Assembly: GCF_003460605.1 (NCBI RefSeq)
Contig: NZ_QTVN01000012.1
Location: 1-64,000 of the forward strand
Reading direction: 5' to 3'
DNA: 64,000 nucleotides
DNA from: Ruminococcus sp. AF31-8BH
GTDB lineage: Bacteria > Bacillota > Clostridia > Lachnospirales > Lachnospiraceae
Shown: one piece after another, positions 1-64,000 of the stretch
Position numbering within the stretch: position 1 is the first letter of the stretch
How the letters are laid out: each line of letters begins with the position of its first letter
Translations under genes and position numbers: made by a program
The notes under the pieces: model-generated
Seen by the model: only the letters and a program-made list of their open reading frames with translations
Told to the model about the DNA's origin: nothing
The model's database searches: none

Positions 1-84
1 TCTCAATACTGCTTTTTCGTTTGCACCACCTTCGATTCTTTCCTTAACGATTTTGATAAACCCATTATACCCTTTCTGAATCAT
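1..84 (-). CDS. Partial ORF at window edge, unknown
   Basis: A 28-codon open frame begins at an ATG 22 bases beyond the tail-chaperone stop and runs off the left edge of the window. It starts MIQKGYNGF and is lysine- and glutamate-rich. It sits where a tape-measure or other tail gene would follow in an intact phage, but the visible part matches nothing I recognise. It could equally be non-phage sequence at the edge of the remnant. Confidence 0.3.
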   Translation of the reverse strand, partial: MIQKGYNGFIKIVKERIEGGANEKAVLR

Positions 85-106
85 CCTGTCACCACATTTC
101 ATCAGA

Positions 107-274
107 TCAGAACCTGTCAAAATCCTCCTGCGTGGCAACCTGTCTCCATCCCTTATACTCATCGTTCCTGCTCTCCACAAACATATCATTCACCATCCCG
201 ATAGTCAGCAGATCCAGATCCCGGATGGAAATTCCCAGCTGCACACACCGGAGAAGAAACAGGGGAGTTGTCAT
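107..274 (-). CDS. Phage tail assembly chaperone, second reading frame
   Basis: A 55-residue protein (starts MTTPLFLLRCVQLG, ends EDFDRF) resembles the downstream half of the G/GT tail assembly chaperone pair of siphophages of Firmicutes. In intact phages this frame is often joined to the upstream frame by a programmed shift, and the product helps load tail tube protein onto the tape measure. Its ATG overlaps the stop of the upstream gene as ATGA, so translation is coupled. It is intact in itself but stranded in a prophage remnant, so it is probably not functional in virion assembly. The family call comes from recall of similar sequences plus position after the major tail gene. Confidence 0.55.
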   Translation of the reverse strand: MTTPLFLLRCVQLGISIRDLDLLTIGMVNDMFVESRNDEYKGWRQVATQEDFDRF

Positions 275-906
275 TTCACGGTCTGTTGCATGAAGTTTTT
301 TTTAGCCTCCACATCCGTCCTGATGTTCATTCCCCACAGCTCGATCAGCTTCGGCAGAACCTGGTAAATACTGAATGTATTAAACTCATCCAGCCATTCC
401 TCCGGATTATCCGGAATAGACGGATCCGCAGCCGACAGATACACCGACTTGTACCAGTCTGCATAAACAGTTGCATCCGTAGTATTCCCAGTCTTCGCCT
501 TCACCTTTCCATCCGACAATGGTGTAGCCTTGATAGTCAGTGTTTCTGTCTGCACTTCCTTTTTCTCCTCGTTGGTCTTGCCCTCGATCTTCGGACGGGA
601 GGCCGAACAGTTATACATCACATGGCGGATATGGCGCACATCCCCGTCGAACTCAAAAAGCAGGGCAAACAGTGCCAGTTCTGCATCCGAGTTTTCAATC
701 AGAACGCCCTTGGCATCCAGCTTTTCTCTCAGCACATCCGTCCTGAAACTTTCCGGAATCAGTGCAAGCTCCAGATCCCCGTCATAGCCCATATTGTTGT
801 TGATCACATAATACGCAATACCATCCGCATAAAAATTTTCTGGCTCCCCGTTGGCATCCAGGGACAGTGACACGGATCCCGGAAGCGGCACCGGTGCTGC
901 ATAGGT
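271..906 (-). pseudogene. Phage major tail protein (phi13 type), 5' deleted, 3' apparently fused to tail chaperone
   Basis: The frame contains the phi13-family tail tube core (PGSVSLSLDANGEPENFYADG, then tracts such as LALIPESF and FEFDGDVRH), which packs as the tube of a long non-contractile tail. The usual N-terminal 30 or so residues are missing: reading upstream of the family core gives TYAAP and then a TGA at 907-909, with no good start codon. A GTG at 889-891 is the only nearby possible start and has no clear ribosome site. The last 55 residues (from about SAADPSIPDNPEEW to the end) do not look like the tail protein. They resemble the first frame of a tail assembly chaperone and lie directly before its second frame, suggesting an in-frame deletion fusion. 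A remnant, not a working gene. Confidence 0.6.
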
Positions 907-946
907 TCATACGAAGCCATTTAAACGTTATCTCATATGCCGGATT

Positions 947-1816
947 CTATTTTGCTTCCCGATAAGCATCACGAAGTCTCTCAATATCCACCGTATATCC
1001 AAGGGAAGGATTTACCTTGTACCAGTTTGCTTCATCTTCCCAGTCCTCATCATCCTTAAGACCATATACCATAGGATAAAAGGTTGGATCTACACGCCGT
1101 CCTTCCAGAATATCTACTGCTTTGGTATGCAGTTCAAACGCAATCGAATGCCTGTCATTTCCAGCAGTCGTAATAATAAAGTGCAATGGATTCTGCCGGG
1201 CATCTGAACTGTATTTTGTGAGTACGTCATATAACTGACGATTCGGCTGTGTATGAATTTCATCGAACACAAGTCCCGAAATCGAAAAACCATGCTTGCT
1301 TCCAACCTCTGCTGAAAGCACCTGATAAAAACCGGCATTTCCGTAATTGACAATTCGCTTGGTAGCTGACATCAGCTTGCTTCTCTTCATCAGTGCCGGT
1401 GACATCTCAACCATCTGTCTTGCAACATCAAAAACAATGGATGCCTGCTGCCGGTCCGCCGCTGCACCATAAACCTCCGCAGACGGTTCATTATCTGCAT
1501 AAAGTAAATAAAGAGCGATGGCAGCTGCCAGTTCACTCTTTCCAACCTTTTTACAGATTTCTACAAAAGCTGTACGGAATTGCCTGTTACCATCAGACTT
1601 GACGATCCCGAAGATATCTCTTATCAACTGCTCCTGCCAGGGCAGCAGCCAGAACCTCTTTCCAGCCCATTTGCCTTTTGTGTGGCATAAATTCTCAATA
1701 AAAGCAACTGCCCTGTCTGCCTTTGCCTTATCGTAATGAGAAGTCGGAAGCATAAACCTTGTCGGCTGATAATTTTTCAGCTTTGGACAGTCTTTTGGTC
1801 TTGTTTCACGCGCCAT
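947..1816 (-). pseudogene. Phage terminase large subunit, C-terminal half missing
   Basis: The 289 residues match the ATPase half of a Terminase_1 (YmfN-type) large subunit, the motor that pumps phage DNA into the prohead. A Walker-A-like KKVGKSEL lies near residue 90 and a Walker-B-like LVFDEIH near residue 185. Family members run to about 550 residues and end in an RNase H-like nuclease domain; here the frame stops at TAG right after REAK. The next recognisable sequence, 40 bases on, is the beheaded tail protein, so the nuclease domain, portal, protease and capsid genes have been lost in one deletion. It follows the small subunit by 34 bases. It cannot cut or package DNA. Confidence 0.8.
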
Positions 1817-1850
1817 CGCCCATCACACCTCCTTGATTTTTGCCGACTGT

Positions 1851-2330
1851 CTATCCAAACACACCACTATCCCCAAGTAATGCCTCCATCTCATCCTCTG
1901 TTTCTTTCGCTTTACCATTACCGGCAACAATCCTGCTACGCGAAGATGGCGTGAGCCCAAATTCTGACGCTGCCTGCAACATCAACTTCTGATTCGTGTT
2001 TGCAATTCCAACCCAAGGTGTCTGCTGCTGATATCCTTTATCAGTTTCAAATGTCGAGCCGCCAGAAGTAATATGCTCCTGAGCTTCCCTCCATCTTGCA
2101 TATGACTGACAATATGCAGCAAACGCCGCCATATCAACTTCAGTAAGAACACCCATCTGATTCATCAACTTCGCCAAGCGTTCCCATTCCTTCTTAGCTT
2201 CCGGCATTAACCAATCAGGACAGGCAGGCATTCCTTTTGCTGGGACTGGCTCTTTCGTATTCAATTTTCTCTTACCTGGATTACCTTCCAGCTTCTTCAC
2301 AGCTGTAGGCTTTGGCTTTCTTCCCGCCAT
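1851..2330 (-). CDS. Phage terminase small subunit (P27 family)
   Basis: A 159-residue protein beginning MAGRKPKPTAVKKLEGNPGK, the typical basic N-terminus of P27-family small terminases, which recognise phage DNA and recruit the large subunit. The start at 2330 is chosen over the upstream in-frame codon because AAAGGAGG sits just before it. The length is normal for the family and the frame is intact. It is the first gene of the minus-strand prophage block and lies directly upstream of the truncated large subunit. With its partner broken it has no packaging role. No promoter could be assigned with confidence. Confidence 0.8.
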   Translation of the reverse strand: MAGRKPKPTAVKKLEGNPGKRKLNTKEPVPAKGMPACPDWLMPEAKKEWERLAKLMNQMGVLTEVDMAAFAAYCQSYARWREAQEHITSGGSTFETDKGYQQQTPWVGIANTNQKLMLQAASEFGLTPSSRSRIVAGNGKAKETEDEMEALLGDSGVFG

Positions 2331-2453
2331 CGGAATTCCTCCTTTCTCAAGTTCCAATATTTTTTATTGTCAAAACCATTATTTCTACATATAATAATTA
2401 AGAACACGAAGCAAATATGAAGCAAATAGTGTTCCTCAAAAACTCGTTTTCTG

Positions 2454-2481
2454 TTGACTACGAGTATTTTTGTGGTACAAT
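2454..2481 (+). promoter_or_regulatory. Sigma-A promoter of the structured RNA
   Basis: TTGACT (2454-2459), a 16-base spacer and TACAAT (2476-2481), with transcription expected from about 2488. It points at the structured RNA and the nuclease gene and away from the terminase genes. Confidence 0.7.
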
Positions 2482-2487
2482 GAAGCT

Positions 2488-2663
2488 AGAGGATAGCGGC
2501 GTTGACCAGCTATCGTGGTGTTGAAGCAGTTGACTGTGTCGGCATGCAGCCGGTTGTGGAGCCTGACCTTGGGTTATGCGATAACCTCAAACCGAATAGG
2601 TTCTTCGGAACTGAATGAAAACGCTTTTTAAGGGCCTTGCATTGGCAGGGTCCTTTATTTTTT
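2488..2663 (+). ncRNA. Structured RNA ahead of a BECR-like nuclease gene, possible RNA antitoxin
   Basis: About 175 bases between a good promoter and an intrinsic terminator contain no convincing ORF but several hairpins: GATAGC/GCTATC (2492-2497 with 2509-2514), CGGC/GCCG (2540-2552), TTGGGTTAT closing with ATAACCTCAA around a GCG loop (2569-2590), CCGAA/TTCGG (2592-2608), and then the terminator. The terminator ends 20 bases before the start of a small putative nuclease. Promoter, structured RNA, leaky terminator, toxin gene is the layout of type III toxin-antitoxin loci (ToxIN, TenpIN, CptIN). I could not find clean tandem repeats of the kind those antitoxins carry, so the family stays open. 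An alternative is a cis-regulatory leader. Confidence 0.5.
2630..2663 (+). terminator. Intrinsic terminator between the RNA and the nuclease gene
   Basis: An 11-bp stem AAGGGCCTTGC / GCAGGGTCCTT (two wobble pairs) with an ATTG loop is followed by TTTATTTTTT. It lies between promoter and ORF, so the nuclease can only be made by read-through. Confidence 0.8.
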
Positions 2664-2682
2664 GCAAAGGACAAGGTATAAT

Positions 2683-3165
2683 ATGGATCTATTACAACAG
2701 TCTGCACAAGCCTGGAAAGAAATAACTGAATATAGATATTTGTTTACATATGGCTATAAGAAACAGCTGTATCCAATTAATCTTACCTTTTCTCTGGAAG
2801 ATTATCCGCATTTAGCTGGCTTCCAGTATATGAAAGATATCTCACTTCCAAATTATTCTTCTGCCAAAATTGCTGATAGAATTCTTGAGGGTAAAATACT
2901 ATTTGAAAAAGTTCAAAAAGCAGCCCAGTACGAAGAGATGATAAAACCTCGACTTGAAGCATTAATTCACTTGAAAGAATCCCTTGATAACAAATTTAAT
3001 TTATATTCATACATGCCACGCATGTATCCTTTCATCACAGGCATTAAAGCAGATTATTTAATATCCAGCCATTTTAGTGTTGATAATTTCATCTTTATCA
3101 TCAAGGCAAATGCGCAAGGTGAATTAAAATGTGATTTTCTTTGTTGCTCCATTTTTGAAATATGA
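2683..3165 (+). CDS. Putative BECR-fold (PBECR4-like) nuclease, toxin candidate
   Basis: A 160-residue protein beginning MDLLQQSAQAWKEIT. The order of features (an LLQ-SA--W N-terminus, a strand-rich stretch, then PHLAGFQYMKDI, ILEGKILFE and FNLYSYMP) recalls the PBECR4 group of barnase/EndoU/colicin/RelE-like nucleases seen in phages and mobile elements. The match is by recall only. The start at 2683 is chosen over the in-frame TTG at 2662, which lies inside the terminator T-tract; AAGGACAAGG sits just before the ATG. No promoter other than the one before the structured RNA is evident. The C-terminus may be truncated: a +1 frame from 3131 stays open to 3334. It could be an RNA-cleaving toxin restrained by the upstream RNA, or a decayed phage gene. 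Confidence 0.5.
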   Translation: MDLLQQSAQAWKEITEYRYLFTYGYKKQLYPINLTFSLEDYPHLAGFQYMKDISLPNYSSAKIADRILEGKILFEKVQKAAQYEEMIKPRLEALIHLKESLDNKFNLYSYMPRMYPFITGIKADYLISSHFSVDNFIFIIKANAQGELKCDFLCCSIFEI

Positions 3166-3583
3166 AACGGGATCTTTCCGAGTAGCAACATATAGCGGTA
3201 TATTCGCATTTCGCTTCCGGAAAACAAAAAAATCCGGTGACGCATGGATACAATTCCACACATCACCGGACGATTTCTATCCTCATAAATTTTCTCATGA
3301 GCAATCTCCAATGTGTACTTTTCTACATAAATAATATCATGTACAAGGCTTCCCATTTGATAATTTTTGTCTCATTTTTTACACATTTCAAATGGTCTAA
3401 ACTCAACTTTTCCCCTTTATCAAACAGCCGAAAAATCCAGTAAAATCAAGCGTTTCAAGCACTTCATCAAATCATTGCCAGTATATTGCCGTGTAGGTAT
3501 ATCTCCTTTAGGTGGATTGGTTGATAGTTTCTCGACAACTCTATTTTACCATAAACCTTGAGGAAATATTTTATTTTTAACAA
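3166..3583 (+). other. Non-coding or decayed stretch after the nuclease gene
   Basis: No gene with a ribosome site or recognisable family is seen on either strand. The only notable content is the +1 frame open from 3131 to 3334 (starts VIFFVAPFLKYE), which could be the displaced C-terminus of the nuclease. The rest is AT-rich and without clear repeats. Confidence 0.4.
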
Positions 3584-3608
3584 GAAAAAATGCCGTATTT
3601 ATGCGGCT
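3584..3608 (-). terminator. Intrinsic terminator
   Basis: On the minus strand GCCG / CGGC (3592-3607) is followed by ATTTTTTC. A second perfect hairpin, GGCGTTT/AAACGCC, lies at 3612-3628. Together they close the surface-protein remnant. Confidence 0.55.
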
Positions 3609-3627
3609 TTTGGCGTTTCGCAAACGC

Positions 3628-4076
3628 CTATCCTGCATAGACTGCAAGGAGCTCAGCTGCGTCCTGTACCTCTTCCTGGGAAAGACCTTCCAGATCTACC
3701 CCGCAGTCTGCAAAGGCCTCTGTATAATAGAGTTCCCCGTCTTCCACTTCTGCTACCTGATACAGGGTCATTTCCACATCTGGTTCCGAAAGCTACAGGA
3801 AAACTTTTTCTTTTTCCTTTTTCTGATTCCTGCTGCCAGAAGACCAATCACCAGGATAAGCACAAGGACTGCTGCCCCTGCATATGAAAGGGTCAGGTCT
3901 TTTGCCTCTTCTTTTTCCCGTGTTTTTACGGAAATGGTTTCCGGGTTCTCCGGCTCATAAGCAGTTCTTTCACCCCGCACCAGAAGCCTGTGGGAATCCC
4001 GGTGTGCCTGGACAACACGCAGTGGGTGGATCTGCCGCCTGGGGATTTCCTGCTTCGATTTGTGTTTTTGAGACAA
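3628..4076 (-). pseudogene. Fragments of surface-protein genes
   Basis: Two broken pieces lie in different frames. The 5' piece (4076 to about 3790) ends with a single membrane helix (AGAAVLVLILVIGLLAAGI) and RKRKKKK, like the C-terminal anchor of an exported protein. The 3' piece (3792 to 3628) reads LSEPDVEMTLYQVAEVEDG and ends ELLAVYAG, resembling the start of a Cna/SpaA-type surface domain common in Lachnospiraceae. A stop at 3793-3795 separates them and no start or ribosome site is evident for either. The normal order (domain, then anchor) is reversed, so this looks like rearranged debris next to the prophage remnant. Confidence 0.45.
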
Positions 4077-4110
4077 AAAAATCTCCAGATATGCGCATCT
4101 GGAGATTTTT
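4074..4110 (-). terminator. Terminator of pyrG-gltB-gltD
   Basis: ATCTCCAGAT / ATCTGGAGAT with a 6-base loop, followed on the minus strand by seven T. It lies 15 bases after the gltD stop; the hairpin is symmetrical enough to work in both directions. Confidence 0.85.
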
Positions 4111-4124
4111 GGTATCTATGTTTT

Positions 4125-5609
4125 TTACAGATAAGAGTAACCCATTAAGGATTCGTCCACTGCCTTAGCAGCTTCTCTTCCTTCGCGGATGGCCCATACG
4201 ACAAGAGACTGGCCTCTGTGCATGTCGCCGGCTGTGAAAACTCTCGGAACGCTGGTTTCGTAAGCTTCCAGCTTTGTCTCCACGTTGGTGCGAGGGGTTG
4301 TGGCTACCTTGAAGGCATCGGTGACGTATTTCTGACTTCCAAGGAATCCGGCTGCGATCAGTACCAGGTCAGCCGGGATCACTTCTTCAGTGCCCTCTAC
4401 GGGAACCATCATCATACGACCGGATTTCGGATCCTTCTCGCCTTTTAACTTCACGATCTTGGCCTGGCACACGTTTCCGTTTTTATCCTTGATAAACTCG
4501 GTGACTGTGGTCTGGTAAACGCGGGGATCGTGTCCGAATACGGCGATAGCCTCCTCCTGGCCGTAATCGGTTTTCAGAACCTTCGGCCACTCCGGCCACG
4601 GGTTGGAGGCTGCACGCTCTACTGGAGGCATTGGCATCATTTCCAGCTGGGTTACAGATTTGGCACCCAGACGGACGGAGGTTCCCACACAGTCGTTTCC
4701 GGTATCACCGCCGCCGATCACCAGCACATGCTTGCCCTTTGCATCCTCGTAAGGTGCTTTGGTAAAGTCGCTGTCCAGTAAGGTTTTGGTTACTTTTTTC
4801 AGGAAGTCTACTGCGAAATAGATTCCCTTGGCATCTCTTCCCGGTACCTTGATGTCACGGGGATTGGAGGCTCCGCAGCAAAGAATCACGCGGTCAAATT
4901 TTTTCAGAAGCTCTTCTGCCGTGATGTCAACGCCTACATTTGTATTGGTCACAAATTTCACGCCCTCTTCTTCCATCAGCTTCAGTCTTCTGTCGATGAC
5001 AGATTTCTCCAGCTTCATGTTGGGGATGCCGTAGCGAAGCAGGCCGCCGATGCGGTCGCTTCTCTCAAATACGGTGACGCTGTGGCCTCTTCGGTTCAGC
5101 TGCTGTGCGGCTGCAAGTCCGGATGGGCCGCTTCCTACTACTGCAATGGTCTTGCCTGTGCGGACAGCCGGAGGCTGTGGTTTTACCCATCCTTCTGCAT
5201 AGGCAGTTTCAATGATGGCTCGCTCGTTTTCCTTGGTGGAAACCGGGTCTCCGTTTAAGTTGCAGGTACATGCTGCCTCGCAAAGGGCAGGGCAGACACG
5301 GGAGGTAAATTCCGGGAAGCTGTGTGTTTTGTTCAGGCGAAGGAATGCCTGCTTCCAGTTTCCGGTAAATACCAGGTCGTTTGTCTCCGGTACCAGGTTG
5401 TGAAGAGGACAGCCGGAAGCCATGCCTCCGATCATCATTCCTGCCTGGCAGAAGGGAACGCCGCATGCCATGCAGCGTGCTCCCTGAAGCTTCTGTTTTT
5501 CTTTATTTAAAGGGGTACGGAACTCCTTGAAATTGGCAATTCGCACCTTAGGCGGCAGAACCTTTGCCACCTCTCTGTTATATTCTAAAAATCCAGTCGG
5601 TTTTCCCAC
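4125..5609 (-). CDS. gltD: Glutamate synthase small subunit (NADPH)
   Basis: The beta subunit of glutamate synthase oxidises NADPH and passes electrons through FAD and iron-sulfur clusters to the large subunit, which makes two glutamates from glutamine and 2-oxoglutarate. At 494 residues it is the usual length. Cluster cysteines are visible as C46, C49, C54 and C67, with a second set at C106, C110, C114 and C116. The FAD site is VVGSGPSGLAAA (158-169) and the NADPH site is VIGGGDTGND near residue 300. Translation starts at GTG 5609, preceded by AAGGAGG. It lies 14 bases after gltB and is the last gene of the pyrG-gltB-gltD operon. Cytoplasmic. Confidence 0.95.
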   Translation of the reverse strand: MGKPTGFLEYNREVAKVLPPKVRIANFKEFRTPLNKEKQKLQGARCMACGVPFCQAGMMIGGMASGCPLHNLVPETNDLVFTGNWKQAFLRLNKTHSFPEFTSRVCPALCEAACTCNLNGDPVSTKENERAIIETAYAEGWVKPQPPAVRTGKTIAVVGSGPSGLAAAQQLNRRGHSVTVFERSDRIGGLLRYGIPNMKLEKSVIDRRLKLMEEEGVKFVTNTNVGVDITAEELLKKFDRVILCCGASNPRDIKVPGRDAKGIYFAVDFLKKVTKTLLDSDFTKAPYEDAKGKHVLVIGGGDTGNDCVGTSVRLGAKSVTQLEMMPMPPVERAASNPWPEWPKVLKTDYGQEEAIAVFGHDPRVYQTTVTEFIKDKNGNVCQAKIVKLKGEKDPKSGRMMMVPVEGTEEVIPADLVLIAAGFLGSQKYVTDAFKVATTPRTNVETKLEAYETSVPRVFTAGDMHRGQSLVVWAIREGREAAKAVDESLMGYSYL

Positions 5610-5623
5610 GATCCTTCGCCTCC

Positions 5624-8600
5624 TTAATGCTTAACTCCTATGCTTTCGTAGAATGCTTCCATCTGTGCCTGTTCACTGTTCAGACCCTTTTCCTCAAGCT
5701 TTGCGCTTAAGGTGATCATCTTCTTGTACTCATTTGGAATGAGCTTTTTGAAGTGAGGCAGGTACTCGTCGAACTGATCCAGAACTTTCTTTCCAAGGGC
5801 TGAGCCTGTTGCGGCTACATGAGCTTCAATCAGATCCCGAAGCTCTTTTTCGTCATATTTATTATCCACCTTTTCAATAGAAATCATGGATTTATTCAGA
5901 TTTCTGTAAAGAACATTCTCCACATCCAGAACGTAAGCAATACCGCCGCTCATACCTGCTGCAAAGTTTTTGCCCGTTCTTCCAAGAACAACCACACGGC
6001 CGCCTGTCATATACTCACAGCCATGCTCGCCGACACCTTCTACAACTGCATTTGCACCGGAGTTACGTACTGCAAAGCGCTCGCCTGCCATACCATTGAT
6101 AAAGGCAGTTCCGCTGGTGGCTCCATAAAGGGCAACATTTCCTACAATAATGTTATCTTCTGCTTTGTAGCCTGCATTTTCCGGAGTTTTCAGAATCAGC
6201 TTACCGCCGGAAAGACCTTTTCCAAAATAATCATTGCAGTCACCGGTAAGCTTCAGGGTAAGTCCCTTGGGGATAAATGCACCAAAGCTCTGTCCGCCTG
6301 CTCCTGTGCAGTCGATTTCTACAGTGTCTTCCGGAAGTCCCTTTTTGTGGTTTCTGGTGATCTCAGCACCAAGGATGGTTCCAAATGCACGGTCTGTGTT
6401 TTTAACAGCCACAGAGAGCTGTGTTTTTTCACCATTTCGGATTGCACTGCTGCATTTTTTGAGCAGGATCCTTTCATCCAGTGTTTTTTCCAGCTCGAAG
6501 TTGTACTGTGATTTCGGGTCAAAGGTTACCATATTGCCTTCTCCTGCAAATGGATTGTTCAGGATGGCACTAAGATCAACCTTTCCCTTGTGTGGCTCGT
6601 CCACGGCATCTGTTGAAACAAGAAGATCGGTGCGTCCTACCATTTCCTTCAGGCTGCGAACACCAAGCTTTGCCATATATTCACGAAGCTCCTGTGCAAT
6701 AAAGCGCATGAAGTTTTCTACGTATTCCGGTTTGCCCTTGAAGCGTTTTCTAAGCTCCGGGTTCTGGGTGGCAACACCAACCGGGCAGGTATCCAGGTTG
6801 CACACTCTCATCATCACGCAGCCCATAGTTACAAGGGGAGCGGTTGCAAAGCCAAATTCCTCTGCACCAAGAAGTGCGGCAATGGCAACATCACGGCCGC
6901 TCATCAGCTTGCCGTCTGTCTCAATGCGGACACGGTTTCGAAGTCCGTTCATAAGAAGGGTCTGATGTGTTTCCGCAAGTCCAAGCTCCCAGGGAAGTCC
7001 TGCATTGTGGATGGAGCTTCTTGGAGCAGCTCCTGTACCTCCGTCATAGCCGGAAATCAGGATAACCTGTGCGCCGGCCTTTGCAACACCTGCTGCTACA
7101 GTGCCCACACCAGCCTCAGAAACCAGTTTTACGGAAATATCTGCATATTTGTTTGCATTTTTCAGGTCATAGATCAGCTCTGCCAGATCCTCAATGGAAT
7201 AAATGTCATGATGTGGCGGCGGGGAGATCAGGCTGACACCAGGAGTTGAATGACGGGTTTTTGCAACCCACGGGTAAACCTTCTTTGCCGGAAGGTGTCC
7301 GCCTTCACCTGGCTTTGCTCCCTGTGCCATTTTGATCTGGATTTCTTTTGCAGATACCAGATAGCGGCTGGTAACGCCAAAACGTCCGCTGGCTACCTGC
7401 TTGATGGCTGAGCATCTGTCATCCATGCTTCCTGCTGAATCCAGTCTTTCCTCACTTTCACCGCCTTCTCCTGTGTTTGATTTTCCGTGAAGATGATTCA
7501 TGGCAATGGCAAGAGTTTCATGAGCCTCCTGGGAAATAGAGCCATAGGACATAGCACCGGTCTTAAAGTGCTTTACTATCTCATCTACACTTTCCACTTC
7601 TTCGATCGGCACCGGGTTCTTTGCATATTTAAAGTCCATCAAAGCACGAAGGTTGCCGTGATTTTCCTTATCGACAAGATCGGTGTACTGCTTGAACATC
7701 TCATAGCTTCCGGTTCTTGTGGACTGCTGAAGAAGATGGATGGTTGCCGGGTTGTAACGGTGCTCCTCACCCTGGCTTCTCATTTTGTGAGCACCTACGC
7801 TGTCTAAGGTCAGGTCTGTGGTAAGTCCAAGAGGATCAAATGCCTCAGAATGAAGCTTTTCTACATTATCCTCAATATCCTCCAGTGTAATACCGCCTAC
7901 GCGGCTTACCGTTCCGGTGAAGTATTTGTCAATTACGTCCTGGGATACACCGATTGCCTCAAAAATCTGGGAGCCCTGGTAAGACTGAATCGTGGAAATA
8001 CCCATCTTGGAGGCAATTTTTACAATGCCGCTGATCACAGCGTGATTGTAGTCTTCCACTGCAGCATAGTAATCCTTGTCCAGCATATGTGTGTCAATAA
8101 GCTCATGGATAGTCTCAAGTGCCAGATAAGGGTTCACTGCACTTGCGCCATAGCCAAGAAGTGTTGCGAAGTGATGAACCTCTCTTGGCTCGCCGGATTC
8201 CAGAATAATTGCAAGGGAAGTGCTCTTTTTGTTTTTTACAAGGTGCTGATGTACTGCGGAAACAGCAAGCAGTGACGGGATTGGCATGTGGTTTTCGTCC
8301 ACTCCTCTGTCAGAAAGCACCAGAATGTTAGCACCGTCTCTGTAGGCTTTATCAACCTCCACAAACAGGCGGTCAATGGCACGCTCCAGCTTTGTGCTCT
8401 TATAATATAAGGTAGAAACTACTGCAACCTTAAAGCCCTCGTGATGCATTTCCTTAATCTTGAGCATATCCGTATTGGTAAGAATCGGGTTATTGATCTT
8501 CAGTACCTTGCAGTTCTCCGGAATCTGCTCCAGAAGGTTTCCGTCTTTTCCAACGTAAACGCTGGTGCTGGTTACGATTTCCTCACGGATGGCATCGATA

Positions 8601-10171
8601 GGCGGGTTGGTTACCTGCGCAAAAAGCTGCTTAAAGTAGTCAAAAAGTGGTCTGTTCTGTTTGGAAAATACAGCTAATGGGGTATCCACGCCCATTGCAC
8701 CAATGCTTTCTGCTCCGTTTAATGCCATATTGCGGATGGAGGTGCGGTACTGCTCGTAGGTATAGCCGAAGGCTTTCTGCAGGCGGGAGCGCTGCTCCTC
8801 GGTGTACTCTTCCATTCTTTCGTTTGGAATTTTGATATCCTTTAAATGTACCAGATTGCTGTCCAGCCATTCGCCGTATGGCTGTTTCTTTGCGTACATT
8901 TCCTTTAATTCGTTGTCATCAATAATTTTTCCCTGAAGGGTATCTACCAGAAGCATTTTGCCTGGGTGAAGACGCTCTTTGAGAATGATCTTCTCTTCCG
9001 GTACCGGCAGAACGCCTACCTCAGAGGAAAGGATCATGCAGCCATCTGAGGTTACATAGTATCTGGATGGACGAAGACCGTTTCGGTCAAGAACTGCACC
9101 CATCACATCTCCATCTGAAAAGAGAATAGATGCCGGTCCATCCCATGGCTCCATCATGGTTGCATAGTACTGATAGAAGTCACGCTTTTCCTGGGAAATA
9201 GTATCGTTATTTGCCCATGGCTCCGGGATGGTGATCATCACTGCAAGGGGAAGCTCCATGCCGCTCATGGTAAGGAATTCCAGGGTGTTGTCAAGCATTG
9301 CAGAGTCGGAACCGTTTCGGTTGACAACCGGAAGGATCTTCTGCATTTCGCCCTCCAGGTACGGGGACTCCATATTTTCCTCTCTTGCCAGCATTTTGTC
9401 TGCGTTTCCGCGGATGGTGTTGATCTCACCGTTGTGAACAATGAGACGGTTAGGATGTGCTCTCTCCCAGCTTGGGTTTGTGTTGGTGCTGAAACGGGAA
9501 TGCACAAGGGCAATGGCGGATTCATAATCCGGGCTCTGAAGATCAGAGAAAAATGTGCGAAGCTGGCCTACCAGGAACATTCCTTTGTAGACGATGGTTC
9601 GGCTGCTCATGGAACATACGTAGGTATTGTCGTTGCTCTGCTCGAACTCCCGGCGGGCAATGTACAGCTTGCGGTCAAATGCAAGACCTTTTTCCAGATC
9701 ATCTGGCTTTTTGATAAATGCCTGCATGATGCATGGCATGCACTCTCTTGCCTTATGTCCAAGAACCTCCGGGACTACCGGGACTTCTCTCCAGCCAAGG
9801 AATTCCAGACCTTCCTTTTCCACGATGATCTCGAACATTTTTTTCGCCTGGGCACGTTTGATCTCGTGCTGCGGGAAAAAGAACTGGCCAATACCGTATT
9901 CCCTTTCCTGACCGATCTCAATTCCTTCTTTTTTGCAGGCTTTTTTGAAAAATCTGTGTGAGATCTGAAGAAGGATACCTACACCGTCACCGGTTTTGCC
10001 TTCGGCATCCTTTCCGGCACGGTGCTCCAGATTCTCTACAATACGAAGAGCATTTGCCACTGTATCATGAGATTTTTTACCTTTGATGTTTACAACTGCA
10101 CCGATACCGCAGTTGTCATGCTCAAATTCCTGGCGGTAAAGTCCCTGCCTTTCCTTTATCACTTCTCTCAT
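5624..10171 (-). CDS. gltB: Glutamate synthase large subunit
   Basis: The alpha subunit has an N-terminal class II amidotransferase domain whose nucleophile is the cysteine in HDNCGIGA (C21 from the chosen start, exposed after propeptide removal), a central domain, the FMN synthase domain, and a C-terminal beta-helix domain with GGQSFGAF. The 3Fe-4S cysteines are seen in CVMMRVCNLDTCPVG near residue 1115. About 1515 residues is normal. I prefer the ATG at 10171 over the one at 10180 because GGATGAGG then has proper spacing. It follows pyrG by about 14 bases from that start, so the glutamine-consuming enzymes are co-transcribed and share the pyrG leader attenuator. Confidence 0.95.
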   Translation of the reverse strand: MREVIKERQGLYRQEFEHDNCGIGAVVNIKGKKSHDTVANALRIVENLEHRAGKDAEGKTGDGVGILLQISHRFFKKACKKEGIEIGQEREYGIGQFFFPQHEIKRAQAKKMFEIIVEKEGLEFLGWREVPVVPEVLGHKARECMPCIMQAFIKKPDDLEKGLAFDRKLYIARREFEQSNDNTYVCSMSSRTIVYKGMFLVGQLRTFFSDLQSPDYESAIALVHSRFSTNTNPSWERAHPNRLIVHNGEINTIRGNADKMLAREENMESPYLEGEMQKILPVVNRNGSDSAMLDNTLEFLTMSGMELPLAVMITIPEPWANNDTISQEKRDFYQYYATMMEPWDGPASILFSDGDVMGAVLDRNGLRPSRYYVTSDGCMILSSEVGVLPVPEEKIILKERLHPGKMLLVDTLQGKIIDDNELKEMYAKKQPYGEWLDSNLVHLKDIKIPNERMEEYTEEQRSRLQKAFGYTYEQYRTSIRNMALNGAESIGAMGVDTPLAVFSKQNRPLFDYFKQLFAQVTNPPIDAIREEIVTSTSVYVGKDGNLLEQIPENCKVLKINNPILTNTDMLKIKEMHHEGFKVAVVSTLYYKSTKLERAIDRLFVEVDKAYRDGANILVLSDRGVDENHMPIPSLLAVSAVHQHLVKNKKSTSLAIILESGEPREVHHFATLLGYGASAVNPYLALETIHELIDTHMLDKDYYAAVEDYNHAVISGIVKIASKMGISTIQSYQGSQIFEAIGVSQDVIDKYFTGTVSRVGGITLEDIEDNVEKLHSEAFDPLGLTTDLTLDSVGAHKMRSQGEEHRYNPATIHLLQQSTRTGSYEMFKQYTDLVDKENHGNLRALMDFKYAKNPVPIEEVESVDEIVKHFKTGAMSYGSISQEAHETLAIAMNHLHGKSNTGEGGESEERLDSAGSMDDRCSAIKQVASGRFGVTSRYLVSAKEIQIKMAQGAKPGEGGHLPAKKVYPWVAKTRHSTPGVSLISPPPHHDIYSIEDLAELIYDLKNANKYADISVKLVSEAGVGTVAAGVAKAGAQVILISGYDGGTGAAPRSSIHNAGLPWELGLAETHQTLLMNGLRNRVRIETDGKLMSGRDVAIAALLGAEEFGFATAPLVTMGCVMMRVCNLDTCPVGVATQNPELRKRFKGKPEYVENFMRFIAQELREYMAKLGVRSLKEMVGRTDLLVSTDAVDEPHKGKVDLSAILNNPFAGEGNMVTFDPKSQYNFELEKTLDERILLKKCSSAIRNGEKTQLSVAVKNTDRAFGTILGAEITRNHKKGLPEDTVEIDCTGAGGQSFGAFIPKGLTLKLTGDCNDYFGKGLSGGKLILKTPENAGYKAEDNIIVGNVALYGATSGTAFINGMAGERFAVRNSGANAVVEGVGEHGCEYMTGGRVVVLGRTGKNFAAGMSGGIAYVLDVENVLYRNLNKSMISIEKVDNKYDEKELRDLIEAHVAATGSALGKKVLDQFDEYLPHFKKLIPNEYKKMITLSAKLEEKGLNSEQAQMEAFYESIGVKH

Positions 10172-10185
10172 TTTCCTCATCCTTT

Positions 10186-11817
10186 CTATTGTTGATTCAG
10201 AGTTTCCTCTTTTTGCTTTCTTCGGTTAGCTGCTGCCTTAACAAATCCGCGGAACAAAGGATGTGCATGATTTGGTCTTGACTTAAATTCCGGATGTCCC
10301 TGGGTTCCGACAAAGAACGGATTCTCCGGAATCTCGATCATTTCCACAATATGACCATCCGGGGAGGTTCCGGCAATGGTCATGCCTTTGGCTGCAAGCT
10401 CCTCGCGGTATGCGTTGTTGACTTCGTACCGGTGTCTGTGGCGCTCCTGGATTTCTTTCTTTCCAAAGAGTTCTAATGATAAAGAGCCGTCCTGAAGGAC
10501 ACATGGGTAACTGCCAAGACGGAGGGTTCCGCCAAGGTCTTCTACTTTCTCCTGGTCTGGCATCAGGGCGATGACCGGATGTGTAGTTTCCGGGGCAAGC
10601 TCGATGCTGTTTGCATCTTCATAGCCAAGGACGTGGCGGGCAAATTCTACGATTGCCATCTGCATTCCCAGGCAGATTCCAAGGTATGGGATCTTGTGGA
10701 CACGGGCGTACTGTGCGGCCAGGATCATGCCTTCGGTTCCTCTTCCGCCGAAGCCGCCTGGTACCAGGATTCCGTCTACGCTGTAAAGTCTCTGGTCCAG
10801 GTTTTTCTCATTGAGTTCTTCGGAATCAATCCAGGTGATCTCTACTTTTGCCTTGCATGCGATTCCGCCGTGCTTCAGGGCTTCTACGACGCTTAAGTAG
10901 GCATCGTGGAGCTGAGTGTATTTTCCTACCATTGCAATGTTTACGGTTTTGTCCGGGTGGCGGAGATTTTCTACCATTTCTTCCCAGTCGGTAAGGTCTG
11001 GTTTGCGCTTCTCAAGTCCAAGGGACTGCATGACCACGTCTGCCAGTTTTTCACGTTCCATGGCAAGTGGTGCTTCATATAAATATTCTACGTCCAGGTT
11101 CTGGAGTACGTGGGATACGGGTACGTTGCAGAACAGGGCGATTTTGGCACGAAGGTCGTCGGTGAGGGGATATTCGCTTCTGCATACCAGCACATCCGGC
11201 TGGATTCCCATTCCCTGAAGCTCTTTTACACTGGCCTGGGTGGGCTTGGTTTTCATTTCACCGGAAGCCTTCAGGTATGGAATCAGGGTTACATGAATAA
11301 GGATGGCATTTTCGTGTCCTACGTCATGCTGGAACTGTCTGATGGATTCCAGGAACGGCTGGCTTTCAATGTCTCCTACTGTTCCGCCTACCTCAATGAT
11401 GGCAATTCGGTCTTCATCCGGGGATTTGGCACGGTAGAAACGGCCTTTGATCTCATTTGTGATGTGGGGAATGACCTGTACGGTTCCTCCCCCGAAGTCT
11501 CCGTGGCGTTCCTTCTGAAGAACGGACCAGTAAATTTTTCCGGTGGTCACGTTGGAATTTTTATCCAGGCTTTCATCAATAAAGCGCTCATAGTGACCAA
11601 GATCCAGGTCGGTCTCGGTTCCGTCGTCGGTTACGAAGACTTCGCCGTGCTGGATGGGGTTCATGGTTCCGGGGTCGATGTTGATGTAGGGGTCAAATTT
11701 CTGCATGGTTACCTGGAAGCCTCTGGCTTTTAGAAGCCTTCCTAATGATGCTGCTGTGATTCCTTTTCCCAGTCCTGACACAACACCGCCAGTGACAAAT
11801 ACGTATTTTACTGCCAT
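10186..11817 (-). CDS. pyrG: CTP synthase
   Basis: Converts UTP to CTP with ATP and glutamine. The N-terminal synthetase domain starts [19 protein letters not shown], the P-loop-like signature; the C-terminal class I glutaminase domain has the nucleophile in GICLGMQ and the His-Glu pair in GHPEF. Length 543 residues is standard. The ATG at 11817 is chosen over an in-frame upstream codon since GGAGGAGG lies just before it and the family begins there. It is the first gene of an operon with gltB and gltD, an unusual pairing that groups glutamine-using enzymes. Expression is probably set by the leader terminator at 11873-11934. Confidence 0.95.
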
Positions 11818-11872
11818 CTTTCGATTTCCTCCTCCTGATTTCCGGGCTTCCTTATGGATGGCCCGAATACAC

Positions 11873-11961
11873 AAAAAGGCACCAAAGAGGGATTTCAGGG
11901 GGCACTTGACCTGTTTATCCTCTTTGACGCCTTTGTCAAAACAAATTCTTATTCAAAAATA
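11873..11961 (-). promoter_or_regulatory. pyrG-gltBD leader: AAAGGC hexaloop antiterminator hairpin overlapping a terminator
   Basis: The leader RNA can fold a short hairpin, TTTGAC-AAAGGC-GTCAAA (11940 down to 11923), with a six-base loop carrying A at position 1 and G at position 4. The loop and 3' arm are also the 5' arm of a 16-bp terminator whose other arm, CCTCTTTGGTGCCTTT, is followed by a T-run (11877-11873). The two folds exclude each other. Hexaloops with A1 and G4 are the known target of ANTAR-domain antiterminators (EutV, NasR). The glnA and amtB leaders in this window share the same loop. The binding protein is not in the window. No 5' GGG tract of the Bacillus pyrG type is seen at the predicted start. 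Confidence 0.65.
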
Positions 11962-11967
11962 TGCTAT

Positions 11968-11996
11968 ATAATATATCATATTTGGGGATTTGTCAA
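11968..11996 (-). promoter_or_regulatory. pyrG promoter
   Basis: TTGACA (11996-11991), 17-base spacer, TATTAT (11973-11968); start expected near 11961, about 20 bases before the hexaloop hairpin. Confidence 0.75.
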
Positions 11997-11998
11997 TG

Positions 11999-13309
11999 TT
12001 ATTTTTCACAATCTGAGCTTCTCATAATTGTGATCAGTGAACTAAGCAGAAGCAGCATGGGGTAAAACAGCTTCGGCATAATCTGAAATGCAGAAATCTC
12101 ACCGCCCAGTTCATTTACTGCCGAGACTGCAACCAGCATCTGTGCACCATAGGGAATCACTCCCTGGAAAACACAGGAAAAGGTATCCAGAATGGAAGCT
12201 GTCTTTTTCGGCGTAATTCCGTATTCCTCTGCCATCTCCTTTGCAATAGGATTTGCCATCACGATTGCCACGGTATTATTGGCAGTTGCAATATCCATAG
12301 TTCCCACCAGAAGTCCGATTCCAAGCTGACCGCCTTTTTTCTCACGGAAAATTTTATGTATCCAGCTAAGAAGTGCATCAAATCCGCCATATTCACGAAT
12401 CAATGCGCACATAGCAGCCACCAGGATCGCTACCATACAGGTCTCGAACATTCCCGAGACACCGGAGCCCATGTTTTTCAGAATCTCTACAGGTGTGGTA
12501 TTTCCTCCGATCAGCATGATAACTGCACCGGATGCAATTCCTGTCAGCAATACTACAAACACATTGATTCCAACAATTCCTCCGATCAGAACCAGCACAT
12601 AAGGTATTATCTGCATCAAATGATAGGGCTGGCTCACATGTCCCTGAATTTTTGTCTGGAATGACAAAAACAGGATCAGGACCAATGTAGCTATTGCTGC
12701 CGGAAAAGCAATCCAGAAGTTCTCCCGGAATTTGTCCTTCATCTCGCAGCCTTGTCCGTTACAGGCAGCAATGGTGGTGTCTGAAATAAAAGAAAGATTA
12801 TCCCCAAACATAGCTCCGCCCATAACAGATGCCACGCAAAATGCCAGATTAAATCCGGATGCATTGGAAACTGCTGCTGCGATTGGGATCAGAAGGGTAA
12901 TCGTTCCTACTGAAGTCCCCATTGCCACAGATACAAAGCAGGCAACAACAAACAAAACAGCCACTGAAAACCTGGCCGGTATGAGACTTAGCATACAATA
13001 TGCAACACTCTCTGCGCTGCTTCTTCCCACAACTCCTACAAAGGAGCCTGCTGTAAGAAAAATCAGAAGCATAGTGATAATATTTTTGTCTCCCACACCC
13101 TGTGCCATGATCTCCAGCTTCCTGTCAAAATTCAATGCTCTGTTTTGCAAACAGGCTACCAAGATCGCTGCAAGAAATGCGATTACAATGGGTACATTAT
13201 AAAATCCCATGGGAATATCCATCACATACTCAAACAAGATGCCAAGTCCAAGATATAATACGAGAAATACACCGATTGGAAGCAAGGCAATTCCTTTTTC
13301 TTTTCTCAT
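11999..13309 (-). CDS. Na+/H+ antiporter, NhaC family
   Basis: A 436-residue integral membrane protein with about eleven hydrophobic segments. Features typical of the NhaC/ArsB-type superfamily are visible: MGTSVGTITLLIPIA and GGAMFGDNLSFISDTT in the middle (the polar GD-N--SD-T stretch is the likely ion site), and IATANNTVAIVMANPIA in the second half. It probably exports Na+ (or an organic cation/amino acid in the family) in exchange for protons at the cytoplasmic membrane. It stands alone between the HPr-like gene and pyrG. Substrate cannot be read from sequence. A fragment of the dispersed MITE lies in its 5' leader. Confidence 0.8.
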   Translation of the reverse strand: MRKEKGIALLPIGVFLVLYLGLGILFEYVMDIPMGFYNVPIVIAFLAAILVACLQNRALNFDRKLEIMAQGVGDKNIITMLLIFLTAGSFVGVVGRSSAESVAYCMLSLIPARFSVAVLFVVACFVSVAMGTSVGTITLLIPIAAAVSNASGFNLAFCVASVMGGAMFGDNLSFISDTTIAACNGQGCEMKDKFRENFWIAFPAAIATLVLILFLSFQTKIQGHVSQPYHLMQIIPYVLVLIGGIVGINVFVVLLTGIASGAVIMLIGGNTTPVEILKNMGSGVSGMFETCMVAILVAAMCALIREYGGFDALLSWIHKIFREKKGGQLGIGLLVGTMDIATANNTVAIVMANPIAKEMAEEYGITPKKTASILDTFSCVFQGVIPYGAQMLVAVSAVNELGGEISAFQIMPKLFYPMLLLLSSLITIMRSSDCEK

Positions 13310-13331
13310 CTTTTCCTCTTTCCACCATACC

Positions 13332-13348
13332 AGAGCATGTTTGAAAAA
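13332..13348 (+). repeat. MITE terminal fragment
   Basis: AGAGCATGTTTGAAAAA differs by one base from the 17-base end of the 162-bp MITE found complete at 31891 and 40149. Only the tip remains, in the nhaC leader. Confidence 0.5.
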
Positions 13349-13440
13349 GACTCTGATCTGGTTATATAATCACCTTGCTATTCTATCATACACTTGGGTT
13401 CTCTACCATAAATAATTCAGCATTTCCTGTGAAAAATAAA

Positions 13441-13506
13441 AAAAACAGACACCGCCGATTCCATGCTGTCTCGTATTTCAAGTCAATTCGGCAATATCTG
13501 TTTTTT
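13441..13506 (-). terminator. Terminator after the HPr-like gene
   Basis: AAAAACAGA pairs with TCTGTTTTTT across an inner GCCGA/TCGGC stem; T-runs on both sides allow termination from either direction, so it may also serve the region beyond nhaC's promoter. Confidence 0.55.
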
Positions 13507-13571
13507 GCAATTTTAGTGGGACACCAAGCAGGTGCCAGTCTGACAGCTGCTGCAAAGCCATTCAAGCGGAC

Positions 13572-13802
13572 TTAAGCAACTGCAAACTTCTGTAATGTAC
13601 GATTAAATTCCTTGCTCTCTCCATGGCACTGCACAGTAAGCACCCGTGTCAGGTCCATACTCAGAACTCCCAGAATGGATTTTGCATCAATGATAATTCT
13701 GTTATAGAATACATCTATGTCAAAATCGCATTTCCCTGCTGCCTTGACGAACTCCTGAACCTCTTCCGTCGCATTCAGCTTAATTTGCTTCTGACACATC
13801 AT
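13572..13802 (-). CDS. HPr-like protein without the catalytic histidine
   Basis: A 76-residue protein that aligns with HPr, the PTS phosphocarrier, over its second half: DIDVFYNRIIIDAKSILGVLSM corresponds to the HPr region with the regulatory serine, here S42. The N-terminal GIHARPA loop with the phosphorylated histidine is gone and replaced by NATEEVQEF, so it cannot carry phosphate from enzyme I. As with Bacillus Crh, a serine-phosphorylated form could still serve as a CcpA cofactor or kinase substrate. It has its own promoter and terminator and sits between purF and nhaC. HPr kinase is not in the window. Function inferred only from the fold. Confidence 0.7.
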   Translation of the reverse strand: MMCQKQIKLNATEEVQEFVKAAGKCDFDIDVFYNRIIIDAKSILGVLSMDLTRVLTVQCHGESKEFNRTLQKFAVA

Positions 13803-13851
13803 TATTCACCCTTTCTGTTTTACAGGAATGTTTTTTCCTTGATTGAGGCAG

Positions 13852-13880
13852 ATTATGCACCCATTTTCGATTTTTGTCAA
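13852..13880 (-). promoter_or_regulatory. Promoter of the HPr-like gene
   Basis: TTGACA (13880-13875), 17-base spacer, CATAAT (13857-13852), about 50 bases before the start codon. Confidence 0.7.
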
Positions 13881-14025
13881 GTTCTTTCTTGTACATTGTT
13901 TTTTTCCACATTTCAGCAGTATTTTATGTATGTTGCACAATTTTTCGCATTATTTTTTGGCTATTATTCACCATTTCATTGTTGGGTTCATTCTGTAACC
14001 AATATTACAAAAGCCATTTTTCATC

Positions 14026-15450
14026 TTAAATTTTATGAATTTCAAAATCATTTTGTAAATTATTCTCATTGGGAATTTCCATGGGATAATTGCCATCAAA
14101 GCATGCCTTGCAAATAGGAAGTCCTCCTGCCATGCCCTCCAGATACTCTATTTCCATATAGCCAAGAGAGTCTGCGCCGATCATTTTGCAGATTTCCTCT
14201 GTGGAGTGTTGTGCCGCAATCAGCTGGTCATTGCTTGGCACATCTGTTCCGAAATAGCAGGGGTGCAAAAATGGCGGAGAACTGATTCTTACATGAACTT
14301 CAAGGGCGCCTGCCTCTTTAAGCATACGGATCAGGTTGGCAATGGTGGTTCCCCGGACAATAGAATCATCTACAAGGACAATTCGTTTGCCTTTTACTGC
14401 TGCTTCCAGAACACTTAGCTTCAGATGAACGCTGGATTCTCTTTCTTTTTGGGTAGGCTTGATAAAGGTTCTTCCAATATAGGAATTCTTATAGAATGCA
14501 AATCCGAAAGGTATTCCGGATTCCTCTGAAAATCCCTTTGCGGCAGGAATTCCGGATTCCGGTACTCCGGTGACAAGATCTGCCTCTACAGGGTAAGATT
14601 TGGCAAGGGATTTTCCTCCTCGGATACGGGCATCATAAACGCTGACCTTATCAAGAGTACTATCCAGTCTTGCAAAATAGATATATTCAAATACGCAGTG
14701 GGCGCGGGTTTTCACCAAATTGGCCAGTGTCAGATCAGACTTGATCCCCTCATGGCTGATGGTAATCATTTCCCCCGGCAAAATGTCGCGGATAAACTCA
14801 GCACCAACGGAAGTCAGGGCACAGCTTTCAGATGCCAGGACATAAGCATTATCTCTTTTTCCAAGGCAAAGAGGTTTCAGGCCATAGGGGTCACGGACGC
14901 CGATCAGCTTGCGGGGACTCATGATCACCAGACCGTATGCACCCTGAAGCTTTTTGGCTGTATTTAGTACAGCATCCTCTACGCAGCTGGTATGCACACG
15001 TTCCCTTGCAACATGGAATGCGATGACCTCTGAATCTGTTGTTGTATGAAAAACTGCTCCGCTCTGAATCAGTTCCCATTTCAGAGCCTTGGTGTTCACA
15101 AGATTGCCATTATGCGCAAGTGCCAGACTGCCTTTTACATAAGACAAAACAAGAGGCTGGGCATTTTCAGCAACAGACGCTCCGGTTGTAGAATAGCGCA
15201 CATGTCCGATTCCAATGTCCCCACTCATTTTATGAAGAGTTTCCTCGCGAAGTACTTCACTGACCAGACCCAGATCCTTGTGAAATTTTACATTTCCAAT
15301 AGGACCTTTGGTATCGGATACTGCAAGTCCGCAGGCCTCCTGTCCACGATGCTGCAAAGATGTAAGACCATAATAAATAGATGCTGTCACATCATTTCCA
15401 TCCAGATCGTAGATTCCAAAGACGCCGCATTCTTCTTTAATTTCTGCCAT
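14026..15450 (-). CDS. purF: Amidophosphoribosyltransferase
   Basis: First committed step of purine synthesis: PRPP plus glutamine gives 5-phosphoribosylamine. The class II amidotransferase nucleophile is C8 in KEECGVFGIY, freed by processing of a short propeptide; the PRPP loop is VLVDDSIVRGTT. The start at 15450 follows AAGGAGG; upstream in-frame codons lack a ribosome site. 474 residues is standard for the Bacillus-type enzyme, which also binds a 4Fe-4S cluster. It is a single-gene unit, divergent from glnA, so a glutamine consumer and the glutamine maker share one intergenic region. No purine riboswitch is seen. Confidence 0.95.
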   Translation of the reverse strand: MAEIKEECGVFGIYDLDGNDVTASIYYGLTSLQHRGQEACGLAVSDTKGPIGNVKFHKDLGLVSEVLREETLHKMSGDIGIGHVRYSTTGASVAENAQPLVLSYVKGSLALAHNGNLVNTKALKWELIQSGAVFHTTTDSEVIAFHVARERVHTSCVEDAVLNTAKKLQGAYGLVIMSPRKLIGVRDPYGLKPLCLGKRDNAYVLASESCALTSVGAEFIRDILPGEMITISHEGIKSDLTLANLVKTRAHCVFEYIYFARLDSTLDKVSVYDARIRGGKSLAKSYPVEADLVTGVPESGIPAAKGFSEESGIPFGFAFYKNSYIGRTFIKPTQKERESSVHLKLSVLEAAVKGKRIVLVDDSIVRGTTIANLIRMLKEAGALEVHVRISSPPFLHPCYFGTDVPSNDQLIAAQHSTEEICKMIGADSLGYMEIEYLEGMAGGLPICKACFDGNYPMEIPNENNLQNDFEIHKI

Positions 15451-15495
15451 TTGTCTTCCTCCTTGGTGCTGATTTATGTTATAGAAACAAAAAAA

Positions 15496-15523
15496 ATTAT
15501 AATTAAAGAAGCTCATTTGTCAA
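15496..15523 (-). promoter_or_regulatory. purF promoter
   Basis: TTGACA (15523-15518), 16-base spacer, TATAAT (15501-15496); start roughly 40 bases before the purF ATG, leaving a leader too short for a riboswitch. Confidence 0.75.
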
Positions 15524-15601
15524 GTGCGCTTTTTTCATTTTTATCAAGAATTTTTTTCAGGCTTTTGCAAAAATATTTTGGAATTTTTTTCAAAAAATAT
15601 A

Positions 15602-15629
15602 TTGACAAGTCCGTTTTTTTGAGTATACT
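15602..15629 (+). promoter_or_regulatory. glnA promoter
   Basis: TTGACA (15602-15607), 16-base spacer, TATACT (15624-15629). Transcription would begin near 15636, only a few bases before the antiterminator hairpin. Confidence 0.75.
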
Positions 15630-15635
15630 ACATGA

Positions 15636-15691
15636 CATAAAGCAAAGGCGCTTTAGATTTTACAGAAATGTAAATCTAAGGCGCCTTTTTT
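15636..15691 (+). promoter_or_regulatory. glnA leader: AAAGGC hexaloop hairpin overlapping a terminator
   Basis: TAAAGC-AAAGGC-GCTTTA (15638-15655) forms a six-base-pair hairpin with an A1/G4 hexaloop. The alternative fold is an 18-bp terminator running from AAGGCGC (15645) to GCGCCTT, then TTTTTT (15686-15691). Forming one destroys the other. This is the architecture of ANTAR antitermination targets and it recurs before amtB and pyrG. A second hexaloop hairpin, usual in known ANTAR sites, was not found; the apical AGAAAT loop lacks G at position 4. Confidence 0.7.
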
Positions 15692-15697
15692 GTTATA

Positions 15698-15882
15698 AAA
15701 GTCCCGGACAGCGGCTATGCCGAAATGCAAGCTGGCTTGGATTTCGGCATAGACATTGGACGGGCTAACCCACATGAGCATGCAGACCGGCAGGTCGGAA
15801 TGCGAATGCGGGTGGGAATTGCGGGAGCGCCAGGGCGCGGAGCAATTCACTTTTATAATAATGTCTGCATCAGCAGACATTT
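15698..15882 (+). repeat. Dispersed repeat family B, complete copy
   Basis: Begins AAAGTCCCGGACAGC, contains a 17-bp hairpin around GCCGAAATGCAAGC (about 15717-15752) and a GGGAATTGCGGGAGC segment, and ends in AATGTCTGC/GCAGACATT (15860-15882). Related copies lie at 18031-18218, 40103-40420 and 60352-60402. It fills the space between the glnA terminator and glnA and will be part of the glnA mRNA. Confidence 0.65.
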
Positions 15883-15926
15883 CCTTATGAAGAAAGAAAA
15901 TGAAGAGTGAAAGGAGCGTATCTGTT

Positions 15927-18026
15927 ATGACACAGAATATTCCCGAAATTTATGGAAGTCTTGTTTTCAACGACAGGATCATGCGCAGTAAATTACCAAA
16001 GGACATGTACAAGGCACTGAAAAAAACCATTGAAAATGGTACTCACTTAGAGCTTGATGTTGCAAACTCTGTAGCAGTTGCCATGAAAGAATGGGCCATC
16101 GAAAATGGTGCTACCCATTATACACACTGGTTCCAGCCTATGACAAACGTGACTGCTGAGAAACATGACAGCTTCATTTCCCCAACAGGTGATGGACAGG
16201 TCATCATGGATTTCTCCGGTAAAGAGCTTGTAAAGGGTGAGCCGGATGCTTCCAGCTTCCCGTCCGGTGGTCTTCGTGCTACCTTTGAGGCAAGAGGCTA
16301 TACAGCATGGGATCCTACTTCCCCGGCATTTATTAAGGATGGAACCCTTTACATTCCCACAGCGTTCTGCTCTTACAGCGGTGAGGCACTTGACAAAAAG
16401 ACTCCTCTCCTTCGCTCTATGGATACCTTAAATAAAGCAGCTGTGAATATGCTTCACATCCTCGGAAATAAAGGAATCAAGCATGTTTCCACAACTGTAG
16501 GACCTGAGCAGGAATACTTCCTGGTTCCAAAGGAGCTTTATAAAGAAAGAAAAGACCTGGTGTTCTGCGGACGTACCTTACTTGGTGCTCCAGCTCCGAA
16601 AGGACAGGAAATGGAGGATCATTACTTCGGAACCTTGAAGCCGAAGGTTGCAGCTTATATGCATGATCTTGATGTTGAGCTGTGGAAGCTTGGTATTCCG
16701 GCAAAAACAAAACACAACGAGGTTGCTCCTGCACAGCATGAGCTTGCTCCTGTATTCGATACCACAAATGTTGCAGTTGACCACAATCAGCTGACCATGG
16801 AGGTTATGAAAAAGGTTGCTGACAAGCATGATCTTGTTTGCCTCCTTCATGAGAAACCATTTGAGGGAATCAACGGAAGCGGTAAGCACAACAACTGGTC
16901 CATGATCACAGATGACGGCGTAAACCTTCTGGATCCGGGAAAAACTCCTGCAGAGAATATCCAGTTCCTTGTTTTTCTGATGGCGGTTATCAAAGCGGTT
17001 GATGAATATGCGGATCTGCTTCGTATTTCCGTTGCAAGCGCAGGAAACGACCACAGACTTGGAGCAAACGAGGCTCCGCCTGCAGTTGTATCTATTTTCC
17101 TTGGAGATGAGCTGACAGAGGTTCTCAAATCCATTGAAAACGATACCTACTTTACTTCCCACGGTGCTGTTCAGATGGATATCGGTGCAACGGTTCTGCC
17201 TCATTTCGTAAAAGACAACACAGACCGTAACCGTACTTCACCATTTGCATTTACCGGAAACAAATTCGAATTCCGTATGCTGGGTTCCGCAGCTTCTGTT
17301 GCAAACCCGAATATCGTATTAAATACTGCAGTTGCAGAGGCACTGGATCAGTTTGCAAAGGAGCTTGCAGATGTAGCTCCGGAGGATATGGAGCATGCAG
17401 TTCATGAGCTGATCAAGAGAGCCATCAAAAAGCATAAACGTGTCATCTTCAACGGCAACGGCTATACAGATGAGTGGATTGAAGAGGCAGCAAAACGTGG
17501 CCTTTACAACCTGAAATCAACTCCGGATGCTATGCCTATGTGGATTGCCGATAAAAACATCGAACTGTTTACCAAGCACAGCATTTTCACAAGCGAGGAG
17601 ATTCATTCCCGTTATGATATCTGGCTTGAGAACTATTCCAAGACCATCAACATTGAGTCCAACACAATGGTTGAGATGGTGCAGAAGGATCTCCTTCCGT
17701 CTGTTCTGTCTTATGTGGAGGAAATTGCAAGCACAGCAAGCCTGAAGGCTTCTGTTGTTCCTGGTATTTCCTGCAAAAGCGAGACAACACTTATTACCAA
17801 GCTGTCTGAGCTTTCCGATGCTATGACAAAGGGACTTGAGAAACTGAAAGTAGATACAGCCAAAGCAAAAGCGACTGAGGATGTGCTTGAGAATGCCAAA
17901 CTGTATCAGACTGAGGTTCTTGAGGATATGGAGGAGCTTAGAAGGTCTGCCGATGAGGCTGAGACTCTTATTCCGGATGATCTGCTTCCATATCCTACTT
18001 ATGGAAAACTGTTATTCTATATCTAA
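15927..18026 (+). CDS. glnA: Glutamine synthetase type III
   Basis: Makes glutamine from glutamate, ammonia and ATP. At 699 residues it has the length of the GlnN (type III) class, well above the 440-470 of types I/II. Family motifs are present: GPEQEYFLV, KHNEVAPAQHE and NGSGKHNNWS, which supply metal, glutamate and ATP contacts. The ATG at 15927 follows AAAGGAG; an upstream in-frame start at 15900 has none. The enzyme is a cytoplasmic dodecamer in this class. It is followed by amtB-PII, and both leaders carry the same antitermination element, so ammonium import and assimilation should respond together. It lies some 235 bases after its terminator, with repeat B between. Confidence 0.95.
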   Translation: MTQNIPEIYGSLVFNDRIMRSKLPKDMYKALKKTIENGTHLELDVANSVAVAMKEWAIENGATHYTHWFQPMTNVTAEKHDSFISPTGDGQVIMDFSGKELVKGEPDASSFPSGGLRATFEARGYTAWDPTSPAFIKDGTLYIPTAFCSYSGEALDKKTPLLRSMDTLNKAAVNMLHILGNKGIKHVSTTVGPEQEYFLVPKELYKERKDLVFCGRTLLGAPAPKGQEMEDHYFGTLKPKVAAYMHDLDVELWKLGIPAKTKHNEVAPAQHELAPVFDTTNVAVDHNQLTMEVMKKVADKHDLVCLLHEKPFEGINGSGKHNNWSMITDDGVNLLDPGKTPAENIQFLVFLMAVIKAVDEYADLLRISVASAGNDHRLGANEAPPAVVSIFLGDELTEVLKSIENDTYFTSHGAVQMDIGATVLPHFVKDNTDRNRTSPFAFTGNKFEFRMLGSAASVANPNIVLNTAVAEALDQFAKELADVAPEDMEHAVHELIKRAIKKHKRVIFNGNGYTDEWIEEAAKRGLYNLKSTPDAMPMWIADKNIELFTKHSIFTSEEIHSRYDIWLENYSKTINIESNTMVEMVQKDLLPSVLSYVEEIASTASLKASVVPGISCKSETTLITKLSELSDAMTKGLEKLKVDTAKAKATEDVLENAKLYQTEVLEDMEELRRSADEAETLIPDDLLPYPTYGKLLFYI

Positions 18027-18030
18027 TGGA

Positions 18031-18218
18031 AATGTCGCTTTACAGCGACATCTTCATGAACGAAAGTCAGCTGTTCCGCGCTTACAGCGCTCCCACAGCT
18101 GTCGAAGGTATTCGTAATCCGGGCTATCGCCCTTCTTACTCATACCTTCTTGCCCGTCTAATATCTGTGAACTCGCTCATGCAAGCATGGCTCATTCACA
18201 GCTGCTATCCGGGACTTT
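18031..18218 (-). repeat. Dispersed repeat family B copy
   Basis: Read on the minus strand it starts AAAGTCCCGGATAGC, passes GCTTGCATGAGCGA, GGCGATAGCCCGGATTACGA and CAGCTGTGGGAGCGC, and ends AGATGTCGC/GCGACATT. The middle matches the copy at 40313-40420 closely. It begins 5 bases after the glnA stop. Confidence 0.65.
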
Positions 18219-18230
18219 CTAGGGTAGAAC

Positions 18231-18314
18231 CAGGGGATATCTATTATGAAACTCTACTTCATAATTCATTATCGATTTCCTCATCCATTAATCACACGAT
18301 ACAGATATCCCCTG
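18231..18314. repeat. 12-bp inverted repeat between glnA and amtB
   Basis: CAGGGGATATCT (18231-18242) is repeated perfectly in inverse at 18303-18314, with a 60-base loop. Only a weak TGTTTTAC follows, so it may be a poor glnA terminator or a further mobile-repeat end. Confidence 0.45.
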
Positions 18315-18343
18315 TTTTACATACATACAAAAAAATATAAAAG

Positions 18344-18394
18344 GATCGTAAAGGCGCGAAAGTAAAACAAATGTTTTCTCTTTTGCGCCTTTTT
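18344..18394 (+). promoter_or_regulatory. amtB leader: AAAGGC hexaloop hairpin overlapping a terminator
   Basis: TCGT-AAAGGC-GCGA (18346-18359) is a short hairpin with the A1/G4 hexaloop. Bases AAAGGCGC also pair with GCGCCTTT (18385-18392) in a terminator with a T-run. A weak TATAAA just upstream (18336-18341) would start the RNA close to the hairpin, as in glnA. The upstream -35 is poor, so the promoter position is uncertain. Confidence 0.65.
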
Positions 18395-18458
18395 GATATT
18401 AAATATGTATCTGCTCCTGCTTATCCGGTGCAGGTACAAGATGAGGGAGGAAATTATT

Positions 18459-20189
18459 ATGGATTATTCAGCAGTAAACACAATCTGGGTGCTTGTTGGC
18501 GCCGCGCTTGTCTTCTTCATGCAGGCAGGCTTCGCAATGGTGGAAACCGGTTTCACCAGAGCAAAAAACGCAGGTAACATTATCATGAAAAACCTGATGG
18601 ACTTCTGTATCGGTACTCCGGCATTCTGGCTGGTTGGTTTCGGTATTATGTTTGGAGCAGGAAACGGCTTCTTCGGAAGAATCGGCGGAATTGCCACCGA
18701 GGCAAATTACGGAAGCACAATGCTTCCTGACGGTGTTCCGTTCTGGGCATTTTTGATTTTCCAGACTGTCTTCTGTGCAACCTCTGCTACTATCGTTTCC
18801 GGTGCCATGGCTGAGCGTACAAAATTCTCTTCTTACTGTGTATACAGTCTTATGATCAGCCTTGTGGTTTACCCGATCTCCGGTCACTGGATCTGGGGCG
18901 GCGGCTTCATCAGCCAGATGGGCTTCCACGATTTCGCCGGTTCCTGTGCAGTTCATATGGTAGGCGGTGTTGCCGCATTTATCGGTGCAGTTATCCTTGG
19001 ACCTCGTATCGGTAAATATTCAAAGGATGGAAAATCAAAAGCTATCCCGGGCCATAACCTGACAGTTGGTGCACTTGGCGTATTTATCCTCTGGTTCTGC
19101 TGGTTCGGCTTTAACGGTGCCTCCACAGTTTCCATGGAGAGAGATGCAATTGTCAGTGCAGGTAAAATCTTTGTAACTACGAACCTTGCTGCTGCAGTTG
19201 CCACTGTAACCGTTATGCTGATCACATGGATCCGCTACAAAAAGCCAGATGTTTCCATGTCCCTGAACGGTTCTCTTGCAGGTCTTGTTGCAATCACCGC
19301 AGGCTGCGACACCGTATCTCCTACATCTGCAGCAATCATCGGTATTGCAGCTGGTTTCGTTGTTGTATTTGGTATTGAATTTATTGACAAGGTTCTCAAG
19401 GTTGATGATCCTGTTGGTGCAGTTGGCGTTCATGGTTTAAACGGTGCTTTTGGTACACTTGCAGTTGGTCTTTTCTCAGACGGAGCCGGTACAGAATGGA
19501 AAGGTCTTTTGGTTGGCGGCGGTTTCCACGGCTTTGGCGTACAGCTTGCAGGCATGCTGATCACAATCGCATGGGTTGCAGTAACTATGACCATTATTTT
19601 CCAGGTAATCAAGCATACTATGGGACTTCGTGTATCTGCTGAAGAAGAGATTCAGGGTCTTGATGTAAAAGAGCATGGTCTTGCAAGTGCTTACGATGGA
19701 TTCGCAATCCGGGATGCAGTTGGTTCCGTTCCGACTCCTATGGGAACTTCCAGAGAATTTACTACGGTTGCCAGACCTTCTGCTCCTGCTGAGTTCGTTC
19801 CGGAGCTTCCAAAGGACGGTGTTCACAAACTGACAAAGGTTGTGATCATTACCCGTCAGAACAAGCTTGAGGAGTTTATGCAGGCCATGAATGAAATCGG
19901 TGTTACCGGTATTACCATCACAAACGTTCTCGGATGCGGCGTACAGAAAGGTGCTCCTGCTTTCTACCGTGGCGTTGAGATGGATATGAACCTTCTTCCA
20001 AAGGTTAAGATTGAAATCGTAGTCAGCCTTGTTCCGGTACAGAAAGTCATCGAGACAGCCAAGAGAGTTCTTCATACCGGTCAGATCGGTGATGGAAAAG
20101 TCTTCGTCTATGACATTGAAAACGTTGTCAAGATCAGAACCGGCGAGGAAGGATACCTGGCACTGCAGGATACTGACGCAGAAGCCTGA
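18459..20189 (+). CDS. amtB: Ammonium channel fused to a PII signalling domain
   Basis: A 576-residue fusion. Residues 1-430 form an Amt/Mep channel with about eleven membrane helices ([13 protein letters not shown] near the start; [15 protein letters not shown] in the second half), which conducts ammonium. After a linker rich in EEE and DVKEHG, residues 455-576 are a GlnB/GlnK-type PII domain starting [12 protein letters not shown]. Its T-loop keeps the tyrosine (Y503 in AFYRGVEM) and [10 protein letters not shown] follows. PII normally plugs Amt when 2-oxoglutarate is low; covalent fusion makes the gate intrinsic. The ATG at 18459 follows GGAGG. It is next to glnA and shares its leader type. 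Confidence 0.93.
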
Positions 20190-20194
20190 GCCAT

Positions 20195-20239
20195 CAAAAA
20201 AAGAACTTTCGGAAATCAAAATCCGAAGGTTCTTTTTTA
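20195..20239. terminator. Bidirectional terminator between amtB and the ABC-F gene
   Basis: AAAAAAGAACTTTCGGA and TCCGAAGGTTCTTTTTT pair around an 8-base loop with T-runs in both directions, serving the convergent genes on both sides. Confidence 0.85.
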
Positions 20240-20269
20240 TTGACTTATTGCGTTTGACAAAAGCCTGCT

Positions 20270-22024
20270 TTATTTATTTTTTCCACCGTTGTCCAAAAGA
20301 AGCTGCTCCAGATTATCGCAAAGCTTCTTGGCATCCTCGTACTTGCCGGCCTGGAGGGCAAAGGCAATGCGGTTTTCCAGGTCTTTTTTCTTCTGCTCGT
20401 ATTCCAGGTAATCCTTGTCGAAGTGGTCGGCATAGATCATCTTGCGGAATTTGCGCATGCTAACCTTGCGAAGGCCTTTGTCTTCTGTGAAAAGAACGTA
20501 ATCCATGCAGTTGGCTACGGTGTAGAAATCGTGGGAAACCATGAGGACGGTTCCATTGTATTTCTCTATGGCATCCTCAAGGGCAAGCTGGGAATAGGTG
20601 TCCAGATGGCTGGTTGGCTCGTCCAGAAGGAGAAGGTTGGCATCTGTTCTGGAAATCTTCGCAAGCTGGAGGAGATTTTTCTCGCCGCCGGACAGGTTTC
20701 CTACCGGGCTGTAGATCAGTTCTTCCTCAAAGCCGTAGGTTTTCAGGTAGCCGATGACCTGGGCGTCGGTGTCAAAGCCTGCATCCTCGAAGTTCTTTAG
20801 GACGGTGGCTTTCTCATCGAAAACTTCGCCGTGCATCTGGGAAAGATAGGCTGTTTTTACATTCTCGCCTAAATGGATGGCTGGATTTTCCCCACGGATG
20901 ATATCACGAAGAAGAGTGGTTTTTCCGGTGCCATTGGGGCCTACAATAGCTACCTTCTCTCCTGCCTGAATGGAGAAGGATACATGCTCCATAATCTGGC
21001 GGTCAAAGGCTACGCTGTAGTCTTCTGCATGCAGCACGGTCTGGCCTTCCAGCGGACCTTCGGTGTGAAGCTGGATGTCCGGCTGTTTGATGTCCACAAA
21101 GGGGGACTTGGTTTTGCGCGCTTCCAAACGCTCCAGAAGGGAAACCCTGGCGTGAAGGCTTCTTCCGCGGGTGGCGCTGTCAATGGCTGTGGCGCTGTTT
21201 CTGAGGCGTTCCACGATCCTGCGGTTTCGCTCGATTTCTTCTAAGTCGGAGGCGGCAAGTTCCTGCTGCTCGATCTTCATCTGTAGAAGGGCAAAATTGT
21301 AATCCACGTAATTGCCGTCAAATTCCTGGATCTCCGTGTTTTCCAGATGGAGGATCTTGTTGAAGCAGTGGTTGAGCAGGTAGCGATTGTGGGTGATCAC
21401 AAGGAGGGTGCCCTTGTGGGAATTGATCAGGTTCCGAAGGGCGTTCAGGTGCTGGAAATCCAGGAACACGTCGGGTTCGTCCATGATGATGAATTTAGGG
21501 CTGATCATCATTTCGCGGATGGCCTGCACCAGCTTGAACTCACCGCCGGAAAGGCTGGATAAAAGCTGATCCTCATAGCCGGCAAGTCCTGCAACCTTCA
21601 GCTGCTTACGAATGTTGCTTTCGTAGAAATCACCGTCGATGGCGTTAAATTCATCCAGGGTGGTCTGATACTCTTCCATCAGCTCTTCTAAGCGGTCTGT
21701 AGTGCCCATGTCCTCACAGATCTGGTTGATCTTATTTTGCAGGCGGACAAACTCTTCACTGAGGTAGTCGAATACGGTTACTTCTTTTTCTTCGTCTATG
21801 GCGTAGAACTGGCTCACATACCCGATCTGCCCCGGAACATCGATGATCAGCTTGCCATCATATAAGTAATCTTCCGGGTGAAGGATCATATTCACCAGCG
21901 TACTTTTCCCAGTCCCGTTGGTCCCAATAAACGCACAATGCACATCATCCTCCAGGGTGAAGGATATCTTGTTATATAACTCTTTATGCGGAAAAGAGTA
22001 GGATAAATTCTCTGCTCGTATCAT
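20270..22024 (-). CDS. ABC-F family ATPase
   Basis: 584 residues with two fused ATP-binding cassettes and no membrane segments: Walker A GTNGTGKST and GPNGTGKTT, signatures SLSGGEFK and NLSGGEKN, Walker B IIMDEPDVFLD and LLLDEPTSHLD. ABC-F proteins act on the ribosome as translation factors or antibiotic-protection factors. The inter-domain linker is the basic stretch near residues 240-310 (ERNRRIVERLR, RGRSLHARVS). The C-terminal tail is a charged coiled coil. It lies 27 bases after the YicG-type gene, in the same operon. Which ABC-F subfamily, and whether it gives drug resistance, cannot be told from sequence alone. Confidence 0.85.
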   Translation of the reverse strand: MIRAENLSYSFPHKELYNKISFTLEDDVHCAFIGTNGTGKSTLVNMILHPEDYLYDGKLIIDVPGQIGYVSQFYAIDEEKEVTVFDYLSEEFVRLQNKINQICEDMGTTDRLEELMEEYQTTLDEFNAIDGDFYESNIRKQLKVAGLAGYEDQLLSSLSGGEFKLVQAIREMMISPKFIIMDEPDVFLDFQHLNALRNLINSHKGTLLVITHNRYLLNHCFNKILHLENTEIQEFDGNYVDYNFALLQMKIEQQELAASDLEEIERNRRIVERLRNSATAIDSATRGRSLHARVSLLERLEARKTKSPFVDIKQPDIQLHTEGPLEGQTVLHAEDYSVAFDRQIMEHVSFSIQAGEKVAIVGPNGTGKTTLLRDIIRGENPAIHLGENVKTAYLSQMHGEVFDEKATVLKNFEDAGFDTDAQVIGYLKTYGFEEELIYSPVGNLSGGEKNLLQLAKISRTDANLLLLDEPTSHLDTYSQLALEDAIEKYNGTVLMVSHDFYTVANCMDYVLFTEDKGLRKVSMRKFRKMIYADHFDKDYLEYEQKKKDLENRIAFALQAGKYEDAKKLCDNLEQLLLDNGGKNK

Positions 22025-22051
22025 AAAAACTCCTTTTTGTTCAGTTGACAG

Positions 22052-22690
22052 TTATTTCAGCTTCGGTAAATTCCATCTGTAGTGGGCGGCCAGGTAGCGC
22101 ATGAGGATTACGGCGGCAGAGCCGAAGATCAGGGAGGCGACTACGCCGAAAAGGCGGTAGGTGTAGACGCACACGATGGCTCCCACGATGGAGGCGCAGG
22201 CATAAATATGCTTCACGAAAATGTAGGGTGGGACTTCTGCCATCATGTCGCGGAGCAGGCCGCCGCCTACGCCGGTGATGGTTCCCACAAACACCAGAAG
22301 GAAGGTGTTGTCTGCAAAGCCCTGACGGATTCCGGTGTTGACGCCCACTACGGTAAAAATACCAAGTCCCACAGAGTCCATCACCAGCATCACCTTGTCA
22401 TAGGTTACATTCCCCTCCAGCAGCTCCCTCTTGAAATAAAGAAGGAAAAACACCAGCACAGATGTGAGCACTGCCACAGCCGCATAGACCGGCTTCTGGA
22501 ACACACCTGGCGGGATGATTCCAAGGGTTACGTCACGGATCATTCCTCCGCCAACAGCGGTAATCACTCCCAGCACCGTCACCCCGAAAATGTCCATCTT
22601 CTGCTCTGATCCCACCAACGCCCCTGACGCGGCAAAGGCAACAGTGCCGATCATTTCCAGAATAAATGTAATTGTTTCCTGATACCCCAT
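22052..22690 (-). CDS. YicG/UPF0126 (TRIC-like) membrane protein
   Basis: 212 residues with about seven hydrophobic helices arranged as an internal repeat: AVGGGMIRDVTLG in the first half and GVGGGLLRDMMAE in the second. This G-GGG--RD signature marks the UPF0126 family, annotated as glycine-transport-domain or trimeric intracellular cation channel-like proteins. It probably forms a small cation or solute pore. Substrate is unknown. It heads a two-gene operon with the ABC-F gene. Confidence 0.8.
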   Translation of the reverse strand: MGYQETITFILEMIGTVAFAASGALVGSEQKMDIFGVTVLGVITAVGGGMIRDVTLGIIPPGVFQKPVYAAVAVLTSVLVFFLLYFKRELLEGNVTYDKVMLVMDSVGLGIFTVVGVNTGIRQGFADNTFLLVFVGTITGVGGGLLRDMMAEVPPYIFVKHIYACASIVGAIVCVYTYRLFGVVASLIFGSAAVILMRYLAAHYRWNLPKLK

Positions 22691-22771
22691 AAAATAATAC
22701 CTCTTCCATTTTTTTACCAGCGCTTTCTTCCCTCTTTTCCTCTTCGTCTATGCGCTGGCTCACTGTCCCCT

Positions 22772-22799
22772 ATTGTACCATAAAACTCCCCATTTGCCA
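22772..22799 (-). promoter_or_regulatory. Promoter of the yicG-like/ABC-F operon
   Basis: TGGCAA (22799-22794), 16-base spacer, TACAAT (22777-22772). The leader that follows carries a CCAGCGC/GCGCTGG hairpin (within 22714-22758) of unknown role. Confidence 0.5.
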
Positions 22800-22852
22800 C
22801 CTGGAAAATTCACGAAACCACAACAAATTTCAGATTGGCTAAATTTTCTTGT

Positions 22853-22884
22853 TAAAAAATGACCGGAAGATCGCTCTCCCGGCC
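22853..22884 (-). terminator. Terminator of the sugar importer operon
   Basis: GGCCGGGAGA / TCTTCCGGTC with a GCGA loop, followed by ATTTTTT on the minus strand, 60 bases after the last permease gene. Confidence 0.8.
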
Positions 22885-22944
22885 ATAACTTTCATTTCTT
22901 CTCTTCACTTGTAAAGCTTGCCCGAATCCCGGTAAATTTTTCCA

Positions 22945-23811
22945 TCATCCCTTCACGCCTCCAAGTGCCACACCAGCCACAATATACTTGGAAAGCACCA
23001 GGTAAACCACAACCAGCGGGATAATGGTAACAAAAAGTCCCACATAAACCACACCGTAATCCGTACGGAACTGGTTAGAGCTTAACAGCTGCACGAACAT
23101 CGGAAGCGTCTTCTTGGAATCTGTAGTTAACAGGATGGTCGGTGTAAACAGGTTGTTCCACTGTGCAATAAACTGGAAGATCGCCTGTGTAGCAACCGCC
23201 GGCTTCATAATCGGCAGAATGATCCGGTTAAAAGTATGCCACTCCTTGGAGCCGTCAATTCTCGCCGCCTCGATCATTTCCAGGGACAATGTGCTCTCCA
23301 TATACTGCTTCATAAAGAACACAACCGTAGGCGCCGCAATGGTGGGAATGATCAGCGGAATGTAGGTATCGATCAGCTTCAGATCCAGCATAAACCGGTA
23401 AAAACCGATAATGGAAATCTGGCTTGGCACCATCATAACCGCCATAATAAACGCCCATGCAAATTTCTTAAACTTAAAATCATAAACATGAATGCCATAC
23501 GCCGTCAGCGCGGAAAAATAAACCGCCAGGAAAGTACCCGGAATGGTAATGGTTGCAGAGTTCAAAATCGCCTTCTGCAGGGTAATCTGCATACCATTCT
23601 GCTTGATCATCAGGTTTTTCCAGTTCTCGATCAGATGGGTGGACGGAATCAGGGAAACACCCGCCTTAATGGATTCCGAATCCCTTGTAGCATTCATCAC
23701 CAGAAGTACAAAGGGCAAAAGTGCGATCAGACAGAAGAAAATGCAGATCACCATACGAAAGATTCTCTGATGCAGCAGACTTTTGCTGTAGCTGTCCTTT
23801 GCTTTACTCAT
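22945..23811 (-). CDS. Sugar ABC transporter permease, MalG type
   Basis: 288 residues with six predicted membrane helices. The EAA loop that docks the ATPase is visible as EAARIDGSKEWHTFNRIILP around residue 180. It forms the importer channel with the MalF-type partner, whose gene it overlaps by four bases (ATGA), so they are made in equal amounts. No ATPase gene is present in the operon; CUT1 sugar importers of this group commonly share one MsmK/MsiK-type ATPase encoded elsewhere. Cellobiose or cellodextrin is the likely cargo given the neighbouring phosphorylase, which is inference. Confidence 0.88.
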   Translation of the reverse strand: MSKAKDSYSKSLLHQRIFRMVICIFFCLIALLPFVLLVMNATRDSESIKAGVSLIPSTHLIENWKNLMIKQNGMQITLQKAILNSATITIPGTFLAVYFSALTAYGIHVYDFKFKKFAWAFIMAVMMVPSQISIIGFYRFMLDLKLIDTYIPLIIPTIAAPTVVFFMKQYMESTLSLEMIEAARIDGSKEWHTFNRIILPIMKPAVATQAIFQFIAQWNNLFTPTILLTTDSKKTLPMFVQLLSSNQFRTDYGVVYVGLFVTIIPLVVVYLVLSKYIVAGVALGGVKG

Positions 23812-24788
23812 AATCTTCCACCTGCCTTTCTGCGCTGCCGCTGCTCTCTCTTCATCCGCCTGTCTTCACTGTCTCCCATAGTGGCAAACAGAATCAGGCT
23901 GACAATCAACGTGATCACAAACAGTACAACGGAAACGGCTGCTGCCTTTCCAACATCGCTGTTATACAGACGCATAATATACATGGCCATAGTAGTGGTC
24001 TTGTCATCCGGCAGACCCACAAGTCCGGTCTCCGGAACATTGAACAGCGCCGGAATATCATACATCTGCAGACCGCCAATCGCGGAAGTCACCAGAGTAT
24101 ACAGCATGATCGGCTTCAAAAGAGGCAGGGTAATGTAGCGGAACTTTTTCCATCCTGTTGCCCCGTCAATATCTGCCGCCTCGAAAAGTCCCGGGTCAAT
24201 GCCAAGAACACCAGAAATCAAAAGCAATGTGGTATTTCCAAACCACATCCACCACAAAATGCCGGAAATCAGCCCGCGGCTTCCAGCTACACTGGACATG
24301 AAATCGAAATTGCTGCTGAGGATTCCCCAGTCTTTCAAGGTCTGGGTAATGGGTCCATACTGGGAAAACAGGGATTTAAACAGTACGGAAACAGATGCTG
24401 CGGTGATAACGCTTGGAAGATACACAATGACCTTCATGGCTCCCGTTCCCTTTACCTTCACCTTCTCATCGGTAAGCCACACAGCCAGAAGAAGGGAAAC
24501 CAGGATCTGTGGAACAAAGTTAAAGCCCCACATGATCAGGGTATTTTTCAGATAACTGAGCACGTACCCTCTCTCACCAGCTGTCATGCCAAGGATATTG
24601 AGAAAATTCTTGATTCCCGCAAAGTCCACGAACTCACGTCCATTCCGCTTGTAATACGTCAGCGTGCTGTAATAAAATGTATTGATCAGCGGCCATAACT
24701 GGAAAACCAGATAGGTAATAAAAAACGGTGCGATAAAAAAGTAGCCATACCTTCCATAACTGATTTTTTTCTTCTTTTTCTTATTCAT
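23808..24788 (-). CDS. Sugar ABC transporter permease, MalF type
   Basis: 326 residues beginning MNKKKKKKISYGRYGY, a lysine-rich cytoplasmic lead before the first helix, then six helices. The EAA loop reads EAADIDGATGWKKFRYITLP. The start at 24788 follows CAGGAGG; an upstream in-frame codon at 24884 lies inside the intercistronic hairpin region and has no ribosome site. It pairs with the downstream MalG-type permease and takes sugar from the binding protein encoded upstream. Confidence 0.88.
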   Translation of the reverse strand: MNKKKKKKISYGRYGYFFIAPFFITYLVFQLWPLINTFYYSTLTYYKRNGREFVDFAGIKNFLNILGMTAGERGYVLSYLKNTLIMWGFNFVPQILVSLLLAVWLTDEKVKVKGTGAMKVIVYLPSVITAASVSVLFKSLFSQYGPITQTLKDWGILSSNFDFMSSVAGSRGLISGILWWMWFGNTTLLLISGVLGIDPGLFEAADIDGATGWKKFRYITLPLLKPIMLYTLVTSAIGGLQMYDIPALFNVPETGLVGLPDDKTTTMAMYIMRLYNSDVGKAAAVSVVLFVITLIVSLILFATMGDSEDRRMKREQRQRRKAGGRL

Positions 24789-24935
24789 AACAGCCTCCTG
24801 TCTGAACCTGATGCGCCCTGGCAGGGCAGAACGCCTGACACTAAGGGGAACCCACTTTTTGGCTTCCCTGTCACTGGCAGTCATTCTGCTTCTGAAACCA
24901 AAGCAGCCACCGGCAACTCATACAGATAGAAGAAT

Positions 24936-24968
24936 GTGCTGCTCCTTCTTTTTGGGAAGAAGCAGCAC
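24936..24968 (-). promoter_or_regulatory. Intercistronic hairpin after the binding-protein gene
   Basis: GTGCTGCTTCTTC / GAAGGAGCAGCAC style stem (12 pairs, one mismatch) with no T-run after it. Such stems between the binding protein and permease genes protect the upstream mRNA and raise binding-protein yield. Confidence 0.6.
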
Positions 24969-25014
24969 ACTCACTACTACTTATTTTTTACTTTTACAAG
25001 CCCTTACGTTTGAT

Positions 25015-26364
25015 TTATTCTGCGCTCAGGTAAGAGAATGTATCGTGGATAGAAGCGGTCAGATCTGCGATTGCAGTGTCAAGGTCTTTCTCTCCTGTTG
25101 CGTAAGCCTTGGTCTGGGTATCCATAAGGGAAAGAATCTGCTGATCTTCTGCTGTTACCATGGAAGCGTCAAGTCCATCTGCTAATGGAAGGAAGAACTC
25201 CATGAAGTTCTGTCCAGCATCCGGATACAGATATCCATTGCCGTCTGCGGATGTGCCAGCGTCGATGATCTTGCTGACTGCTTCTGTATTGTTTACATAG
25301 TCAGAGTTCAGAGTGTTGATTGCAACCATGCCGTCCTCATCGCAGGTAAAGAATTTCATAATCTTCGCTGCAAGCTCGGTATCTGCACAATCTGTTGTAG
25401 CTGCAAGGCCTGTGCCGCCCCAGTAGCATTTTGTCTGGGTAGGAACAAGGATGGTGTTGTCTTTCCATGAATCGGTCAGACACCAGTATACGAACCACGG
25501 GCATCCCATGTAAGCAACTGCTGCATTGGATTCTTCGCCGTCACCGCTCATATTTGCACTCCAGTCAGCGCTCCACTGATCGGTATTGAAGGTAAGGTCT
25601 TCGTCATAAAGAGTCTTGGCTGTTTCCATGTAGGTCTTAATATTGTCATCAATTGTGATCTTATCGTTCTCATCATAGAAGCCCTGGGTTCTGGAACCGG
25701 TCAGGCTTCGTTTGATCTCATCATAACCGGAAAACAGTTTGCACTTGCCGCCGGAAGCCTCGTTTACTTCTCTTGCGGTCTCAACGATGGTATCCAGGTC
25801 TTTGAACTTCTCAGCAAGCTCTGCAGGATCGGTTGTTCCAAGATATTTCTCAGCCAGATCTGCACGGATCGCATAGCATCCAGGAGTTGCCTGCCAGAAC
25901 AGTGCTCTTACATTGCCGTCCATATCAGAGCCAAGATCCAGGTTGTACTGATAGCTGTTTGCATAATCGTCAGCGGTAATGCCAAGGTCTGCTACATTCT
26001 GAACCCAGTCGCTGTTGACATATTTCTGAACGTAGTCAACTTCCAGGCCCATCATATCCGGATATAATTCATTGGAAGGATCATCCAGTACAGGATCCAG
26101 CTTGCCCTGATAGTAATCAGATCCGCCTGTGTTTACGAATACGATTCTTTCGTAATCATCTGGATAGGCTTCTTTAAATGGTCCGTCAAGAATCTTCTTG
26201 ATATCGTCATTCCAGCCCCATACAACAAAGGAATCATCTGCGGAAGCGTCTCCGGTAACTTCGTTCTCCGGCGCTGCATCTTCTGCCGTAACCGGAACTG
26301 CAAACATTGTCATTCCTGCCAGCATAGAAGCTGTTAATAATACGCTCACCATTTTTTTCTTCAT
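25015..26364 (-). CDS. Sugar ABC transporter substrate-binding protein
   Basis: 449 residues with a signal peptide (MKKKMVSVLLTASMLAGMTM, cleavage near VTAED) and a family-1 extracellular solute-binding fold. No lipobox cysteine is present in the signal region, unusual for a Gram-positive binding protein, so it may be held by its uncleaved helix or another anchor. The mature part is acidic and aromatic-rich (VVWGWNDD, CPWFVYWC), as fits an oligosaccharide binder. First structural gene after lacI in the operon, with good AAGGAGG start. Sugar inferred from context to be cellobiose or longer beta-glucosides. Confidence 0.85.
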   Translation of the reverse strand: MKKKMVSVLLTASMLAGMTMFAVPVTAEDAAPENEVTGDASADDSFVVWGWNDDIKKILDGPFKEAYPDDYERIVFVNTGGSDYYQGKLDPVLDDPSNELYPDMMGLEVDYVQKYVNSDWVQNVADLGITADDYANSYQYNLDLGSDMDGNVRALFWQATPGCYAIRADLAEKYLGTTDPAELAEKFKDLDTIVETAREVNEASGGKCKLFSGYDEIKRSLTGSRTQGFYDENDKITIDDNIKTYMETAKTLYDEDLTFNTDQWSADWSANMSGDGEESNAAVAYMGCPWFVYWCLTDSWKDNTILVPTQTKCYWGGTGLAATTDCADTELAAKIMKFFTCDEDGMVAINTLNSDYVNNTEAVSKIIDAGTSADGNGYLYPDAGQNFMEFFLPLADGLDASMVTAEDQQILSLMDTQTKAYATGEKDLDTAIADLTASIHDTFSYLSAE

Positions 26365-26407
26365 GTTACTTCCTCCTTTAATATGATATCTTTTCCTTTT
26401 TTGATTG

Positions 26408-27436
26408 CTACTTGAATCCCCTGGGCGGATACACGGTTTTCACAGATGCTCCTTTGAAAAGTGTTCCGTCTACTGTGTACTTCTCAATTACGGTGGTCTT
26501 GGGGTGCTCGATCAGCTCAATCAGCCTTTCTGCTGCGATCCTGCCGATTGCTGCAGTATCCTGGCAAAGGGTGGTAAGCCTTGGCTCAAGAACCTGGGCA
26601 ATATTGATTCCGTCATAGCCGGCTACCGAAATGTCCTCCGGTATCCGAAGCCCTCTCTCCCGTATCTCGTTTATCCCTCCTAATGCTGCATAATCATCAG
26701 GATAGAGAATACAGGTGGGCGGATCCTTCAGATCCAGTAATTCGCCAGTTCTCTCTCCTGCCAGGTCCGCATCTCTGTAAAAAGATGGCCTTACATATTC
26801 ATCCGGTTCTTCGATTCCCAGCCGCTGCAGGGTACGGTAAAAACTTCCAAGCCGGTTCTTGGTAACCGATGTGTCATCTCCGTGGATGTAAGCGATCTTG
26901 CGGTGTCCCTTCTTATAAATATAAGTAACAAGATCTTCCATTCCCTGGATGTTGTTGGATACTACCGAAATCCTTCCATCACAGATATGATCGATGGTCA
27001 CTGCCGGAATGTCCGAAAGCAGAAGCTCCTGAACCTCATCTGCGGTAAAATCCACGCATGCCATCACCACGCCGTCCACGCTGCGGTATCTGCAGTGCTC
27101 TAAGTAAGTCATCCTTCTGCCGGAAACATTTCCGCTGGTAAACGTGATGTCATAGCCTTTTGCCTCCGCAGTACTCTTGAAGCTCTCCAGAACATGGTTG
27201 AAATAGTCATGGGTGAGTCCGCTTCTGGCTTCGTCCACAAACAGGACTCCCAGGTTAAAGGTCCGCTTCGTCTTCAGGGCTCTTGCCGATGAGTTGGGGA
27301 GGTACCCCATCTCCGAAGCCGTTTTCAATATGTAGTTTCTTGTTTCTTCTCCGATGTCGGAGTAACCATTTAATGCTTTACTGACAGTGGCGACTGAGAC
27401 ATTGCACTTCTTCGCGATTTCTTTCATGGAAACCAT
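26408..27436 (-). CDS. LacI-family transcriptional regulator
   Basis: 342 residues: an N-terminal helix-turn-helix with hinge (MKEIAKKCNVSVATVSKALNG; NSSARALKTKRT) then a periplasmic-binding-protein-like sensor domain. It is co-directional with the binding protein and permeases, 43 bases upstream of them, and divergent from cellobiose phosphorylase, so it most likely controls both sides in response to the imported sugar. A 20-bp perfect palindrome with a central CG, the LacI-family operator style, lies in the shared intergenic region. Confidence 0.9.
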   Translation of the reverse strand: MVSMKEIAKKCNVSVATVSKALNGYSDIGEETRNYILKTASEMGYLPNSSARALKTKRTFNLGVLFVDEARSGLTHDYFNHVLESFKSTAEAKGYDITFTSGNVSGRRMTYLEHCRYRSVDGVVMACVDFTADEVQELLLSDIPAVTIDHICDGRISVVSNNIQGMEDLVTYIYKKGHRKIAYIHGDDTSVTKNRLGSFYRTLQRLGIEEPDEYVRPSFYRDADLAGERTGELLDLKDPPTCILYPDDYAALGGINEIRERGLRIPEDISVAGYDGINIAQVLEPRLTTLCQDTAAIGRIAAERLIELIEHPKTTVIEKYTVDGTLFKGASVKTVYPPRGFK

Positions 27437-27661
27437 AAGCCTGCCTCACTCTCTGGTCTGTTACTGCTTCTCGCATTCACAGCAACCCTTTTTCTTTCCT
27501 GTCATCTCTAAATCGTTTTCGTGGCTTTATAGTATCCCCTTATGCACAAAAAATCAAGTGCTTTTCCTCATTTTTTGTGCGTTTTAACTGCATTCTACCT
27601 ATTGCACAATTTCATCTCTTGTGTTTTTTACAATTTCATCTGCAGCCATGAAAGTTTCCGA

Positions 27662-27681
27662 AAAATTTTCGCGAAAATTTT
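27662..27681. promoter_or_regulatory. Candidate LacI-family operator
   Basis: AAAATTTTCGCGAAAATTTT is a perfect 20-bp palindrome centred on CG, in the 496-base gap between lacI and the phosphorylase. LacI-family sites typically have this central CG. No clear sigma-A promoter was settled in the gap and nothing else was recognised there. Confidence 0.55.
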
Positions 27682-27932
27682 CGTGCTTTAAATCTCTGAT
27701 TTGTCATATATAATAGATTTAATTTTTACTGTAATTTTTCAGTTGCTTTTCGTCAGTCTATCTATTATACTTATGGCAAATGTAGACCATTATTCTTTAC
27801 TATTACTTCTTTTTGCCAGAACTTATTCGTTTTCGTATGTTAATTATCTCACAATTTCAATCAGCACTCTACAACCGATAAAATACGATACGGTCGAATA
27901 AATAAGAATAGAACTTTTAAGGAGGATTTTCC

Positions 27933-30368
27933 ATGAATTTCGGACATTTCGATGATGCGAATAAAGAATATGTGATCACCACACCGGATACCCCGCTGCC
28001 CTGGATCAATTACCTGGGCTCCCAGGATTTCTTTTCCCTGATTTCCAATACCTGCGGCGGCTACAGCTTCTACAAGGATGCCAAGCTGCTGCGCATTACC
28101 CGCTACCGCTACAACAACATTCCGGTAGATTCCAACGGAAAATATTACTACATTAAGGACGGCGATTCCATCTGGAACCCGGGGGCAATGCCTACCCGCA
28201 CGTCTCTGGATGCCTATGAGTGCCGCCACGGTCTTGGCTACAGCCGCTTCCACGGGGAAAAGAACGGGCTGGCAGCGGACCTTCTAGCTTTTGTTCCAGT
28301 TGACACTCCATGCGAGATCAACAAGCTGACTTTGAAAAACAACTCTGATGCTGCGAAAGAGATTTCCCTTTTTTCCTATGTGGAGTTCTGTCTGTGGAAT
28401 GCAGTGGATGATATGACCAACTACCAGCGAAACTTAAGCACTGGTGAGGTGGAGATCATCGGCAGCACCATTTACCATAAGACCGAGTACAGAGAGCGCC
28501 GCAACCACTACAGCTTTTTCACAGTAAATGCCCCGGTGGATGGCTTTGATACCAGCCGTGATGATTTCCTGGGACTTGGCCGCGGAAACAATAATCCGAT
28601 TGCTGTGGAGGAAGGAAAGAGCCGCAACTCCGTTGCCAGCGGATGGTACCCAATTGCCAGCCAGCAGATCAACGTTACCCTGGCACCGGGCGAGGAGAAA
28701 GAATTTGTGTTCCTTCTTGGCTACTGCGAGAATCCCAAAGATGACAAATGGGAAGCACCAAATGTGATCAAGAAGGATCCGGCTAAGAAGATTATGGAGA
28801 AATTCGCCGCTTCCCAGCAGGTGGATGCCGCCTTTGCCCAGCTGAATGCATACTGGGATGAGCTTCTCTCCCGCTATCACGTAGAGAGCCAGGATCCTCA
28901 TGTAAACCGTATGGCAAATATCTGGAACCAGTACCAGTGTATGGTTACCTTTAACATGTCCCGCTCCGCTTCCTACTACGAATCCGGAACCGGACGCGGC
29001 ATGGGATTCCGTGATTCCTGCCAGGATCTTCTTGGCTTCGTCCATCTGATCCCGGAGCGCGCAAGGGAAAGAATCCTGGACATCGCTGCCACCCAGTTTG
29101 AGGACGGAAGCGCTTACCATCAGTACCAGCCTCTTACCAAGCAGGGCAACCTGGATATTGGAAGCGGATTTAACGATGACCCGCTGTGGCTGATCGCAGC
29201 GGTGGCAGCTTACTTAAAGGAGACTGGAGACTACGCGATCTTAGACGAGATGGTTGCCTTTGACTGTCATATGGAAAAAGCAGCAACCCTGTTTGAGCAT
29301 CTGCGCCGTTCCTTCGAGTACAGCCGCACCCATCTTGGACCGCACAAGCTTCCGCTGATCGGACGGGCAGACTGGAACGACTGCCTGAACTTGAACTGCT
29401 TCTCCAATGAGCCTGGAGAGTCTTTCCAGACTACCGGGCCTTCCGAGGGACCAGTTGCAGAGTCTGTGTTTATTGCAGGTATGTACGTGAAATATGGAAA
29501 TGAGTTTGCGGAAATCTGCAGACGTGTTGGGAAGGAAAAAGAGGCAGAAATCGCGCAGAAGGCTGTGGATGAAATGTACCAGGCCGTTCTGGACGCTGGC
29601 TGGGACGGAGAATGGTTCCTTCGTGCTTATGATGCTGCCTCCCAGAAGGTTGGCTCCCATGAATGCGAAGAGGGACAGATTTTCATTGAGCCTCAGGGCT
29701 TCTGCATTATTGCCGGAATCGGCGTGAAGGAAGGCCTTGCCAAGAAAGCACTGGATTCTGTGAAAGAGCGTCTGGATACCAAGTACGGCATTATGCTTCA
29801 CCAGCCTGCTTATACCAGATATTACCTGAACCTTGGGGAGATTTCCTCCTACCCGCCGGGATACAAGGAAAACGCAGGTATCTTCTGTCACAACAATCCA
29901 TGGATCTCCATTGCGGAAACTGTGATCGGCAGAGGAAACCGTGCTTTTGAAATTTACAAAAAGACCTGTCCATCCTATATTGAAAACATCAGTGAGATCC
30001 ACCGTACTGAGCCTTACGTTTATTCCCAGATGATCGCCGGACGGGATGCGGCCCGCCACGGTGAGGCGAAAAACAGCTGGCTTACCGGAACGGCTGCCTG
30101 GACCTTTGTCAACCTTTCCCAGGCGATCCTGGGCGTGCAGCCGACCTATGACGGACTTTCCATTGATCCGTGCATTCCGGAAGGATTCGGTGACTTCACC
30201 CTCACCCGCCGCTTCCGCGGTGCCACTTACTACTTCGATGTGAAGAACCCGAACAATGTGGTAAAAGGCGTTGCTTATCTGGAAGTAGATGGAAAACAGG
30301 TGAAAGGAAATGTGGTTCCTGTTGAGGATGGTAAAAAAGAATATCATGTGACGGTGCATATGGCATAG
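27933..30368 (+). CDS. Cellobiose phosphorylase (GH94)
   Basis: 811 residues, the length of the family. It cleaves cellobiose with phosphate to glucose 1-phosphate and glucose in the cytoplasm, saving ATP. The N-terminus ([16 protein letters not shown]) and the active-site tracts [10 protein letters not shown] and [10 protein letters not shown] match the cellobiose-specific branch; the DWND motif at D480-D483 carries the catalytic acid. Alternatives in GH94 are cellodextrin, laminaribiose and chitobiose phosphorylases. AAGGAGG lies before the ATG. It is divergent from the LacI-importer operon, giving a complete import-and-phosphorolysis unit. Confidence 0.88.
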
Positions 30369-30405
30369 TGATTTATTTATATACGACACATATACCAGAA
30401 TACCA

Positions 30406-30443
30406 GGAAAGCCTCCAGAGTAAAATCGCTCTGGAGGCTTTCT
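30406..30443. terminator. Bidirectional terminator
   Basis: A perfect 13-bp stem AAAGCCTCCAGAG / CTCTGGAGGCTTT with an 8-base loop between the convergent phosphorylase and MATE genes. Confidence 0.85.
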
Positions 30444-30464
30444 TGTATTTTGTCACAATTCCAA

Positions 30465-31844
30465 TTATTTCCCTGCATTCTCATAAAGAGGATGAATCTC
30501 TTTCTTAAATGTATAGCGGATGAAAATAAAGCAAACCGCCCCGGAGAATACCTCCGCGATAGGGAATGCCCACCAGCAGGCTCCAAGTCCTCCCACTTTT
30601 GCAAGGATAAAGGCTGCAGGAAGCAGTACAATCAGCTGTCTGAGCACAGACACGGCAAGGCTGAGGAATCCATGTCCCAGTGCCTGGAATACAGAAGATG
30701 CCACCACAGAAAATCCTGCGATCAAAAAGCTTATGCTGATGATCCGAAGTGCCGGGATTCCAATTGCCAGCATGTCATCCGATGCACTGAAGATTCCCAG
30801 AAGCGCTCCCGGGAAAAGCTGGAATACCACAAATCCAGCCAGCATAATGCACACACCATAAGTGATGCTCAGCTTGATGGCCTTGGTAATACGTTCAGGC
30901 TTTCTCGCACCGTAATTGTATGCTGCAATGGGCACCAGACCGTTGTTCAGTCCGAATACCGGCATAAAGATAAAGCTCTGCAGCTTGAAGTATACGCCGA
31001 ATACCGCAGTTGCTGTGGAAGTAAATCCCATCAGGATCTTGTTCATTCCAAAGGTCATAACCGAACCAACGGAAGCCATGATGATAGACGGGAATCCAAC
31101 GCTGTAAATGTGACGGATCACTTCCCCGTTCAGTTTATATTTCACAAGGGAAATATGCAGTTCCTTGTTCAGCTTGATGTTCATGATCACACCGATCACA
31201 GCTGCAATGATCTGTCCGGTTACAGTAGCAAGCGCCGCACCGGTTACTTCCATTCTCGGGAATCCAAAGAGACCAAAGATCATGATCGGGTCTAAAATGA
31301 TATTGATCACAGCACCAATCAGCTGGGTTGCCATAGAATATATGGTTTTTCCCGTGGACTGCAGAAGCTTCTCCGCACACAGCTGGATAAACAGACCGAA
31401 AGACATGATTCCGATCACCCGCACATAATCCACGCCGTATGCCAGGATCTGGGGATCATCGGTCTGCACGCTGAAAAATGCCGGAGCGAAAAATCCGCAC
31501 ACAATGGCAAATCCGATGAAGCTGAAAATAGCAAGGTAAATACCGTTGTTTACCGCGCTGTTGGCATATTCATTTTTCTTTTCCCCAAGGGCACGGGAAA
31601 CCAGGGCATTGATACCTACACCTGTACCGGTTCCCACCGCGATCATCAGGTTCTGTACCGGGAAAGCAAGGGAAACTGCTGTCAGTGCATTTTCGCTGAG
31701 TTTCGCAACAAACATGCTGTCCACAATGTTATAAAGCGCCTGGACCAGCATGGAAATCATCATAGGCACGGACATGGTAAGCAGAAGCTTTGCCACAGGC
31801 ATCACGCCCATTTTGTTTTCCTGGATATTTTTTTCTTTTTCCAA
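30465..31844 (-). CDS. MATE family efflux transporter
   Basis: 459 residues with twelve hydrophobic helices in two homologous halves, the MATE fold that exports drugs or metabolites against Na+ or H+. Typical tracts: SVPMMISMLVQALYNIVDSMFV at the start and FGLNNGLVPIAAYNYGARK in the second half. The start is TTG at 31844 with AAAGGAG before it; the next ATG would delete conserved residues only slightly. It is a lone gene, with a full MITE copy just upstream. The substrate is unknown. Confidence 0.88.
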   Translation of the reverse strand: MEKEKNIQENKMGVMPVAKLLLTMSVPMMISMLVQALYNIVDSMFVAKLSENALTAVSLAFPVQNLMIAVGTGTGVGINALVSRALGEKKNEYANSAVNNGIYLAIFSFIGFAIVCGFFAPAFFSVQTDDPQILAYGVDYVRVIGIMSFGLFIQLCAEKLLQSTGKTIYSMATQLIGAVINIILDPIMIFGLFGFPRMEVTGAALATVTGQIIAAVIGVIMNIKLNKELHISLVKYKLNGEVIRHIYSVGFPSIIMASVGSVMTFGMNKILMGFTSTATAVFGVYFKLQSFIFMPVFGLNNGLVPIAAYNYGARKPERITKAIKLSITYGVCIMLAGFVVFQLFPGALLGIFSASDDMLAIGIPALRIISISFLIAGFSVVASSVFQALGHGFLSLAVSVLRQLIVLLPAAFILAKVGGLGACWWAFPIAEVFSGAVCFIFIRYTFKKEIHPLYENAGK

Positions 31845-31890
31845 AAATTACTCTCTCCTTTCAAATCAAAAACTGGTTTGCCAAAAGGCC

Positions 31891-32052
31891 AGAGCGTGTT
31901 TGAAAAAGGCTTTCTGCAAGATGTACGCCACAATTTGTGGGAGATTTTGTTCGGATGAGGGCGCCGTAGCGGGCTACGGCAACCGAATTCGAGCAAAATA
32001 TACCGCAAAGTGGGGCGTGCAGATTGCGGGAATGATTTTTCAAACACGCTCT
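31891..32052. mobile_element. 162-bp MITE, complete copy 1
   Basis: Perfect 17-bp terminal inverted repeats AGAGCGTGTTTGAAAAA / TTTTTCAAACACGCTCT. The interior is nearly palindromic with a central GCCGTAGC-GG-GCTACGGC hairpin. It has no credible ORF. Flanking TA at the ends of other copies suggests TA target duplication, as with IS630/mariner-type MITEs. It lies between the MATE gene and the RhaM-like gene. Confidence 0.85.
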
Positions 32053-32171
32053 AATTCTCTTATTGTATAGAAGTCTTCGGCAGATGTCAATATAGGGTGT
32101 GGATTATTGTCGGAAATTGTGCTATTGTAAGGAACAGAAGAAAAATCTAATATGATGTATGGAGGTTTTTT

Positions 32172-32819
32172 ATGGAAAGACATAGCTTTGCAATGGAATT
32201 AAAAGAAGGAAAAAAGAACGACTACCGCAGAAAGCTGGGCGAAATATGGCCGGAGCTTACCGCATTTCTGGATCAGGAGAAGGTACATAACTTCAGTATC
32301 TGGAACTGTGATTCCCTGATTTTCGGATATTACGAAACCGACGAAAATCACGAATTTTCGGAAGAGAAAAAAGCCCAGATCCAGGCACTTACCGCTAGGA
32401 TTGAGGATACTTTCACCTGGATCTCCACTCCGGGGGAAAATATGCGCCTGATGTACCACAACTTCGGCGTTGTCCGCGAAAACAAAGAGCTGATCCGCCA
32501 CAGAATGTTCATGACGAAGCTGAAACCTGGCTGCGAGGAAGAATACAAGGCAAGACATGACGGTCTGGTCGCCGCAAGAGAAGGCAAGATTGATCCCGGC
32601 CCGGACAGCAACTTCAGCATCTGGAACGCAGGCGGCTATATTTTTGGCTACGACGAGATCGACACCACCATGGAAACCGAAGAGACCCCGGAAGCTCACG
32701 AAGCTACCGTTGCCTGGGAAACCCGCCAGCTGGGCATTATGGACTGGATCACCAACGACTGCGACTGGCTCACTGGAGAAATCCACTCTGCAAGCGTGAG
32801 ACTGGCTTGGCATAACTAA
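32172..32819 (+). CDS. Tandem RhaM-like (L-rhamnose mutarotase fold) protein
   Basis: 215 residues made of two RhaM-like domains, about 1-95 and 108-215. Each has the NFSIWN and IFGY/E strands of the family. RhaM (about 104 residues) interconverts alpha- and beta-L-rhamnose, with a histidine in the RRH---WPEL segment. Here domain 1 keeps IWPEL but has leucine in place of that histidine (RRKLGEIWPEL); domain 2 keeps the histidine (ARHDG) but has lost WPEL. No rhamnose genes lie nearby, so the substrate is open. GGAGG precedes the ATG. It stands alone with its own terminator. Confidence 0.7.
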   Translation: MERHSFAMELKEGKKNDYRRKLGEIWPELTAFLDQEKVHNFSIWNCDSLIFGYYETDENHEFSEEKKAQIQALTARIEDTFTWISTPGENMRLMYHNFGVVRENKELIRHRMFMTKLKPGCEEEYKARHDGLVAAREGKIDPGPDSNFSIWNAGGYIFGYDEIDTTMETEETPEAHEATVAWETRQLGIMDWITNDCDWLTGEIHSASVRLAWHN

Positions 32820-32826
32820 AAAATCT

Positions 32827-32855
32827 GGCGTGACTTCGGTCACGCCTTGCTTTTT
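32827..32855 (+). terminator. Terminator of the RhaM-like gene
   Basis: GGCGTGAC-TTCG-GTCACGCC (a UUCG tetraloop) followed by TTGCTTTTT. Confidence 0.85.
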
Positions 32856-32908
32856 CCAATCTTGAGTTGTCACCTATTTTTACTTTTGCCACATCTATGA
32901 TCGTACAG

Positions 32909-33022
32909 TTATAATTTGCAAAGAAGTTTTTGCAGGATTTTCCTGCACCTGCGCTGCTCCTCCATAATTGTTTCATCCGCAATGTAAGCCAGCTGCAGAT
33001 CTCTTCTTTTTTTCATATCCAT
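32909..33022 (-). pseudogene. N-terminal remnant of a sugar O-acetyltransferase
   Basis: A 37-residue frame with an AGAGGAG ribosome site, starting MDMKKRRDLQLAYIAD. It looks like the helical N-terminal (Mac-type) segment of maltose/galactoside O-acetyltransferases; the left-handed helix domain (about 150 residues) is absent. It lies 42 bases after selA in the same direction. Too short for a working enzyme; could still be translated. Confidence 0.4.
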
Positions 33023-33064
33023 GACTTTATTCTCCTCTGCCGCAAAATATATTTCATTATTTCT

Positions 33065-34744
33065 CTACAGATCTTTTAATTCTTTTTTCAAAATTTCCAA
33101 ATCTCCAGGCAGGAGGGTTCGCATTTCCAGATAGACGCAGTCATCCTGGATGTGACCGATTACTGGGGTGGAAAGGGTTCTTAGGCGATGGCTGATTTCT
33201 TCGGCGCATATGCTGCTGTCACGGGGTTTTATTCCCAGGGCAAATCCAGGCAGAGTTTTCCCCGGCGTGGTGCCGCCGCCTGTGACGTTGGTTGTGGGAA
33301 CAATTTCGAATAGGAATCTGCTGTTCGCGTCTTGATTGAACCCTCGTTTTTGCGGCTGACCAGGCAGTGGCTTTTCCCAGGAGTTCAACCACGAATTAGT
33401 TTCAGATATATGCTCACCAGAAAAGCTGGCAATTTCCGTGACCAGTTCCTGTACCATAGTTTTCAACTGTGCAGCGCTTCGGCTCATCATCTCGTACACT
33501 GGGATTTCCTGACGGATATCCTCTTTCAGATACAGACTTATAGTTCTGTCCAGGGAAGCCGCTGTAAATTTATCAATGCGAAGGGCGCGCATAAGGGGAT
33601 GCTTCGCAATCTTTTCGATCAGATCCCTGCGGCCTGCCAGAATCCCTGCCTGTGGGCCGCCAAGCAGCTTGTCGCCGCTGAAGGATACAAGGTCTGCTCC
33701 TTTTGCCAGAAGCTCCTGAACCTGTTTTTCAGTGCCAAGGCCATAGGATGCCAGATCCACAAGACAGCCGCTTCCAAGATCCACCAGAAGGGGGATTTCG
33801 TGGCTGTGAGCTGCCTTTGCAAGCTCTTCCACGGTTGGTTCATGGGTGAAGCCTGTGATCTGATAGTTGCTGGTGTGAACCTTGAGGAACGCGGCGGTAT
33901 TTTCTGTCACCGCATTCTGGTAATCTTCCAGATAAGTGCGGTTGGTGGTTCCCACTTCCACAAGGGTGGTTCCGCTCTGGCTGCATACGTCCGGGATCCG
34001 GAATTTGCCGCCGATTTCCACAAGCTCTCCTCTGGACACAACGGTCTCCCCACCAGATGCCAGCGCTGTCAGCATTACAAGGACAGCTGCCGCATTATTA
34101 TTGACTGCAAGGCATGCTTCTGCTCCTGTGAGCCTGCACAGATTTTCGGAAAAATGGTCGTACCTGCTGCCCCGCTTTCCATCTTCCAGGTTCATTTCCA
34201 GGTTGGTGTATCCGGTCATAAGGGGCACAAGCTCAAACACCAGCTTTTCTCCCAGAGGTGCACGTCCAAGATTGGTATGCAGGATCACGCCCGTTGCATT
34301 GATCACCCGCTGCATCCGCCGCTGATCCTGCCGAGATAAAATCTCCTGCATTTTTACAAGAAGATACTGCTCAAACGTACTGGAACTCTGAATATTTTGT
34401 TCCTTATTTTTTTCATCATATAAACATTCTGATTCGTCTGCATTCCTCTTCGGAACATCAGCAGGACTTTCTTGTCTGCCAGTTTCCAGGCAGCTTTCTT
34501 CCGATCCGATGCAGCTGCCCGTCCGCAGCACTTCCCGCAGCTGCTCCTGGGCTTTTCTCGCAGCTTCCAGCACAATCTGGTATCCATACAGCTCACACTG
34601 CGCCTTTACTGATTCCATCTCCATGAGCCTGTCAATTTTCGGGATTTTCCGAAGCAGTTCATTTCTGTTTTTCCTAAAGCCTTCCGGAACTTCTCTGCTC
34701 TTCTGGCCTTCCGGAACCTCCGATGCCTGATCACGGTCACCCAT
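33065..34744 (-). CDS. selA: L-seryl-tRNA(Sec) selenium transferase
   Basis: A PLP enzyme that converts seryl-tRNA(Sec) to selenocysteinyl-tRNA(Sec) using selenophosphate. The PLP lysine is K359 in SFSGDKLLGG; INATGVILHTNLGRAPL and GGTTPGKTLPG are further family blocks. The ATG at 34744 overlaps the ABC-F stop by eight bases. At 559 residues it is about 90 longer than usual: a hydrophilic insertion (CIGSEESCLETGRQES to KEQNIQSSS, about residues 80-125) and a second near GQPQKRGFNQ. selB and selD, frequent neighbours, are absent here. Its presence implies that the organism makes selenoproteins. Confidence 0.9.
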   Translation of the reverse strand: MGDRDQASEVPEGQKSREVPEGFRKNRNELLRKIPKIDRLMEMESVKAQCELYGYQIVLEAARKAQEQLREVLRTGSCIGSEESCLETGRQESPADVPKRNADESECLYDEKNKEQNIQSSSTFEQYLLVKMQEILSRQDQRRMQRVINATGVILHTNLGRAPLGEKLVFELVPLMTGYTNLEMNLEDGKRGSRYDHFSENLCRLTGAEACLAVNNNAAAVLVMLTALASGGETVVSRGELVEIGGKFRIPDVCSQSGTTLVEVGTTNRTYLEDYQNAVTENTAAFLKVHTSNYQITGFTHEPTVEELAKAAHSHEIPLLVDLGSGCLVDLASYGLGTEKQVQELLAKGADLVSFSGDKLLGGPQAGILAGRRDLIEKIAKHPLMRALRIDKFTAASLDRTISLYLKEDIRQEIPVYEMMSRSAAQLKTMVQELVTEIASFSGEHISETNSWLNSWEKPLPGQPQKRGFNQDANSRFLFEIVPTTNVTGGGTTPGKTLPGFALGIKPRDSSICAEEISHRLRTLSTPVIGHIQDDCVYLEMRTLLPGDLEILKKELKDL

Positions 34745-36587
34745 TATTTTTCTGTGCCTCAATCTTCTCCGCCAAGTCATTGAGATAAACCCAGCGGTCC
34801 ATCTTCTCTTCCAGCTGCTGCTCTGCGGCTTCCTTGTCCGCCATGATTTCCCGAAGCTTCACGGAATTAGTGGCGTTTGCCATCATGTCGTTTTCCAGCT
34901 TGGCAATTTTCTCTTCCAATTTCGCGATATCATCATCAATGGTCGCGTACTCCCGCTCTTCCTTATAAGAGAATTTCAGCTTCTCCTGGCGGTTCTGTCC
35001 CTGCTTCCAGTCCTTTTTGGTGGCTTTCTTCGGTTCCTCACCGTTGCCATCCGCCCCGGAACCAGACTTATCAGCTGCCCCGGCAGAGCTGCCATCTCCG
35101 CCAAATCTCCGAGCTTTCGCCTCCACATAATCGGTGTAGCCGCCCTCATACTGAGTCAGCTTTCCATTTCCCTCAAATGCAAAAATACGGTCCACCACAT
35201 CATCCAGGAAATAGCGATCATGTGACACGGTAATCACAATTCCGGAAAAAGAGGACAGATAATCCTCCAGAATGGTCAGAGTCGGAATATCAAGGTCATT
35301 GCTTGGCTCATCCAGAAGAAGCACGTTAGGCGCCTCCATCAGCACTTTCAGAAGATAGAGACGTCTCTTCTCCCCGCCGGAAAGCTTGGCAACCGGCGTG
35401 TACTGCATAGCAGAATCAAACAAAAACCTCTCCAGCATCATAGACGCACTGATCCGTCCGTCTCTTGTAGGAATAAATTCCGCCACATCACGGATATAGT
35501 CGATCACCCTCTGGTTCCCATCCATATCCGGCACTTCCTGGGCAAAATAACCGATCTTAATGGTTTCCCCAAGCTCCACCTCACCGCTGTCTGGCTGCAC
35601 CATTCCGTCAATGATGCGGATCAGGGTAGATTTGCCGCAGCCGTTGGGCCCGATAATGCCAAGTCGCTGGTTTCTCAGCACAATATAATCAAAATCATCC
35701 AGGATCACCTTATCCCCATAATGTTTGGAAACATGGTGAAGCTCCACAGTTTTCTTTCCCATGCGGGTCTCCACGGAATCCATCTGCACATCCAGATCCT
35801 GGGTAGGTGCCTTGCCGTTTTTTAACGCTTCCAGACGCTCCAGGCGGGCACGCTGCTTGGTGCTTCTGGCGCGGCAGCCACGCTTGGCCCACTCCAGCTC
35901 CATGCGAAGAACACTCTGTCTCTTCCGCTCGGACGCCAGCTCCATTTCTTCCCTCTGCGCCTTCAGTTCCAGGAACCCGGAATAGTTGGCATCATAGGAA
36001 TAAATTTTCCCATGGCTGATCTCCAGGATCTTGTTGGTTACCTTATCAAGAAAATAACGGTCATGAGTAACCATGATCACAACGCCCTTAAACCGGTTGA
36101 GGTAATCCTCCAGCCAGGTCACCATCTCATTGTCCAGATGGTTGGTAGGCTCGTCCAGGATCAGCACATCGGAAGGATTCACAAGGGTGCGGGCAAGGGC
36201 AACCTTTTTCTTCTGGCCGCCGGAAAGCTGCTCCACCAGGGCGTCATGCTCAGTGATGCCAAGCTTGTTCAGAATATTCCTTGCCTCACTTTGGGTACTC
36301 CAGTCCTTCTGCCATTTACCGTCCGCCACATAATCCTGCACAATGGCTCCCTTTGGAAAATCCGGCATCTGGGGCAGATAGGTGATCCGAAGCCCGTTCT
36401 GCGTAATTACCTGTCCCTCATCGGTCTCTTCTTCCCCTGCAATGATCTTAAGCAAAGTACTTTTTCCTGTTCCATTGATTCCGATAATACCAATCTTATC
36501 ACCATCATGGATTCCATAAGAAATATCATCAAATATTTTTTTATCTCCGAAAATTTTGCTTACATGTTCTATATTCAGTACGTTCAT
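34737..36587 (-). CDS. ABC-F family ATPase, Uup type
   Basis: 616 residues with two cassettes: Walker A GINGTGKST and GPNGCGKST, signatures QLSGGQKK and KLSGGEKR, Walker B LILDEPTNHLD and LLLDEPSNDLD. The linker ERKRQSVLRMELEW-AKRGCRAR and the C-terminal coiled coil (from IDDDIAKLEEKIAKLEND) match Uup/YfmR-type ribosome-associated ATPases rather than drug exporters, as there are no membrane helices. A glycine/serine-rich linker (DGSSAGAADKSGSG) precedes the coiled coil. Its last codons overlap the selA start, coupling the two translationally. Confidence 0.88.
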   Translation of the reverse strand: MNVLNIEHVSKIFGDKKIFDDISYGIHDGDKIGIIGINGTGKSTLLKIIAGEEETDEGQVITQNGLRITYLPQMPDFPKGAIVQDYVADGKWQKDWSTQSEARNILNKLGITEHDALVEQLSGGQKKKVALARTLVNPSDVLILDEPTNHLDNEMVTWLEDYLNRFKGVVIMVTHDRYFLDKVTNKILEISHGKIYSYDANYSGFLELKAQREEMELASERKRQSVLRMELEWAKRGCRARSTKQRARLERLEALKNGKAPTQDLDVQMDSVETRMGKKTVELHHVSKHYGDKVILDDFDYIVLRNQRLGIIGPNGCGKSTLIRIIDGMVQPDSGEVELGETIKIGYFAQEVPDMDGNQRVIDYIRDVAEFIPTRDGRISASMMLERFLFDSAMQYTPVAKLSGGEKRRLYLLKVLMEAPNVLLLDEPSNDLDIPTLTILEDYLSSFSGIVITVSHDRYFLDDVVDRIFAFEGNGKLTQYEGGYTDYVEAKARRFGGDGSSAGAADKSGSGADGNGEEPKKATKKDWKQGQNRQEKLKFSYKEEREYATIDDDIAKLEEKIAKLENDMMANATNSVKLREIMADKEAAEQQLEEKMDRWVYLNDLAEKIEAQKNNG

Positions 36588-36674
36588 CTGATCTAATTAC
36601 TCCTTCTGCTATAACCTGCTGCCAGCTCAAAAGTCCTGCAACACTTTCCAGTGCTGACTCCGCGATTGCTGTTC

Positions 36675-38036
36675 TTATCCTCTTTTTTTCTCAAATCCGT
36701 GGATCCAGTCTGATTTCAGATAGAAGATCAGAAACAGAATGGAGCTTAAGGTCCAGGTCAGCGGATAAGCCCAGAACACGGTCTGGATCACCGGATGTAT
36801 TTTTACCGCTACAGTAATGTAAGTCACACGGATCACACACCAGCAGGCAAGCATGACAAACATAGGCACAGTAGCCCTGCCTGCCCCTCGCATCAGGCCT
36901 GCAATACAGTGGGAAAAGGCAAGCAAAAAGTAAAATAAAGTAATGACATGTGCCTCTCTCACGCCATATTCCACCACTCCCGGATCATTGTTAAAGGCAG
37001 CAATCAGAACCGGACTTGCAAAATACACAATAATTCCAACCACTTCTGCCATGGAAATGCTGCACAGGATTCCAATGCGCGCGCCCTTTTTCGCGCGGTC
37101 GTATTTCTTGGCTCCAAGGTTCTGGCTGATAAAAGTAGTCAGTGCCATGGAAAAACAGGTGATCGGCAGGAATCCGAAGCCCTCCACCTTGGAATAAGCT
37201 CCGCAGCCTGCCACTGCCAGCTTGCCGAAGCTGTTGATATTGGACTGGACCACAACGTTGGCAATGGCAATTACAGAGTTCTGCACGCCAGCCGGAAGAC
37301 CGTTGGACACGATCTGCTTCACCATATAGGGATCCAGATTTATTTTTCTAAGAGAAACCGTATATTCCTCCGGGCTCTTCTTCATGAGACGATACAGGCA
37401 CAAAAGTGCGCTTGCAAACTGGGCAATGATGGTTGCAAGTGCAGCCCCTTCCACGCCCATTCCCATTGCTCCAACGAAAACCATGTCCAGGGTCACATTG
37501 AGCAGGGATGAAAAAATCAGGTAATACAGCGGATGGCGGCTGTCTCCTACCGCCTGCATAATGCCTACAAAGTTATTGTAAAGAACCAGTCCCAGTGAAC
37601 CCATGGCATATACCTGGAAATACAGGGTAGATTTGGGCAAAATATCTGCCGGGGTTTTCATCAGGACCAGGATCTTCGGCGCCAGCACAACACCGGATAT
37701 GGTCAGAAGGATTCCGCATAAAATACCAAAGGCTACCGTAGTGTGGATGGCTTTTTGCAGCTCCTTTTGCTGTCTTGCGCCAAAATACCTGGCTATAATA
37801 ACGCCGGCTCCCATTGCCATTCCCTGGAAAAATCCTACCAGCAAAAAGGTAAGGCTGCCGGATGAGCTGACTGCTGCCAGCGCATCACTTCCCAGAAAAT
37901 TTCCTACGATCAAAGAATCTGCAGTATTGTACAGCTGCTGAAACAGGTTTCCCAGAAAAAGCGGGAATGCGAAGCCCATCAGTTTTTTCCAGATGGACCC
38001 TTCTGTCAGCAGGTTCTTGTTTTGTGAATTATTCAT
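36675..38036 (-). CDS. MATE family efflux transporter
   Basis: 453 residues, twelve helices in two halves. Typical tracts are FAFPLFLGNLFQQLYNTADSLIVG and MGAGVIIARYFGARQ. The ATG at 38036 with GGAGGGG before it is chosen over an upstream in-frame start at 38264, which would add 76 residues without hydrophobic pattern or family similarity and run into the GH2 promoter. It belongs to a different MATE branch from the gene at 30465 (little identity outside the fold). Divergent from the GH2 gene. Substrate unknown. Confidence 0.88.
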   Translation of the reverse strand: MNNSQNKNLLTEGSIWKKLMGFAFPLFLGNLFQQLYNTADSLIVGNFLGSDALAAVSSSGSLTFLLVGFFQGMAMGAGVIIARYFGARQQKELQKAIHTTVAFGILCGILLTISGVVLAPKILVLMKTPADILPKSTLYFQVYAMGSLGLVLYNNFVGIMQAVGDSRHPLYYLIFSSLLNVTLDMVFVGAMGMGVEGAALATIIAQFASALLCLYRLMKKSPEEYTVSLRKINLDPYMVKQIVSNGLPAGVQNSVIAIANVVVQSNINSFGKLAVAGCGAYSKVEGFGFLPITCFSMALTTFISQNLGAKKYDRAKKGARIGILCSISMAEVVGIIVYFASPVLIAAFNNDPGVVEYGVREAHVITLFYFLLAFSHCIAGLMRGAGRATVPMFVMLACWCVIRVTYITVAVKIHPVIQTVFWAYPLTWTLSSILFLIFYLKSDWIHGFEKKRG

Positions 38037-38090
38037 TTTCTCCCCTCCATCAATCCTTTCTATCCTAACATAATATACCCTCTTTTTCAA

Positions 38091-38118
38091 TTGCAAAAGC
38101 GCGCAATTCGTGTATAAT
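38091..38118 (+). promoter_or_regulatory. GH2 gene promoter
   Basis: TTGCAA (38091-38096), 16-base spacer, extended -10 TGTATAAT (38111-38118); start about 40 bases before the coding region. Confidence 0.65.
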
Positions 38119-38166
38119 GAAAGATAGTATAAAATATTATCAGTAAACTTGAAGGAGGACTTATTT

Positions 38167-40095
38167 TTGAAAAATCTGGATACAGTCTGGACCAGCCAGG
38201 CGGCAGACGGACAGACATTAAAGGAATATCCACGTCCCGGCATGGTACGCGGGCGCTGGATCAACCTGAACGGAATGTGGGATTATCTGATCACGGACAG
38301 CCGCATCCTGCCCTGGCAGTTTTATGAAAACGAATATTTTCCATTTGACGGACAGATCCTGGTTCCCTTTTCCCCGGAAGCACCTTTGTCCCAGGTAAAC
38401 AGACAGCTGCTTCCCGATGAAACCCTGTGGTATTCCCGGGTGATTCAGCTTCCAGAGGGCAGCTTTGATCCAACGTGTCAGCGGCTCCTTCTTCATTTCG
38501 GAGCGGTAGACCAGATCTGCAGCGTTTATATTAACGGTAAGTTCGTCACCTACCACAAGGGCGGCTACCTTCCATTCTCCGCGGATATTACGGATTTTGT
38601 AGGGGAGAACCTGGTTATTTCCATTCTGATCAGCGTCCGCGACTTCAGCGACACCTCCTACCACGCAAGAGGCAAACAGCAGCTGGAAAGAGGCGGCATG
38701 TTCTATACCGCACAGAGCGGAATCTGGCAGACTGTGTGGATGGAGATTGTGCCAGAGGATTACATAAGAGATCTGCGGATCACCCCGGATTTTGACAATG
38801 GGCATGTGAAGATCCGGATGCGCACAGAATGCCCGGACAATCGTTACGGCACAGGCAATGCCTCTTATGATGTACAGCCAGATAGTGATAAGACTTCTTC
38901 TGACTCCTGCGAAGACGCTAAAGGATCGGTCCACGCTTCCGCTCTCTGCCGGATTTATCCGCCGGTCTATCTGGATGCGGACGGCGTGACGGATGAGCTT
39001 TGCCAGCAGCCCATCACCGAAGCCTTCCTGAAACCGGGGAAAGAAATTTCCATTCCTGTTCCTGCCAAATACCAGAAACACTGGTCCCCGGAGAAGCCCT
39101 GGCTGTATCCCGTTTCCATTGAATATGGGGAAGACCGGGTTCTTACCTATTTTGCCCTTAGGAAATGCGACGTTCAGATGGCAGAGGACAGATATCCCCG
39201 CTTTTTCTTGAATCATGAGCCTTATTTCCAGAGCGGGGTTCTGGACCAGGGCTACTGGCCGGACGGACTTTACACAGCCCCCAGCGATGAGGCATTGATC
39301 TATGACATCCGTGCCATGAAGGATCTTGGCTTTAACATGCTGCGCAAGCACGGCAAGATTGAGGCAGACCGCTGGTATTTCCACTGCGACCGCATGGGCA
39401 TGCTGGTCTGGCAGGACATGCCAAACGGCGGTTCCTCCTACCATCACTGGTTTGTCACCTACCTTGCTACCTTACTGAACTGGATGCGCATTCCAGTGAA
39501 GGACATTCATGCGAAGCTTCTCTCCCGCACAGATGAGGACGGACGGCAGGAATATGTGGATGATATCCGGGGCATGATCCGGGCGCTGTACAATCATCCT
39601 TCCATTGTTACATGGATTCCATTTAATGAGGGGTGGGGACAGTTTTCTACGAAACAGGTCACAGACATGATTCACAAGCTGGATTCTTCCCGTCTGGTGG
39701 ATTCCGCCAGCGGCTGGTTTGACCAGGGCTGCGGTGACATTAACAGCCTCCACTATTATTTCCTGGGTCTTCCGATTCCCAGGTCTAAGCGTGTACTGGC
39801 ACTCTCGGAATTTGGAGGTTATTCCCTTCGTATCCCGGAACACAGCGCCTGCAAAAATACCTATGGCTATAAGAAATTCGCCACCTCCGACGGGCTTACC
39901 AGCGGATTCGCCCGCTTGATGGAGGATACCATTGTTCCCTCTGTGAAAAAGGGTTACTCCGCTGCTATTTATACGCAGCTCTCTGATATTGAGGAGGAAG
40001 TAAACGGACTGATTACCTATGACCGTAAGAAAGTAAAAATGAATCCGCTGATTGTACAGAAGTGGAATGCACGGATTAAGAAAGCGCTGAAGTAA
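38167..40095 (+). CDS. Glycoside hydrolase family 2 (beta-galactosidase/glucuronidase type)
   Basis: 642 residues: sugar-binding jelly roll (from about WINLNGMWDYL), an immunoglobulin-like domain, then the TIM barrel. The acid/base glutamate is E488 in NEGWGQ and the nucleophile E548 in LSEFGGYS. It is a cytoplasmic enzyme (no signal peptide) removing a terminal beta-linked sugar; the exact sugar is not readable. The start is TTG 38167, eight bases after AAGGAGG; the upstream in-frame TTG at 38149 overlaps that site. A hydrophilic insertion (YDVQPDSDKTSSDSCEDAKG) lies in the Ig-like domain. Alone in its unit, opposite a MATE gene. Confidence 0.85.
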   Translation: MKNLDTVWTSQAADGQTLKEYPRPGMVRGRWINLNGMWDYLITDSRILPWQFYENEYFPFDGQILVPFSPEAPLSQVNRQLLPDETLWYSRVIQLPEGSFDPTCQRLLLHFGAVDQICSVYINGKFVTYHKGGYLPFSADITDFVGENLVISILISVRDFSDTSYHARGKQQLERGGMFYTAQSGIWQTVWMEIVPEDYIRDLRITPDFDNGHVKIRMRTECPDNRYGTGNASYDVQPDSDKTSSDSCEDAKGSVHASALCRIYPPVYLDADGVTDELCQQPITEAFLKPGKEISIPVPAKYQKHWSPEKPWLYPVSIEYGEDRVLTYFALRKCDVQMAEDRYPRFFLNHEPYFQSGVLDQGYWPDGLYTAPSDEALIYDIRAMKDLGFNMLRKHGKIEADRWYFHCDRMGMLVWQDMPNGGSSYHHWFVTYLATLLNWMRIPVKDIHAKLLSRTDEDGRQEYVDDIRGMIRALYNHPSIVTWIPFNEGWGQFSTKQVTDMIHKLDSSRLVDSASGWFDQGCGDINSLHYYFLGLPIPRSKRVLALSEFGGYSLRIPEHSACKNTYGYKKFATSDGLTSGFARLMEDTIVPSVKKGYSAAIYTQLSDIEEEVNGLITYDRKKVKMNPLIVQKWNARIKKALK

Positions 40096-40102
40096 TTTAC
40101 TA

Positions 40103-40420
40103 TGAAAGTCCCAGACGACATCCAGGAATGATTTTTCAAACACGCTCTAGAGCGTGTTTGAAAAAGGCTTTCTGCAAGATGTGCGTCACAATTTGTGGGA
40201 GATTTTGTCCGGATGAGGGCGCCGTAGCGGGCTACGGCAACCGAATTCGGGCAAAATATACCGCAAAGTGGGGCGTGCAGATTGCGGGAATGATTTTTCA
40301 AACACGCTCTAGGCTTGCATGAGCGAATTCTTGGATATGGTCTGGGCAATAGCCTGGATTACAAATGCAGTCATCCGCTGTGGGAGCGCCCATAGGCGCC
40401 AGGTAGCCGACTTTCATATC
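40103..40420 (+). repeat. Dispersed repeat family B, split by a MITE
   Basis: The left end GAAAGTCCCAGACGACATCC (40103-40122) and the rest from GCTTGCATGAGCGA (40313) through GGCAATAGCCTGGATTAC and GCTGTGGGAGCGCCC to GACTTTCAT match the copy at 18031-18218. The MITE and a MITE end fragment lie between the two parts. Confidence 0.65.
40149..40310. mobile_element. 162-bp MITE, complete copy 2, abutting an older MITE end
   Basis: Same length and 17-bp ends as the copy at 31891, with only a few base differences. Immediately before it (40125-40148) is the last 24 bases of another copy, so two elements met end to end at a shared CTAG. Confidence 0.85.
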
Positions 40421-40425
40421 ATCAC

Positions 40426-40474
40426 AAAAGAAAGACCCTGGATTCCTTTTTATAATCCACAGGTCCTTCTTTTT
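40426..40474. terminator. Bidirectional terminator
   Basis: AAAGAAAGACCCTGGATT pairs imperfectly with AATCCACAGGTCCTTCTTTTT around a short loop, with T-runs on both strands, between convergent transcription from GH2 and the secreted-protein gene. Confidence 0.65.
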
Positions 40475-40601
40475 CAGGCTATTTTATAACAGCCCTTTTT
40501 TCTTATTTCACGGTCATTTGCAGCTTATACATGGTTCCCTCTCGTATCACTCAAAGCCGCGGCATTGCATTTTACTTTACTCTGCTATGCCTTCTTTTTT
40601 C

Positions 40602-41243
40602 TTAGTTTGCAGCTTCCTCGTCTGCTGCTTCGTCAGCTGTCTCATCTGCTGCCTGTGCATCATCCTTGTAGGTATTCTCTTCGCTCTTGATCAGGGAGAT
40701 GAACAGAGTCTCTGCGGTCGGCTGAAGCTCCTCGCTCTTCGGTCCGATCTGAACGTTGTACATGATTCCTGTGTCATCCAGGAATCCGATTCCATAAGTA
40801 GACTCTGTCTCAAAGGACACTGCAAAGATTCCGTTGATGGAAACCTTCTCAACATCAATATAGCCTGCCTCATCAAGCTCCTGAGCCATGGAATCCAGAT
40901 CATACTCTGTTCCTACCTCTGTTGCTGTTACTGCCAGATTGACGCCATCCTCAGACTCCGGATCCAGTGCCTGGAACATAACCCCGTCCGCCTGGTCTTC
41001 CTCGGAAACTTCCAGAACATTCCAGTTACTTGGTACATAGAGGTCGAAGCCTGGTTCAAAGGTCAACCAGGTTCCTTCGTATGCTGCTTCCTCCAGCATA
41101 TCGATGGTCAGCTCAGTGATTTCAGTTGCTTCAGCTGCCTCTGTCTCTTCTGCTGCATCAGCTTCTGCCCATACAGGTGCGCTGAATCCTGTGATCATTG
41201 CTGCAGTACATAACATCGCCATAACTTTTTTCCAGTTTTTCAT
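40602..41243 (-). CDS. Secreted protein of unknown function
   Basis: 213 residues: signal peptide MKNWKKVMAMLCTAAMITGF with cleavage near VWAEA, an acidic low-complexity lead (AEETEAAEATE), a compact domain (YEGTWLTFEPGFDLYVPSNW to FISLIKSEEN), and an acidic alanine-rich tail (DDAQAADETADEAADEEAAN). No lipobox and no sorting motif, so it is probably released or loosely held. The start at 41243 is chosen because the signal peptide begins there. The domain is reminiscent of PsbP/YjbE-like small extracytoplasmic folds but I do not recognise it. It is divergent from a LytTR regulator and may be its target. Confidence 0.65.
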   Translation of the reverse strand: MKNWKKVMAMLCTAAMITGFSAPVWAEADAAEETEAAEATEITELTIDMLEEAAYEGTWLTFEPGFDLYVPSNWNVLEVSEEDQADGVMFQALDPESEDGVNLAVTATEVGTEYDLDSMAQELDEAGYIDVEKVSINGIFAVSFETESTYGIGFLDDTGIMYNVQIGPKSEELQPTAETLFISLIKSEENTYKDDAQAADETADEAADEEAAN

Positions 41244-41285
41244 ATTTTCTACCTCACTTTTTTGAATTTTGTGGTATGATATGTA

Positions 41286-41315
41286 GGTCTCTAAGTACCT
41301 CACCACCTTGAGACC
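41286..41315. promoter_or_regulatory. Inverted repeat between the secreted-protein and LytTR genes
   Basis: GGTCTC-T-AAG ... CTT-GAGACC: nine pairs with one bulge around an 11-base centre. It sits in the 181-base divergent intergenic region, just upstream of a plausible TATCAT -10 for the secreted gene, so it may be a regulator site. Not a terminator (no T-run). Confidence 0.45.
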
Positions 41316-41424
41316 ACTATATCTGATTTTTTTCCAAAAAACAATACACATGGGACGAGATGACACTTTCGGTGATATTTGGAATCCGAAAGCGCATTTC
41401 TTTTCATATGGAGGATACATAACA

Positions 41425-42129
41425 TTGAACATTGCAATTATCGATGACGTACAGCAGGACCTTGACACCCTTGGCAGGGCTGCACAGAACTATTATGAAG
41501 ACCGGCAGATCATGGTGCAGATCCAAAGCTTTTCTTCCCCTGCTGCCTTCTGGAAGGCCTACACTCCCGGCAAATATGACCTGATTTTCCTTGATATCTA
41601 CATGGACCAGGATAACGGCATGGACGTGGCAGTGCGCATCCGTGAGGCAGGCGACTCCTGCTCCTTAATCTTTGTCACCAGCAGCGACGCTTTCGCAGTG
41701 GCCAGCTATGACGTGCAGGCGGCATACTACCTTCTGAAACCCCTTGACACCGCCAAGCTTATGAAGGTGCTTGACACCATCCAGATCAAAAACGCACAGG
41801 ACGTGCGGTACATCGAAGTGATCTGTGACCGTACGCCTGTGCGTGTTCCTGTAAAAACCATATTATATGCAGATACCTTCCACAATGCCGTCCAGCTTCA
41901 CACGGATGCCGGGGTTCTGCGCACTTATCTTACCTTTCAGAAATTTGAGGAGCTGATCCAGGATCTTCCCTGCTTTCTTTCCTGCTACCGGGGCTGTCTT
42001 GTGAACATGGACCGCATCCACAAGACCCTTGAGGACAGCTTTCTTCTGGACAACCAGGAGGTGGTGCAGATCCGCAAGCGCGGTGCCAACGCCATCAAGA
42101 AAGAATACCTGAACTATCTGTTCTCATGA
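41425..42129 (+). CDS. LytTR-family response regulator
   Basis: 234 residues: a receiver domain starting LNIAIIDDVQQ with the acidic pair D7-D8, phosphoacceptor D57 in FLDIYMD, and K in LLKPLD, then a C-terminal LytTR DNA-binding domain (about 135-234; FHNAVQLHT, CYRGCLVNMDRI). LytTR regulators bind direct repeats upstream of exported-protein or peptide-signalling genes. The start is TTG at 41425, ten bases after GGAGG; upstream in-frame ATGs lack a site and add non-family residues. The likely partner kinase is the convergent gene at 42124, whose stop codon interlocks with this one in TCATGA. Confidence 0.88.
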   Translation: MNIAIIDDVQQDLDTLGRAAQNYYEDRQIMVQIQSFSSPAAFWKAYTPGKYDLIFLDIYMDQDNGMDVAVRIREAGDSCSLIFVTSSDAFAVASYDVQAAYYLLKPLDTAKLMKVLDTIQIKNAQDVRYIEVICDRTPVRVPVKTILYADTFHNAVQLHTDAGVLRTYLTFQKFEELIQDLPCFLSCYRGCLVNMDRIHKTLEDSFLLDNQEVVQIRKRGANAIKKEYLNYLFS

Positions 42130-44052
42130 TCCGCTGTTTTCCAGAGGGATAAATACATTGGCCCGAAAAACGCCCTCTGATGCTTCGAAATCTGCATAGC
42201 CTCCGTATTTCTCAGCCGTTTTGCTGACGGAGGCTGTCCCGATTCCCTGGCCGCTGTGGCTTGTGGAATAAAAAACATCCCCATTTCTTCGTACTTCCCC
42301 TGAATAGCTGTTTTCAATATCAATGAGAAGCTTTCCCATGCGAACCCTGCAGATGCAGTTTACATAGGGCTCCTCTGTTTCTTTATCCGCTTTCACCGCT
42401 CGCACCGCATTTTCCAGAAGATTTCCGAAAATCCTGCAGATATCAAGGTCTGTAATCTTCATCTTTTGGGGAACTTCAATTGAATGGTGAAAGCTTACTC
42501 CTGCATCTTCCAGCTGGCCTGCATAATAGTGCAGGATGGCATCCACGGACATGTTTTTGCAGTAGCACATAGGCGCCTGCATTTTCTCACTGCTCTCCTT
42601 TGCAAACTGATGGAAATACTCCCGAAGCTGTTCATAATGCTCCTCTTCCAGCAGCATGGAAGCGGTACGGATGTACTGGCGCATATCGTGCCTTGTCCGG
42701 CTTGCTTCCTCCAACGCACCAGTCAATTTCTCGTAGTGCTCCTTTTGCATCATCAGGCGCAGCTCCATCTGTCTGGACTGCTCCTCGTAGATCAGCCGCA
42801 TCCGGTAGCCGTCTGTAAGCTCCCGCCACAAAATTACCCCAAACACGCCAGCCAGAATGGTACCGCCCCATTCCGGGAACCATCCGCCGATGATGGGATC
42901 ATATAAGGGCCAGATCCGGTCTGCTGCCAGAGAAGAGGCATAGAGCACTGTCCCTGCAAGCAGCGGAAGCCCGCGGGTTCCTTCCGTGTAAAAAAAGGCA
43001 ATCACCACCAGGCATATGGCAGTAAACCATTTCAAAACCTCTGTAACAGCCGACACCCCGTAGAACAATGCTGCCGTTTCCATTCCTCCTGCAAAAATCC
43101 CGGCAACTGTGGCACCAATGCCAGCCGCAGCAGTAAAGCCAACCAGCCACCACACCCATTTGTATTTCCTGCCTGTGATCTCATGCTCCAGAAGCAGCAT
43201 GGCCGGAAATGTGAGATAATAAAACAGCATTTCCAGACTGAACCAGGGCTGTACCCGCAAAGCCAGATAGGTATGCAAAAGGGGATAGCAGGTGTATCCA
43301 AGGACACAGACGCACACTCCTGCAAACAGTGCATTTGCCCGGCTTCTGGTTCTGAAAAACGCCCATACGGAGAAGATCAGCACCAGGAGAACCAGGGTAA
43401 AAACAGAGGAATTGAGAAATACCGGGATTCCCCTTACGGTATTGACCTTCAGAGGATTGCCAAAGGCTGGAACATACTGGATTCCCGGAGACGCGGAATC
43501 TTTATCCGTCACTGCGATCATGATCTCTACAGAGGTATGCCCTTTGAAGGTAAACATTCTGTGCTGGATCCGCTCTTCATAGTGATCCGGGTCCGGATTG
43601 CCCACCTGCTCGATCAGCTTGCCGTCCACATACAGATTATATGCAGAAAATATCTCCGGCAGATACAGGCCATAAGTATGCTCTTCTGAGGGAAGCATGA
43701 TCCGAAGCCGGTAGGTTCCGCTTCCATAGGGATTTCCATTTCTGTCATCTAACTCCATTCCGCCGTATTCCCCGATGGAAAGATACCGGAAATAGTACTT
43801 TTCCAGGTCATCCCCTGGGGTAAGCAGCACATCCGGATAGTATTCCCATTCCCTGGAAAGATAGTAGACCGGAAGGCTGTCGTAGGAACCGTCTGCGTAG
43901 AGAATTCCGTGTATGGCCTTTTCTTCTCTTGTCATGTATTTGTTGTTCGCGTTATACAATACATAAAAAACCATAAGGGAAAGGATCATACTTATGATGA
44001 TGGTTCCCCACAGCAGCTTTCTGTCTTTCTTACCTGTCCTCTTCTCCTTCAC
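42124..44052 (-). CDS. Membrane sensor histidine kinase (7TM-DISM type with GHKL ATPase)
   Basis: 642 residues: an N-terminal helix, an extracellular beta-sandwich (about 40-205) resembling the carbohydrate-binding-like 7TMR-DISM sensor domain, seven or so membrane helices (210-410), a short coiled coil, the histidine box RTRHDMRQY (near 455), and a GHKL-type ATPase with NLLENAVRAV and SGQGIGTASV. This is the AgrC/LytS-like kinase class that partners LytTR regulators. Its ATG overlaps the end of the upstream extracellular-protein gene by 23 bases, suggesting the two work together. Ligand unknown; a sugar or cell-wall fragment would fit the sensor fold. Confidence 0.85.
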   Translation of the reverse strand: MKEKRTGKKDRKLLWGTIIISMILSLMVFYVLYNANNKYMTREEKAIHGILYADGSYDSLPVYYLSREWEYYPDVLLTPGDDLEKYYFRYLSIGEYGGMELDDRNGNPYGSGTYRLRIMLPSEEHTYGLYLPEIFSAYNLYVDGKLIEQVGNPDPDHYEERIQHRMFTFKGHTSVEIMIAVTDKDSASPGIQYVPAFGNPLKVNTVRGIPVFLNSSVFTLVLLVLIFSVWAFFRTRSRANALFAGVCVCVLGYTCYPLLHTYLALRVQPWFSLEMLFYYLTFPAMLLLEHEITGRKYKWVWWLVGFTAAAGIGATVAGIFAGGMETAALFYGVSAVTEVLKWFTAICLVVIAFFYTEGTRGLPLLAGTVLYASSLAADRIWPLYDPIIGGWFPEWGGTILAGVFGVILWRELTDGYRMRLIYEEQSRQMELRLMMQKEHYEKLTGALEEASRTRHDMRQYIRTASMLLEEEHYEQLREYFHQFAKESSEKMQAPMCYCKNMSVDAILHYYAGQLEDAGVSFHHSIEVPQKMKITDLDICRIFGNLLENAVRAVKADKETEEPYVNCICRVRMGKLLIDIENSYSGEVRRNGDVFYSTSHSGQGIGTASVSKTAEKYGGYADFEASEGVFRANVFIPLENSGS

Positions 44053-46153
44053 CCCGGTCCCCCTTTCGGAGCCTTCTGTTTTTTCTCATAGGCAAAAGCA
44101 ATAACAATATTAACAAAACTACAATTCCCGCAACCAAGGCGGTTGTTTTTATATGCTGTTTTCTCAAATCATCCTGACTGCTGTCCCCGGTTGTTTTCTG
44201 GGCAGCTTCCACATCTTCTCCTGCGATTTCAGCTGTCTCATAAGAATCATCGGCAGTTTCTTCCTCTGTATCTGTCTCTTCATCCAATGCTTTCTCGGTT
44301 TCTTCCCCGTTTTCGGAAGCATCCTGGGACTGCTCTTCTTTGATGGAATATTCCCCGGTTTTATCCACAGGGATCACAGCTACATTCTGGGTCTCATTGA
44401 CCATTCCCGTGTAGGAATTTCCCTCTTCATCTGTCAGCACAGTTCTGGTGCCAGACCCAGAGCTCTTTGGAATCTCCACGGTAGCACCTGGAATATCTGT
44501 GATCTCCTCGCCGTTTTTGGAAATGCTTACGGATAATTCCCCATCTTCCCTGGAAATATCCACCTTCACCTCATCCTCCGGTCCTACTTCCCAGTCCTTC
44601 ACCACTTTCGTAGGGACACGAACCAGCACGCCTCCGCTTTCAAAAGGAATCTTCTCTACCTGTGCGCTCATAAGGGCGGCCAGACGGTTTCCCACGATCA
44701 CGGTGGACACATCGGTGACCGTCTCTTTGCCTGTGTCAATGTCCGGAAGGTCCTTGCCGTCACGGTCCGCGTAATTTCTCTCATACCAGTGGTCATTTGT
44801 AATGAAATTTTCATCAAAATGGAAGGTGTAGGTACCAGTGCTTCCGCCGGGATATGCTACCTGCAGGCTGTAATCATGGTTTAGCTGCAGGTTAGTCTTT
44901 TTCAGATACAGGCCTTCCCGGGTCATGTACCAGCTGTCCTGATTCAGGCTGATCTTCTGATCCTTGCACTTTAACTCCGGCTGAAAATCCTTTAGCTGAT
45001 CGTCTGTAAAGGCATCCAGAATCATGGGGAAAAACAGGTGGGAAGAACCAGCCATGGCACAGGTCTGCACCTGCGGCTGATCCGGGCGCTGGACGGCAAC
45101 ATAGACAGATGCTGTCGGAAGCTTGGCATCCGGATCCAGCGTATATCCCTCTGGTGCCTGGAAGCTTCCTGTTACCTTGTAAACACCTGGAACATTGGTA
45201 TTTACCCCGCCAAAATCCCACACAGAAGGCATTACAACCGAAGGGTGGGACGCGCTGTCCTCGTATTCCGTCTGGGTGCTGCCAAGGATATGCAAGCTCT
45301 TTTCCAGCTGTTTTTTCAGTCCATAGGTACTCTGGCCTTTGCGAAGGGCATAGGCCCCCAAACGCTCCAGGCTTCCCTCTTCTATGGGTTCACAGGAACG
45401 GATGGTGGTGTCCTTCACGCCGCTGCTTCCCAAAAGCCAGGGCTGGTAGCTGATGATATCCAGAGTTCCATCTGATGCATAGCGGTACTTCAGATTCCTT
45501 GTTTTCCCATTGGGATAAACCACAGTCAGGGTGTAGGTATTTCCTTTCACCATGCTCTGGCAGGAAAGGTACATACCGTCTGTATCACACATTCCATACC
45601 CTTCCTCGCTGATGTTGATCCAGTCCTCGCCTTCCGGCTGCATCCAGATTTCCATAGCATCCGGGTCCTGATCTGTGATCCAGGGAAAATAATAGAGTCC
45701 CGCGGAAATCATTCTGGAATACACCTGGATCTCCAGCTCCTCAAAATTCTGAACAGAGATTCCCACAGTCCAGCTGGGAACAGTTATACTGCTGGTATAG
45801 CCTTCCGGAAGCTTCAGGGTTCCTGTGATCTGGTATGCCCCCACCTTCTGCACATTCACTTTGGAGTAATCCCAGATTACATTTAGTTCCAGCTCCTGGC
45901 CGTCTTCTGTGTAGGCCATGCAGCTCATAGAGTCATAGGTCTCTTTTAGCTTCTCCAGGCTTCCCCCTCTTAACACAGCTCCTGCAGGTATATAAAAAAT
46001 TCTGGAAAAATCTGTGATCACGCTGTTCCCGGCCCACACCTTCTGCGCGCCTGTCAGAGGACACAGCATCAGCAGGAAACAAAGGGCAAAAATCCAGAAA
46101 GTCATTTTTCTTTTCATGTATTTCCTCATTTGAATTTGTTCTGGTTTTAGCAT
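44030..46153 (-). CDS. Membrane-anchored extracellular protein with repeated Ig-like domains, unknown
   Basis: 707 residues from the ATG at 46153 (GGAGGAAT before it). A signal segment (MTFWIFALCFLLMLCPLTGA) is followed by a two-fold repeated module: VWDYSKVNVQKVGAYQITGTLKLPEGY near residue 100 and VWDFGGVNTNVPGVYKVTGSFQAPEGY near 330, which look like bacterial Ig-like (Big) domains. Then come a further beta-rich region, an acidic linker (EEETADDSYE), a C-terminal helix (TTALVAGIVVLLILLLLLP) and an arginine-rich tail. The gene overlaps the sensor-kinase gene, so it may be a co-receptor or a regulated surface protein. No enzyme motif is seen. Confidence 0.7.
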   Translation of the reverse strand: MLKPEQIQMRKYMKRKMTFWIFALCFLLMLCPLTGAQKVWAGNSVITDFSRIFYIPAGAVLRGGSLEKLKETYDSMSCMAYTEDGQELELNVIWDYSKVNVQKVGAYQITGTLKLPEGYTSSITVPSWTVGISVQNFEELEIQVYSRMISAGLYYFPWITDQDPDAMEIWMQPEGEDWINISEEGYGMCDTDGMYLSCQSMVKGNTYTLTVVYPNGKTRNLKYRYASDGTLDIISYQPWLLGSSGVKDTTIRSCEPIEEGSLERLGAYALRKGQSTYGLKKQLEKSLHILGSTQTEYEDSASHPSVVMPSVWDFGGVNTNVPGVYKVTGSFQAPEGYTLDPDAKLPTASVYVAVQRPDQPQVQTCAMAGSSHLFFPMILDAFTDDQLKDFQPELKCKDQKISLNQDSWYMTREGLYLKKTNLQLNHDYSLQVAYPGGSTGTYTFHFDENFITNDHWYERNYADRDGKDLPDIDTGKETVTDVSTVIVGNRLAALMSAQVEKIPFESGGVLVRVPTKVVKDWEVGPEDEVKVDISREDGELSVSISKNGEEITDIPGATVEIPKSSGSGTRTVLTDEEGNSYTGMVNETQNVAVIPVDKTGEYSIKEEQSQDASENGEETEKALDEETDTEEETADDSYETAEIAGEDVEAAQKTTGDSSQDDLRKQHIKTTALVAGIVVLLILLLLLPMRKNRRLRKGDRGEGEEDR

Positions 46154-46170
46154 ATAGGATTCCTCCAAAT

Positions 46171-46203
46171 AAAACAAGAAACCTGTGGCGAACCGCAGGT
46201 TTC
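46171..46203 (-). terminator. Terminator after the esterase gene
   Basis: GAAACCTGCGG-TTCG-CCACAGGTTTC (one mismatch) followed on the minus strand by TTGTTTTATTT, 20 bases after the stop. Confidence 0.8.
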
Positions 46204-46222
46204 CGTGAAAAGCAGCACAAAA

Positions 46223-47110
46223 TCAGAAGCAGAATTCCCGGAAGAAGTCGCATTCTGCGTCATTGCACTGTGCAGCGTCAATTGTCTTGATGTCACAGTG
46301 GAAAACATGGCCAAGCTTGTTGACCTTGTCTCCAAATACACGATAAACAAATGGCACATTGTTCTCCATCAGCTTCTGTACCAGAGCAGGGGCCTGTCCT
46401 TTCTGGAAATCCGCAACTGCTGTCATGCAAAATACAGGTGGATAAACGTCTGTAATGGTGTCAAGAACGCTGATCTGTGCCAGTTCTTCTTCGGTGCCGC
46501 CCTGTGGAAGAAGCTCTTTCATGATCTGCATGGTCAGGTCTTCTACGTTCTCCCCAGAAACCTGGTAAACGCCGCAGTTCAGGGCAATGGCTGTGAGGGC
46601 AAAGCCTTCCGGCACTGTGAAATCATATTTGGCAGCGTATGCCGGGTTGGTGCAGATACCTGCGTAAAGGCCCAGAATGTGGGCACCAGCGGAATCTCCC
46701 ACTGCAAAAATACGCTCTGTGTCAAAGTGGAAGCGTCCTGCACGCTTCATCACCCATTTGCACACCAAATTCAGGTCTTCTAACATTGCCGGGAACTTGT
46801 TCTCCGGGGCGAGGCGGTATGTAAAGTTTATTACTGCGAAGCCGCGCTGTGCAAGGCTCATGCAGTAGTACTGGTATCTCTCCTTGTCGCCGTACATCCA
46901 GCCGCCGCCATGTACGCTGATGATGACCGGAAGGTCCTCTCCCTGGGCCTGCTTCGGTCTGTACACATCCAGCTTCTGCATTTCCCTGTCGTCGTGTCCA
47001 TATACAATATTATCCCAGCGGTCTACGTCCTCCGGGGTATTCATAAGCGCATCGCGCTCGTCATCTGATTTCTTAAACTCTGATCTGATCTTATCACTTA
47101 ATTCAGACAT
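46223..47110 (-). CDS. Alpha/beta hydrolase (hormone-sensitive-lipase-like esterase)
   Basis: 295 residues. The oxyanion motif HGGGW (near residue 67), nucleophile elbow GDSAG (near 138) and a C-terminal histidine (GHVFH) match the HSL/alpha-beta hydrolase-3 family, which hydrolyses short acyl or acetyl esters. NFTYRLAPE is a further family tract. There is no signal peptide, so it acts in the cytoplasm, perhaps deacetylating imported oligosaccharides; that role is inference. It is a single-gene unit with its own terminator. Confidence 0.85.
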   Translation of the reverse strand: MSELSDKIRSEFKKSDDERDALMNTPEDVDRWDNIVYGHDDREMQKLDVYRPKQAQGEDLPVIISVHGGGWMYGDKERYQYYCMSLAQRGFAVINFTYRLAPENKFPAMLEDLNLVCKWVMKRAGRFHFDTERIFAVGDSAGAHILGLYAGICTNPAYAAKYDFTVPEGFALTAIALNCGVYQVSGENVEDLTMQIMKELLPQGGTEEELAQISVLDTITDVYPPVFCMTAVADFQKGQAPALVQKLMENNVPFVYRVFGDKVNKLGHVFHCDIKTIDAAQCNDAECDFFREFCF

Positions 47111-47140
47111 GATAGTTCCTCCAAGGTTGTAATATTTTGA

Positions 47141-47307
47141 GATATCAAGGTCAAAAGGTCAAAAAGCTGTTCGTACTTGCACGATAAAGCTTTTGAACTT
47201 AGGGCCTGCAGGACATGAGGAAGTAGCGATTTACGTAGTAAATCTCCGGATTCCGAATGTCCTGGAATTGCGGGAGCTGCAAAGCAGCGGAGCAATTCGT
47301 AGATATC
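47141..47307. repeat. Dispersed repeat family C
   Basis: Bounded by GATATC at both ends and full of small hairpins: GATTTACGTAGTAAATC, GGACAT/ATGTCC, GCTGCAAAGCAGC, with GGAGCAATTCGTAGATATC at the right. The same end and the GCAATTC hairpin occur at 55511-55630, and parts of it inside family B at 15698. It fills most of the 341-base gap upstream of the esterase; no convincing promoter was seen there. Confidence 0.6.
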
Positions 47308-47404
47308 AAAGTCAGGGGGGCAAAATACATTTTAGCTCTAATCTCCTTGTAATATTATATAAAAAACCTGCGTAAAAAACAAGAATTCTTCTGTTTTTTT
47401 GCAT

Positions 47405-47438
47405 AAAAAAAGAACACCCGATCAGCTCAGATGTCCTT
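47405..47438 (-). terminator. Terminator of yceD-rpmF
   Basis: GGACATCTGAGC / GATCGGGTGTTC-type stem with wobble pairs, followed by TTTTTTT on the minus strand, 14 bases after rpmF. Confidence 0.75.
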
Positions 47439-47451
47439 TCATGGTTCGTTA

Positions 47452-47634
47452 TTAGTCTTCAACTTTAACGATTTCTTTTTTGTTATAGCTTCCGCAAGCC
47501 TTGCAAACTCTGTGTGGCATCATAAGTGCGCCGCATTTGCTGCATTTTACAAGGTTTGGAGCGCTCATTTTCCAGTTTGCTCTTCTCTTATCGCGTCTTG
47601 CTTTGGAAGATTTATTCTTTGGGCAGATGGACAT
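47452..47634 (-). CDS. rpmF: Ribosomal protein bL32
   Basis: 60 residues with the basic N-terminus ICPKNKSSKARRDKRRA and a zinc ribbon of the C-x2-C ... C-x2-C type (CSKCG; CKACG), so this is the zinc-binding form of L32. Part of the large ribosomal subunit. It follows yceD by five bases, the near-universal bacterial gene pair. Confidence 0.97.
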   Translation of the reverse strand: MSICPKNKSSKARRDKRRANWKMSAPNLVKCSKCGALMMPHRVCKACGSYNKKEIVKVED

Positions 47635-47639
47635 TTCGG

Positions 47640-48167
47640 TTACACCTCCTTAAATTTACTGAATATATCACTGATAGCTGCCATACGGGGATCCTTGGGC
47701 TCCTCGGTACATCCGCAGGGACCATTGTTCAGGTTCTTCCCGCATCTGCTACATATCCCTTTGCAGTCCTCTTTGCATAAGACCTTCAAAGGCCAGCTCA
47801 TCAGTACCTCAAGATAGACCAAACGGTCCACATCCAGGTCATAGCCGGTGAGATAGCTGCTCTCATCCAGATCATTCACACGTTCTTCATCAGTCAGCTT
47901 CATGTCAAGCTTCCTCTTAAACTCAAAAGGAATCTCAGTCGCTACCTGATCCAGGCATCTGTCACACGGGATTCCAACAGTCACAAGACCGCTTCCCTCA
48001 AGCTCCAGAACTCTGTCTCCGGTATTGGTAATGGTAAGCTCTACAGGCTTCTTCTCCAGAACTGGAAAAGTTCCCTGCTGGAAGGTGATGTCCTCCATCT
48101 CAAAAGCTGCACTGTAGTGTACGCTCTTCCCTTCACTGGATGAAATGTCTGATAAATGTATCTGCAT
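47640..48167 (-). CDS. YceD/DUF177 family protein
   Basis: 175 residues, cytoplasmic. The family is needed for normal 23S rRNA accumulation in other organisms, and the gene is almost always just upstream of rpmF, as here. The cysteines CDRC near residue 70 and the C-terminal set (CKEDCKGICSRCGK, CGC) suggest a zinc site, usual in the Firmicute form. It begins at MQIHLSDISS with GGAGA before it and is the first gene after a strong promoter. Confidence 0.9.
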   Translation of the reverse strand: MQIHLSDISSSEGKSVHYSAAFEMEDITFQQGTFPVLEKKPVELTITNTGDRVLELEGSGLVTVGIPCDRCLDQVATEIPFEFKRKLDMKLTDEERVNDLDESSYLTGYDLDVDRLVYLEVLMSWPLKVLCKEDCKGICSRCGKNLNNGPCGCTEEPKDPRMAAISDIFSKFKEV

Positions 48168-48193
48168 AATCGTCTCCTATTCACACTCAATCA

Positions 48194-48222
48194 ATTATAC
48201 ATACCCTGTCATTGTTTGTCAA
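48194..48222 (-). promoter_or_regulatory. yceD-rpmF promoter
   Basis: TTGACA (48222-48217), 17-base spacer, TATAAT (48199-48194): a consensus sigma-A promoter, as expected for a ribosomal protein operon. Confidence 0.85.
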
Positions 48223-48337
48223 CTCGAATTTTTCCGTATCTGCCATAAATTTTCAAAAAAATTGTAAAATTTAAGCAGAACCCGGGAAAATCCATTGCAG
48301 CCGACAAAATAAAAGGCAGTGAATTTCTCTCTTTCAC

Positions 48338-48375
48338 ACAAAATCCTGCCGGAGATCTATTGCCCCGGCAGGATC
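48338..48375 (-). terminator. Terminator of pta-ackA
   Basis: ATCCTGCCGG / CCGGCAGGAT with a 13-base loop, then TTTTGTG on the minus strand, 80 bases beyond ackA. Confidence 0.7.
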
Positions 48376-48453
48376 CTAATGTTCCGAAAAGGATTTCTGC
48401 GGTTATCAGAAGCCTGTTGCTTCAGCACCGCAGCAGTGATCTGTGCACTGGAA

Positions 48454-49644
48454 TTATTTTACAAGTGCCACTGTATCACGGCAGATTGCAAGCTCCTCGT
48501 TAGTCGGGATCACTGCAACCTTAACCTTGGAATCAGCACCGGAAATTACAACTTCCTCGCCCATAGCCTCGTTCGCCTTAGCGTCGATTGTAACACCAAG
48601 GTATCCAAGATAGGAGCAAACTTTCTCACGGATCATGCCAACGTTCTCACCGATACCAGCGGTAAATACGATTGCGTCAACACCGTTCATAGCTGCTACA
48701 TAGCCGCCAACGTATTTTGCAATGCCGTAGCAGAGAACTTCGATTGCGTTTTTAGCGTCCTCGTTTCCTTCTGCAGCTGCTGCACGAAGGTCACGCATAT
48801 CGCTGGAAACGCCGGACATTCCCTGAAGACCGGATTTCTTATTGAGAACGTTCATAACACCTGCAAGGTCAAGGTTCTCTTTCTTTGCAATGTACTCAAC
48901 GATAGCCGGATCAATGCTTCCGGAACGTGTTCCCATTACAACACCTTCAAGAGGAGTAAGACCCATTGTGGTATCTACGCATTTGCCGTTCTGTACTGCA
49001 CTGATGGAAGAACCGTTTCCAAGGTGGCAAACGATAACCTTGGAGTTGTCTTTGTCAAGGCTAAGGAACTCAACAGCACGTTTGGATACGAAGCTGTGGG
49101 AGGTTCCGTGGAAGCCGTATCTTCTTACTTTGTAGTTCTTGTAGTACTCGATCGGAAGTCCGTACAGATATGCTTTTGCAGGCATTGTCTGATGGAAAGC
49201 GGTATCGAATACACCAACCTGCGGTACATTCGGCATAAGCTCAGCACATACGCGGATACCGATCAGGTTTGCAGGGTTGTGAAGAGGAGCAAGGTCGTTG
49301 CACTCTTCTACAGTCTTGATCATCTCATCTGTGATGATAGCGGAGGAAGCGAATTTCTCACCGCCGTGTACGATACGGTGACCGATTGCGTTAACCTCAT
49401 CAAGGCTCTTGATTGCGCCTGTCTTGTCATTTGTAAGAGCTTCCAGAACCATCTGGATTGCTTCTTTATGAGTCGGCATGGAAGCCTCTGTGATCTCTTT
49501 GTCGTTTCCGGCCTTCTGGTATACCAGTCTTCCGTCGATACCGATTCTCTCGCAAAGACCTTTTGCAAGAACTGCTTCTGTCTCAGAATCGATCAACTGG
49601 TATTTTAAAGAAGAACTACCGCAGTTAATTACCAATACATTCAT
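48454..49644 (-). CDS. ackA: Acetate kinase
   Basis: 396 residues, standard length. It makes ATP and acetate from acetyl phosphate, the main substrate-level phosphorylation step in acetogenic and fermentative gut clostridia. N-terminal phosphate motif VINCGSSSLKYQL; further family blocks are HRIVHGG, FDTAFHQTMP and CHLGNGSS; adenosine site TAGIGEN. It lies 85 bases after pta in the same transcript, with a hairpin (CGGGGAA / TTTCCCCG, about 49682-49704) between them. Cytoplasmic. Confidence 0.96.
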   Translation of the reverse strand: MNVLVINCGSSSLKYQLIDSETEAVLAKGLCERIGIDGRLVYQKAGNDKEITEASMPTHKEAIQMVLEALTNDKTGAIKSLDEVNAIGHRIVHGGEKFASSAIITDEMIKTVEECNDLAPLHNPANLIGIRVCAELMPNVPQVGVFDTAFHQTMPAKAYLYGLPIEYYKNYKVRRYGFHGTSHSFVSKRAVEFLSLDKDNSKVIVCHLGNGSSISAVQNGKCVDTTMGLTPLEGVVMGTRSGSIDPAIVEYIAKKENLDLAGVMNVLNKKSGLQGMSGVSSDMRDLRAAAAEGNEDAKNAIEVLCYGIAKYVGGYVAAMNGVDAIVFTAGIGENVGMIREKVCSYLGYLGVTIDAKANEAMGEEVVISGADSKVKVAVIPTNEELAICRDTVALVK

Positions 49645-49729
49645 TTTTCTACTCTCCTGTTTACATGATTATGTAAGATAACGGGGAAAGCGAACTCCCT
49701 TCCCCGACACCTTATGTATGAATATTTAA

Positions 49730-50908
<1,179 letters not shown>

Positions 50909-50910
50909 TC

Positions 50911-52215
50911 ATGAAAACAGCTGGAATCATTGCGGAATACAACCCTTTTCACACAGGGCATAAATATCAGATTGATCATGTGAAGGGTACGCTTAGCGCA
51001 GACTATGTGGTCATTGCTATGAGCGGAGATTTTGTGCAGAGGGGTACGCCAGCCCTTCTTTCCAAATATGTGCGGGCCGAGATGGCCTTACGTGCCGGAG
51101 CAGACCTGGTGCTGGAGCTTCCTGTTTCCTGTGCCACAGCCAGCGCGGAGCTTTTTGCAAGGAGCGGCGTGCAGCTTCTTGATGGACTTGGGGTGGTGGA
51201 CACCCTCTGTTTTGGAAGCGAATGCGGGGACACGGAGATTCTTATGAAGCTGGCCGGGATTCTTGTGGAAGAGCCAGAAGAATTCAAAAGTGCTCTTCGA
51301 CGGAATCTGAAAGAAGGAATGACGTTTCCCAAAGCCAGGAGCTTGGCCCTTGGGGAAGTTTTGCCGGGAAATGAGTCTGAAAAATACCAGCAGGTGCTTT
51401 CCTCTCCCAACAATATTCTGGGGATTGAATACTGCAAGGCCATCCTGCGGGAAAACAGCTCCATTGTGCCGACTGCTATAAAGCGTGAAGGAAATGATTA
51501 TCATGAAAATTCCTTGTTCACAGACAGCTTCCCATCGGCTTCTGCCATCCGAAATGCGGTGATCCAGTCGGCAGCTTCCAATACTGCTTCACTTGCAGAT
51601 CTCGCCCGTAATTTTCTTCCTGCATCCTGCCAGGAATTGTTTTACGATGCCATTTGTAAGAATGCCTTTCTTCTGGAAAATGACCTGGACAGCCTGTACC
51701 GTTACTGCCTCCTTCAGGAAAATGAAACGAGCCTGTGCACATACCTGGACATGTCCCACTCTCTTGCCAGAAGAATTCTCGCCTGCCAGGATCAGTACGA
51801 GACCTTTTCCCAGTTTGCAGACCTTCTGAAAACCAGGGATATCACCCGCACCAGGATCCAGAGGGCGCTTCTTCACATGCTTCTTCATATTCAGAAGGCC
51901 CCGGAGCAGATTCCCTACGCCCGGGTTCTGGGCTTTCGAAAAAGCAGTTCGGCCCTTCTTGGAGAAATCAAAAAGCGTGGGCACATCCCTTTGCTTACGA
52001 AACTTGCCAATGCGAAGGAGATCCTTGCAGCTGCCAGTGATGAGCCTGCTCTGGCGGATCGCGAACCTGTTCGTATAAGGCTCTCTCAGTCTTCCTCCGC
52101 TCTTCCATTATTGGACGAAACCACCTTCGCCTCCAACCTCTACGAGAGCATGCTGGCACAAAAAAACGGCACTTCTTACGTGCATGAATACAAACAGCAA
52201 ATTATAATTTTATAA
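50911..52215 (+). CDS. tmcAL: tRNA(Met) cytidine acetate ligase
   Basis: 434 residues from the ATG at 50911, with GAGGTG before it. The N-terminus GIIAEYNPFHTGHKYQ carries the HxGH nucleotidyltransferase signature; SGDFVQRGTPAL and the basic IKREGNDYHE and FPSASAIR tracts are typical of the family. It activates acetate with ATP and transfers it to the wobble cytidine of elongator tRNA-Met to make ac4C, so its use of acetate fits its place beside pta-ackA. In many Firmicutes the gene neighbours these same genes. Confidence 0.9.
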   Translation: MKTAGIIAEYNPFHTGHKYQIDHVKGTLSADYVVIAMSGDFVQRGTPALLSKYVRAEMALRAGADLVLELPVSCATASAELFARSGVQLLDGLGVVDTLCFGSECGDTEILMKLAGILVEEPEEFKSALRRNLKEGMTFPKARSLALGEVLPGNESEKYQQVLSSPNNILGIEYCKAILRENSSIVPTAIKREGNDYHENSLFTDSFPSASAIRNAVIQSAASNTASLADLARNFLPASCQELFYDAICKNAFLLENDLDSLYRYCLLQENETSLCTYLDMSHSLARRILACQDQYETFSQFADLLKTRDITRTRIQRALLHMLLHIQKAPEQIPYARVLGFRKSSSALLGEIKKRGHIPLLTKLANAKEILAAASDEPALADREPVRIRLSQSSSALPLLDETTFASNLYESMLAQKNGTSYVHEYKQQIIIL

Positions 52216-52233
52216 AAACTTCTATCCATACAA

Positions 52234-52278
52234 AAAACATCCTGGCTGCTTCAAAATTCCCTGCAGTCAGGATGTTTG
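52234..52278. terminator. Bidirectional terminator
   Basis: AAACATCCTGGCTGC / GCAGTCAGGATGTTT around a 13-base loop, between the convergent tmcAL and tryptophan-importer genes. Confidence 0.8.
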
Positions 52279-52290
52279 TATCTTATATCT

Positions 52291-53085
52291 TTATTTCTCA
52301 TTAGAAAGAAGAATCCGGTCATTGTCCAGTTTCTTTCCGACGCCAACCTTAAACTTATCAAGAAGTCCCTCTACCGTAAGTCCTTTCTTCTCTTCTCCCT
52401 TGATATCCAGAACAATATTTCCGGAATCCATCATCAGAATGCGGTTGCCAAGCTCTAAGGCAGACTGCATGTTGTGGGTGATCATCAGACAGGTCAGATG
52501 ATGTTCCTCCACAATCCTTTTGGTCAGGTTCAGCACCTTCTCGGCTGTGCCCGGGTCAAGTGCTGCTGTATGCTCATCCAGAAGCAGAAGCTTGGGCGGA
52601 TTCATAGTTGCCATCAGAAGGGTAAGTGCCTGTCTCTGGCCTCCGGAAAGCAGTCCCACCGGATGGTTCATGCGGTTCTCCAGTCCGATATCCAGAAGCG
52701 CCAGCTGCTCACGGAACCGTTCCTTATCACTTTTGGAAATACGGGAAAGCCAGCCGCCTTTTCCTGCCGCAAGGGCAAGATTCTCTTCAATGGTCATGCC
52801 CGGCGCTGTTCCTCTCATAGGATCCTGGTAAAGGCGCCCAATGTTCTTGGCTCTGACATGCTGGGGCATAAACGTAATGTCCTGTCCATCCAGCACGATA
52901 GAACCGGAATCTGTGAGAAAATCCCCGCAGATGGCATTAAACATGGTAGACTTGCCGGCTCCGTTGGAACCGATGATGGTTGCAAAATCACCTTTTTCAA
53001 GATGAAGGGACAGATCCTGGATTGCCACCTTCTCATTCACGGTACCCGGATTAAAGGTTTTGGAAATATGTGAAAGCTTCAGCAT
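52291..53085 (-). CDS. Tryptophan ABC transporter ATPase (TrpZ type)
   Basis: 264 residues with Walker A GSNGAGKST, signature LLSGGQRQ, Walker B LLLDEHTAALDP (histidine in place of the usual proline) and the switch histidine in MITHNM. It powers the importer formed with the permease three bases upstream. Last gene of the T-box-controlled operon. It belongs to the branched-chain-like/DUF-type importer group paired with PF04392 binding proteins. Confidence 0.85.
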   Translation of the reverse strand: MLKLSHISKTFNPGTVNEKVAIQDLSLHLEKGDFATIIGSNGAGKSTMFNAICGDFLTDSGSIVLDGQDITFMPQHVRAKNIGRLYQDPMRGTAPGMTIEENLALAAGKGGWLSRISKSDKERFREQLALLDIGLENRMNHPVGLLSGGQRQALTLLMATMNPPKLLLLDEHTAALDPGTAEKVLNLTKRIVEEHHLTCLMITHNMQSALELGNRILMMDSGNIVLDIKGEEKKGLTVEGLLDKFKVGVGKKLDNDRILLSNEK

Positions 53086-53088
53086 GGC

Positions 53089-54015
53089 TTAAAATCCTCC
53101 CTTCTTGTGTGTCATTCTTCGTTTCAGCTGCGGCCACTGCCGTTTCAGGTACGGACCGGAAATAGCCAGAATGACGATCACAGAGGATACCAGCTTCAGC
53201 ATAAATGCCGGCATGTTAAATCTCAGTGCAACGGTATACACCAGACGGAAAATAAAGGAACCAAGAACCATTCCCACCGCTCTTACAAAGATCCCGCCTT
53301 TTCCCAGGATGGTACCGCCGATGAGAAGGGAAGCCAGTGCGATGGTAACCATTCCCTGACCGATGTTGATATCCACAGATTTCTGTGACTGGGAAAGCAG
53401 GCATCCGGACAGTGCGGTAAAGGAGTTGGCGATACAAAGTCCCACGATTGTTGTAAATACGGGATTGATGGAGGACGACTTCACCATATCCGCGTTGTTT
53501 CCAGTGGCACGGATTGCAAGACCAAGCCGTGTCTTCAGGAAAACTACCAGGAACGCGATCACTGCTGCTACTGCGATCAGCGCAACAAGAATGTCTGCTC
53601 TTCCTTTCAATGGAGTATCTGCCAGAACATCCTTCATCATGGAAAATACCGTGTCTGTACGGTTCATATTGATCAGGGAAGAGCCTCCCATCACCGCAAT
53701 GTTAATGGAATACAGTCCTGTATTCACAATAATTCCCGCAAGCAGACTGTCCACGCCCATCTTCGTCTGAAAGAATCCGGTTACAAAACCGGAGCAGATT
53801 CCAGCAAGCATTGCCGCTATAATGGATAAAAAAGGATGTCCGCTGACTGCCACGGCGGCTCCTACAGCGGCGCCTAAGGTAAAGCAGCCGTCTGTAGAAA
53901 GGTCGCAGACATTCAGCATGGAATAACTTAAAAATAATGCAAGGACAGTCAGGGAACAGATCAGTCCCAGTTTCAGGGCAGTTTCTCCTAAGGAGAGTGC
54001 AGTAGCCAGTGTCAC
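53089..54015 (-). CDS. Tryptophan ABC transporter permease (TrpY type)
   Basis: 308 residues with eight or nine hydrophobic helices, of the LivH/RbsC-like permease class (LSYSMLNVCDLSTDGCFTLGAAVGA; GLAIRATGNNADMVKSSSIN is the cytoplasmic coupling loop). A single permease gene implies a homodimeric channel. It lies between the binding protein (15 bases upstream) and the ATPase, under the UGG T-box, which is the evidence for tryptophan as cargo. Confidence 0.83.
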   Translation of the reverse strand: MTLATALSLGETALKLGLICSLTVLALFLSYSMLNVCDLSTDGCFTLGAAVGAAVAVSGHPFLSIIAAMLAGICSGFVTGFFQTKMGVDSLLAGIIVNTGLYSINIAVMGGSSLINMNRTDTVFSMMKDVLADTPLKGRADILVALIAVAAVIAFLVVFLKTRLGLAIRATGNNADMVKSSSINPVFTTIVGLCIANSFTALSGCLLSQSQKSVDINIGQGMVTIALASLLIGGTILGKGGIFVRAVGMVLGSFIFRLVYTVALRFNMPAFMLKLVSSVIVILAISGPYLKRQWPQLKRRMTHKKGGF

Positions 54016-54030
54016 AGTTTTTTCCTCCGG

Positions 54031-55056
54031 TTAGTTTTCTTCCAGTTCATCAAAGCTCTCTGCTGTGGTGATCTCATTTACCTGTGTGCAAAGAGGTTCC
54101 ATAGCTGCTTTGACAGTCTCAAAATCAAGGCCAAGTGCCTCGCAGGTTTCTGTATTTACAGTTGCAGTACCGTTGTCAAAGGTCTCTACAGGAGTGGTAG
54201 CCGGGTCTGCACCGTTTAAAAGAATGTCAGCGATCATATCAGCTGTTTTTGCGCCAAGGTTTGCATAGTCAACGCCGTATCCTGCGAAAGCTCCGTTTAA
54301 TGCGAAGGAATCAGCTCCTGTGTAGTGCGGGATTCCTGCATCAATGAATTTCTCATAGATGGAAAGTTCTGCTGTCATGATGGTGTTGTCCGTTGGGGTA
54401 AATACGGCATCTACACCGTCTGCAACAAGCGCATCTGCTGCAAGCTGTACCTCATCTGTGGTGGTTCCGGTACGCTCTACATACTCGATTCCGTTCTCAT
54501 CCATGTAAGCCTTTGCTGCTTCGATGGCTGCTGTGGAGGAATCCTGTCCGATATCATATAAAAGTCCGATCTTTTTGGTGTCTGGATTTACTGCTTCGAT
54601 CAGCTTCATAATGGAAGCGGTATCCAGATAATCGCTTGTTCCGGTAAGGTTTGCACCAGGTGCGTCAAGAGACTCTACCAGTCCTGCTCCAACCGGGTCA
54701 GATACTGCGGAAAATACAACCGGAGTGTCGGTTCCTTCTGTGCTTGCCTGCATACGCATAGCTACCGGAGTTGCAACGCCTACCATCAGATCTACGCCGT
54801 CAGCCTGGAAATCAGAGATGATCTGCTCCATTACGTTGGCATCCGCGTTGCAGTTGTCATAGGAGATCTCGAAGTTTACACCCTTTTCTTCCCCAATTTC
54901 TGCAAGACGGCTCTCTAAGTTGTCTACGATCTGGTTCAGGGATGCATCATCTACGTAGTTGCAGATACCGATCTTATAGTCATCTGCAAGAACAGGTGTT
55001 GCCATCATCATAGTTGCCATTGTTGCTGCTGCGATTGCGATCATTCTTTTTTTCAT
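54031..55056 (-). CDS. Tryptophan ABC transporter substrate-binding protein (TrpX type)
   Basis: 341 residues, ABC_sub_bind (PF04392) family: signal peptide MKKRMIAIAAATMATMMM with cleavage near VLADD, then a two-lobed domain (YKIGICNYVDDASLNQIVD; VSDPVGAGLV; VFTPTDNTIM). No lipobox cysteine. In Firmicutes this family is often preceded by tryptophan T-boxes and is named TrpX; here the leader's specifier reads UGG, which supports that. First gene of the operon, with the T-box terminator about 95 bases before its ATG. Confidence 0.85.
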   Translation of the reverse strand: MKKRMIAIAAATMATMMMATPVLADDYKIGICNYVDDASLNQIVDNLESRLAEIGEEKGVNFEISYDNCNADANVMEQIISDFQADGVDLMVGVATPVAMRMQASTEGTDTPVVFSAVSDPVGAGLVESLDAPGANLTGTSDYLDTASIMKLIEAVNPDTKKIGLLYDIGQDSSTAAIEAAKAYMDENGIEYVERTGTTTDEVQLAADALVADGVDAVFTPTDNTIMTAELSIYEKFIDAGIPHYTGADSFALNGAFAGYGVDYANLGAKTADMIADILLNGADPATTPVETFDNGTATVNTETCEALGLDFETVKAAMEPLCTQVNEITTAESFDELEEN

Positions 55057-55150
55057 AGTTGTTTTCCTCTCTCTCTTAAAATTGGCTGGGGAATTACTGA
55101 GCCGATTCCCCGCATCTTGTCTGCGAGAAAGAATGAGTGGGATAAATAAA

Positions 55151-55462
55151 AATCCGCCTCAAGAACAACGCTTTCGTTGTTCTTTGAGACGGTAATAAGT
55201 TCTTATTATCGCGGTGCCACTCAAATTGACAAATCGTCCACTTTCTCATGTACAAACATACACTCCTGATTGGTAACGGGTTCGGTTCCCGTCGGTGCCT
55301 ACTCTTGGTTCAAAATTTCGGGCCGCCCTCGAAAGTCCATTCCGCCAGCCGCTTCATACGAAGATCACACCATCCTCCGCTCTCTGTCAGGTCATCACTC
55401 ATTCCATTCACAATGACCAAATGTCACATCTGGTTTACTACTCTTTCTCATCGGTTTAACTG
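55151..55462 (-). promoter_or_regulatory. T-box riboswitch, tryptophan (UGG) specifier
   Basis: The leader has a long stem I with the GATGAGAAAGAGTAGTA lead-in, an AGAGAG and GGTGTGA internal signature, and GAA-TGG-ACTTTCGAGG on its 3' side, where TGG (55339-55337) is the specifier for tRNA-Trp. The antiterminator T-box GAGTGGCACCGCG is at 55222-55210. The terminator CCGTCTCAAAGAACAAC / GTTGTTCTTGAGGCGG with a T-run is at 55192-55151. Uncharged tRNA-Trp should bind and allow transcription of the importer. Confidence 0.92.
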
Positions 55463-55468
55463 GTTTAT

Positions 55469-55497
55469 ACTTTAGCACAGTACTGTAAGAATGTCAA
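55469..55497 (-). promoter_or_regulatory. Promoter of the tryptophan importer
   Basis: TTGACA (55497-55492), 17-base spacer, TAAAGT (55474-55469), a few bases before the T-box. Confidence 0.7.
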
Positions 55498-55510
55498 GTG
55501 CAATTTTAAA

Positions 55511-55630
55511 GATATCGAGAATTGCGGCGCGAAATCATGCAAAGCATGATTTCTGTGCATCGCGAAGCGTGTTACTGGGCACGGAGTGAACAGTAACAGC
55601 TGCTTTGCAGCGGAGCAATTCGTGGATATC
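55511..55630. repeat. Dispersed repeat family C
   Basis: GATATC-GAGAATTGC at one end and GCAATTCGTGGATATC at the other, enclosing AAATCATGCAAAGCATGATTT, GTTACTG/CAGTAAC and GCTGCTTTGCAGC hairpins. Shares its right end with the copy at 47141-47307. Confidence 0.6.
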
Positions 55631-55664
55631 AAGTTAGGGTCAAAATGCTTTTTGCCCCTAACTT
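55631..55664 (-). terminator. Possible terminator after the amino-acid ABC operon
   Basis: AAGTTAGGG / CCCTAACTT with a further pairing AAAA-GC / GC-TTTT inside; no T-run beyond, so termination is uncertain. It overlaps the stop region of the ATPase gene. Confidence 0.4.
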
Positions 55665-55667
55665 CCT

Positions 55668-56414
<747 letters not shown>

Positions 56415-56420
56415 AGGTTT

Positions 56421-56918
56421 TCACGCTTCTACTTTCAGAATATCATTAAAATAGTTATTGGCGATCATCATCACGCCCATTGCGGTGATCACTACAATTT
56501 CTTCCTCTGTGAACTGCTCTTTTAACTGGGCATAAATTTCCTCCGGAACATTTTTCGGGTCTCTGGCAAGGGCGCGTCCGAATGAAATCAGGAGATTTTC
56601 TTTGTCCGTAAATTCAAAGGTATCGAAATCGATTCCGTTCTCTTTCAGAAGCTTTCTGAAATACGTGCTGCATACCAGGCAGTCGTTTTCCTCCGAGATG
56701 GCATACTCGAAAAAGTCGCCTGCCCGCTTGCCGATCAGTCTCTGAAGCTCCCGGTCCAGAGCATAAGAACTGGCCTCAATGGCATTGAACGCCTCTGCAT
56801 TGTGAAGCAGGGTAAGCTTCTCGTTGGTAAGCTTATAGCCCTGTGCAAGGTGCTCCTCGATTACTTTCTTTTCTTTTTCTCCGGCGGTTTCCGGATTTAT
56901 TTTTGAAATATAAGACAT
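56421..56918 (-). CDS. AhpD-like / carboxymuconolactone decarboxylase-family protein
   Basis: 165 residues, helical, with the CxxC pair C80-C83 in ENDCLVCSTYF. AhpD-family proteins use this pair for peroxidase or disulfide chemistry; the histidine three residues after the second cysteine in classic AhpD is replaced by F here, so proton relay may differ. It is wedged between permease and ATPase genes (4 and 6 bases), an odd place for a non-transport gene. A role in reducing imported cystine or in peroxide defence is plausible but inferred. Confidence 0.75.
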   Translation of the reverse strand: MSYISKINPETAGEKEKKVIEEHLAQGYKLTNEKLTLLHNAEAFNAIEASSYALDRELQRLIGKRAGDFFEYAISEENDCLVCSTYFRKLLKENGIDFDTFEFTDKENLLISFGRALARDPKNVPEEIYAQLKEQFTEEEIVVITAMGVMMIANNYFNDILKVEA

Positions 56919-56922
56919 ATTA

Positions 56923-57603
56923 TCATCCTTTCACTGGCGCAGGTGTATTCCAGACCAGTTTTTTCTCAAAATAGTTTTGGATCCAGGTTAAAACCGTGCA
57001 GATCATTAGATAGATGACTGCTGCTTCGCAGTACAGGGCAAATGGTTCATAGGTTCTGGCCGCGATCTGCTGTGCGGTGGTAAAAAGTTCCACTACTGTA
57101 ATGCTGGAAGCAAGGGAGGTATCCTTGGTTAATCCGATCAGGGAATTGAATAATGGCGGGAATGCAATCCGAAATGCCTGGGGCATTACAACACGTAACA
57201 TGGTCTGTGGATAATTCAAACCTATCATGTACGCGGCTTCTGTCTGTCCCTGGGGTACAGCCTGGATGGCAGAACGGAAAATTTCGGCATTGTATGCGCC
57301 AAGGTTCAGTGCAAAAGCAATCACAGCAGACGGAAAAGCATCCAGCACAATTCCCACAGAGGGCAGACCGAAGAAAATGATAAACAGCTGTACAATCAGC
57401 GGCGTTCCTCTGAATACCCAAATGTAGAATCTGGAAAATTGCTTCAGTCCTTTGATATTTGCAGTCTGTACCACTGCCAGAAACAGTGCAATGGTACAGC
57501 CAAGTACAAAAGAAATTAAGGTAAGGGGAATGGTAACTTTAATTCCGGGGATAAGGATTCTGGTAAAAGAAGAAATCAGAATCTGTGCTAATCTTTCACT
57601 CAT
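56923..57603 (-). CDS. Polar amino-acid ABC transporter permease
   Basis: 226 residues with five helices, HisM/GlnP type. The coupling loop EAAYMIGLNYPQTMLRVVMP is clear; RGTPLIVQLFIIFFGLP is the other family signature. The only permease in the operon, so a homodimer is expected. Overlaps the binding-protein gene by four bases (ATGA). Confidence 0.9.
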   Translation of the reverse strand: MSERLAQILISSFTRILIPGIKVTIPLTLISFVLGCTIALFLAVVQTANIKGLKQFSRFYIWVFRGTPLIVQLFIIFFGLPSVGIVLDAFPSAVIAFALNLGAYNAEIFRSAIQAVPQGQTEAAYMIGLNYPQTMLRVVMPQAFRIAFPPLFNSLIGLTKDTSLASSITVVELFTTAQQIAARTYEPFALYCEAAVIYLMICTVLTWIQNYFEKKLVWNTPAPVKG

Positions 57604-58406
57604 GATTCGCTGTCCGGTGCCTCAGTGAAATCGGCGTCAAAATAATTTTCTGAAAGCTTGGATAAAGTACCGTCCGCTTTTAATTCGTCAATCGCTGTCT
57701 GGATGGCATCCAGAAGTTCTGTTTCCCCTTTTTTCACAGGAACTGCATATTCATCAACAGAGTCTGGGACGGAAAAAGCGGCTTCCAGCTCTGCATCCGG
57801 GTGTTCTTTCAGATAACTGCTGAACACATTTGCGTTAAAGCTGCAAAAATCAGCTCTGCCTGAGAGAACCAAAGATGCAGCCTCATCCGAGGTGGAAATT
57901 GCAACTACTTCGGCACCGGCGGCTTTGTAAATGTCAGCGGTAGTGGAGGTAATATTGGTAGCAACCTTTTTTCCCTTCAGGTCATCCCAGGATTTAATCT
58001 CATCGTTGCCCTTTTTGATCACAACCTGCTGCTCGATATAAAAATAGGGGCCTGCGAAATCATATTTTTCTTTTCGTTCGTCTGTAACACTTACAGCATT
58101 GATTACAGTATCAATACGGCCGCTGTCAATTCCTGCAAGAAGAGAATCCCAGTCAGCTTCGGTAAAGTCCACCTCTACTCCCAGCTTCTCTGCAATTGCC
58201 TTTGCTACATCCACATCAAAGCCAGTGAGATTTCCATCTTCATCGTGGTATGTATATGGCTGATAAGTTCCCTCCACACCTACTTTGATCACACCTGCAT
58301 TCTGAATATCCTCCAGTTCATTTGCAAATACAAGCTGTGTGCCGCCAAAAAGAAGAGTTCCTGTTAAAACAGCTGTAAAAAGTCTATGTAATGTTTTCGT
58401 TTTCAT
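57600..58406 (-). CDS. Polar amino-acid ABC transporter substrate-binding protein
   Basis: 268 residues, family 3 binding protein: signal peptide MKTKTLHRLFTAVLTGTLLF, cleavage near VFANE, then VGVEGTYQPYTYHDEDGNLTGFDVDVAKAIAEKLG, typical of the FliY/TcyJ group, and a C-terminal NYFDADFTE. No lipobox, as for the other binding proteins in this window. First gene of the importer operon; a leader peptide ORF lies about 90 bases upstream of its start. Confidence 0.88.
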   Translation of the reverse strand: MKTKTLHRLFTAVLTGTLLFGGTQLVFANELEDIQNAGVIKVGVEGTYQPYTYHDEDGNLTGFDVDVAKAIAEKLGVEVDFTEADWDSLLAGIDSGRIDTVINAVSVTDERKEKYDFAGPYFYIEQQVVIKKGNDEIKSWDDLKGKKVATNITSTTADIYKAAGAEVVAISTSDEAASLVLSGRADFCSFNANVFSSYLKEHPDAELEAAFSVPDSVDEYAVPVKKGETELLDAIQTAIDELKADGTLSKLSENYFDADFTEAPDSES

Positions 58407-58498
58407 AATAATTCTCCTCGTTCAATTTATAAAATATTGTCTGTTCGTTGTGATTTGCTGCAATGGAATCATTCACGGATTTCCCAAAGCTGAAAGAT

Positions 58499-58585
58499 TC
58501 ACAACATTTTCTGCCGAATGTTTGGATGATGCAATATAGTAACAAGTCTTAAAGCTGCAGTGGTCATTCTCATTTTCATTTCCAT
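58499..58585 (-). CDS. Candidate leader peptide upstream of the amino-acid importer
   Basis: A 26- to 28-residue frame in the importer's leader reads MKMRMTTAALRLVTILHH and ends IRQKML. AGGGGG lies 8 bases before its second ATG (58579), the likely start; the ATG at 58585 is too close to it. It lies just after the predicted promoter and ends 92 bases before the binding-protein ATG. It has coding-like character (one good site, no rare-codon run) but matches no leader I can name. It could be an attenuation or translation-coupling peptide, or chance. Confidence 0.45.
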   Translation of the reverse strand: MEMKMRMTTAALRLVTILHHPNIRQKML

Positions 58586-58636
58586 TTCCCCCTGTTTTAT
58601 ATTTCCTATTTTTTCAATAGGTTTAATGTGATTAAG

Positions 58637-58665
58637 ATGATAACATAGGACAACCAGATTGTCTA
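58637..58665 (-). promoter_or_regulatory. Promoter of the amino-acid importer with an overlapping inverted repeat
   Basis: TAGACA (58665-58660), 17-base spacer, TATCAT (58642-58637). GACAA-N5-TTGTC (58649-58663), a perfect inverted repeat, covers the -35 edge and half the spacer, where a repressor would act. The 549-base gap also holds the leader peptide, a MITE fragment and a terminator. Confidence 0.6.
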
Positions 58666-58734
58666 CTATAGAATTTTAATAGCTGGTTATAGGATATATT
58701 TATAGCGGAAGTGTGTTCATAGAGGATTTCGGCT

Positions 58735-58792
58735 AGAGCGTGTTTGAAAAAGGCTTTCTGCAAGATGTGCGTCACAATTTGCGGGAGATTTT
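58735..58792 (+). repeat. MITE fragment, left 58 bases
   Basis: AGAGCGTGTTTGAAAAA and the following sequence up to GCGGGAGATTTT match the left part of the 162-bp MITE, then similarity stops at the terminator of the UPF0210 operon. Confidence 0.75.
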
Positions 58793-58799
58793 ACCCCCA

Positions 58800-58858
58800 A
58801 AAACAACAAAGTGCAGTTCCGGTATGCACGAAGCATATCCGGGCTGCACTTTGTTTTT
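58800..58858. terminator. Terminator of the ACT-UPF0210 unit
   Basis: ACAAAGTGCAG ... CTGCACTTTGT with an inner CCGG-ATATGC / GCATA-CCGG stem; T-rich on both sides, so it can act in both directions. Confidence 0.75.
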
Positions 58859-58955
58859 AAAATGAAAATTATGATACTTGTTTTTATATCGTATGACCGA
58901 TAAAAATCCGAACTTTCCTGTGCGTTGCACAAGAAGCAGCGTTTGCTGCGTAAGC

Positions 58956-60320
58956 TTAATTCTTAAAACTATGGATCGGAGCCGGGATGCGTCCGCCTCT
59001 TGCTACAAAAGCTTCGCAGGAGAAATTATTGACCGGCATGATCGGGGCATATCCAAGAAGGCCGCCAAATTCAACCGTCTCTCCCACTCCTTTTCCGATT
59101 ACCGGGATCAGACGGACTGCTGTGGTCTTCTGGTTCACCATTCCAATGGCTGCCTCATCTGCGATAATACCGGAAATAGTGGATGCCTTGGTGTCTCCCG
59201 GAACTGCGATCATATCCAGTCCAACGGAGCATACGCAGGTCATGGCTTCCAGCTTCTCAATGGTAAGGGCGCCTGCTGTCACAGCGTCGATCATTCCCTG
59301 ATCCTCACTGACTGGAATAAACGCGCCGCTTAATCCGCCCACTGCTGTGGATGCCATGACACCGCCTTTTTTCACCTGGTCGTTCAGAAGGGCAAGGGCT
59401 GCAGTGGTTCCCGGTGCGCCGGCTCTCTCAAGGCCGATCTCCTCCAGAATCTCAGCCACACTGTCGCCGATTGCAGGAGTTGGCGCAAGGGAAAGATCCA
59501 CAATACCAAATGGAACGCCAAGCATCTTGGATGCCTCACGGGCAACCAGCTGTCCCACACGGGTAACCTTAAATGCGGTACGTTTGATCATCTCGCAGAG
59601 AGTCTCGAAATCCTCTCCTCTTACTTTCTCAAGAGCGGTTTTTACAACGCCAGGTCCGCTGACGCCGACATTGATAATACTGTCTGCCTCTGTAACACCG
59701 TGGAAAGCACCTGCCATAAACGGGTTGTCATCCGGCGCGTTGCAAAATACCACCAGCTTGGCACAGCCAAGGGAATCCTGCTCTTTGGTAGCCTCTGCTG
59801 TCTCAAGGACGATTTCTCCCATCAGCTTCACGGCGTCCATGTTGATTCCGGTCTTTGTGGAACCAACGTTTACAGAGCTGCACACCCGCTCAGTGCTTGC
59901 AAGTGCCTGGGGAATGGAACGGATCAAAAGCTCTTCTGCGGGGGTCATTCCTTTGCTTACAAGAGCAGTGTATCCGCCGATAAAGTTTACTCCAACCTGT
60001 TTTGCAGCTTTGTCAAGAGTCTTGGCGATGGTCACAAAGTCCTCTGTGGTCTTGCAGGCAGCTCCGCCTATCAGACCAATCGGGGTTACGGAAATTCGTT
60101 TATTTACAATGGGAATTCCGTACTGGGCAGAAATCTTCTCTCCGGTTGCTACCAGATCCTTAGCATAAGTGGTAATTTTGTTATAAATTTTTTCATTTAA
60201 TTTATCAAGATCACTGTCAATGCAATCCAGCAGGCTGATTCCAAGGGTGATGGTACGAACATCCAGGTTCTCCTGCTCGATCATTTTATTGGTCTCGTTT
60301 ACCTCAAACATATTAATCAT
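58956..60320 (-). CDS. UPF0210 / PFL family protein (DUF711)
   Basis: 454 residues, the exact family length, beginning [14 protein letters not shown] with [17 protein letters not shown], the conserved lead. Glycine-rich blocks ([44 protein letters not shown]) recall the glycyl-radical/PFL-like fold it is compared to, but no catalytic glycyl-radical motif is present. Biochemical role is unknown. It is nearly always preceded by a small ACT-domain protein, as here. The start at 60320 follows GAAAGGA and matches the family start; an upstream in-frame codon at 60371 lies in repeat B. Confidence 0.85.
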
Positions 60321-60351
60321 AGCGTATGTGTTCCTTTCAAGTATAATGAAA

Positions 60352-60402
60352 CTGTCGTCTTCTGACGACATTTTTAATGAAAGTCAGCTGTCCGGGACTT
60401 TC
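60352..60402 (-). repeat. Short family B repeat
   Basis: Minus-strand GGAAAGTCCCGGACAGCTGACTTTC followed by the AATGTCGTC/GACGACA hairpin: both ends of family B with the middle deleted. It separates the ACT and UPF0210 genes. Confidence 0.55.
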
Positions 60403-60405
60403 CTT

Positions 60406-60678
60406 TCAGATTCTATGCATTACGTTGAAAATATCCTCGTGCTGACAGTGGATCACTACGCCGATCTCATCCCCGAGAGCAGCCAGTTCCTTGGAAAGAG
60501 TTGCAATTTCCTTGTCTGAAGCGCTGGTGTCTGCGACCATCATCATGTTAAAATATCCCTGTACAATCGTCTGGGAAATGTCCAGAATGTTGACCTGGTT
60601 CTGGGCAAGATAGGTACATACCTTTGCAATGATACCAACGGTGTCGTTTCCTACTACTGTGATGATTGTTTTTTTCAT
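60406..60678 (-). CDS. ACT-domain protein (UPF0237)
   Basis: 90 residues forming a single ACT domain: MKKTIITVVGNDTVGIIAKV and QTIVQGYFNMMMVAD are typical. ACT domains bind amino acids and tune metabolic enzymes. The ATG at 60678 follows CAGGAGG; the upstream in-frame start is not supported. It is the usual partner of the UPF0210 gene and is in the same transcript, so it may be that protein's ligand-sensing subunit. Confidence 0.9.
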   Translation of the reverse strand: MKKTIITVVGNDTVGIIAKVCTYLAQNQVNILDISQTIVQGYFNMMMVADTSASDKEIATLSKELAALGDEIGVVIHCQHEDIFNVMHRI

Positions 60679-60892
60679 GATACTCCTCCTGTGTTTGGGC
60701 ATGCGGCCCATATTTGACTGTTGCTGCAAGCAGCAGCTATGGCTGTCTCAGGGAAACTCATTGCTGTACTCTAAAGCAAATTTGAAAAAAGCTCCAGATG
60801 AACAGTCCAAGATCTCCCCCATGACCTGTATACAAAAACGGACAGAATGTTTTCCGAAACCGCCGCCATCTGCGGCAGCAAAAAAGCCAGCT

Positions 60893-60934
60893 TGGGGCGT
60901 GCAGATTGCGGGAATGCTTTTTCAACCTCACTCT
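60893..60934 (+). repeat. MITE fragment, right 42 bases, diverged
   Basis: TGGGGCGTGCAGATTGCGGG and the decayed end TTTTTCAACCTCACTCT match the right end of the MITE with several changes; an older copy. It touches the stop of the MBL-fold gene. Confidence 0.65.
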
Positions 60935-61730
60935 AGAGCATGACCACATCTGAAATACTGTCACGTTTCGCAACCTGTATCTTGAAATCTTTGGATTTAT
61001 ATGGATTATCTCCAAGGGTCACCTCTGAGCACACGGTCTCATAGGCAAGAGCCTCGTAGTTGTTTTCCTTGCTTAAATGTCCCAGGAATATGGCTTTCAT
61101 ATCGTCATGCAAAAGCCGACAAAGCAGCCTTCCTGCATTTTCATTGGAAAGATGCCCTCTGTCTCCCAGGATACGCTGTTTCAGATAATAGGGATAGCTT
61201 CCCACCTGAAGCATGCGGATATCGTGGTTCGCTTCCAGCAAAAGGGCGTCCAGATTCTGTAAATTATCTACTATGTATTTGTTATATTTGCCAAGGTCTG
61301 TGGCAATCCCCACTGCCTTGTCCTGACATTCCAGACGATATCCTACAGGCTGTGCCGCATCGTGTGGAATGGAAAACGGATGGATGGTCAGATCCTTAAT
61401 ATGAAAGTCCTGATCCTCCTCAATCTCATGGAAGGTATCCTCGGGAAGCTTCTGCATGTTCTTCATACGGCTGATGGCATCTGCCGTGCCGCCTGTTGTA
61501 TACACGGGAATGTGGTATCTGCGCGCCATCACCCCAAGCCCGCTTACATGATCGGAATGCTCGTGGGTGACCAGGATAGCATCAATGTCATTGCCTGTCA
61601 GCTCCAGCTGGTTCAGGCCCTGCTCAATTCTTTTCCCGCTGATTCCTGCATCTACCAGGACATGGGTTTCTTCTGATCCCACATAAATACAGTTTCCGCT
61701 GCTGCCGCTGGCAATGCTACAAAATCTCAT
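60933..61730 (-). CDS. MBL-fold metallohydrolase (YycJ/WalJ-like)
   Basis: 265 residues: N-terminus MRFCSIASGSSGNCIYVGS and the zinc motif THEHSDH, then IPHDAAQPVGYRL, LEANHD and GHLSKENN metal/active-site tracts of the WalJ (YycJ) group. These are putative single-strand or repair-linked nucleases, often beside walRK; here it instead ends a polA-coaE operon, which hints at DNA metabolism. Start at 61730 with AGGAGT; its first codons overlap the coaE end by 14 bases. Cytoplasmic. Confidence 0.85.
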   Translation of the reverse strand: MRFCSIASGSSGNCIYVGSEETHVLVDAGISGKRIEQGLNQLELTGNDIDAILVTHEHSDHVSGLGVMARRYHIPVYTTGGTADAISRMKNMQKLPEDTFHEIEEDQDFHIKDLTIHPFSIPHDAAQPVGYRLECQDKAVGIATDLGKYNKYIVDNLQNLDALLLEANHDIRMLQVGSYPYYLKQRILGDRGHLSNENAGRLLCRLLHDDMKAIFLGHLSKENNYEALAYETVCSEVTLGDNPYKSKDFKIQVAKRDSISDVVML

Positions 61731-62316
61731 TTCTTCTTACTCCTTCTTCGATCTGCTTCCATGTTTCTTCCAGATCGCCGTTATTTTCTACCGTATAGTC
61801 TGTGTGGGCACGGAAATATTCCACTGAAGCCTGATTGCGGATGATACCAAGAGATTTTTCCCTTGTATAGCCCCGGTTCTCCATCAGTCTCTGAATCCGG
61901 ATTTCTTCGTCTGTGTGGACATACCACACTTCATCGCAGAATTCTTCGTAATGCTCTTCTAAGAAAAGAGCCGCCTCTACAATGCAAAGCTTGCAGCCCT
62001 GTTGTTCCTTCTCTTTCAGACTTCGTAAAATATACCGTTTCACAGCCGGATGAATGATGCCGTTTAACTGCTCCAGCATATCCGGTTGTCCAAATACTAC
62101 ATCCGAAACCCTCTTCCGGTCAATAGTTTTATCGTTTTTTATCACATCTTTTCCAAACAGGCGGATCACGGGCTCATAACATTCTTCCCCAGGTTCCATC
62201 ACAAGATGGCCAACTTCGTCTGCCTGAATTACGTATGCATCGTATTTTTTCTCAAGGAAAGCAAGCACCGTGCTTTTCCCGGCGCCTACCCCTCCTGTAA
62301 TTCCTATGGTTCTCAT
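61717..62316 (-). CDS. coaE: Dephospho-CoA kinase
   Basis: 199 residues, standard. Phosphorylates dephospho-CoA in the last step of coenzyme A synthesis. P-loop GGVGAGKST (7-15), then ADEVGHLVMEPG and the lid-like RLMENRGYTREK. It lies 24 bases after polA and overlaps the MBL-fold gene; polA-coaE adjacency is widespread in Firmicutes. Confidence 0.95.
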   Translation of the reverse strand: MRTIGITGGVGAGKSTVLAFLEKKYDAYVIQADEVGHLVMEPGEECYEPVIRLFGKDVIKNDKTIDRKRVSDVVFGQPDMLEQLNGIIHPAVKRYILRSLKEKEQQGCKLCIVEAALFLEEHYEEFCDEVWYVHTDEEIRIQRLMENRGYTREKSLGIIRNQASVEYFRAHTDYTVENNGDLEETWKQIEEGVRRNEIL

Positions 62317-62340
62317 TTGTTTTGCCTCATATGCATGGAT

Positions 62341-64000
62341 TTATTTCGCTTCGTACCAGTTATCTCCCTGGTGCATGTCCACTTCCAGCTCTACTGCCAG
62401 ATGAGCAGCCCCCTTCATCTCCTCTTCCAGAATTCTGGAAACCTGTGGAATTTCATCCTTCCAGGTTTCAATGAGAAGCTCATCGTGTACCTGAAGCACA
62501 AGCCTGGATCTTAATTTCTCATCCAGAAGGCGCTTATACACACGGTTCATGGCAATTTTAATAATATCTGCGGCAGTTCCCTGAATTGGGGAGTTCATTG
62601 CCACTCGCTCTCCAAAGGAACGCTGCATGAAATTACTGGATTTCAGTTCCGGCACCGGACGTCTTCTGCCAAACATGGTGGAAACGTAGCCCTTTTCTTT
62701 TCCCTGCTCCACCAGACCATCCAGAAAGCCCTTAATACTTGGGTATGTCTCAAAATACTTCTGGATATAGGCAGCTGCTTCTTTCCTGGTAATGCTAAGA
62801 TCCTGACTCAGTCCAAAGGAGCTGATACCGTACACAATGCCGAAGTTTACTGCCTTGGCGTTTCGTCTCTGCAGCGGGGTGACTTCTTCAAGGGGGATGT
62901 GGAATACCTGGGATGCAGTCAGTCTGTGGATATCCTCTGCCTCCCGGTATGCCTGGATCAGCTTCTCATCCCCGGACATATGGGCCAGCACGCGAAGCTC
63001 AATCTGAGAATAATCCGCATCCAGAAATACAAAGCCAGGCTCCGGCACAAAAACCTTGCGGATCAGTCTTCCCAGCTCCATGCGCACTGGAATGTTCTGA
63101 AGATTCGGCTCTGTACTGCTGATTCTGCCTGTTGCGGTAATAGTCTGGTTAAAGGTGGAATGGATTCTTCCATCTGCTTCAATTACAGCGCCAAGACCGT
63201 CTGCATAGGTGGATTTCAGCTTGGCAAGCTGCCTGTATTCCAAAATATCGTTTACAATGGGATGATCCGGTGCCAGCTTCTCCAGAATGTCTGCGGAAGT
63301 GGAATAGCCGGTTTTGGTCTTTTTCCCGCCGGGAATTCCCATTTTTTCAAAAAGGATAACTCCAAGCTGCTTGGGGGAATTAATATTGAATTCCTCTCCT
63401 GCCTGCTGCCAGATCAGCTTCTCCAGCTCCTGGATGCGGACCGTCAGCTGATCTCCGTAATTTTTCAGTTCTTCCCCTTTCACTTCGATTCCCCATTTTT
63501 CCATGGAATCCAGGGTAAATACAAGGGGAAGCTCAATTTCTGTGTAAACTTTCCACATGCTGGTTTCCTTCAGCTTCTCTTCCAGCGGCCCTCTGACACA
63601 AAATGCGGTGTAGGCCATGTAGCATGCCAGCTGCTCCAGCTCTGGCATGTCCTGCTCCCAGGCTTTTTTCAGGGAGATTTTGCCAAGAAGCTCTTCTTTT
63701 GCAGGAATGGCTTTGCCATCCAGATAATCCCGGGCAAGCTCTTCATAGGTATAAGTGCTCTTTAATGGATTCAGAAGGTAGGCTGCAATACCGCAGTCAA
63801 AGACCTTTGCTTCCGGGCGCAGTTCGATATGCTTTAACATGGCTTTTACATCCATGGAGCAAAGCATGGTATTCTGGCTGAGACTTTCAAGTTTCTCACT
63901 AAGATAGCCTGGTGTAGTCATTCCCTGTACTGGAATGTAATAAATTTCATCCTCATTTAATGCCAGTCCCAGACCGTATGTGCCCTCTTTGTCTCCAAGA
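62341..64000 (-). CDS. polA: DNA polymerase I, C-terminal part
   Basis: 552 residues are visible; the frame is open across 63921 and runs off the window (upstream residues GTYGLGLALNEDEIYYIPVQG), so the 5' exonuclease part lies outside. The visible part has the end of the 3'-5' exonuclease-like domain and the full polymerase domain: motif A DADYSQIELR, motif B RRNAKAVNFGIVYG and motif C QVHDEL. It fills gaps in repair and Okazaki-fragment maturation. First visible gene of the polA-coaE-MBL operon. Confidence 0.96.
   Translation of the reverse strand, partial: LGDKEGTYGLGLALNEDEIYYIPVQGMTTPGYLSEKLESLSQNTMLCSMDVKAMLKHIELRPEAKVFDCGIAAYLLNPLKSTYTYEELARDYLDGKAIPAKEELLGKISLKKAWEQDMPELEQLACYMAYTAFCVRGPLEEKLKETSMWKVYTEIELPLVFTLDSMEKWGIEVKGEELKNYGDQLTVRIQELEKLIWQQAGEEFNINSPKQLGVILFEKMGIPGGKKTKTGYSTSADILEKLAPDHPIVNDILEYRQLAKLKSTYADGLGAVIEADGRIHSTFNQTITATGRISSTEPNLQNIPVRMELGRLIRKVFVPEPGFVFLDADYSQIELRVLAHMSGDEKLIQAYREAEDIHRLTASQVFHIPLEEVTPLQRRNAKAVNFGIVYGISSFGLSQDLSITRKEAAAYIQKYFETYPSIKGFLDGLVEQGKEKGYVSTMFGRRRPVPELKSSNFMQRSFGERVAMNSPIQGTAADIIKIAMNRVYKRLLDEKLRSRLVLQVHDELLIETWKDEIPQVSRILEEEMKGAAHLAVELEVDMHQGDNWYEAK

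Follow-up and report, generated by a model that had tools for sequence, protein, structure and literature searches.

How might one regulator reach glutamine synthesis, glutamine use and ammonium import when the genes lie in separate operons? In the 64-kb stretch of DNA analysed here (the window), the leaders of three such operons carry a short hairpin closed around the same six-base loop. A preliminary description of this DNA had proposed that a single ANTAR-type regulator coordinates the three by antitermination, after the manner of EutV and NasR. We put the probability at roughly three in four that the window leaders belong to an ANTAR-controlled antitermination regulon of Blautia and other Clostridia, in which most elements would have a single hexaloop and the regulator a pseudo-receiver.

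Overlapping hairpins and terminators in three leaders

The three AAAGGC-hexaloop hairpins were found exactly where they had been described. In sequence and fold, the leader of pyrG-gltB-gltD holds UUUGAC-AAAGGC-GUCAAA (11923..11940, minus strand; loop 11929-11934). The glnN leader folds into UAAAGC-AAAGGC-GCUUUA (15638..15655, plus strand; loop 15644-15649), which is also supported by covariation in relatives, and the fold of the amt leader gives UCGU-AAAGGC-GCGA (18346..18359, plus strand; loop 18350-18355), closed by a U.G pair. That the loop and 3′ arm double as the 5′ arm of an intrinsic terminator likewise held for all three leaders, in the sequence as well as in the folds. The terminators, recognized by folding and by model R1, span 11875..11934 (minus strand) before pyrG, 15644..15688 (plus strand) before glnN and 18350..18392 (plus strand) before amt, and in every case hairpin and terminator are mutually exclusive in the folds.

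Predicted energies of the hairpins were −4.9 (pyrG), −4.2 (glnN) and −2.5 (amt) kcal/mol, and those of the elements with terminator −25.6, −26.2 and −21.6 kcal/mol, respectively. None of 200 shuffles of each leader matched its terminator fold; the hairpins alone were equalled by 2 (pyrG), 22 (glnN) and 32 (amt) of 200. Model R1 scored the elements at 34.4 (pyrG), 51 (glnN) and 32.3 (amt) bits, with E-values that are not independent because all three are R1 training rows. The strict pattern AAAGGCG-N15-45-GCGCCTTT gave four matches over both strands of the window, at the glnN and amt elements, versus none in 100 shuffles, and the bare heptamer AAAGGCG was unremarkable (15 versus 8.3 expected, a number reached by 5 of 100 shuffles). 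The element reached the gathering score of no Rfam family. Below threshold, where the glnN element alone was searched, the matches were taken as chance, the best being a miRNA family (E 1.3e-4; 31.7 bits versus 78).

The first gene after the minus-strand element is pyrG, encoding CTP synthase (10186..11820; PF06418, PF00117), followed by gltB for the large subunit of glutamate synthase (5624..10180; PF00310, PF04898, PF01645, PF01493) and, behind it, gltD for the small subunit (4125..5609; PF14691, PF07992), both also on the minus strand. On the plus strand, glnN (15900..18026; start by eye at 15928) matches NCBIfam glutamine synthetase models with scores below their cut-offs. The preliminary description had called this gene glnA; it was right about glutamine synthetase but not about the name, the product being a 708-residue enzyme that, from its size, we take to be of type III (glnN). 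Its 80 relatives are 61–82% identical. The third element precedes amt fused to a PII domain (18462..20189, plus strand; TIGR00836, 428.7 bits; PII models over residues 482-587).

Conservation of the loop and of the pairing

A sober reading of these leaders is that they are plain or otherwise regulated terminators, whose A-rich start followed by GGC is the usual A-tract and GC base, and whose 5′ hairpin only protects the mRNA end. Hairpins at the 5′ end can stabilize mRNA. Moreover, A1–A3 of the loop pair with the U-tract of the terminator and G4, G5 and C6 form its GC base, so that part of the loop conservation is to be expected. The relatives nevertheless speak against it. At the same loci, A1 and G4 occur in 47 of the 48 hexaloop mini-hairpins that sit on terminators of glnN leaders (a count that goes by T-runs, with elements L012 and L021 counted twice among the 47), versus only 69 of 245, or 28%, on other terminators. 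Many of these 69 precede other nitrogen genes. The loop in relatives is mostly AANGRN.

The 47 hairpins were aligned. Since they had been selected for A1, A2, G4 and a stem of at least 4 pairs, percentages for loop and pairing follow by construction, but covariation does not: four of the five hairpin pairs change on both sides, with a score of 0.668 versus 0.291 in shuffled alignments (0 of 500 as high), and nine of 14 terminator pairs do so (0 of 500). The terminator alignment and model R1 comprise 39 of the 47 sequences, leaving out L046, both L071 elements and the second copies of L039, L044, L050, L068 and L076. The 5′ arm of the hairpin lies outside the terminator yet covaries, and it ends in C in 46 of the 47 hairpins. 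The loop-closing pair is C-G in 41 of 42 distinct rows, with U.G in the amt leader of the window. Across 39 rows, the terminator base opposite G4 is C 23 times and U 16 times, and A never replaces G, in rows that were selected for G4. Judged by these alignments, G4 is kept beyond what the terminator needs. With three cases, the compensatory evidence that the preliminary description had drawn from one window was weak; 47 sequences have borne it out. We therefore regard plain terminators as improbable, the more so as the element co-occurs with ANTAR genes (see below).

Retention of the terminator with loss of the loop, named beforehand as evidence against shared control, does occur, but in a few leaders: two amt leaders have the loop AAAAGC, one pyrG leader has GAAGGC and one glnN leader AAGAGC. 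By eye the loop reads GAAGGT in the glnN leader of L029, in whose genome no ANTAR gene was found. Of the glnN loci fetched, 79 had upstream sequence, and only 38 of these pass the element thresholds in the glnN leader; some loci below threshold carry the element before an asnA or pyrG gene that precedes glnN. In the genus set, 18 of the 28 pyrG loci had the element, and orthologous amt leaders had the A1/G4 loop by pattern in 12 of 16 cases and with a terminator in 11 of 16.

Genes preceded by the element

Sorted by downstream gene, 142 non-redundant elements comprise 61 before glutamine synthetases (a share inflated because loci were fetched via glnN), 31 before the purF/gltB/GOGAT/asnB group, 21 before amt or PII, six before pyrG, five before asnA, two before nifH, 13 single cases and three before nothing. 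Names of downstream genes given without a Pfam or NCBIfam match are readings of the N-terminal sequence, and the genome searches with R1 scored 150 or 20 first-look candidates per genome, so that copies were missed. As far as such matches define it, the regulon extends beyond the three operons of the window, taking in other glutamine synthetase, GOGAT, amt, purF, pyrG, asnA, asnB and nifH genes. Ordinary terminators may account for some R1 matches without an evident nitrogen link (e.g. L133, L141, L142, L173).

Promoters and the question of a second hairpin

According to the published descriptions, the EutV targets of Enterococcus faecalis contain two hairpins, P1 and P2, both needed in vivo (PMC3369931, PMC8934654), with a linker of 5–12 nt between the hexaloops; 14 nt already fails. 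Because EutV targets possess and need P1, the leaders studied here might be classical dual-hexaloop targets in which P1 is cryptic, because its stem is weak, because its loop differs in size or because it lies in a longer transcript that starts at a promoter further upstream.

The predicted promoters leave little space for it. A consensus scan predicts a sigma-A-like promoter for pyrG (11968..11996, minus strand; −35 TTGACA 11996-11991, −10 TATTAT 11973-11968) with 27 nt between the −10 box and the hairpin. For glnN, the sequence and the scan predict a sigma-A-like promoter (15602..15629, plus strand; TTGACA 15602-15607, 16 nt, TATACT 15624-15629) and the hairpin begins 8 nt past its −10 box. 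Near the amt element of the window, the scan found no promoter. The same scan was applied to 82 of 105 rows (leaders, stems of at least 5, the window): a sigma-A-like promoter lies directly upstream of 62 of the 82 elements versus 4 of 78 control stretches, at a median of 10 nt from −10 box to hairpin. The hairpin is thus predicted to stand at or near the transcript start in most leaders, where the closeness of the promoter leaves no room for P1. P1-like A1/G4 hairpins upstream of the 82 elements numbered two, versus 3.2 expected. Of the 18 pyrG leaders with the element, 14 had no P1-like hairpin within 60 nt and the other four only A-T stems of 3–4 bp.

The amt leaders may be different. A P1-like candidate of uncertain function, GAT-ACAGAT-ATC (18298..18309, plus strand), with a 3-bp stem and an A1/G4 loop, lies 36 nt upstream of the amt hairpin in the window. 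The motif GAT-ACNGRT-ATC occurs in seven of 18 amt leaders examined, this one included, and is absent from the rest; A1 and G4 are constant in all seven though positions 3 and 5 vary. A classical P1 is present before amt in two other genomes (L158, L159), and a second set of 52 elements, which partly overlaps the 82 (same genomes behind L118, L129 and L160), yielded seven P1-like hairpins versus 3.1 expected. The amt candidates stand 24–70 nt upstream, however, far beyond the linkers that function in eut. These scans suggest that a single hexaloop is usual and that the classical P1 is mostly missing, with the amt leaders as a possible exception; cryptic dual-hexaloop targets throughout are unlikely, if the least so of the alternatives that we considered.

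ANTAR genes in the same genomes

Of 31 genomes in the genus, 29 have an ANTAR gene, as do 16 of 16 glnN-bearing relatives, and two genomes (L097, L098) have a second one. The ANTAR gene stands directly behind a glnA in all 20 loci read, which is circumstantial evidence for GlnA as a sequestering partner, and in relatives it lies inside a GS/GOGAT cluster. Within the window itself, no ANTAR gene was found by tblastn; the sole match was rejected as a wrong-strand reading frame over purF.

Across 299 genomes of the phylum, the element was detected at E ≤ 0.01 in 57 of 148 genomes with an ANTAR gene versus 10 of 151 without, and at E ≤ 1e-4 in 22 of 148 versus 0 of 151, a co-occurrence that is confounded by kinship. 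Correspondingly, 91 of the 148 ANTAR-bearing genomes gave no R1 match. The kinship, together with the matches in 10 genomes without ANTAR (best 2.6e-4), leaves room for the idea that some other RNA-binding regulator binds the element and that its link with ANTAR is coincidental to lineage. However, the loop rule, the overlap with the terminator and the residues that contact G4 are of the ANTAR type, and in some species the element is also present on the glnA-ANTAR operon. In addition, no A1/G4 element was found in the glnN leader of five genomes without a detected ANTAR gene; none was found there in three ANTAR-bearing genomes either. We consider a different regulator very unlikely.

The candidate regulator protein

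The candidate regulator consists of a pseudo-receiver, a Lys/Arg-rich linker and an ANTAR domain. Its model has a receiver fold, and the best PDB match is RNA-bound EutV (TM 0.73), with AmiR at Foldseek rank 14. VIA-align places EutV below receiver domains, an order that comes from their match to residues 1-129; among the 50 matches listed AmiR was absent, which excludes nothing. The EutV residues Lys149, Glu160 and Met172 are kept in all 17 glnA-linked regulators. In contrast to EutV, which is described as phosphorylated at Asp54 by EutW (PMC3369931, PMC8934654), the phospho-acceptor Asp is absent in 17 of 17, where the column holds G, A, S, T or N and the acidic pair is gone. It is also absent by eye in three more regulators, and in 60 of 60 aligned homologues (60 of the 120 listed, from 2,772). 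Going by these alignments, the receiver has lost its phospho-acceptor Asp, which rules out phosphorylation of the usual kind, so that no EutW-like kinase is to be expected; histidine-kinase input was rejected on the same ground. Of 22 ANTAR frames found in 21 further genomes of the phylum, 11 still have this Asp when read by eye.

Discussion

According to the mechanism that we infer, the nascent leader by default would fold into the intrinsic terminator and transcription would end ahead of the gene. When nitrogen is short, a trigger assumed by analogy with NitR, the small receiver-like ANTAR protein encoded beside glnA in relatives would grip the hexaloop by A1, A2 and G4 above its C-G closing pair. 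Held in this way, the short hairpin would deprive the terminator of its 5′ arm and allow read-through. Since the receiver appears not to be phosphorylatable in the usual way, the input is probably protein–protein, as in AmiC-AmiR. Coordination of ammonium import, glutamine synthesis and glutamine use by one ANTAR-type regulator, as first proposed, gains support from the A1/G4 loops, the terminator overlap, the covariation, the ANTAR gene beside glnA and the co-occurrence. The parallel with EutV and NasR holds for the loop and the terminator overlap, but it is incomplete, as the first hairpin is mostly missing and the receiver lacks its phospho-acceptor Asp.

More tentatively, a single hexaloop at the 5′ end may suffice for ANTAR antitermination, with a pseudo-receiver ANTAR protein switched by its neighbour GlnA; we think this possible rather than likely. 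EutV is described as binding either hexaloop on its own with much the same strength as both together, in support of a single-hexaloop design. On the other hand, one hairpin may be too little, given that EutV does not work in vivo without P1 and that NasR, which is reported to bind P1P2 with an affinity of about 1 µM, has roughly 12-fold lower affinity for a lone hairpin. If GlnA were the switch, the feedback state of an enzyme, and no kinase, would set the transcription of glutamine-making and many glutamine-using enzymes in a large share of the gut Clostridia. As candidate single-hexaloop attenuators, the elements form a large set provided by nature, and their leaders are short enough to be transcribed in vitro by simple means. 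The regulon is also a definite candidate for the central control of nitrogen in Blautia and its relatives in the gut, with GlnA as a sensor that can be put to the test.

ANTAR control of GS/GOGAT in clostridia is already known. NitR of Clostridium saccharobutylicum is described as an ANTAR regulator of GS/GOGAT that acts by antitermination and is induced at nitrogen limitation (Stutz et al, 2007, as reviewed in PMC6316151), and the likeness lies in an ANTAR protein tied to glutamine synthetase and GOGAT genes in a clostridium. The account in that review does not include an RNA element, a single hairpin, the pyrG, purF, asnA, asnB and amt branches or a lost phospho-acceptor Asp; the original paper may have them. 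With EutV-EutW, as described, the elements share the A1/G4 hexaloop, a P2 that overlaps the terminator, conserved closing pairs and ANTAR contacts to G4 (PMC3369931, PMC8934654); EutV targets, however, are dual-hairpin and EutV is phosphorylated, whereas the Blautia-type elements mostly have one hairpin and a regulator without the Asp. ANTAR regulons predicted in Desulfotomaculum and Pelobacter with a dual-hairpin model resemble the present one in placing elements on several nitrogen operons per genome, before PII, ammonium transporters and glutamate/glutamine synthase genes (PMC3369931); elements with a single hairpin would probably escape that model, as presented there. What looks new is a regulon of ANTAR attenuators built mostly on one hexaloop, apparently simpler in design than the two-hairpin version known so far. 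The reported control of AmiC-AmiR in Pseudomonas aeruginosa is similar in joining a pseudo-receiver to ANTAR and in working without phosphorylation (PMC7496416, PMC8934654), but the conserved neighbour here is glnA, not an amide-binding protein. If GlnA does switch its neighbour, the GlnA-ANTAR pair would be the RNA-level counterpart of the GS-TnrA system of Bacillus.

A shared hexaloop hairpin overlaps the terminators of three nitrogen operons

Three leaders in the window carry a short hairpin closing the loop AAAGGC: one precedes pyrG-gltB-gltD (minus strand), a second precedes a 708-aa glutamine synthetase, which from its size we take to be glnN, and a third precedes an ammonium transporter fused to PII (amt). 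The preliminary description had proposed that these hairpins overlap intrinsic terminators, and this was borne out at all three leaders, where the loop and 3′ arm form the beginning of the terminator. A strict hairpin–terminator pattern matched the glnN and amt elements and was contained in 0 of 100 shuffles. By its sequence the window looks like part of a Blautia-like genome, the encoded GlnN sharing 81% identity with its Blautia schinkii counterpart.

Other features were observed in the window. Clostridiales-1 RNA (RF01699; 112–117 bits) is present in three copies, at 15693–15858 (+), 18061–18220 (−) and 47140–47308 (+); two of these flank glnN, the first lying in its leader directly 3′ of the attenuator and the second directly past its stop codon. 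A drum RNA (RF02958; 98 bits) occupies 2516–2629 (+), with phage terminase genes nearby at 947–2357. Before amt, a stretch at 18230–18320, around CGATTTCCTCATCCATTAATCACACGATAC..ATATCCCCTGTTTTACATA, was found again in several species; its spacing to the hairpin differs between species, and the attenuator does not account for it.

Loop and stem are maintained in relatives

Loci containing glnN were collected from relatives (n = 80), and terminators were counted by their T-run using a finder blind to loop sequence. Of the 60 terminators in glnN leaders, 48 carried a mini-hairpin with a hexaloop on the 5′ arm; the loop had A at position 1 and G at position 4 (A1/G4) in 47 of the 48 (two elements being counted twice). 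The same loci held 1,063 other terminators, 245 with a hexaloop and 69 with A1/G4, and many of these 69 precede other nitrogen genes. By the thresholds applied, an element lay directly before glnN in 38 of the 79 loci with upstream sequence, while at some of the remaining loci it preceded asnA or pyrG, itself located 5′ of glnN.

Stem changes had been proposed to be compensatory, and an alignment of 47 hairpins agrees, with four of five pairs varying on both sides. Hairpin covariation was 0.668 versus 0.291 ± 0.027 after shuffling (reached by 0 of 500 shuffles), and a slid-partner control gave at most 0.198; covariation was also present in the terminator stem. AAAGGC is a natural terminator beginning, which confounds the interpretation of loop conservation. 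The view that the loop is retained merely as a terminator start is countered by two observations: U is the terminator partner of G4 in 16 of the 39 rows (chosen for having G4), and the base 5′ of the loop, which lies outside the terminator, is C in 46 of 47 hairpins.

Some related loci stand on unexpected contigs. In L071 (7814–7970; labelled Treponema), two element-like hairpins precede glnN in a genome with one match to the ANTAR domain (PF03861), reflecting either lateral transfer or a mislabelled assembly. Two contigs labelled Alistipes (L036 and L048) bear glnN loci 64–65% identical to that of the window, and in L048 the element also stands upstream of amt and of gltB; these labels may be wrong.

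An ANTAR protein with a degenerate receiver often accompanies the element

PF03861 was present in all 16 glnN-bearing relatives, in 29 of 31 genus genomes (one match per genome) and in 148 of 299 phylum genomes. Matches to the element model (E ≤ 0.01) occurred in 57 of the 148 ANTAR-positive versus 10 of the 151 ANTAR-negative genomes (Fisher p = 1.4e-11, kinship ignored), and at E ≤ 1e-4 in 22 of 148 versus 0 of 151 (kinship again ignored). In five genomes without a detected ANTAR protein (L027, L029, L035, L047, L073) the finder gave no A1/G4 element for the leader of glnN, and likewise in L055, L063 and L078, where ANTAR is present.

The ANTAR gene lay directly 3′ of a ~400–440-aa glnA, presumably type I given its size, in 20 of 20 loci read (17 + 3; one of the 20 was checked with Pfam). 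Among 21 phylum genomes strongly positive for the element model, a glutamine synthetase adjoins 15 of 22 ANTAR frames, on either side or strand.

All 17 regulators have G, A, S, T or N at the Asp position of the receiver-like domain and are missing its acidic pair. At the Asp column, 60 aligned homologues, drawn from the 120 listed of 2,772, have G (50) or S (10). Some ANTAR proteins from other parts of the phylum may retain the Asp. The predicted regulator structure (pLDDT 87, pTM 0.62) comprises receiver and ANTAR domains, and the best structural match of this model is RNA-bound EutV. EutV residues Lys149, Glu160 and Met172 are conserved in 17 of 17 regulators, the Tyr164 position is Y, F or H, and Arg142, Lys143 and Lys147 are mostly lost.

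Most elements show a single hairpin close to a predicted promoter

A consensus scan placed a sigma-A-like promoter directly upstream of 62 of 82 elements, compared with 4 of the 78 control stretches. The median distance from the −10 box to the hairpin was 10 nt. Because the −10 box is so near, the RNA is predicted to start a few nucleotides 5′ of the hairpin. Hairpins resembling P1, the first of the two in EutV targets, were found within 45 nt of 2 of the 82 elements (3.2 expected); a further set of 52 elements, some of them shared with the first, had seven within 60 nt (3.1 expected). The clearest cases came from two genomes (L158, L159) in which a dual hairpin precedes amt, and their recovery indicates that the finder detects P1 where it is present. 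No P1-like hairpin was seen within 60 nt in 14 of the 18 element-bearing pyrG leaders, and the remaining four had only A–T stems of 3–4 bp. The linker N-terminal to the ANTAR domain contains 10–11 Lys/Arg in the six Blautia-genome proteins versus 6–9 in the other eleven, and we suggest, speculatively, that a basic linker helps a single hairpin suffice.

In seven of 18 amt leaders examined, including that of the window, GAT[ACNGRT]ATC (a 3-bp hairpin with A1/G4) sits 24–70 nt upstream; it is absent from the other 11. The consensus scan found no promoter near the window's amt hairpin. On these observations, some species may have a dual-hairpin arrangement at amt. Complete hairpin–terminator units also occur in tandem, two per leader, in nine leaders.

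The element mainly precedes genes of glutamine and nitrogen metabolism

In total, 142 non-redundant elements were found across all loci, a sample skewed to glnN since most loci were obtained through it; three have no reading frame downstream. Glutamine synthetase genes follow 61 elements, the class-II amidotransferase group (purF, gltB, the GOGAT amidotransferase subunit, asnB) 31, amt or PII 21, pyrG six, asnA five and nifH two, while 13 are single cases, including carA and a tRNA-synthetase gene adjoining gatCAB-like genes. In other phylum genomes, the matches listed for the element model mostly concern the same gene set, and some have no evident nitrogen link. The element lies 5′ of a gene judged nifH-like by eye in two phylum genomes (L165, L169), a placement that would link it to nitrogen fixation there. 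In some loci (L118, L121, L122) glnA-ANTAR is itself preceded by an element, which suggests feedback on this operon.

Proposed mechanism and relation to known systems

Predicted folds of the window leaders give −22 to −26 kcal/mol for the terminator versus −2.5 to −5 kcal/mol for the hairpin. By default the terminator would outcompete the hairpin, and an active ANTAR protein on the hexaloop would block terminator formation. By analogy with NitR of C. saccharobutylicum, reported to be induced at nitrogen limitation (review PMC6316151), the switch would be on at nitrogen limitation. Our best guess for the sensor is GlnA, based on the constant glnA neighbourhood and on B. subtilis glutamine synthetase, which is described as controlling TnrA through direct contact (PMC6316151).

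ANTAR control of nitrogen genes was predicted earlier with a two-hairpin model, with glutamine and glutamate synthases, ammonium transporters and PII among the reported targets (PMC3369931), and the C. thermocellum GS–GOGAT cluster contains an ANTAR gene noted as a possible antiterminator. Among titles and abstracts of the open-licence literature, no description of the single-hairpin class was found. As far as could be seen, the novelty lies in the combination of a single hexaloop close to the promoter with a pseudo-receiver regulator: EutV targets contain P1 and a second hairpin, P2, both reported to be required in vivo (PMC3369931), whereas the elements described here mostly have one hairpin.
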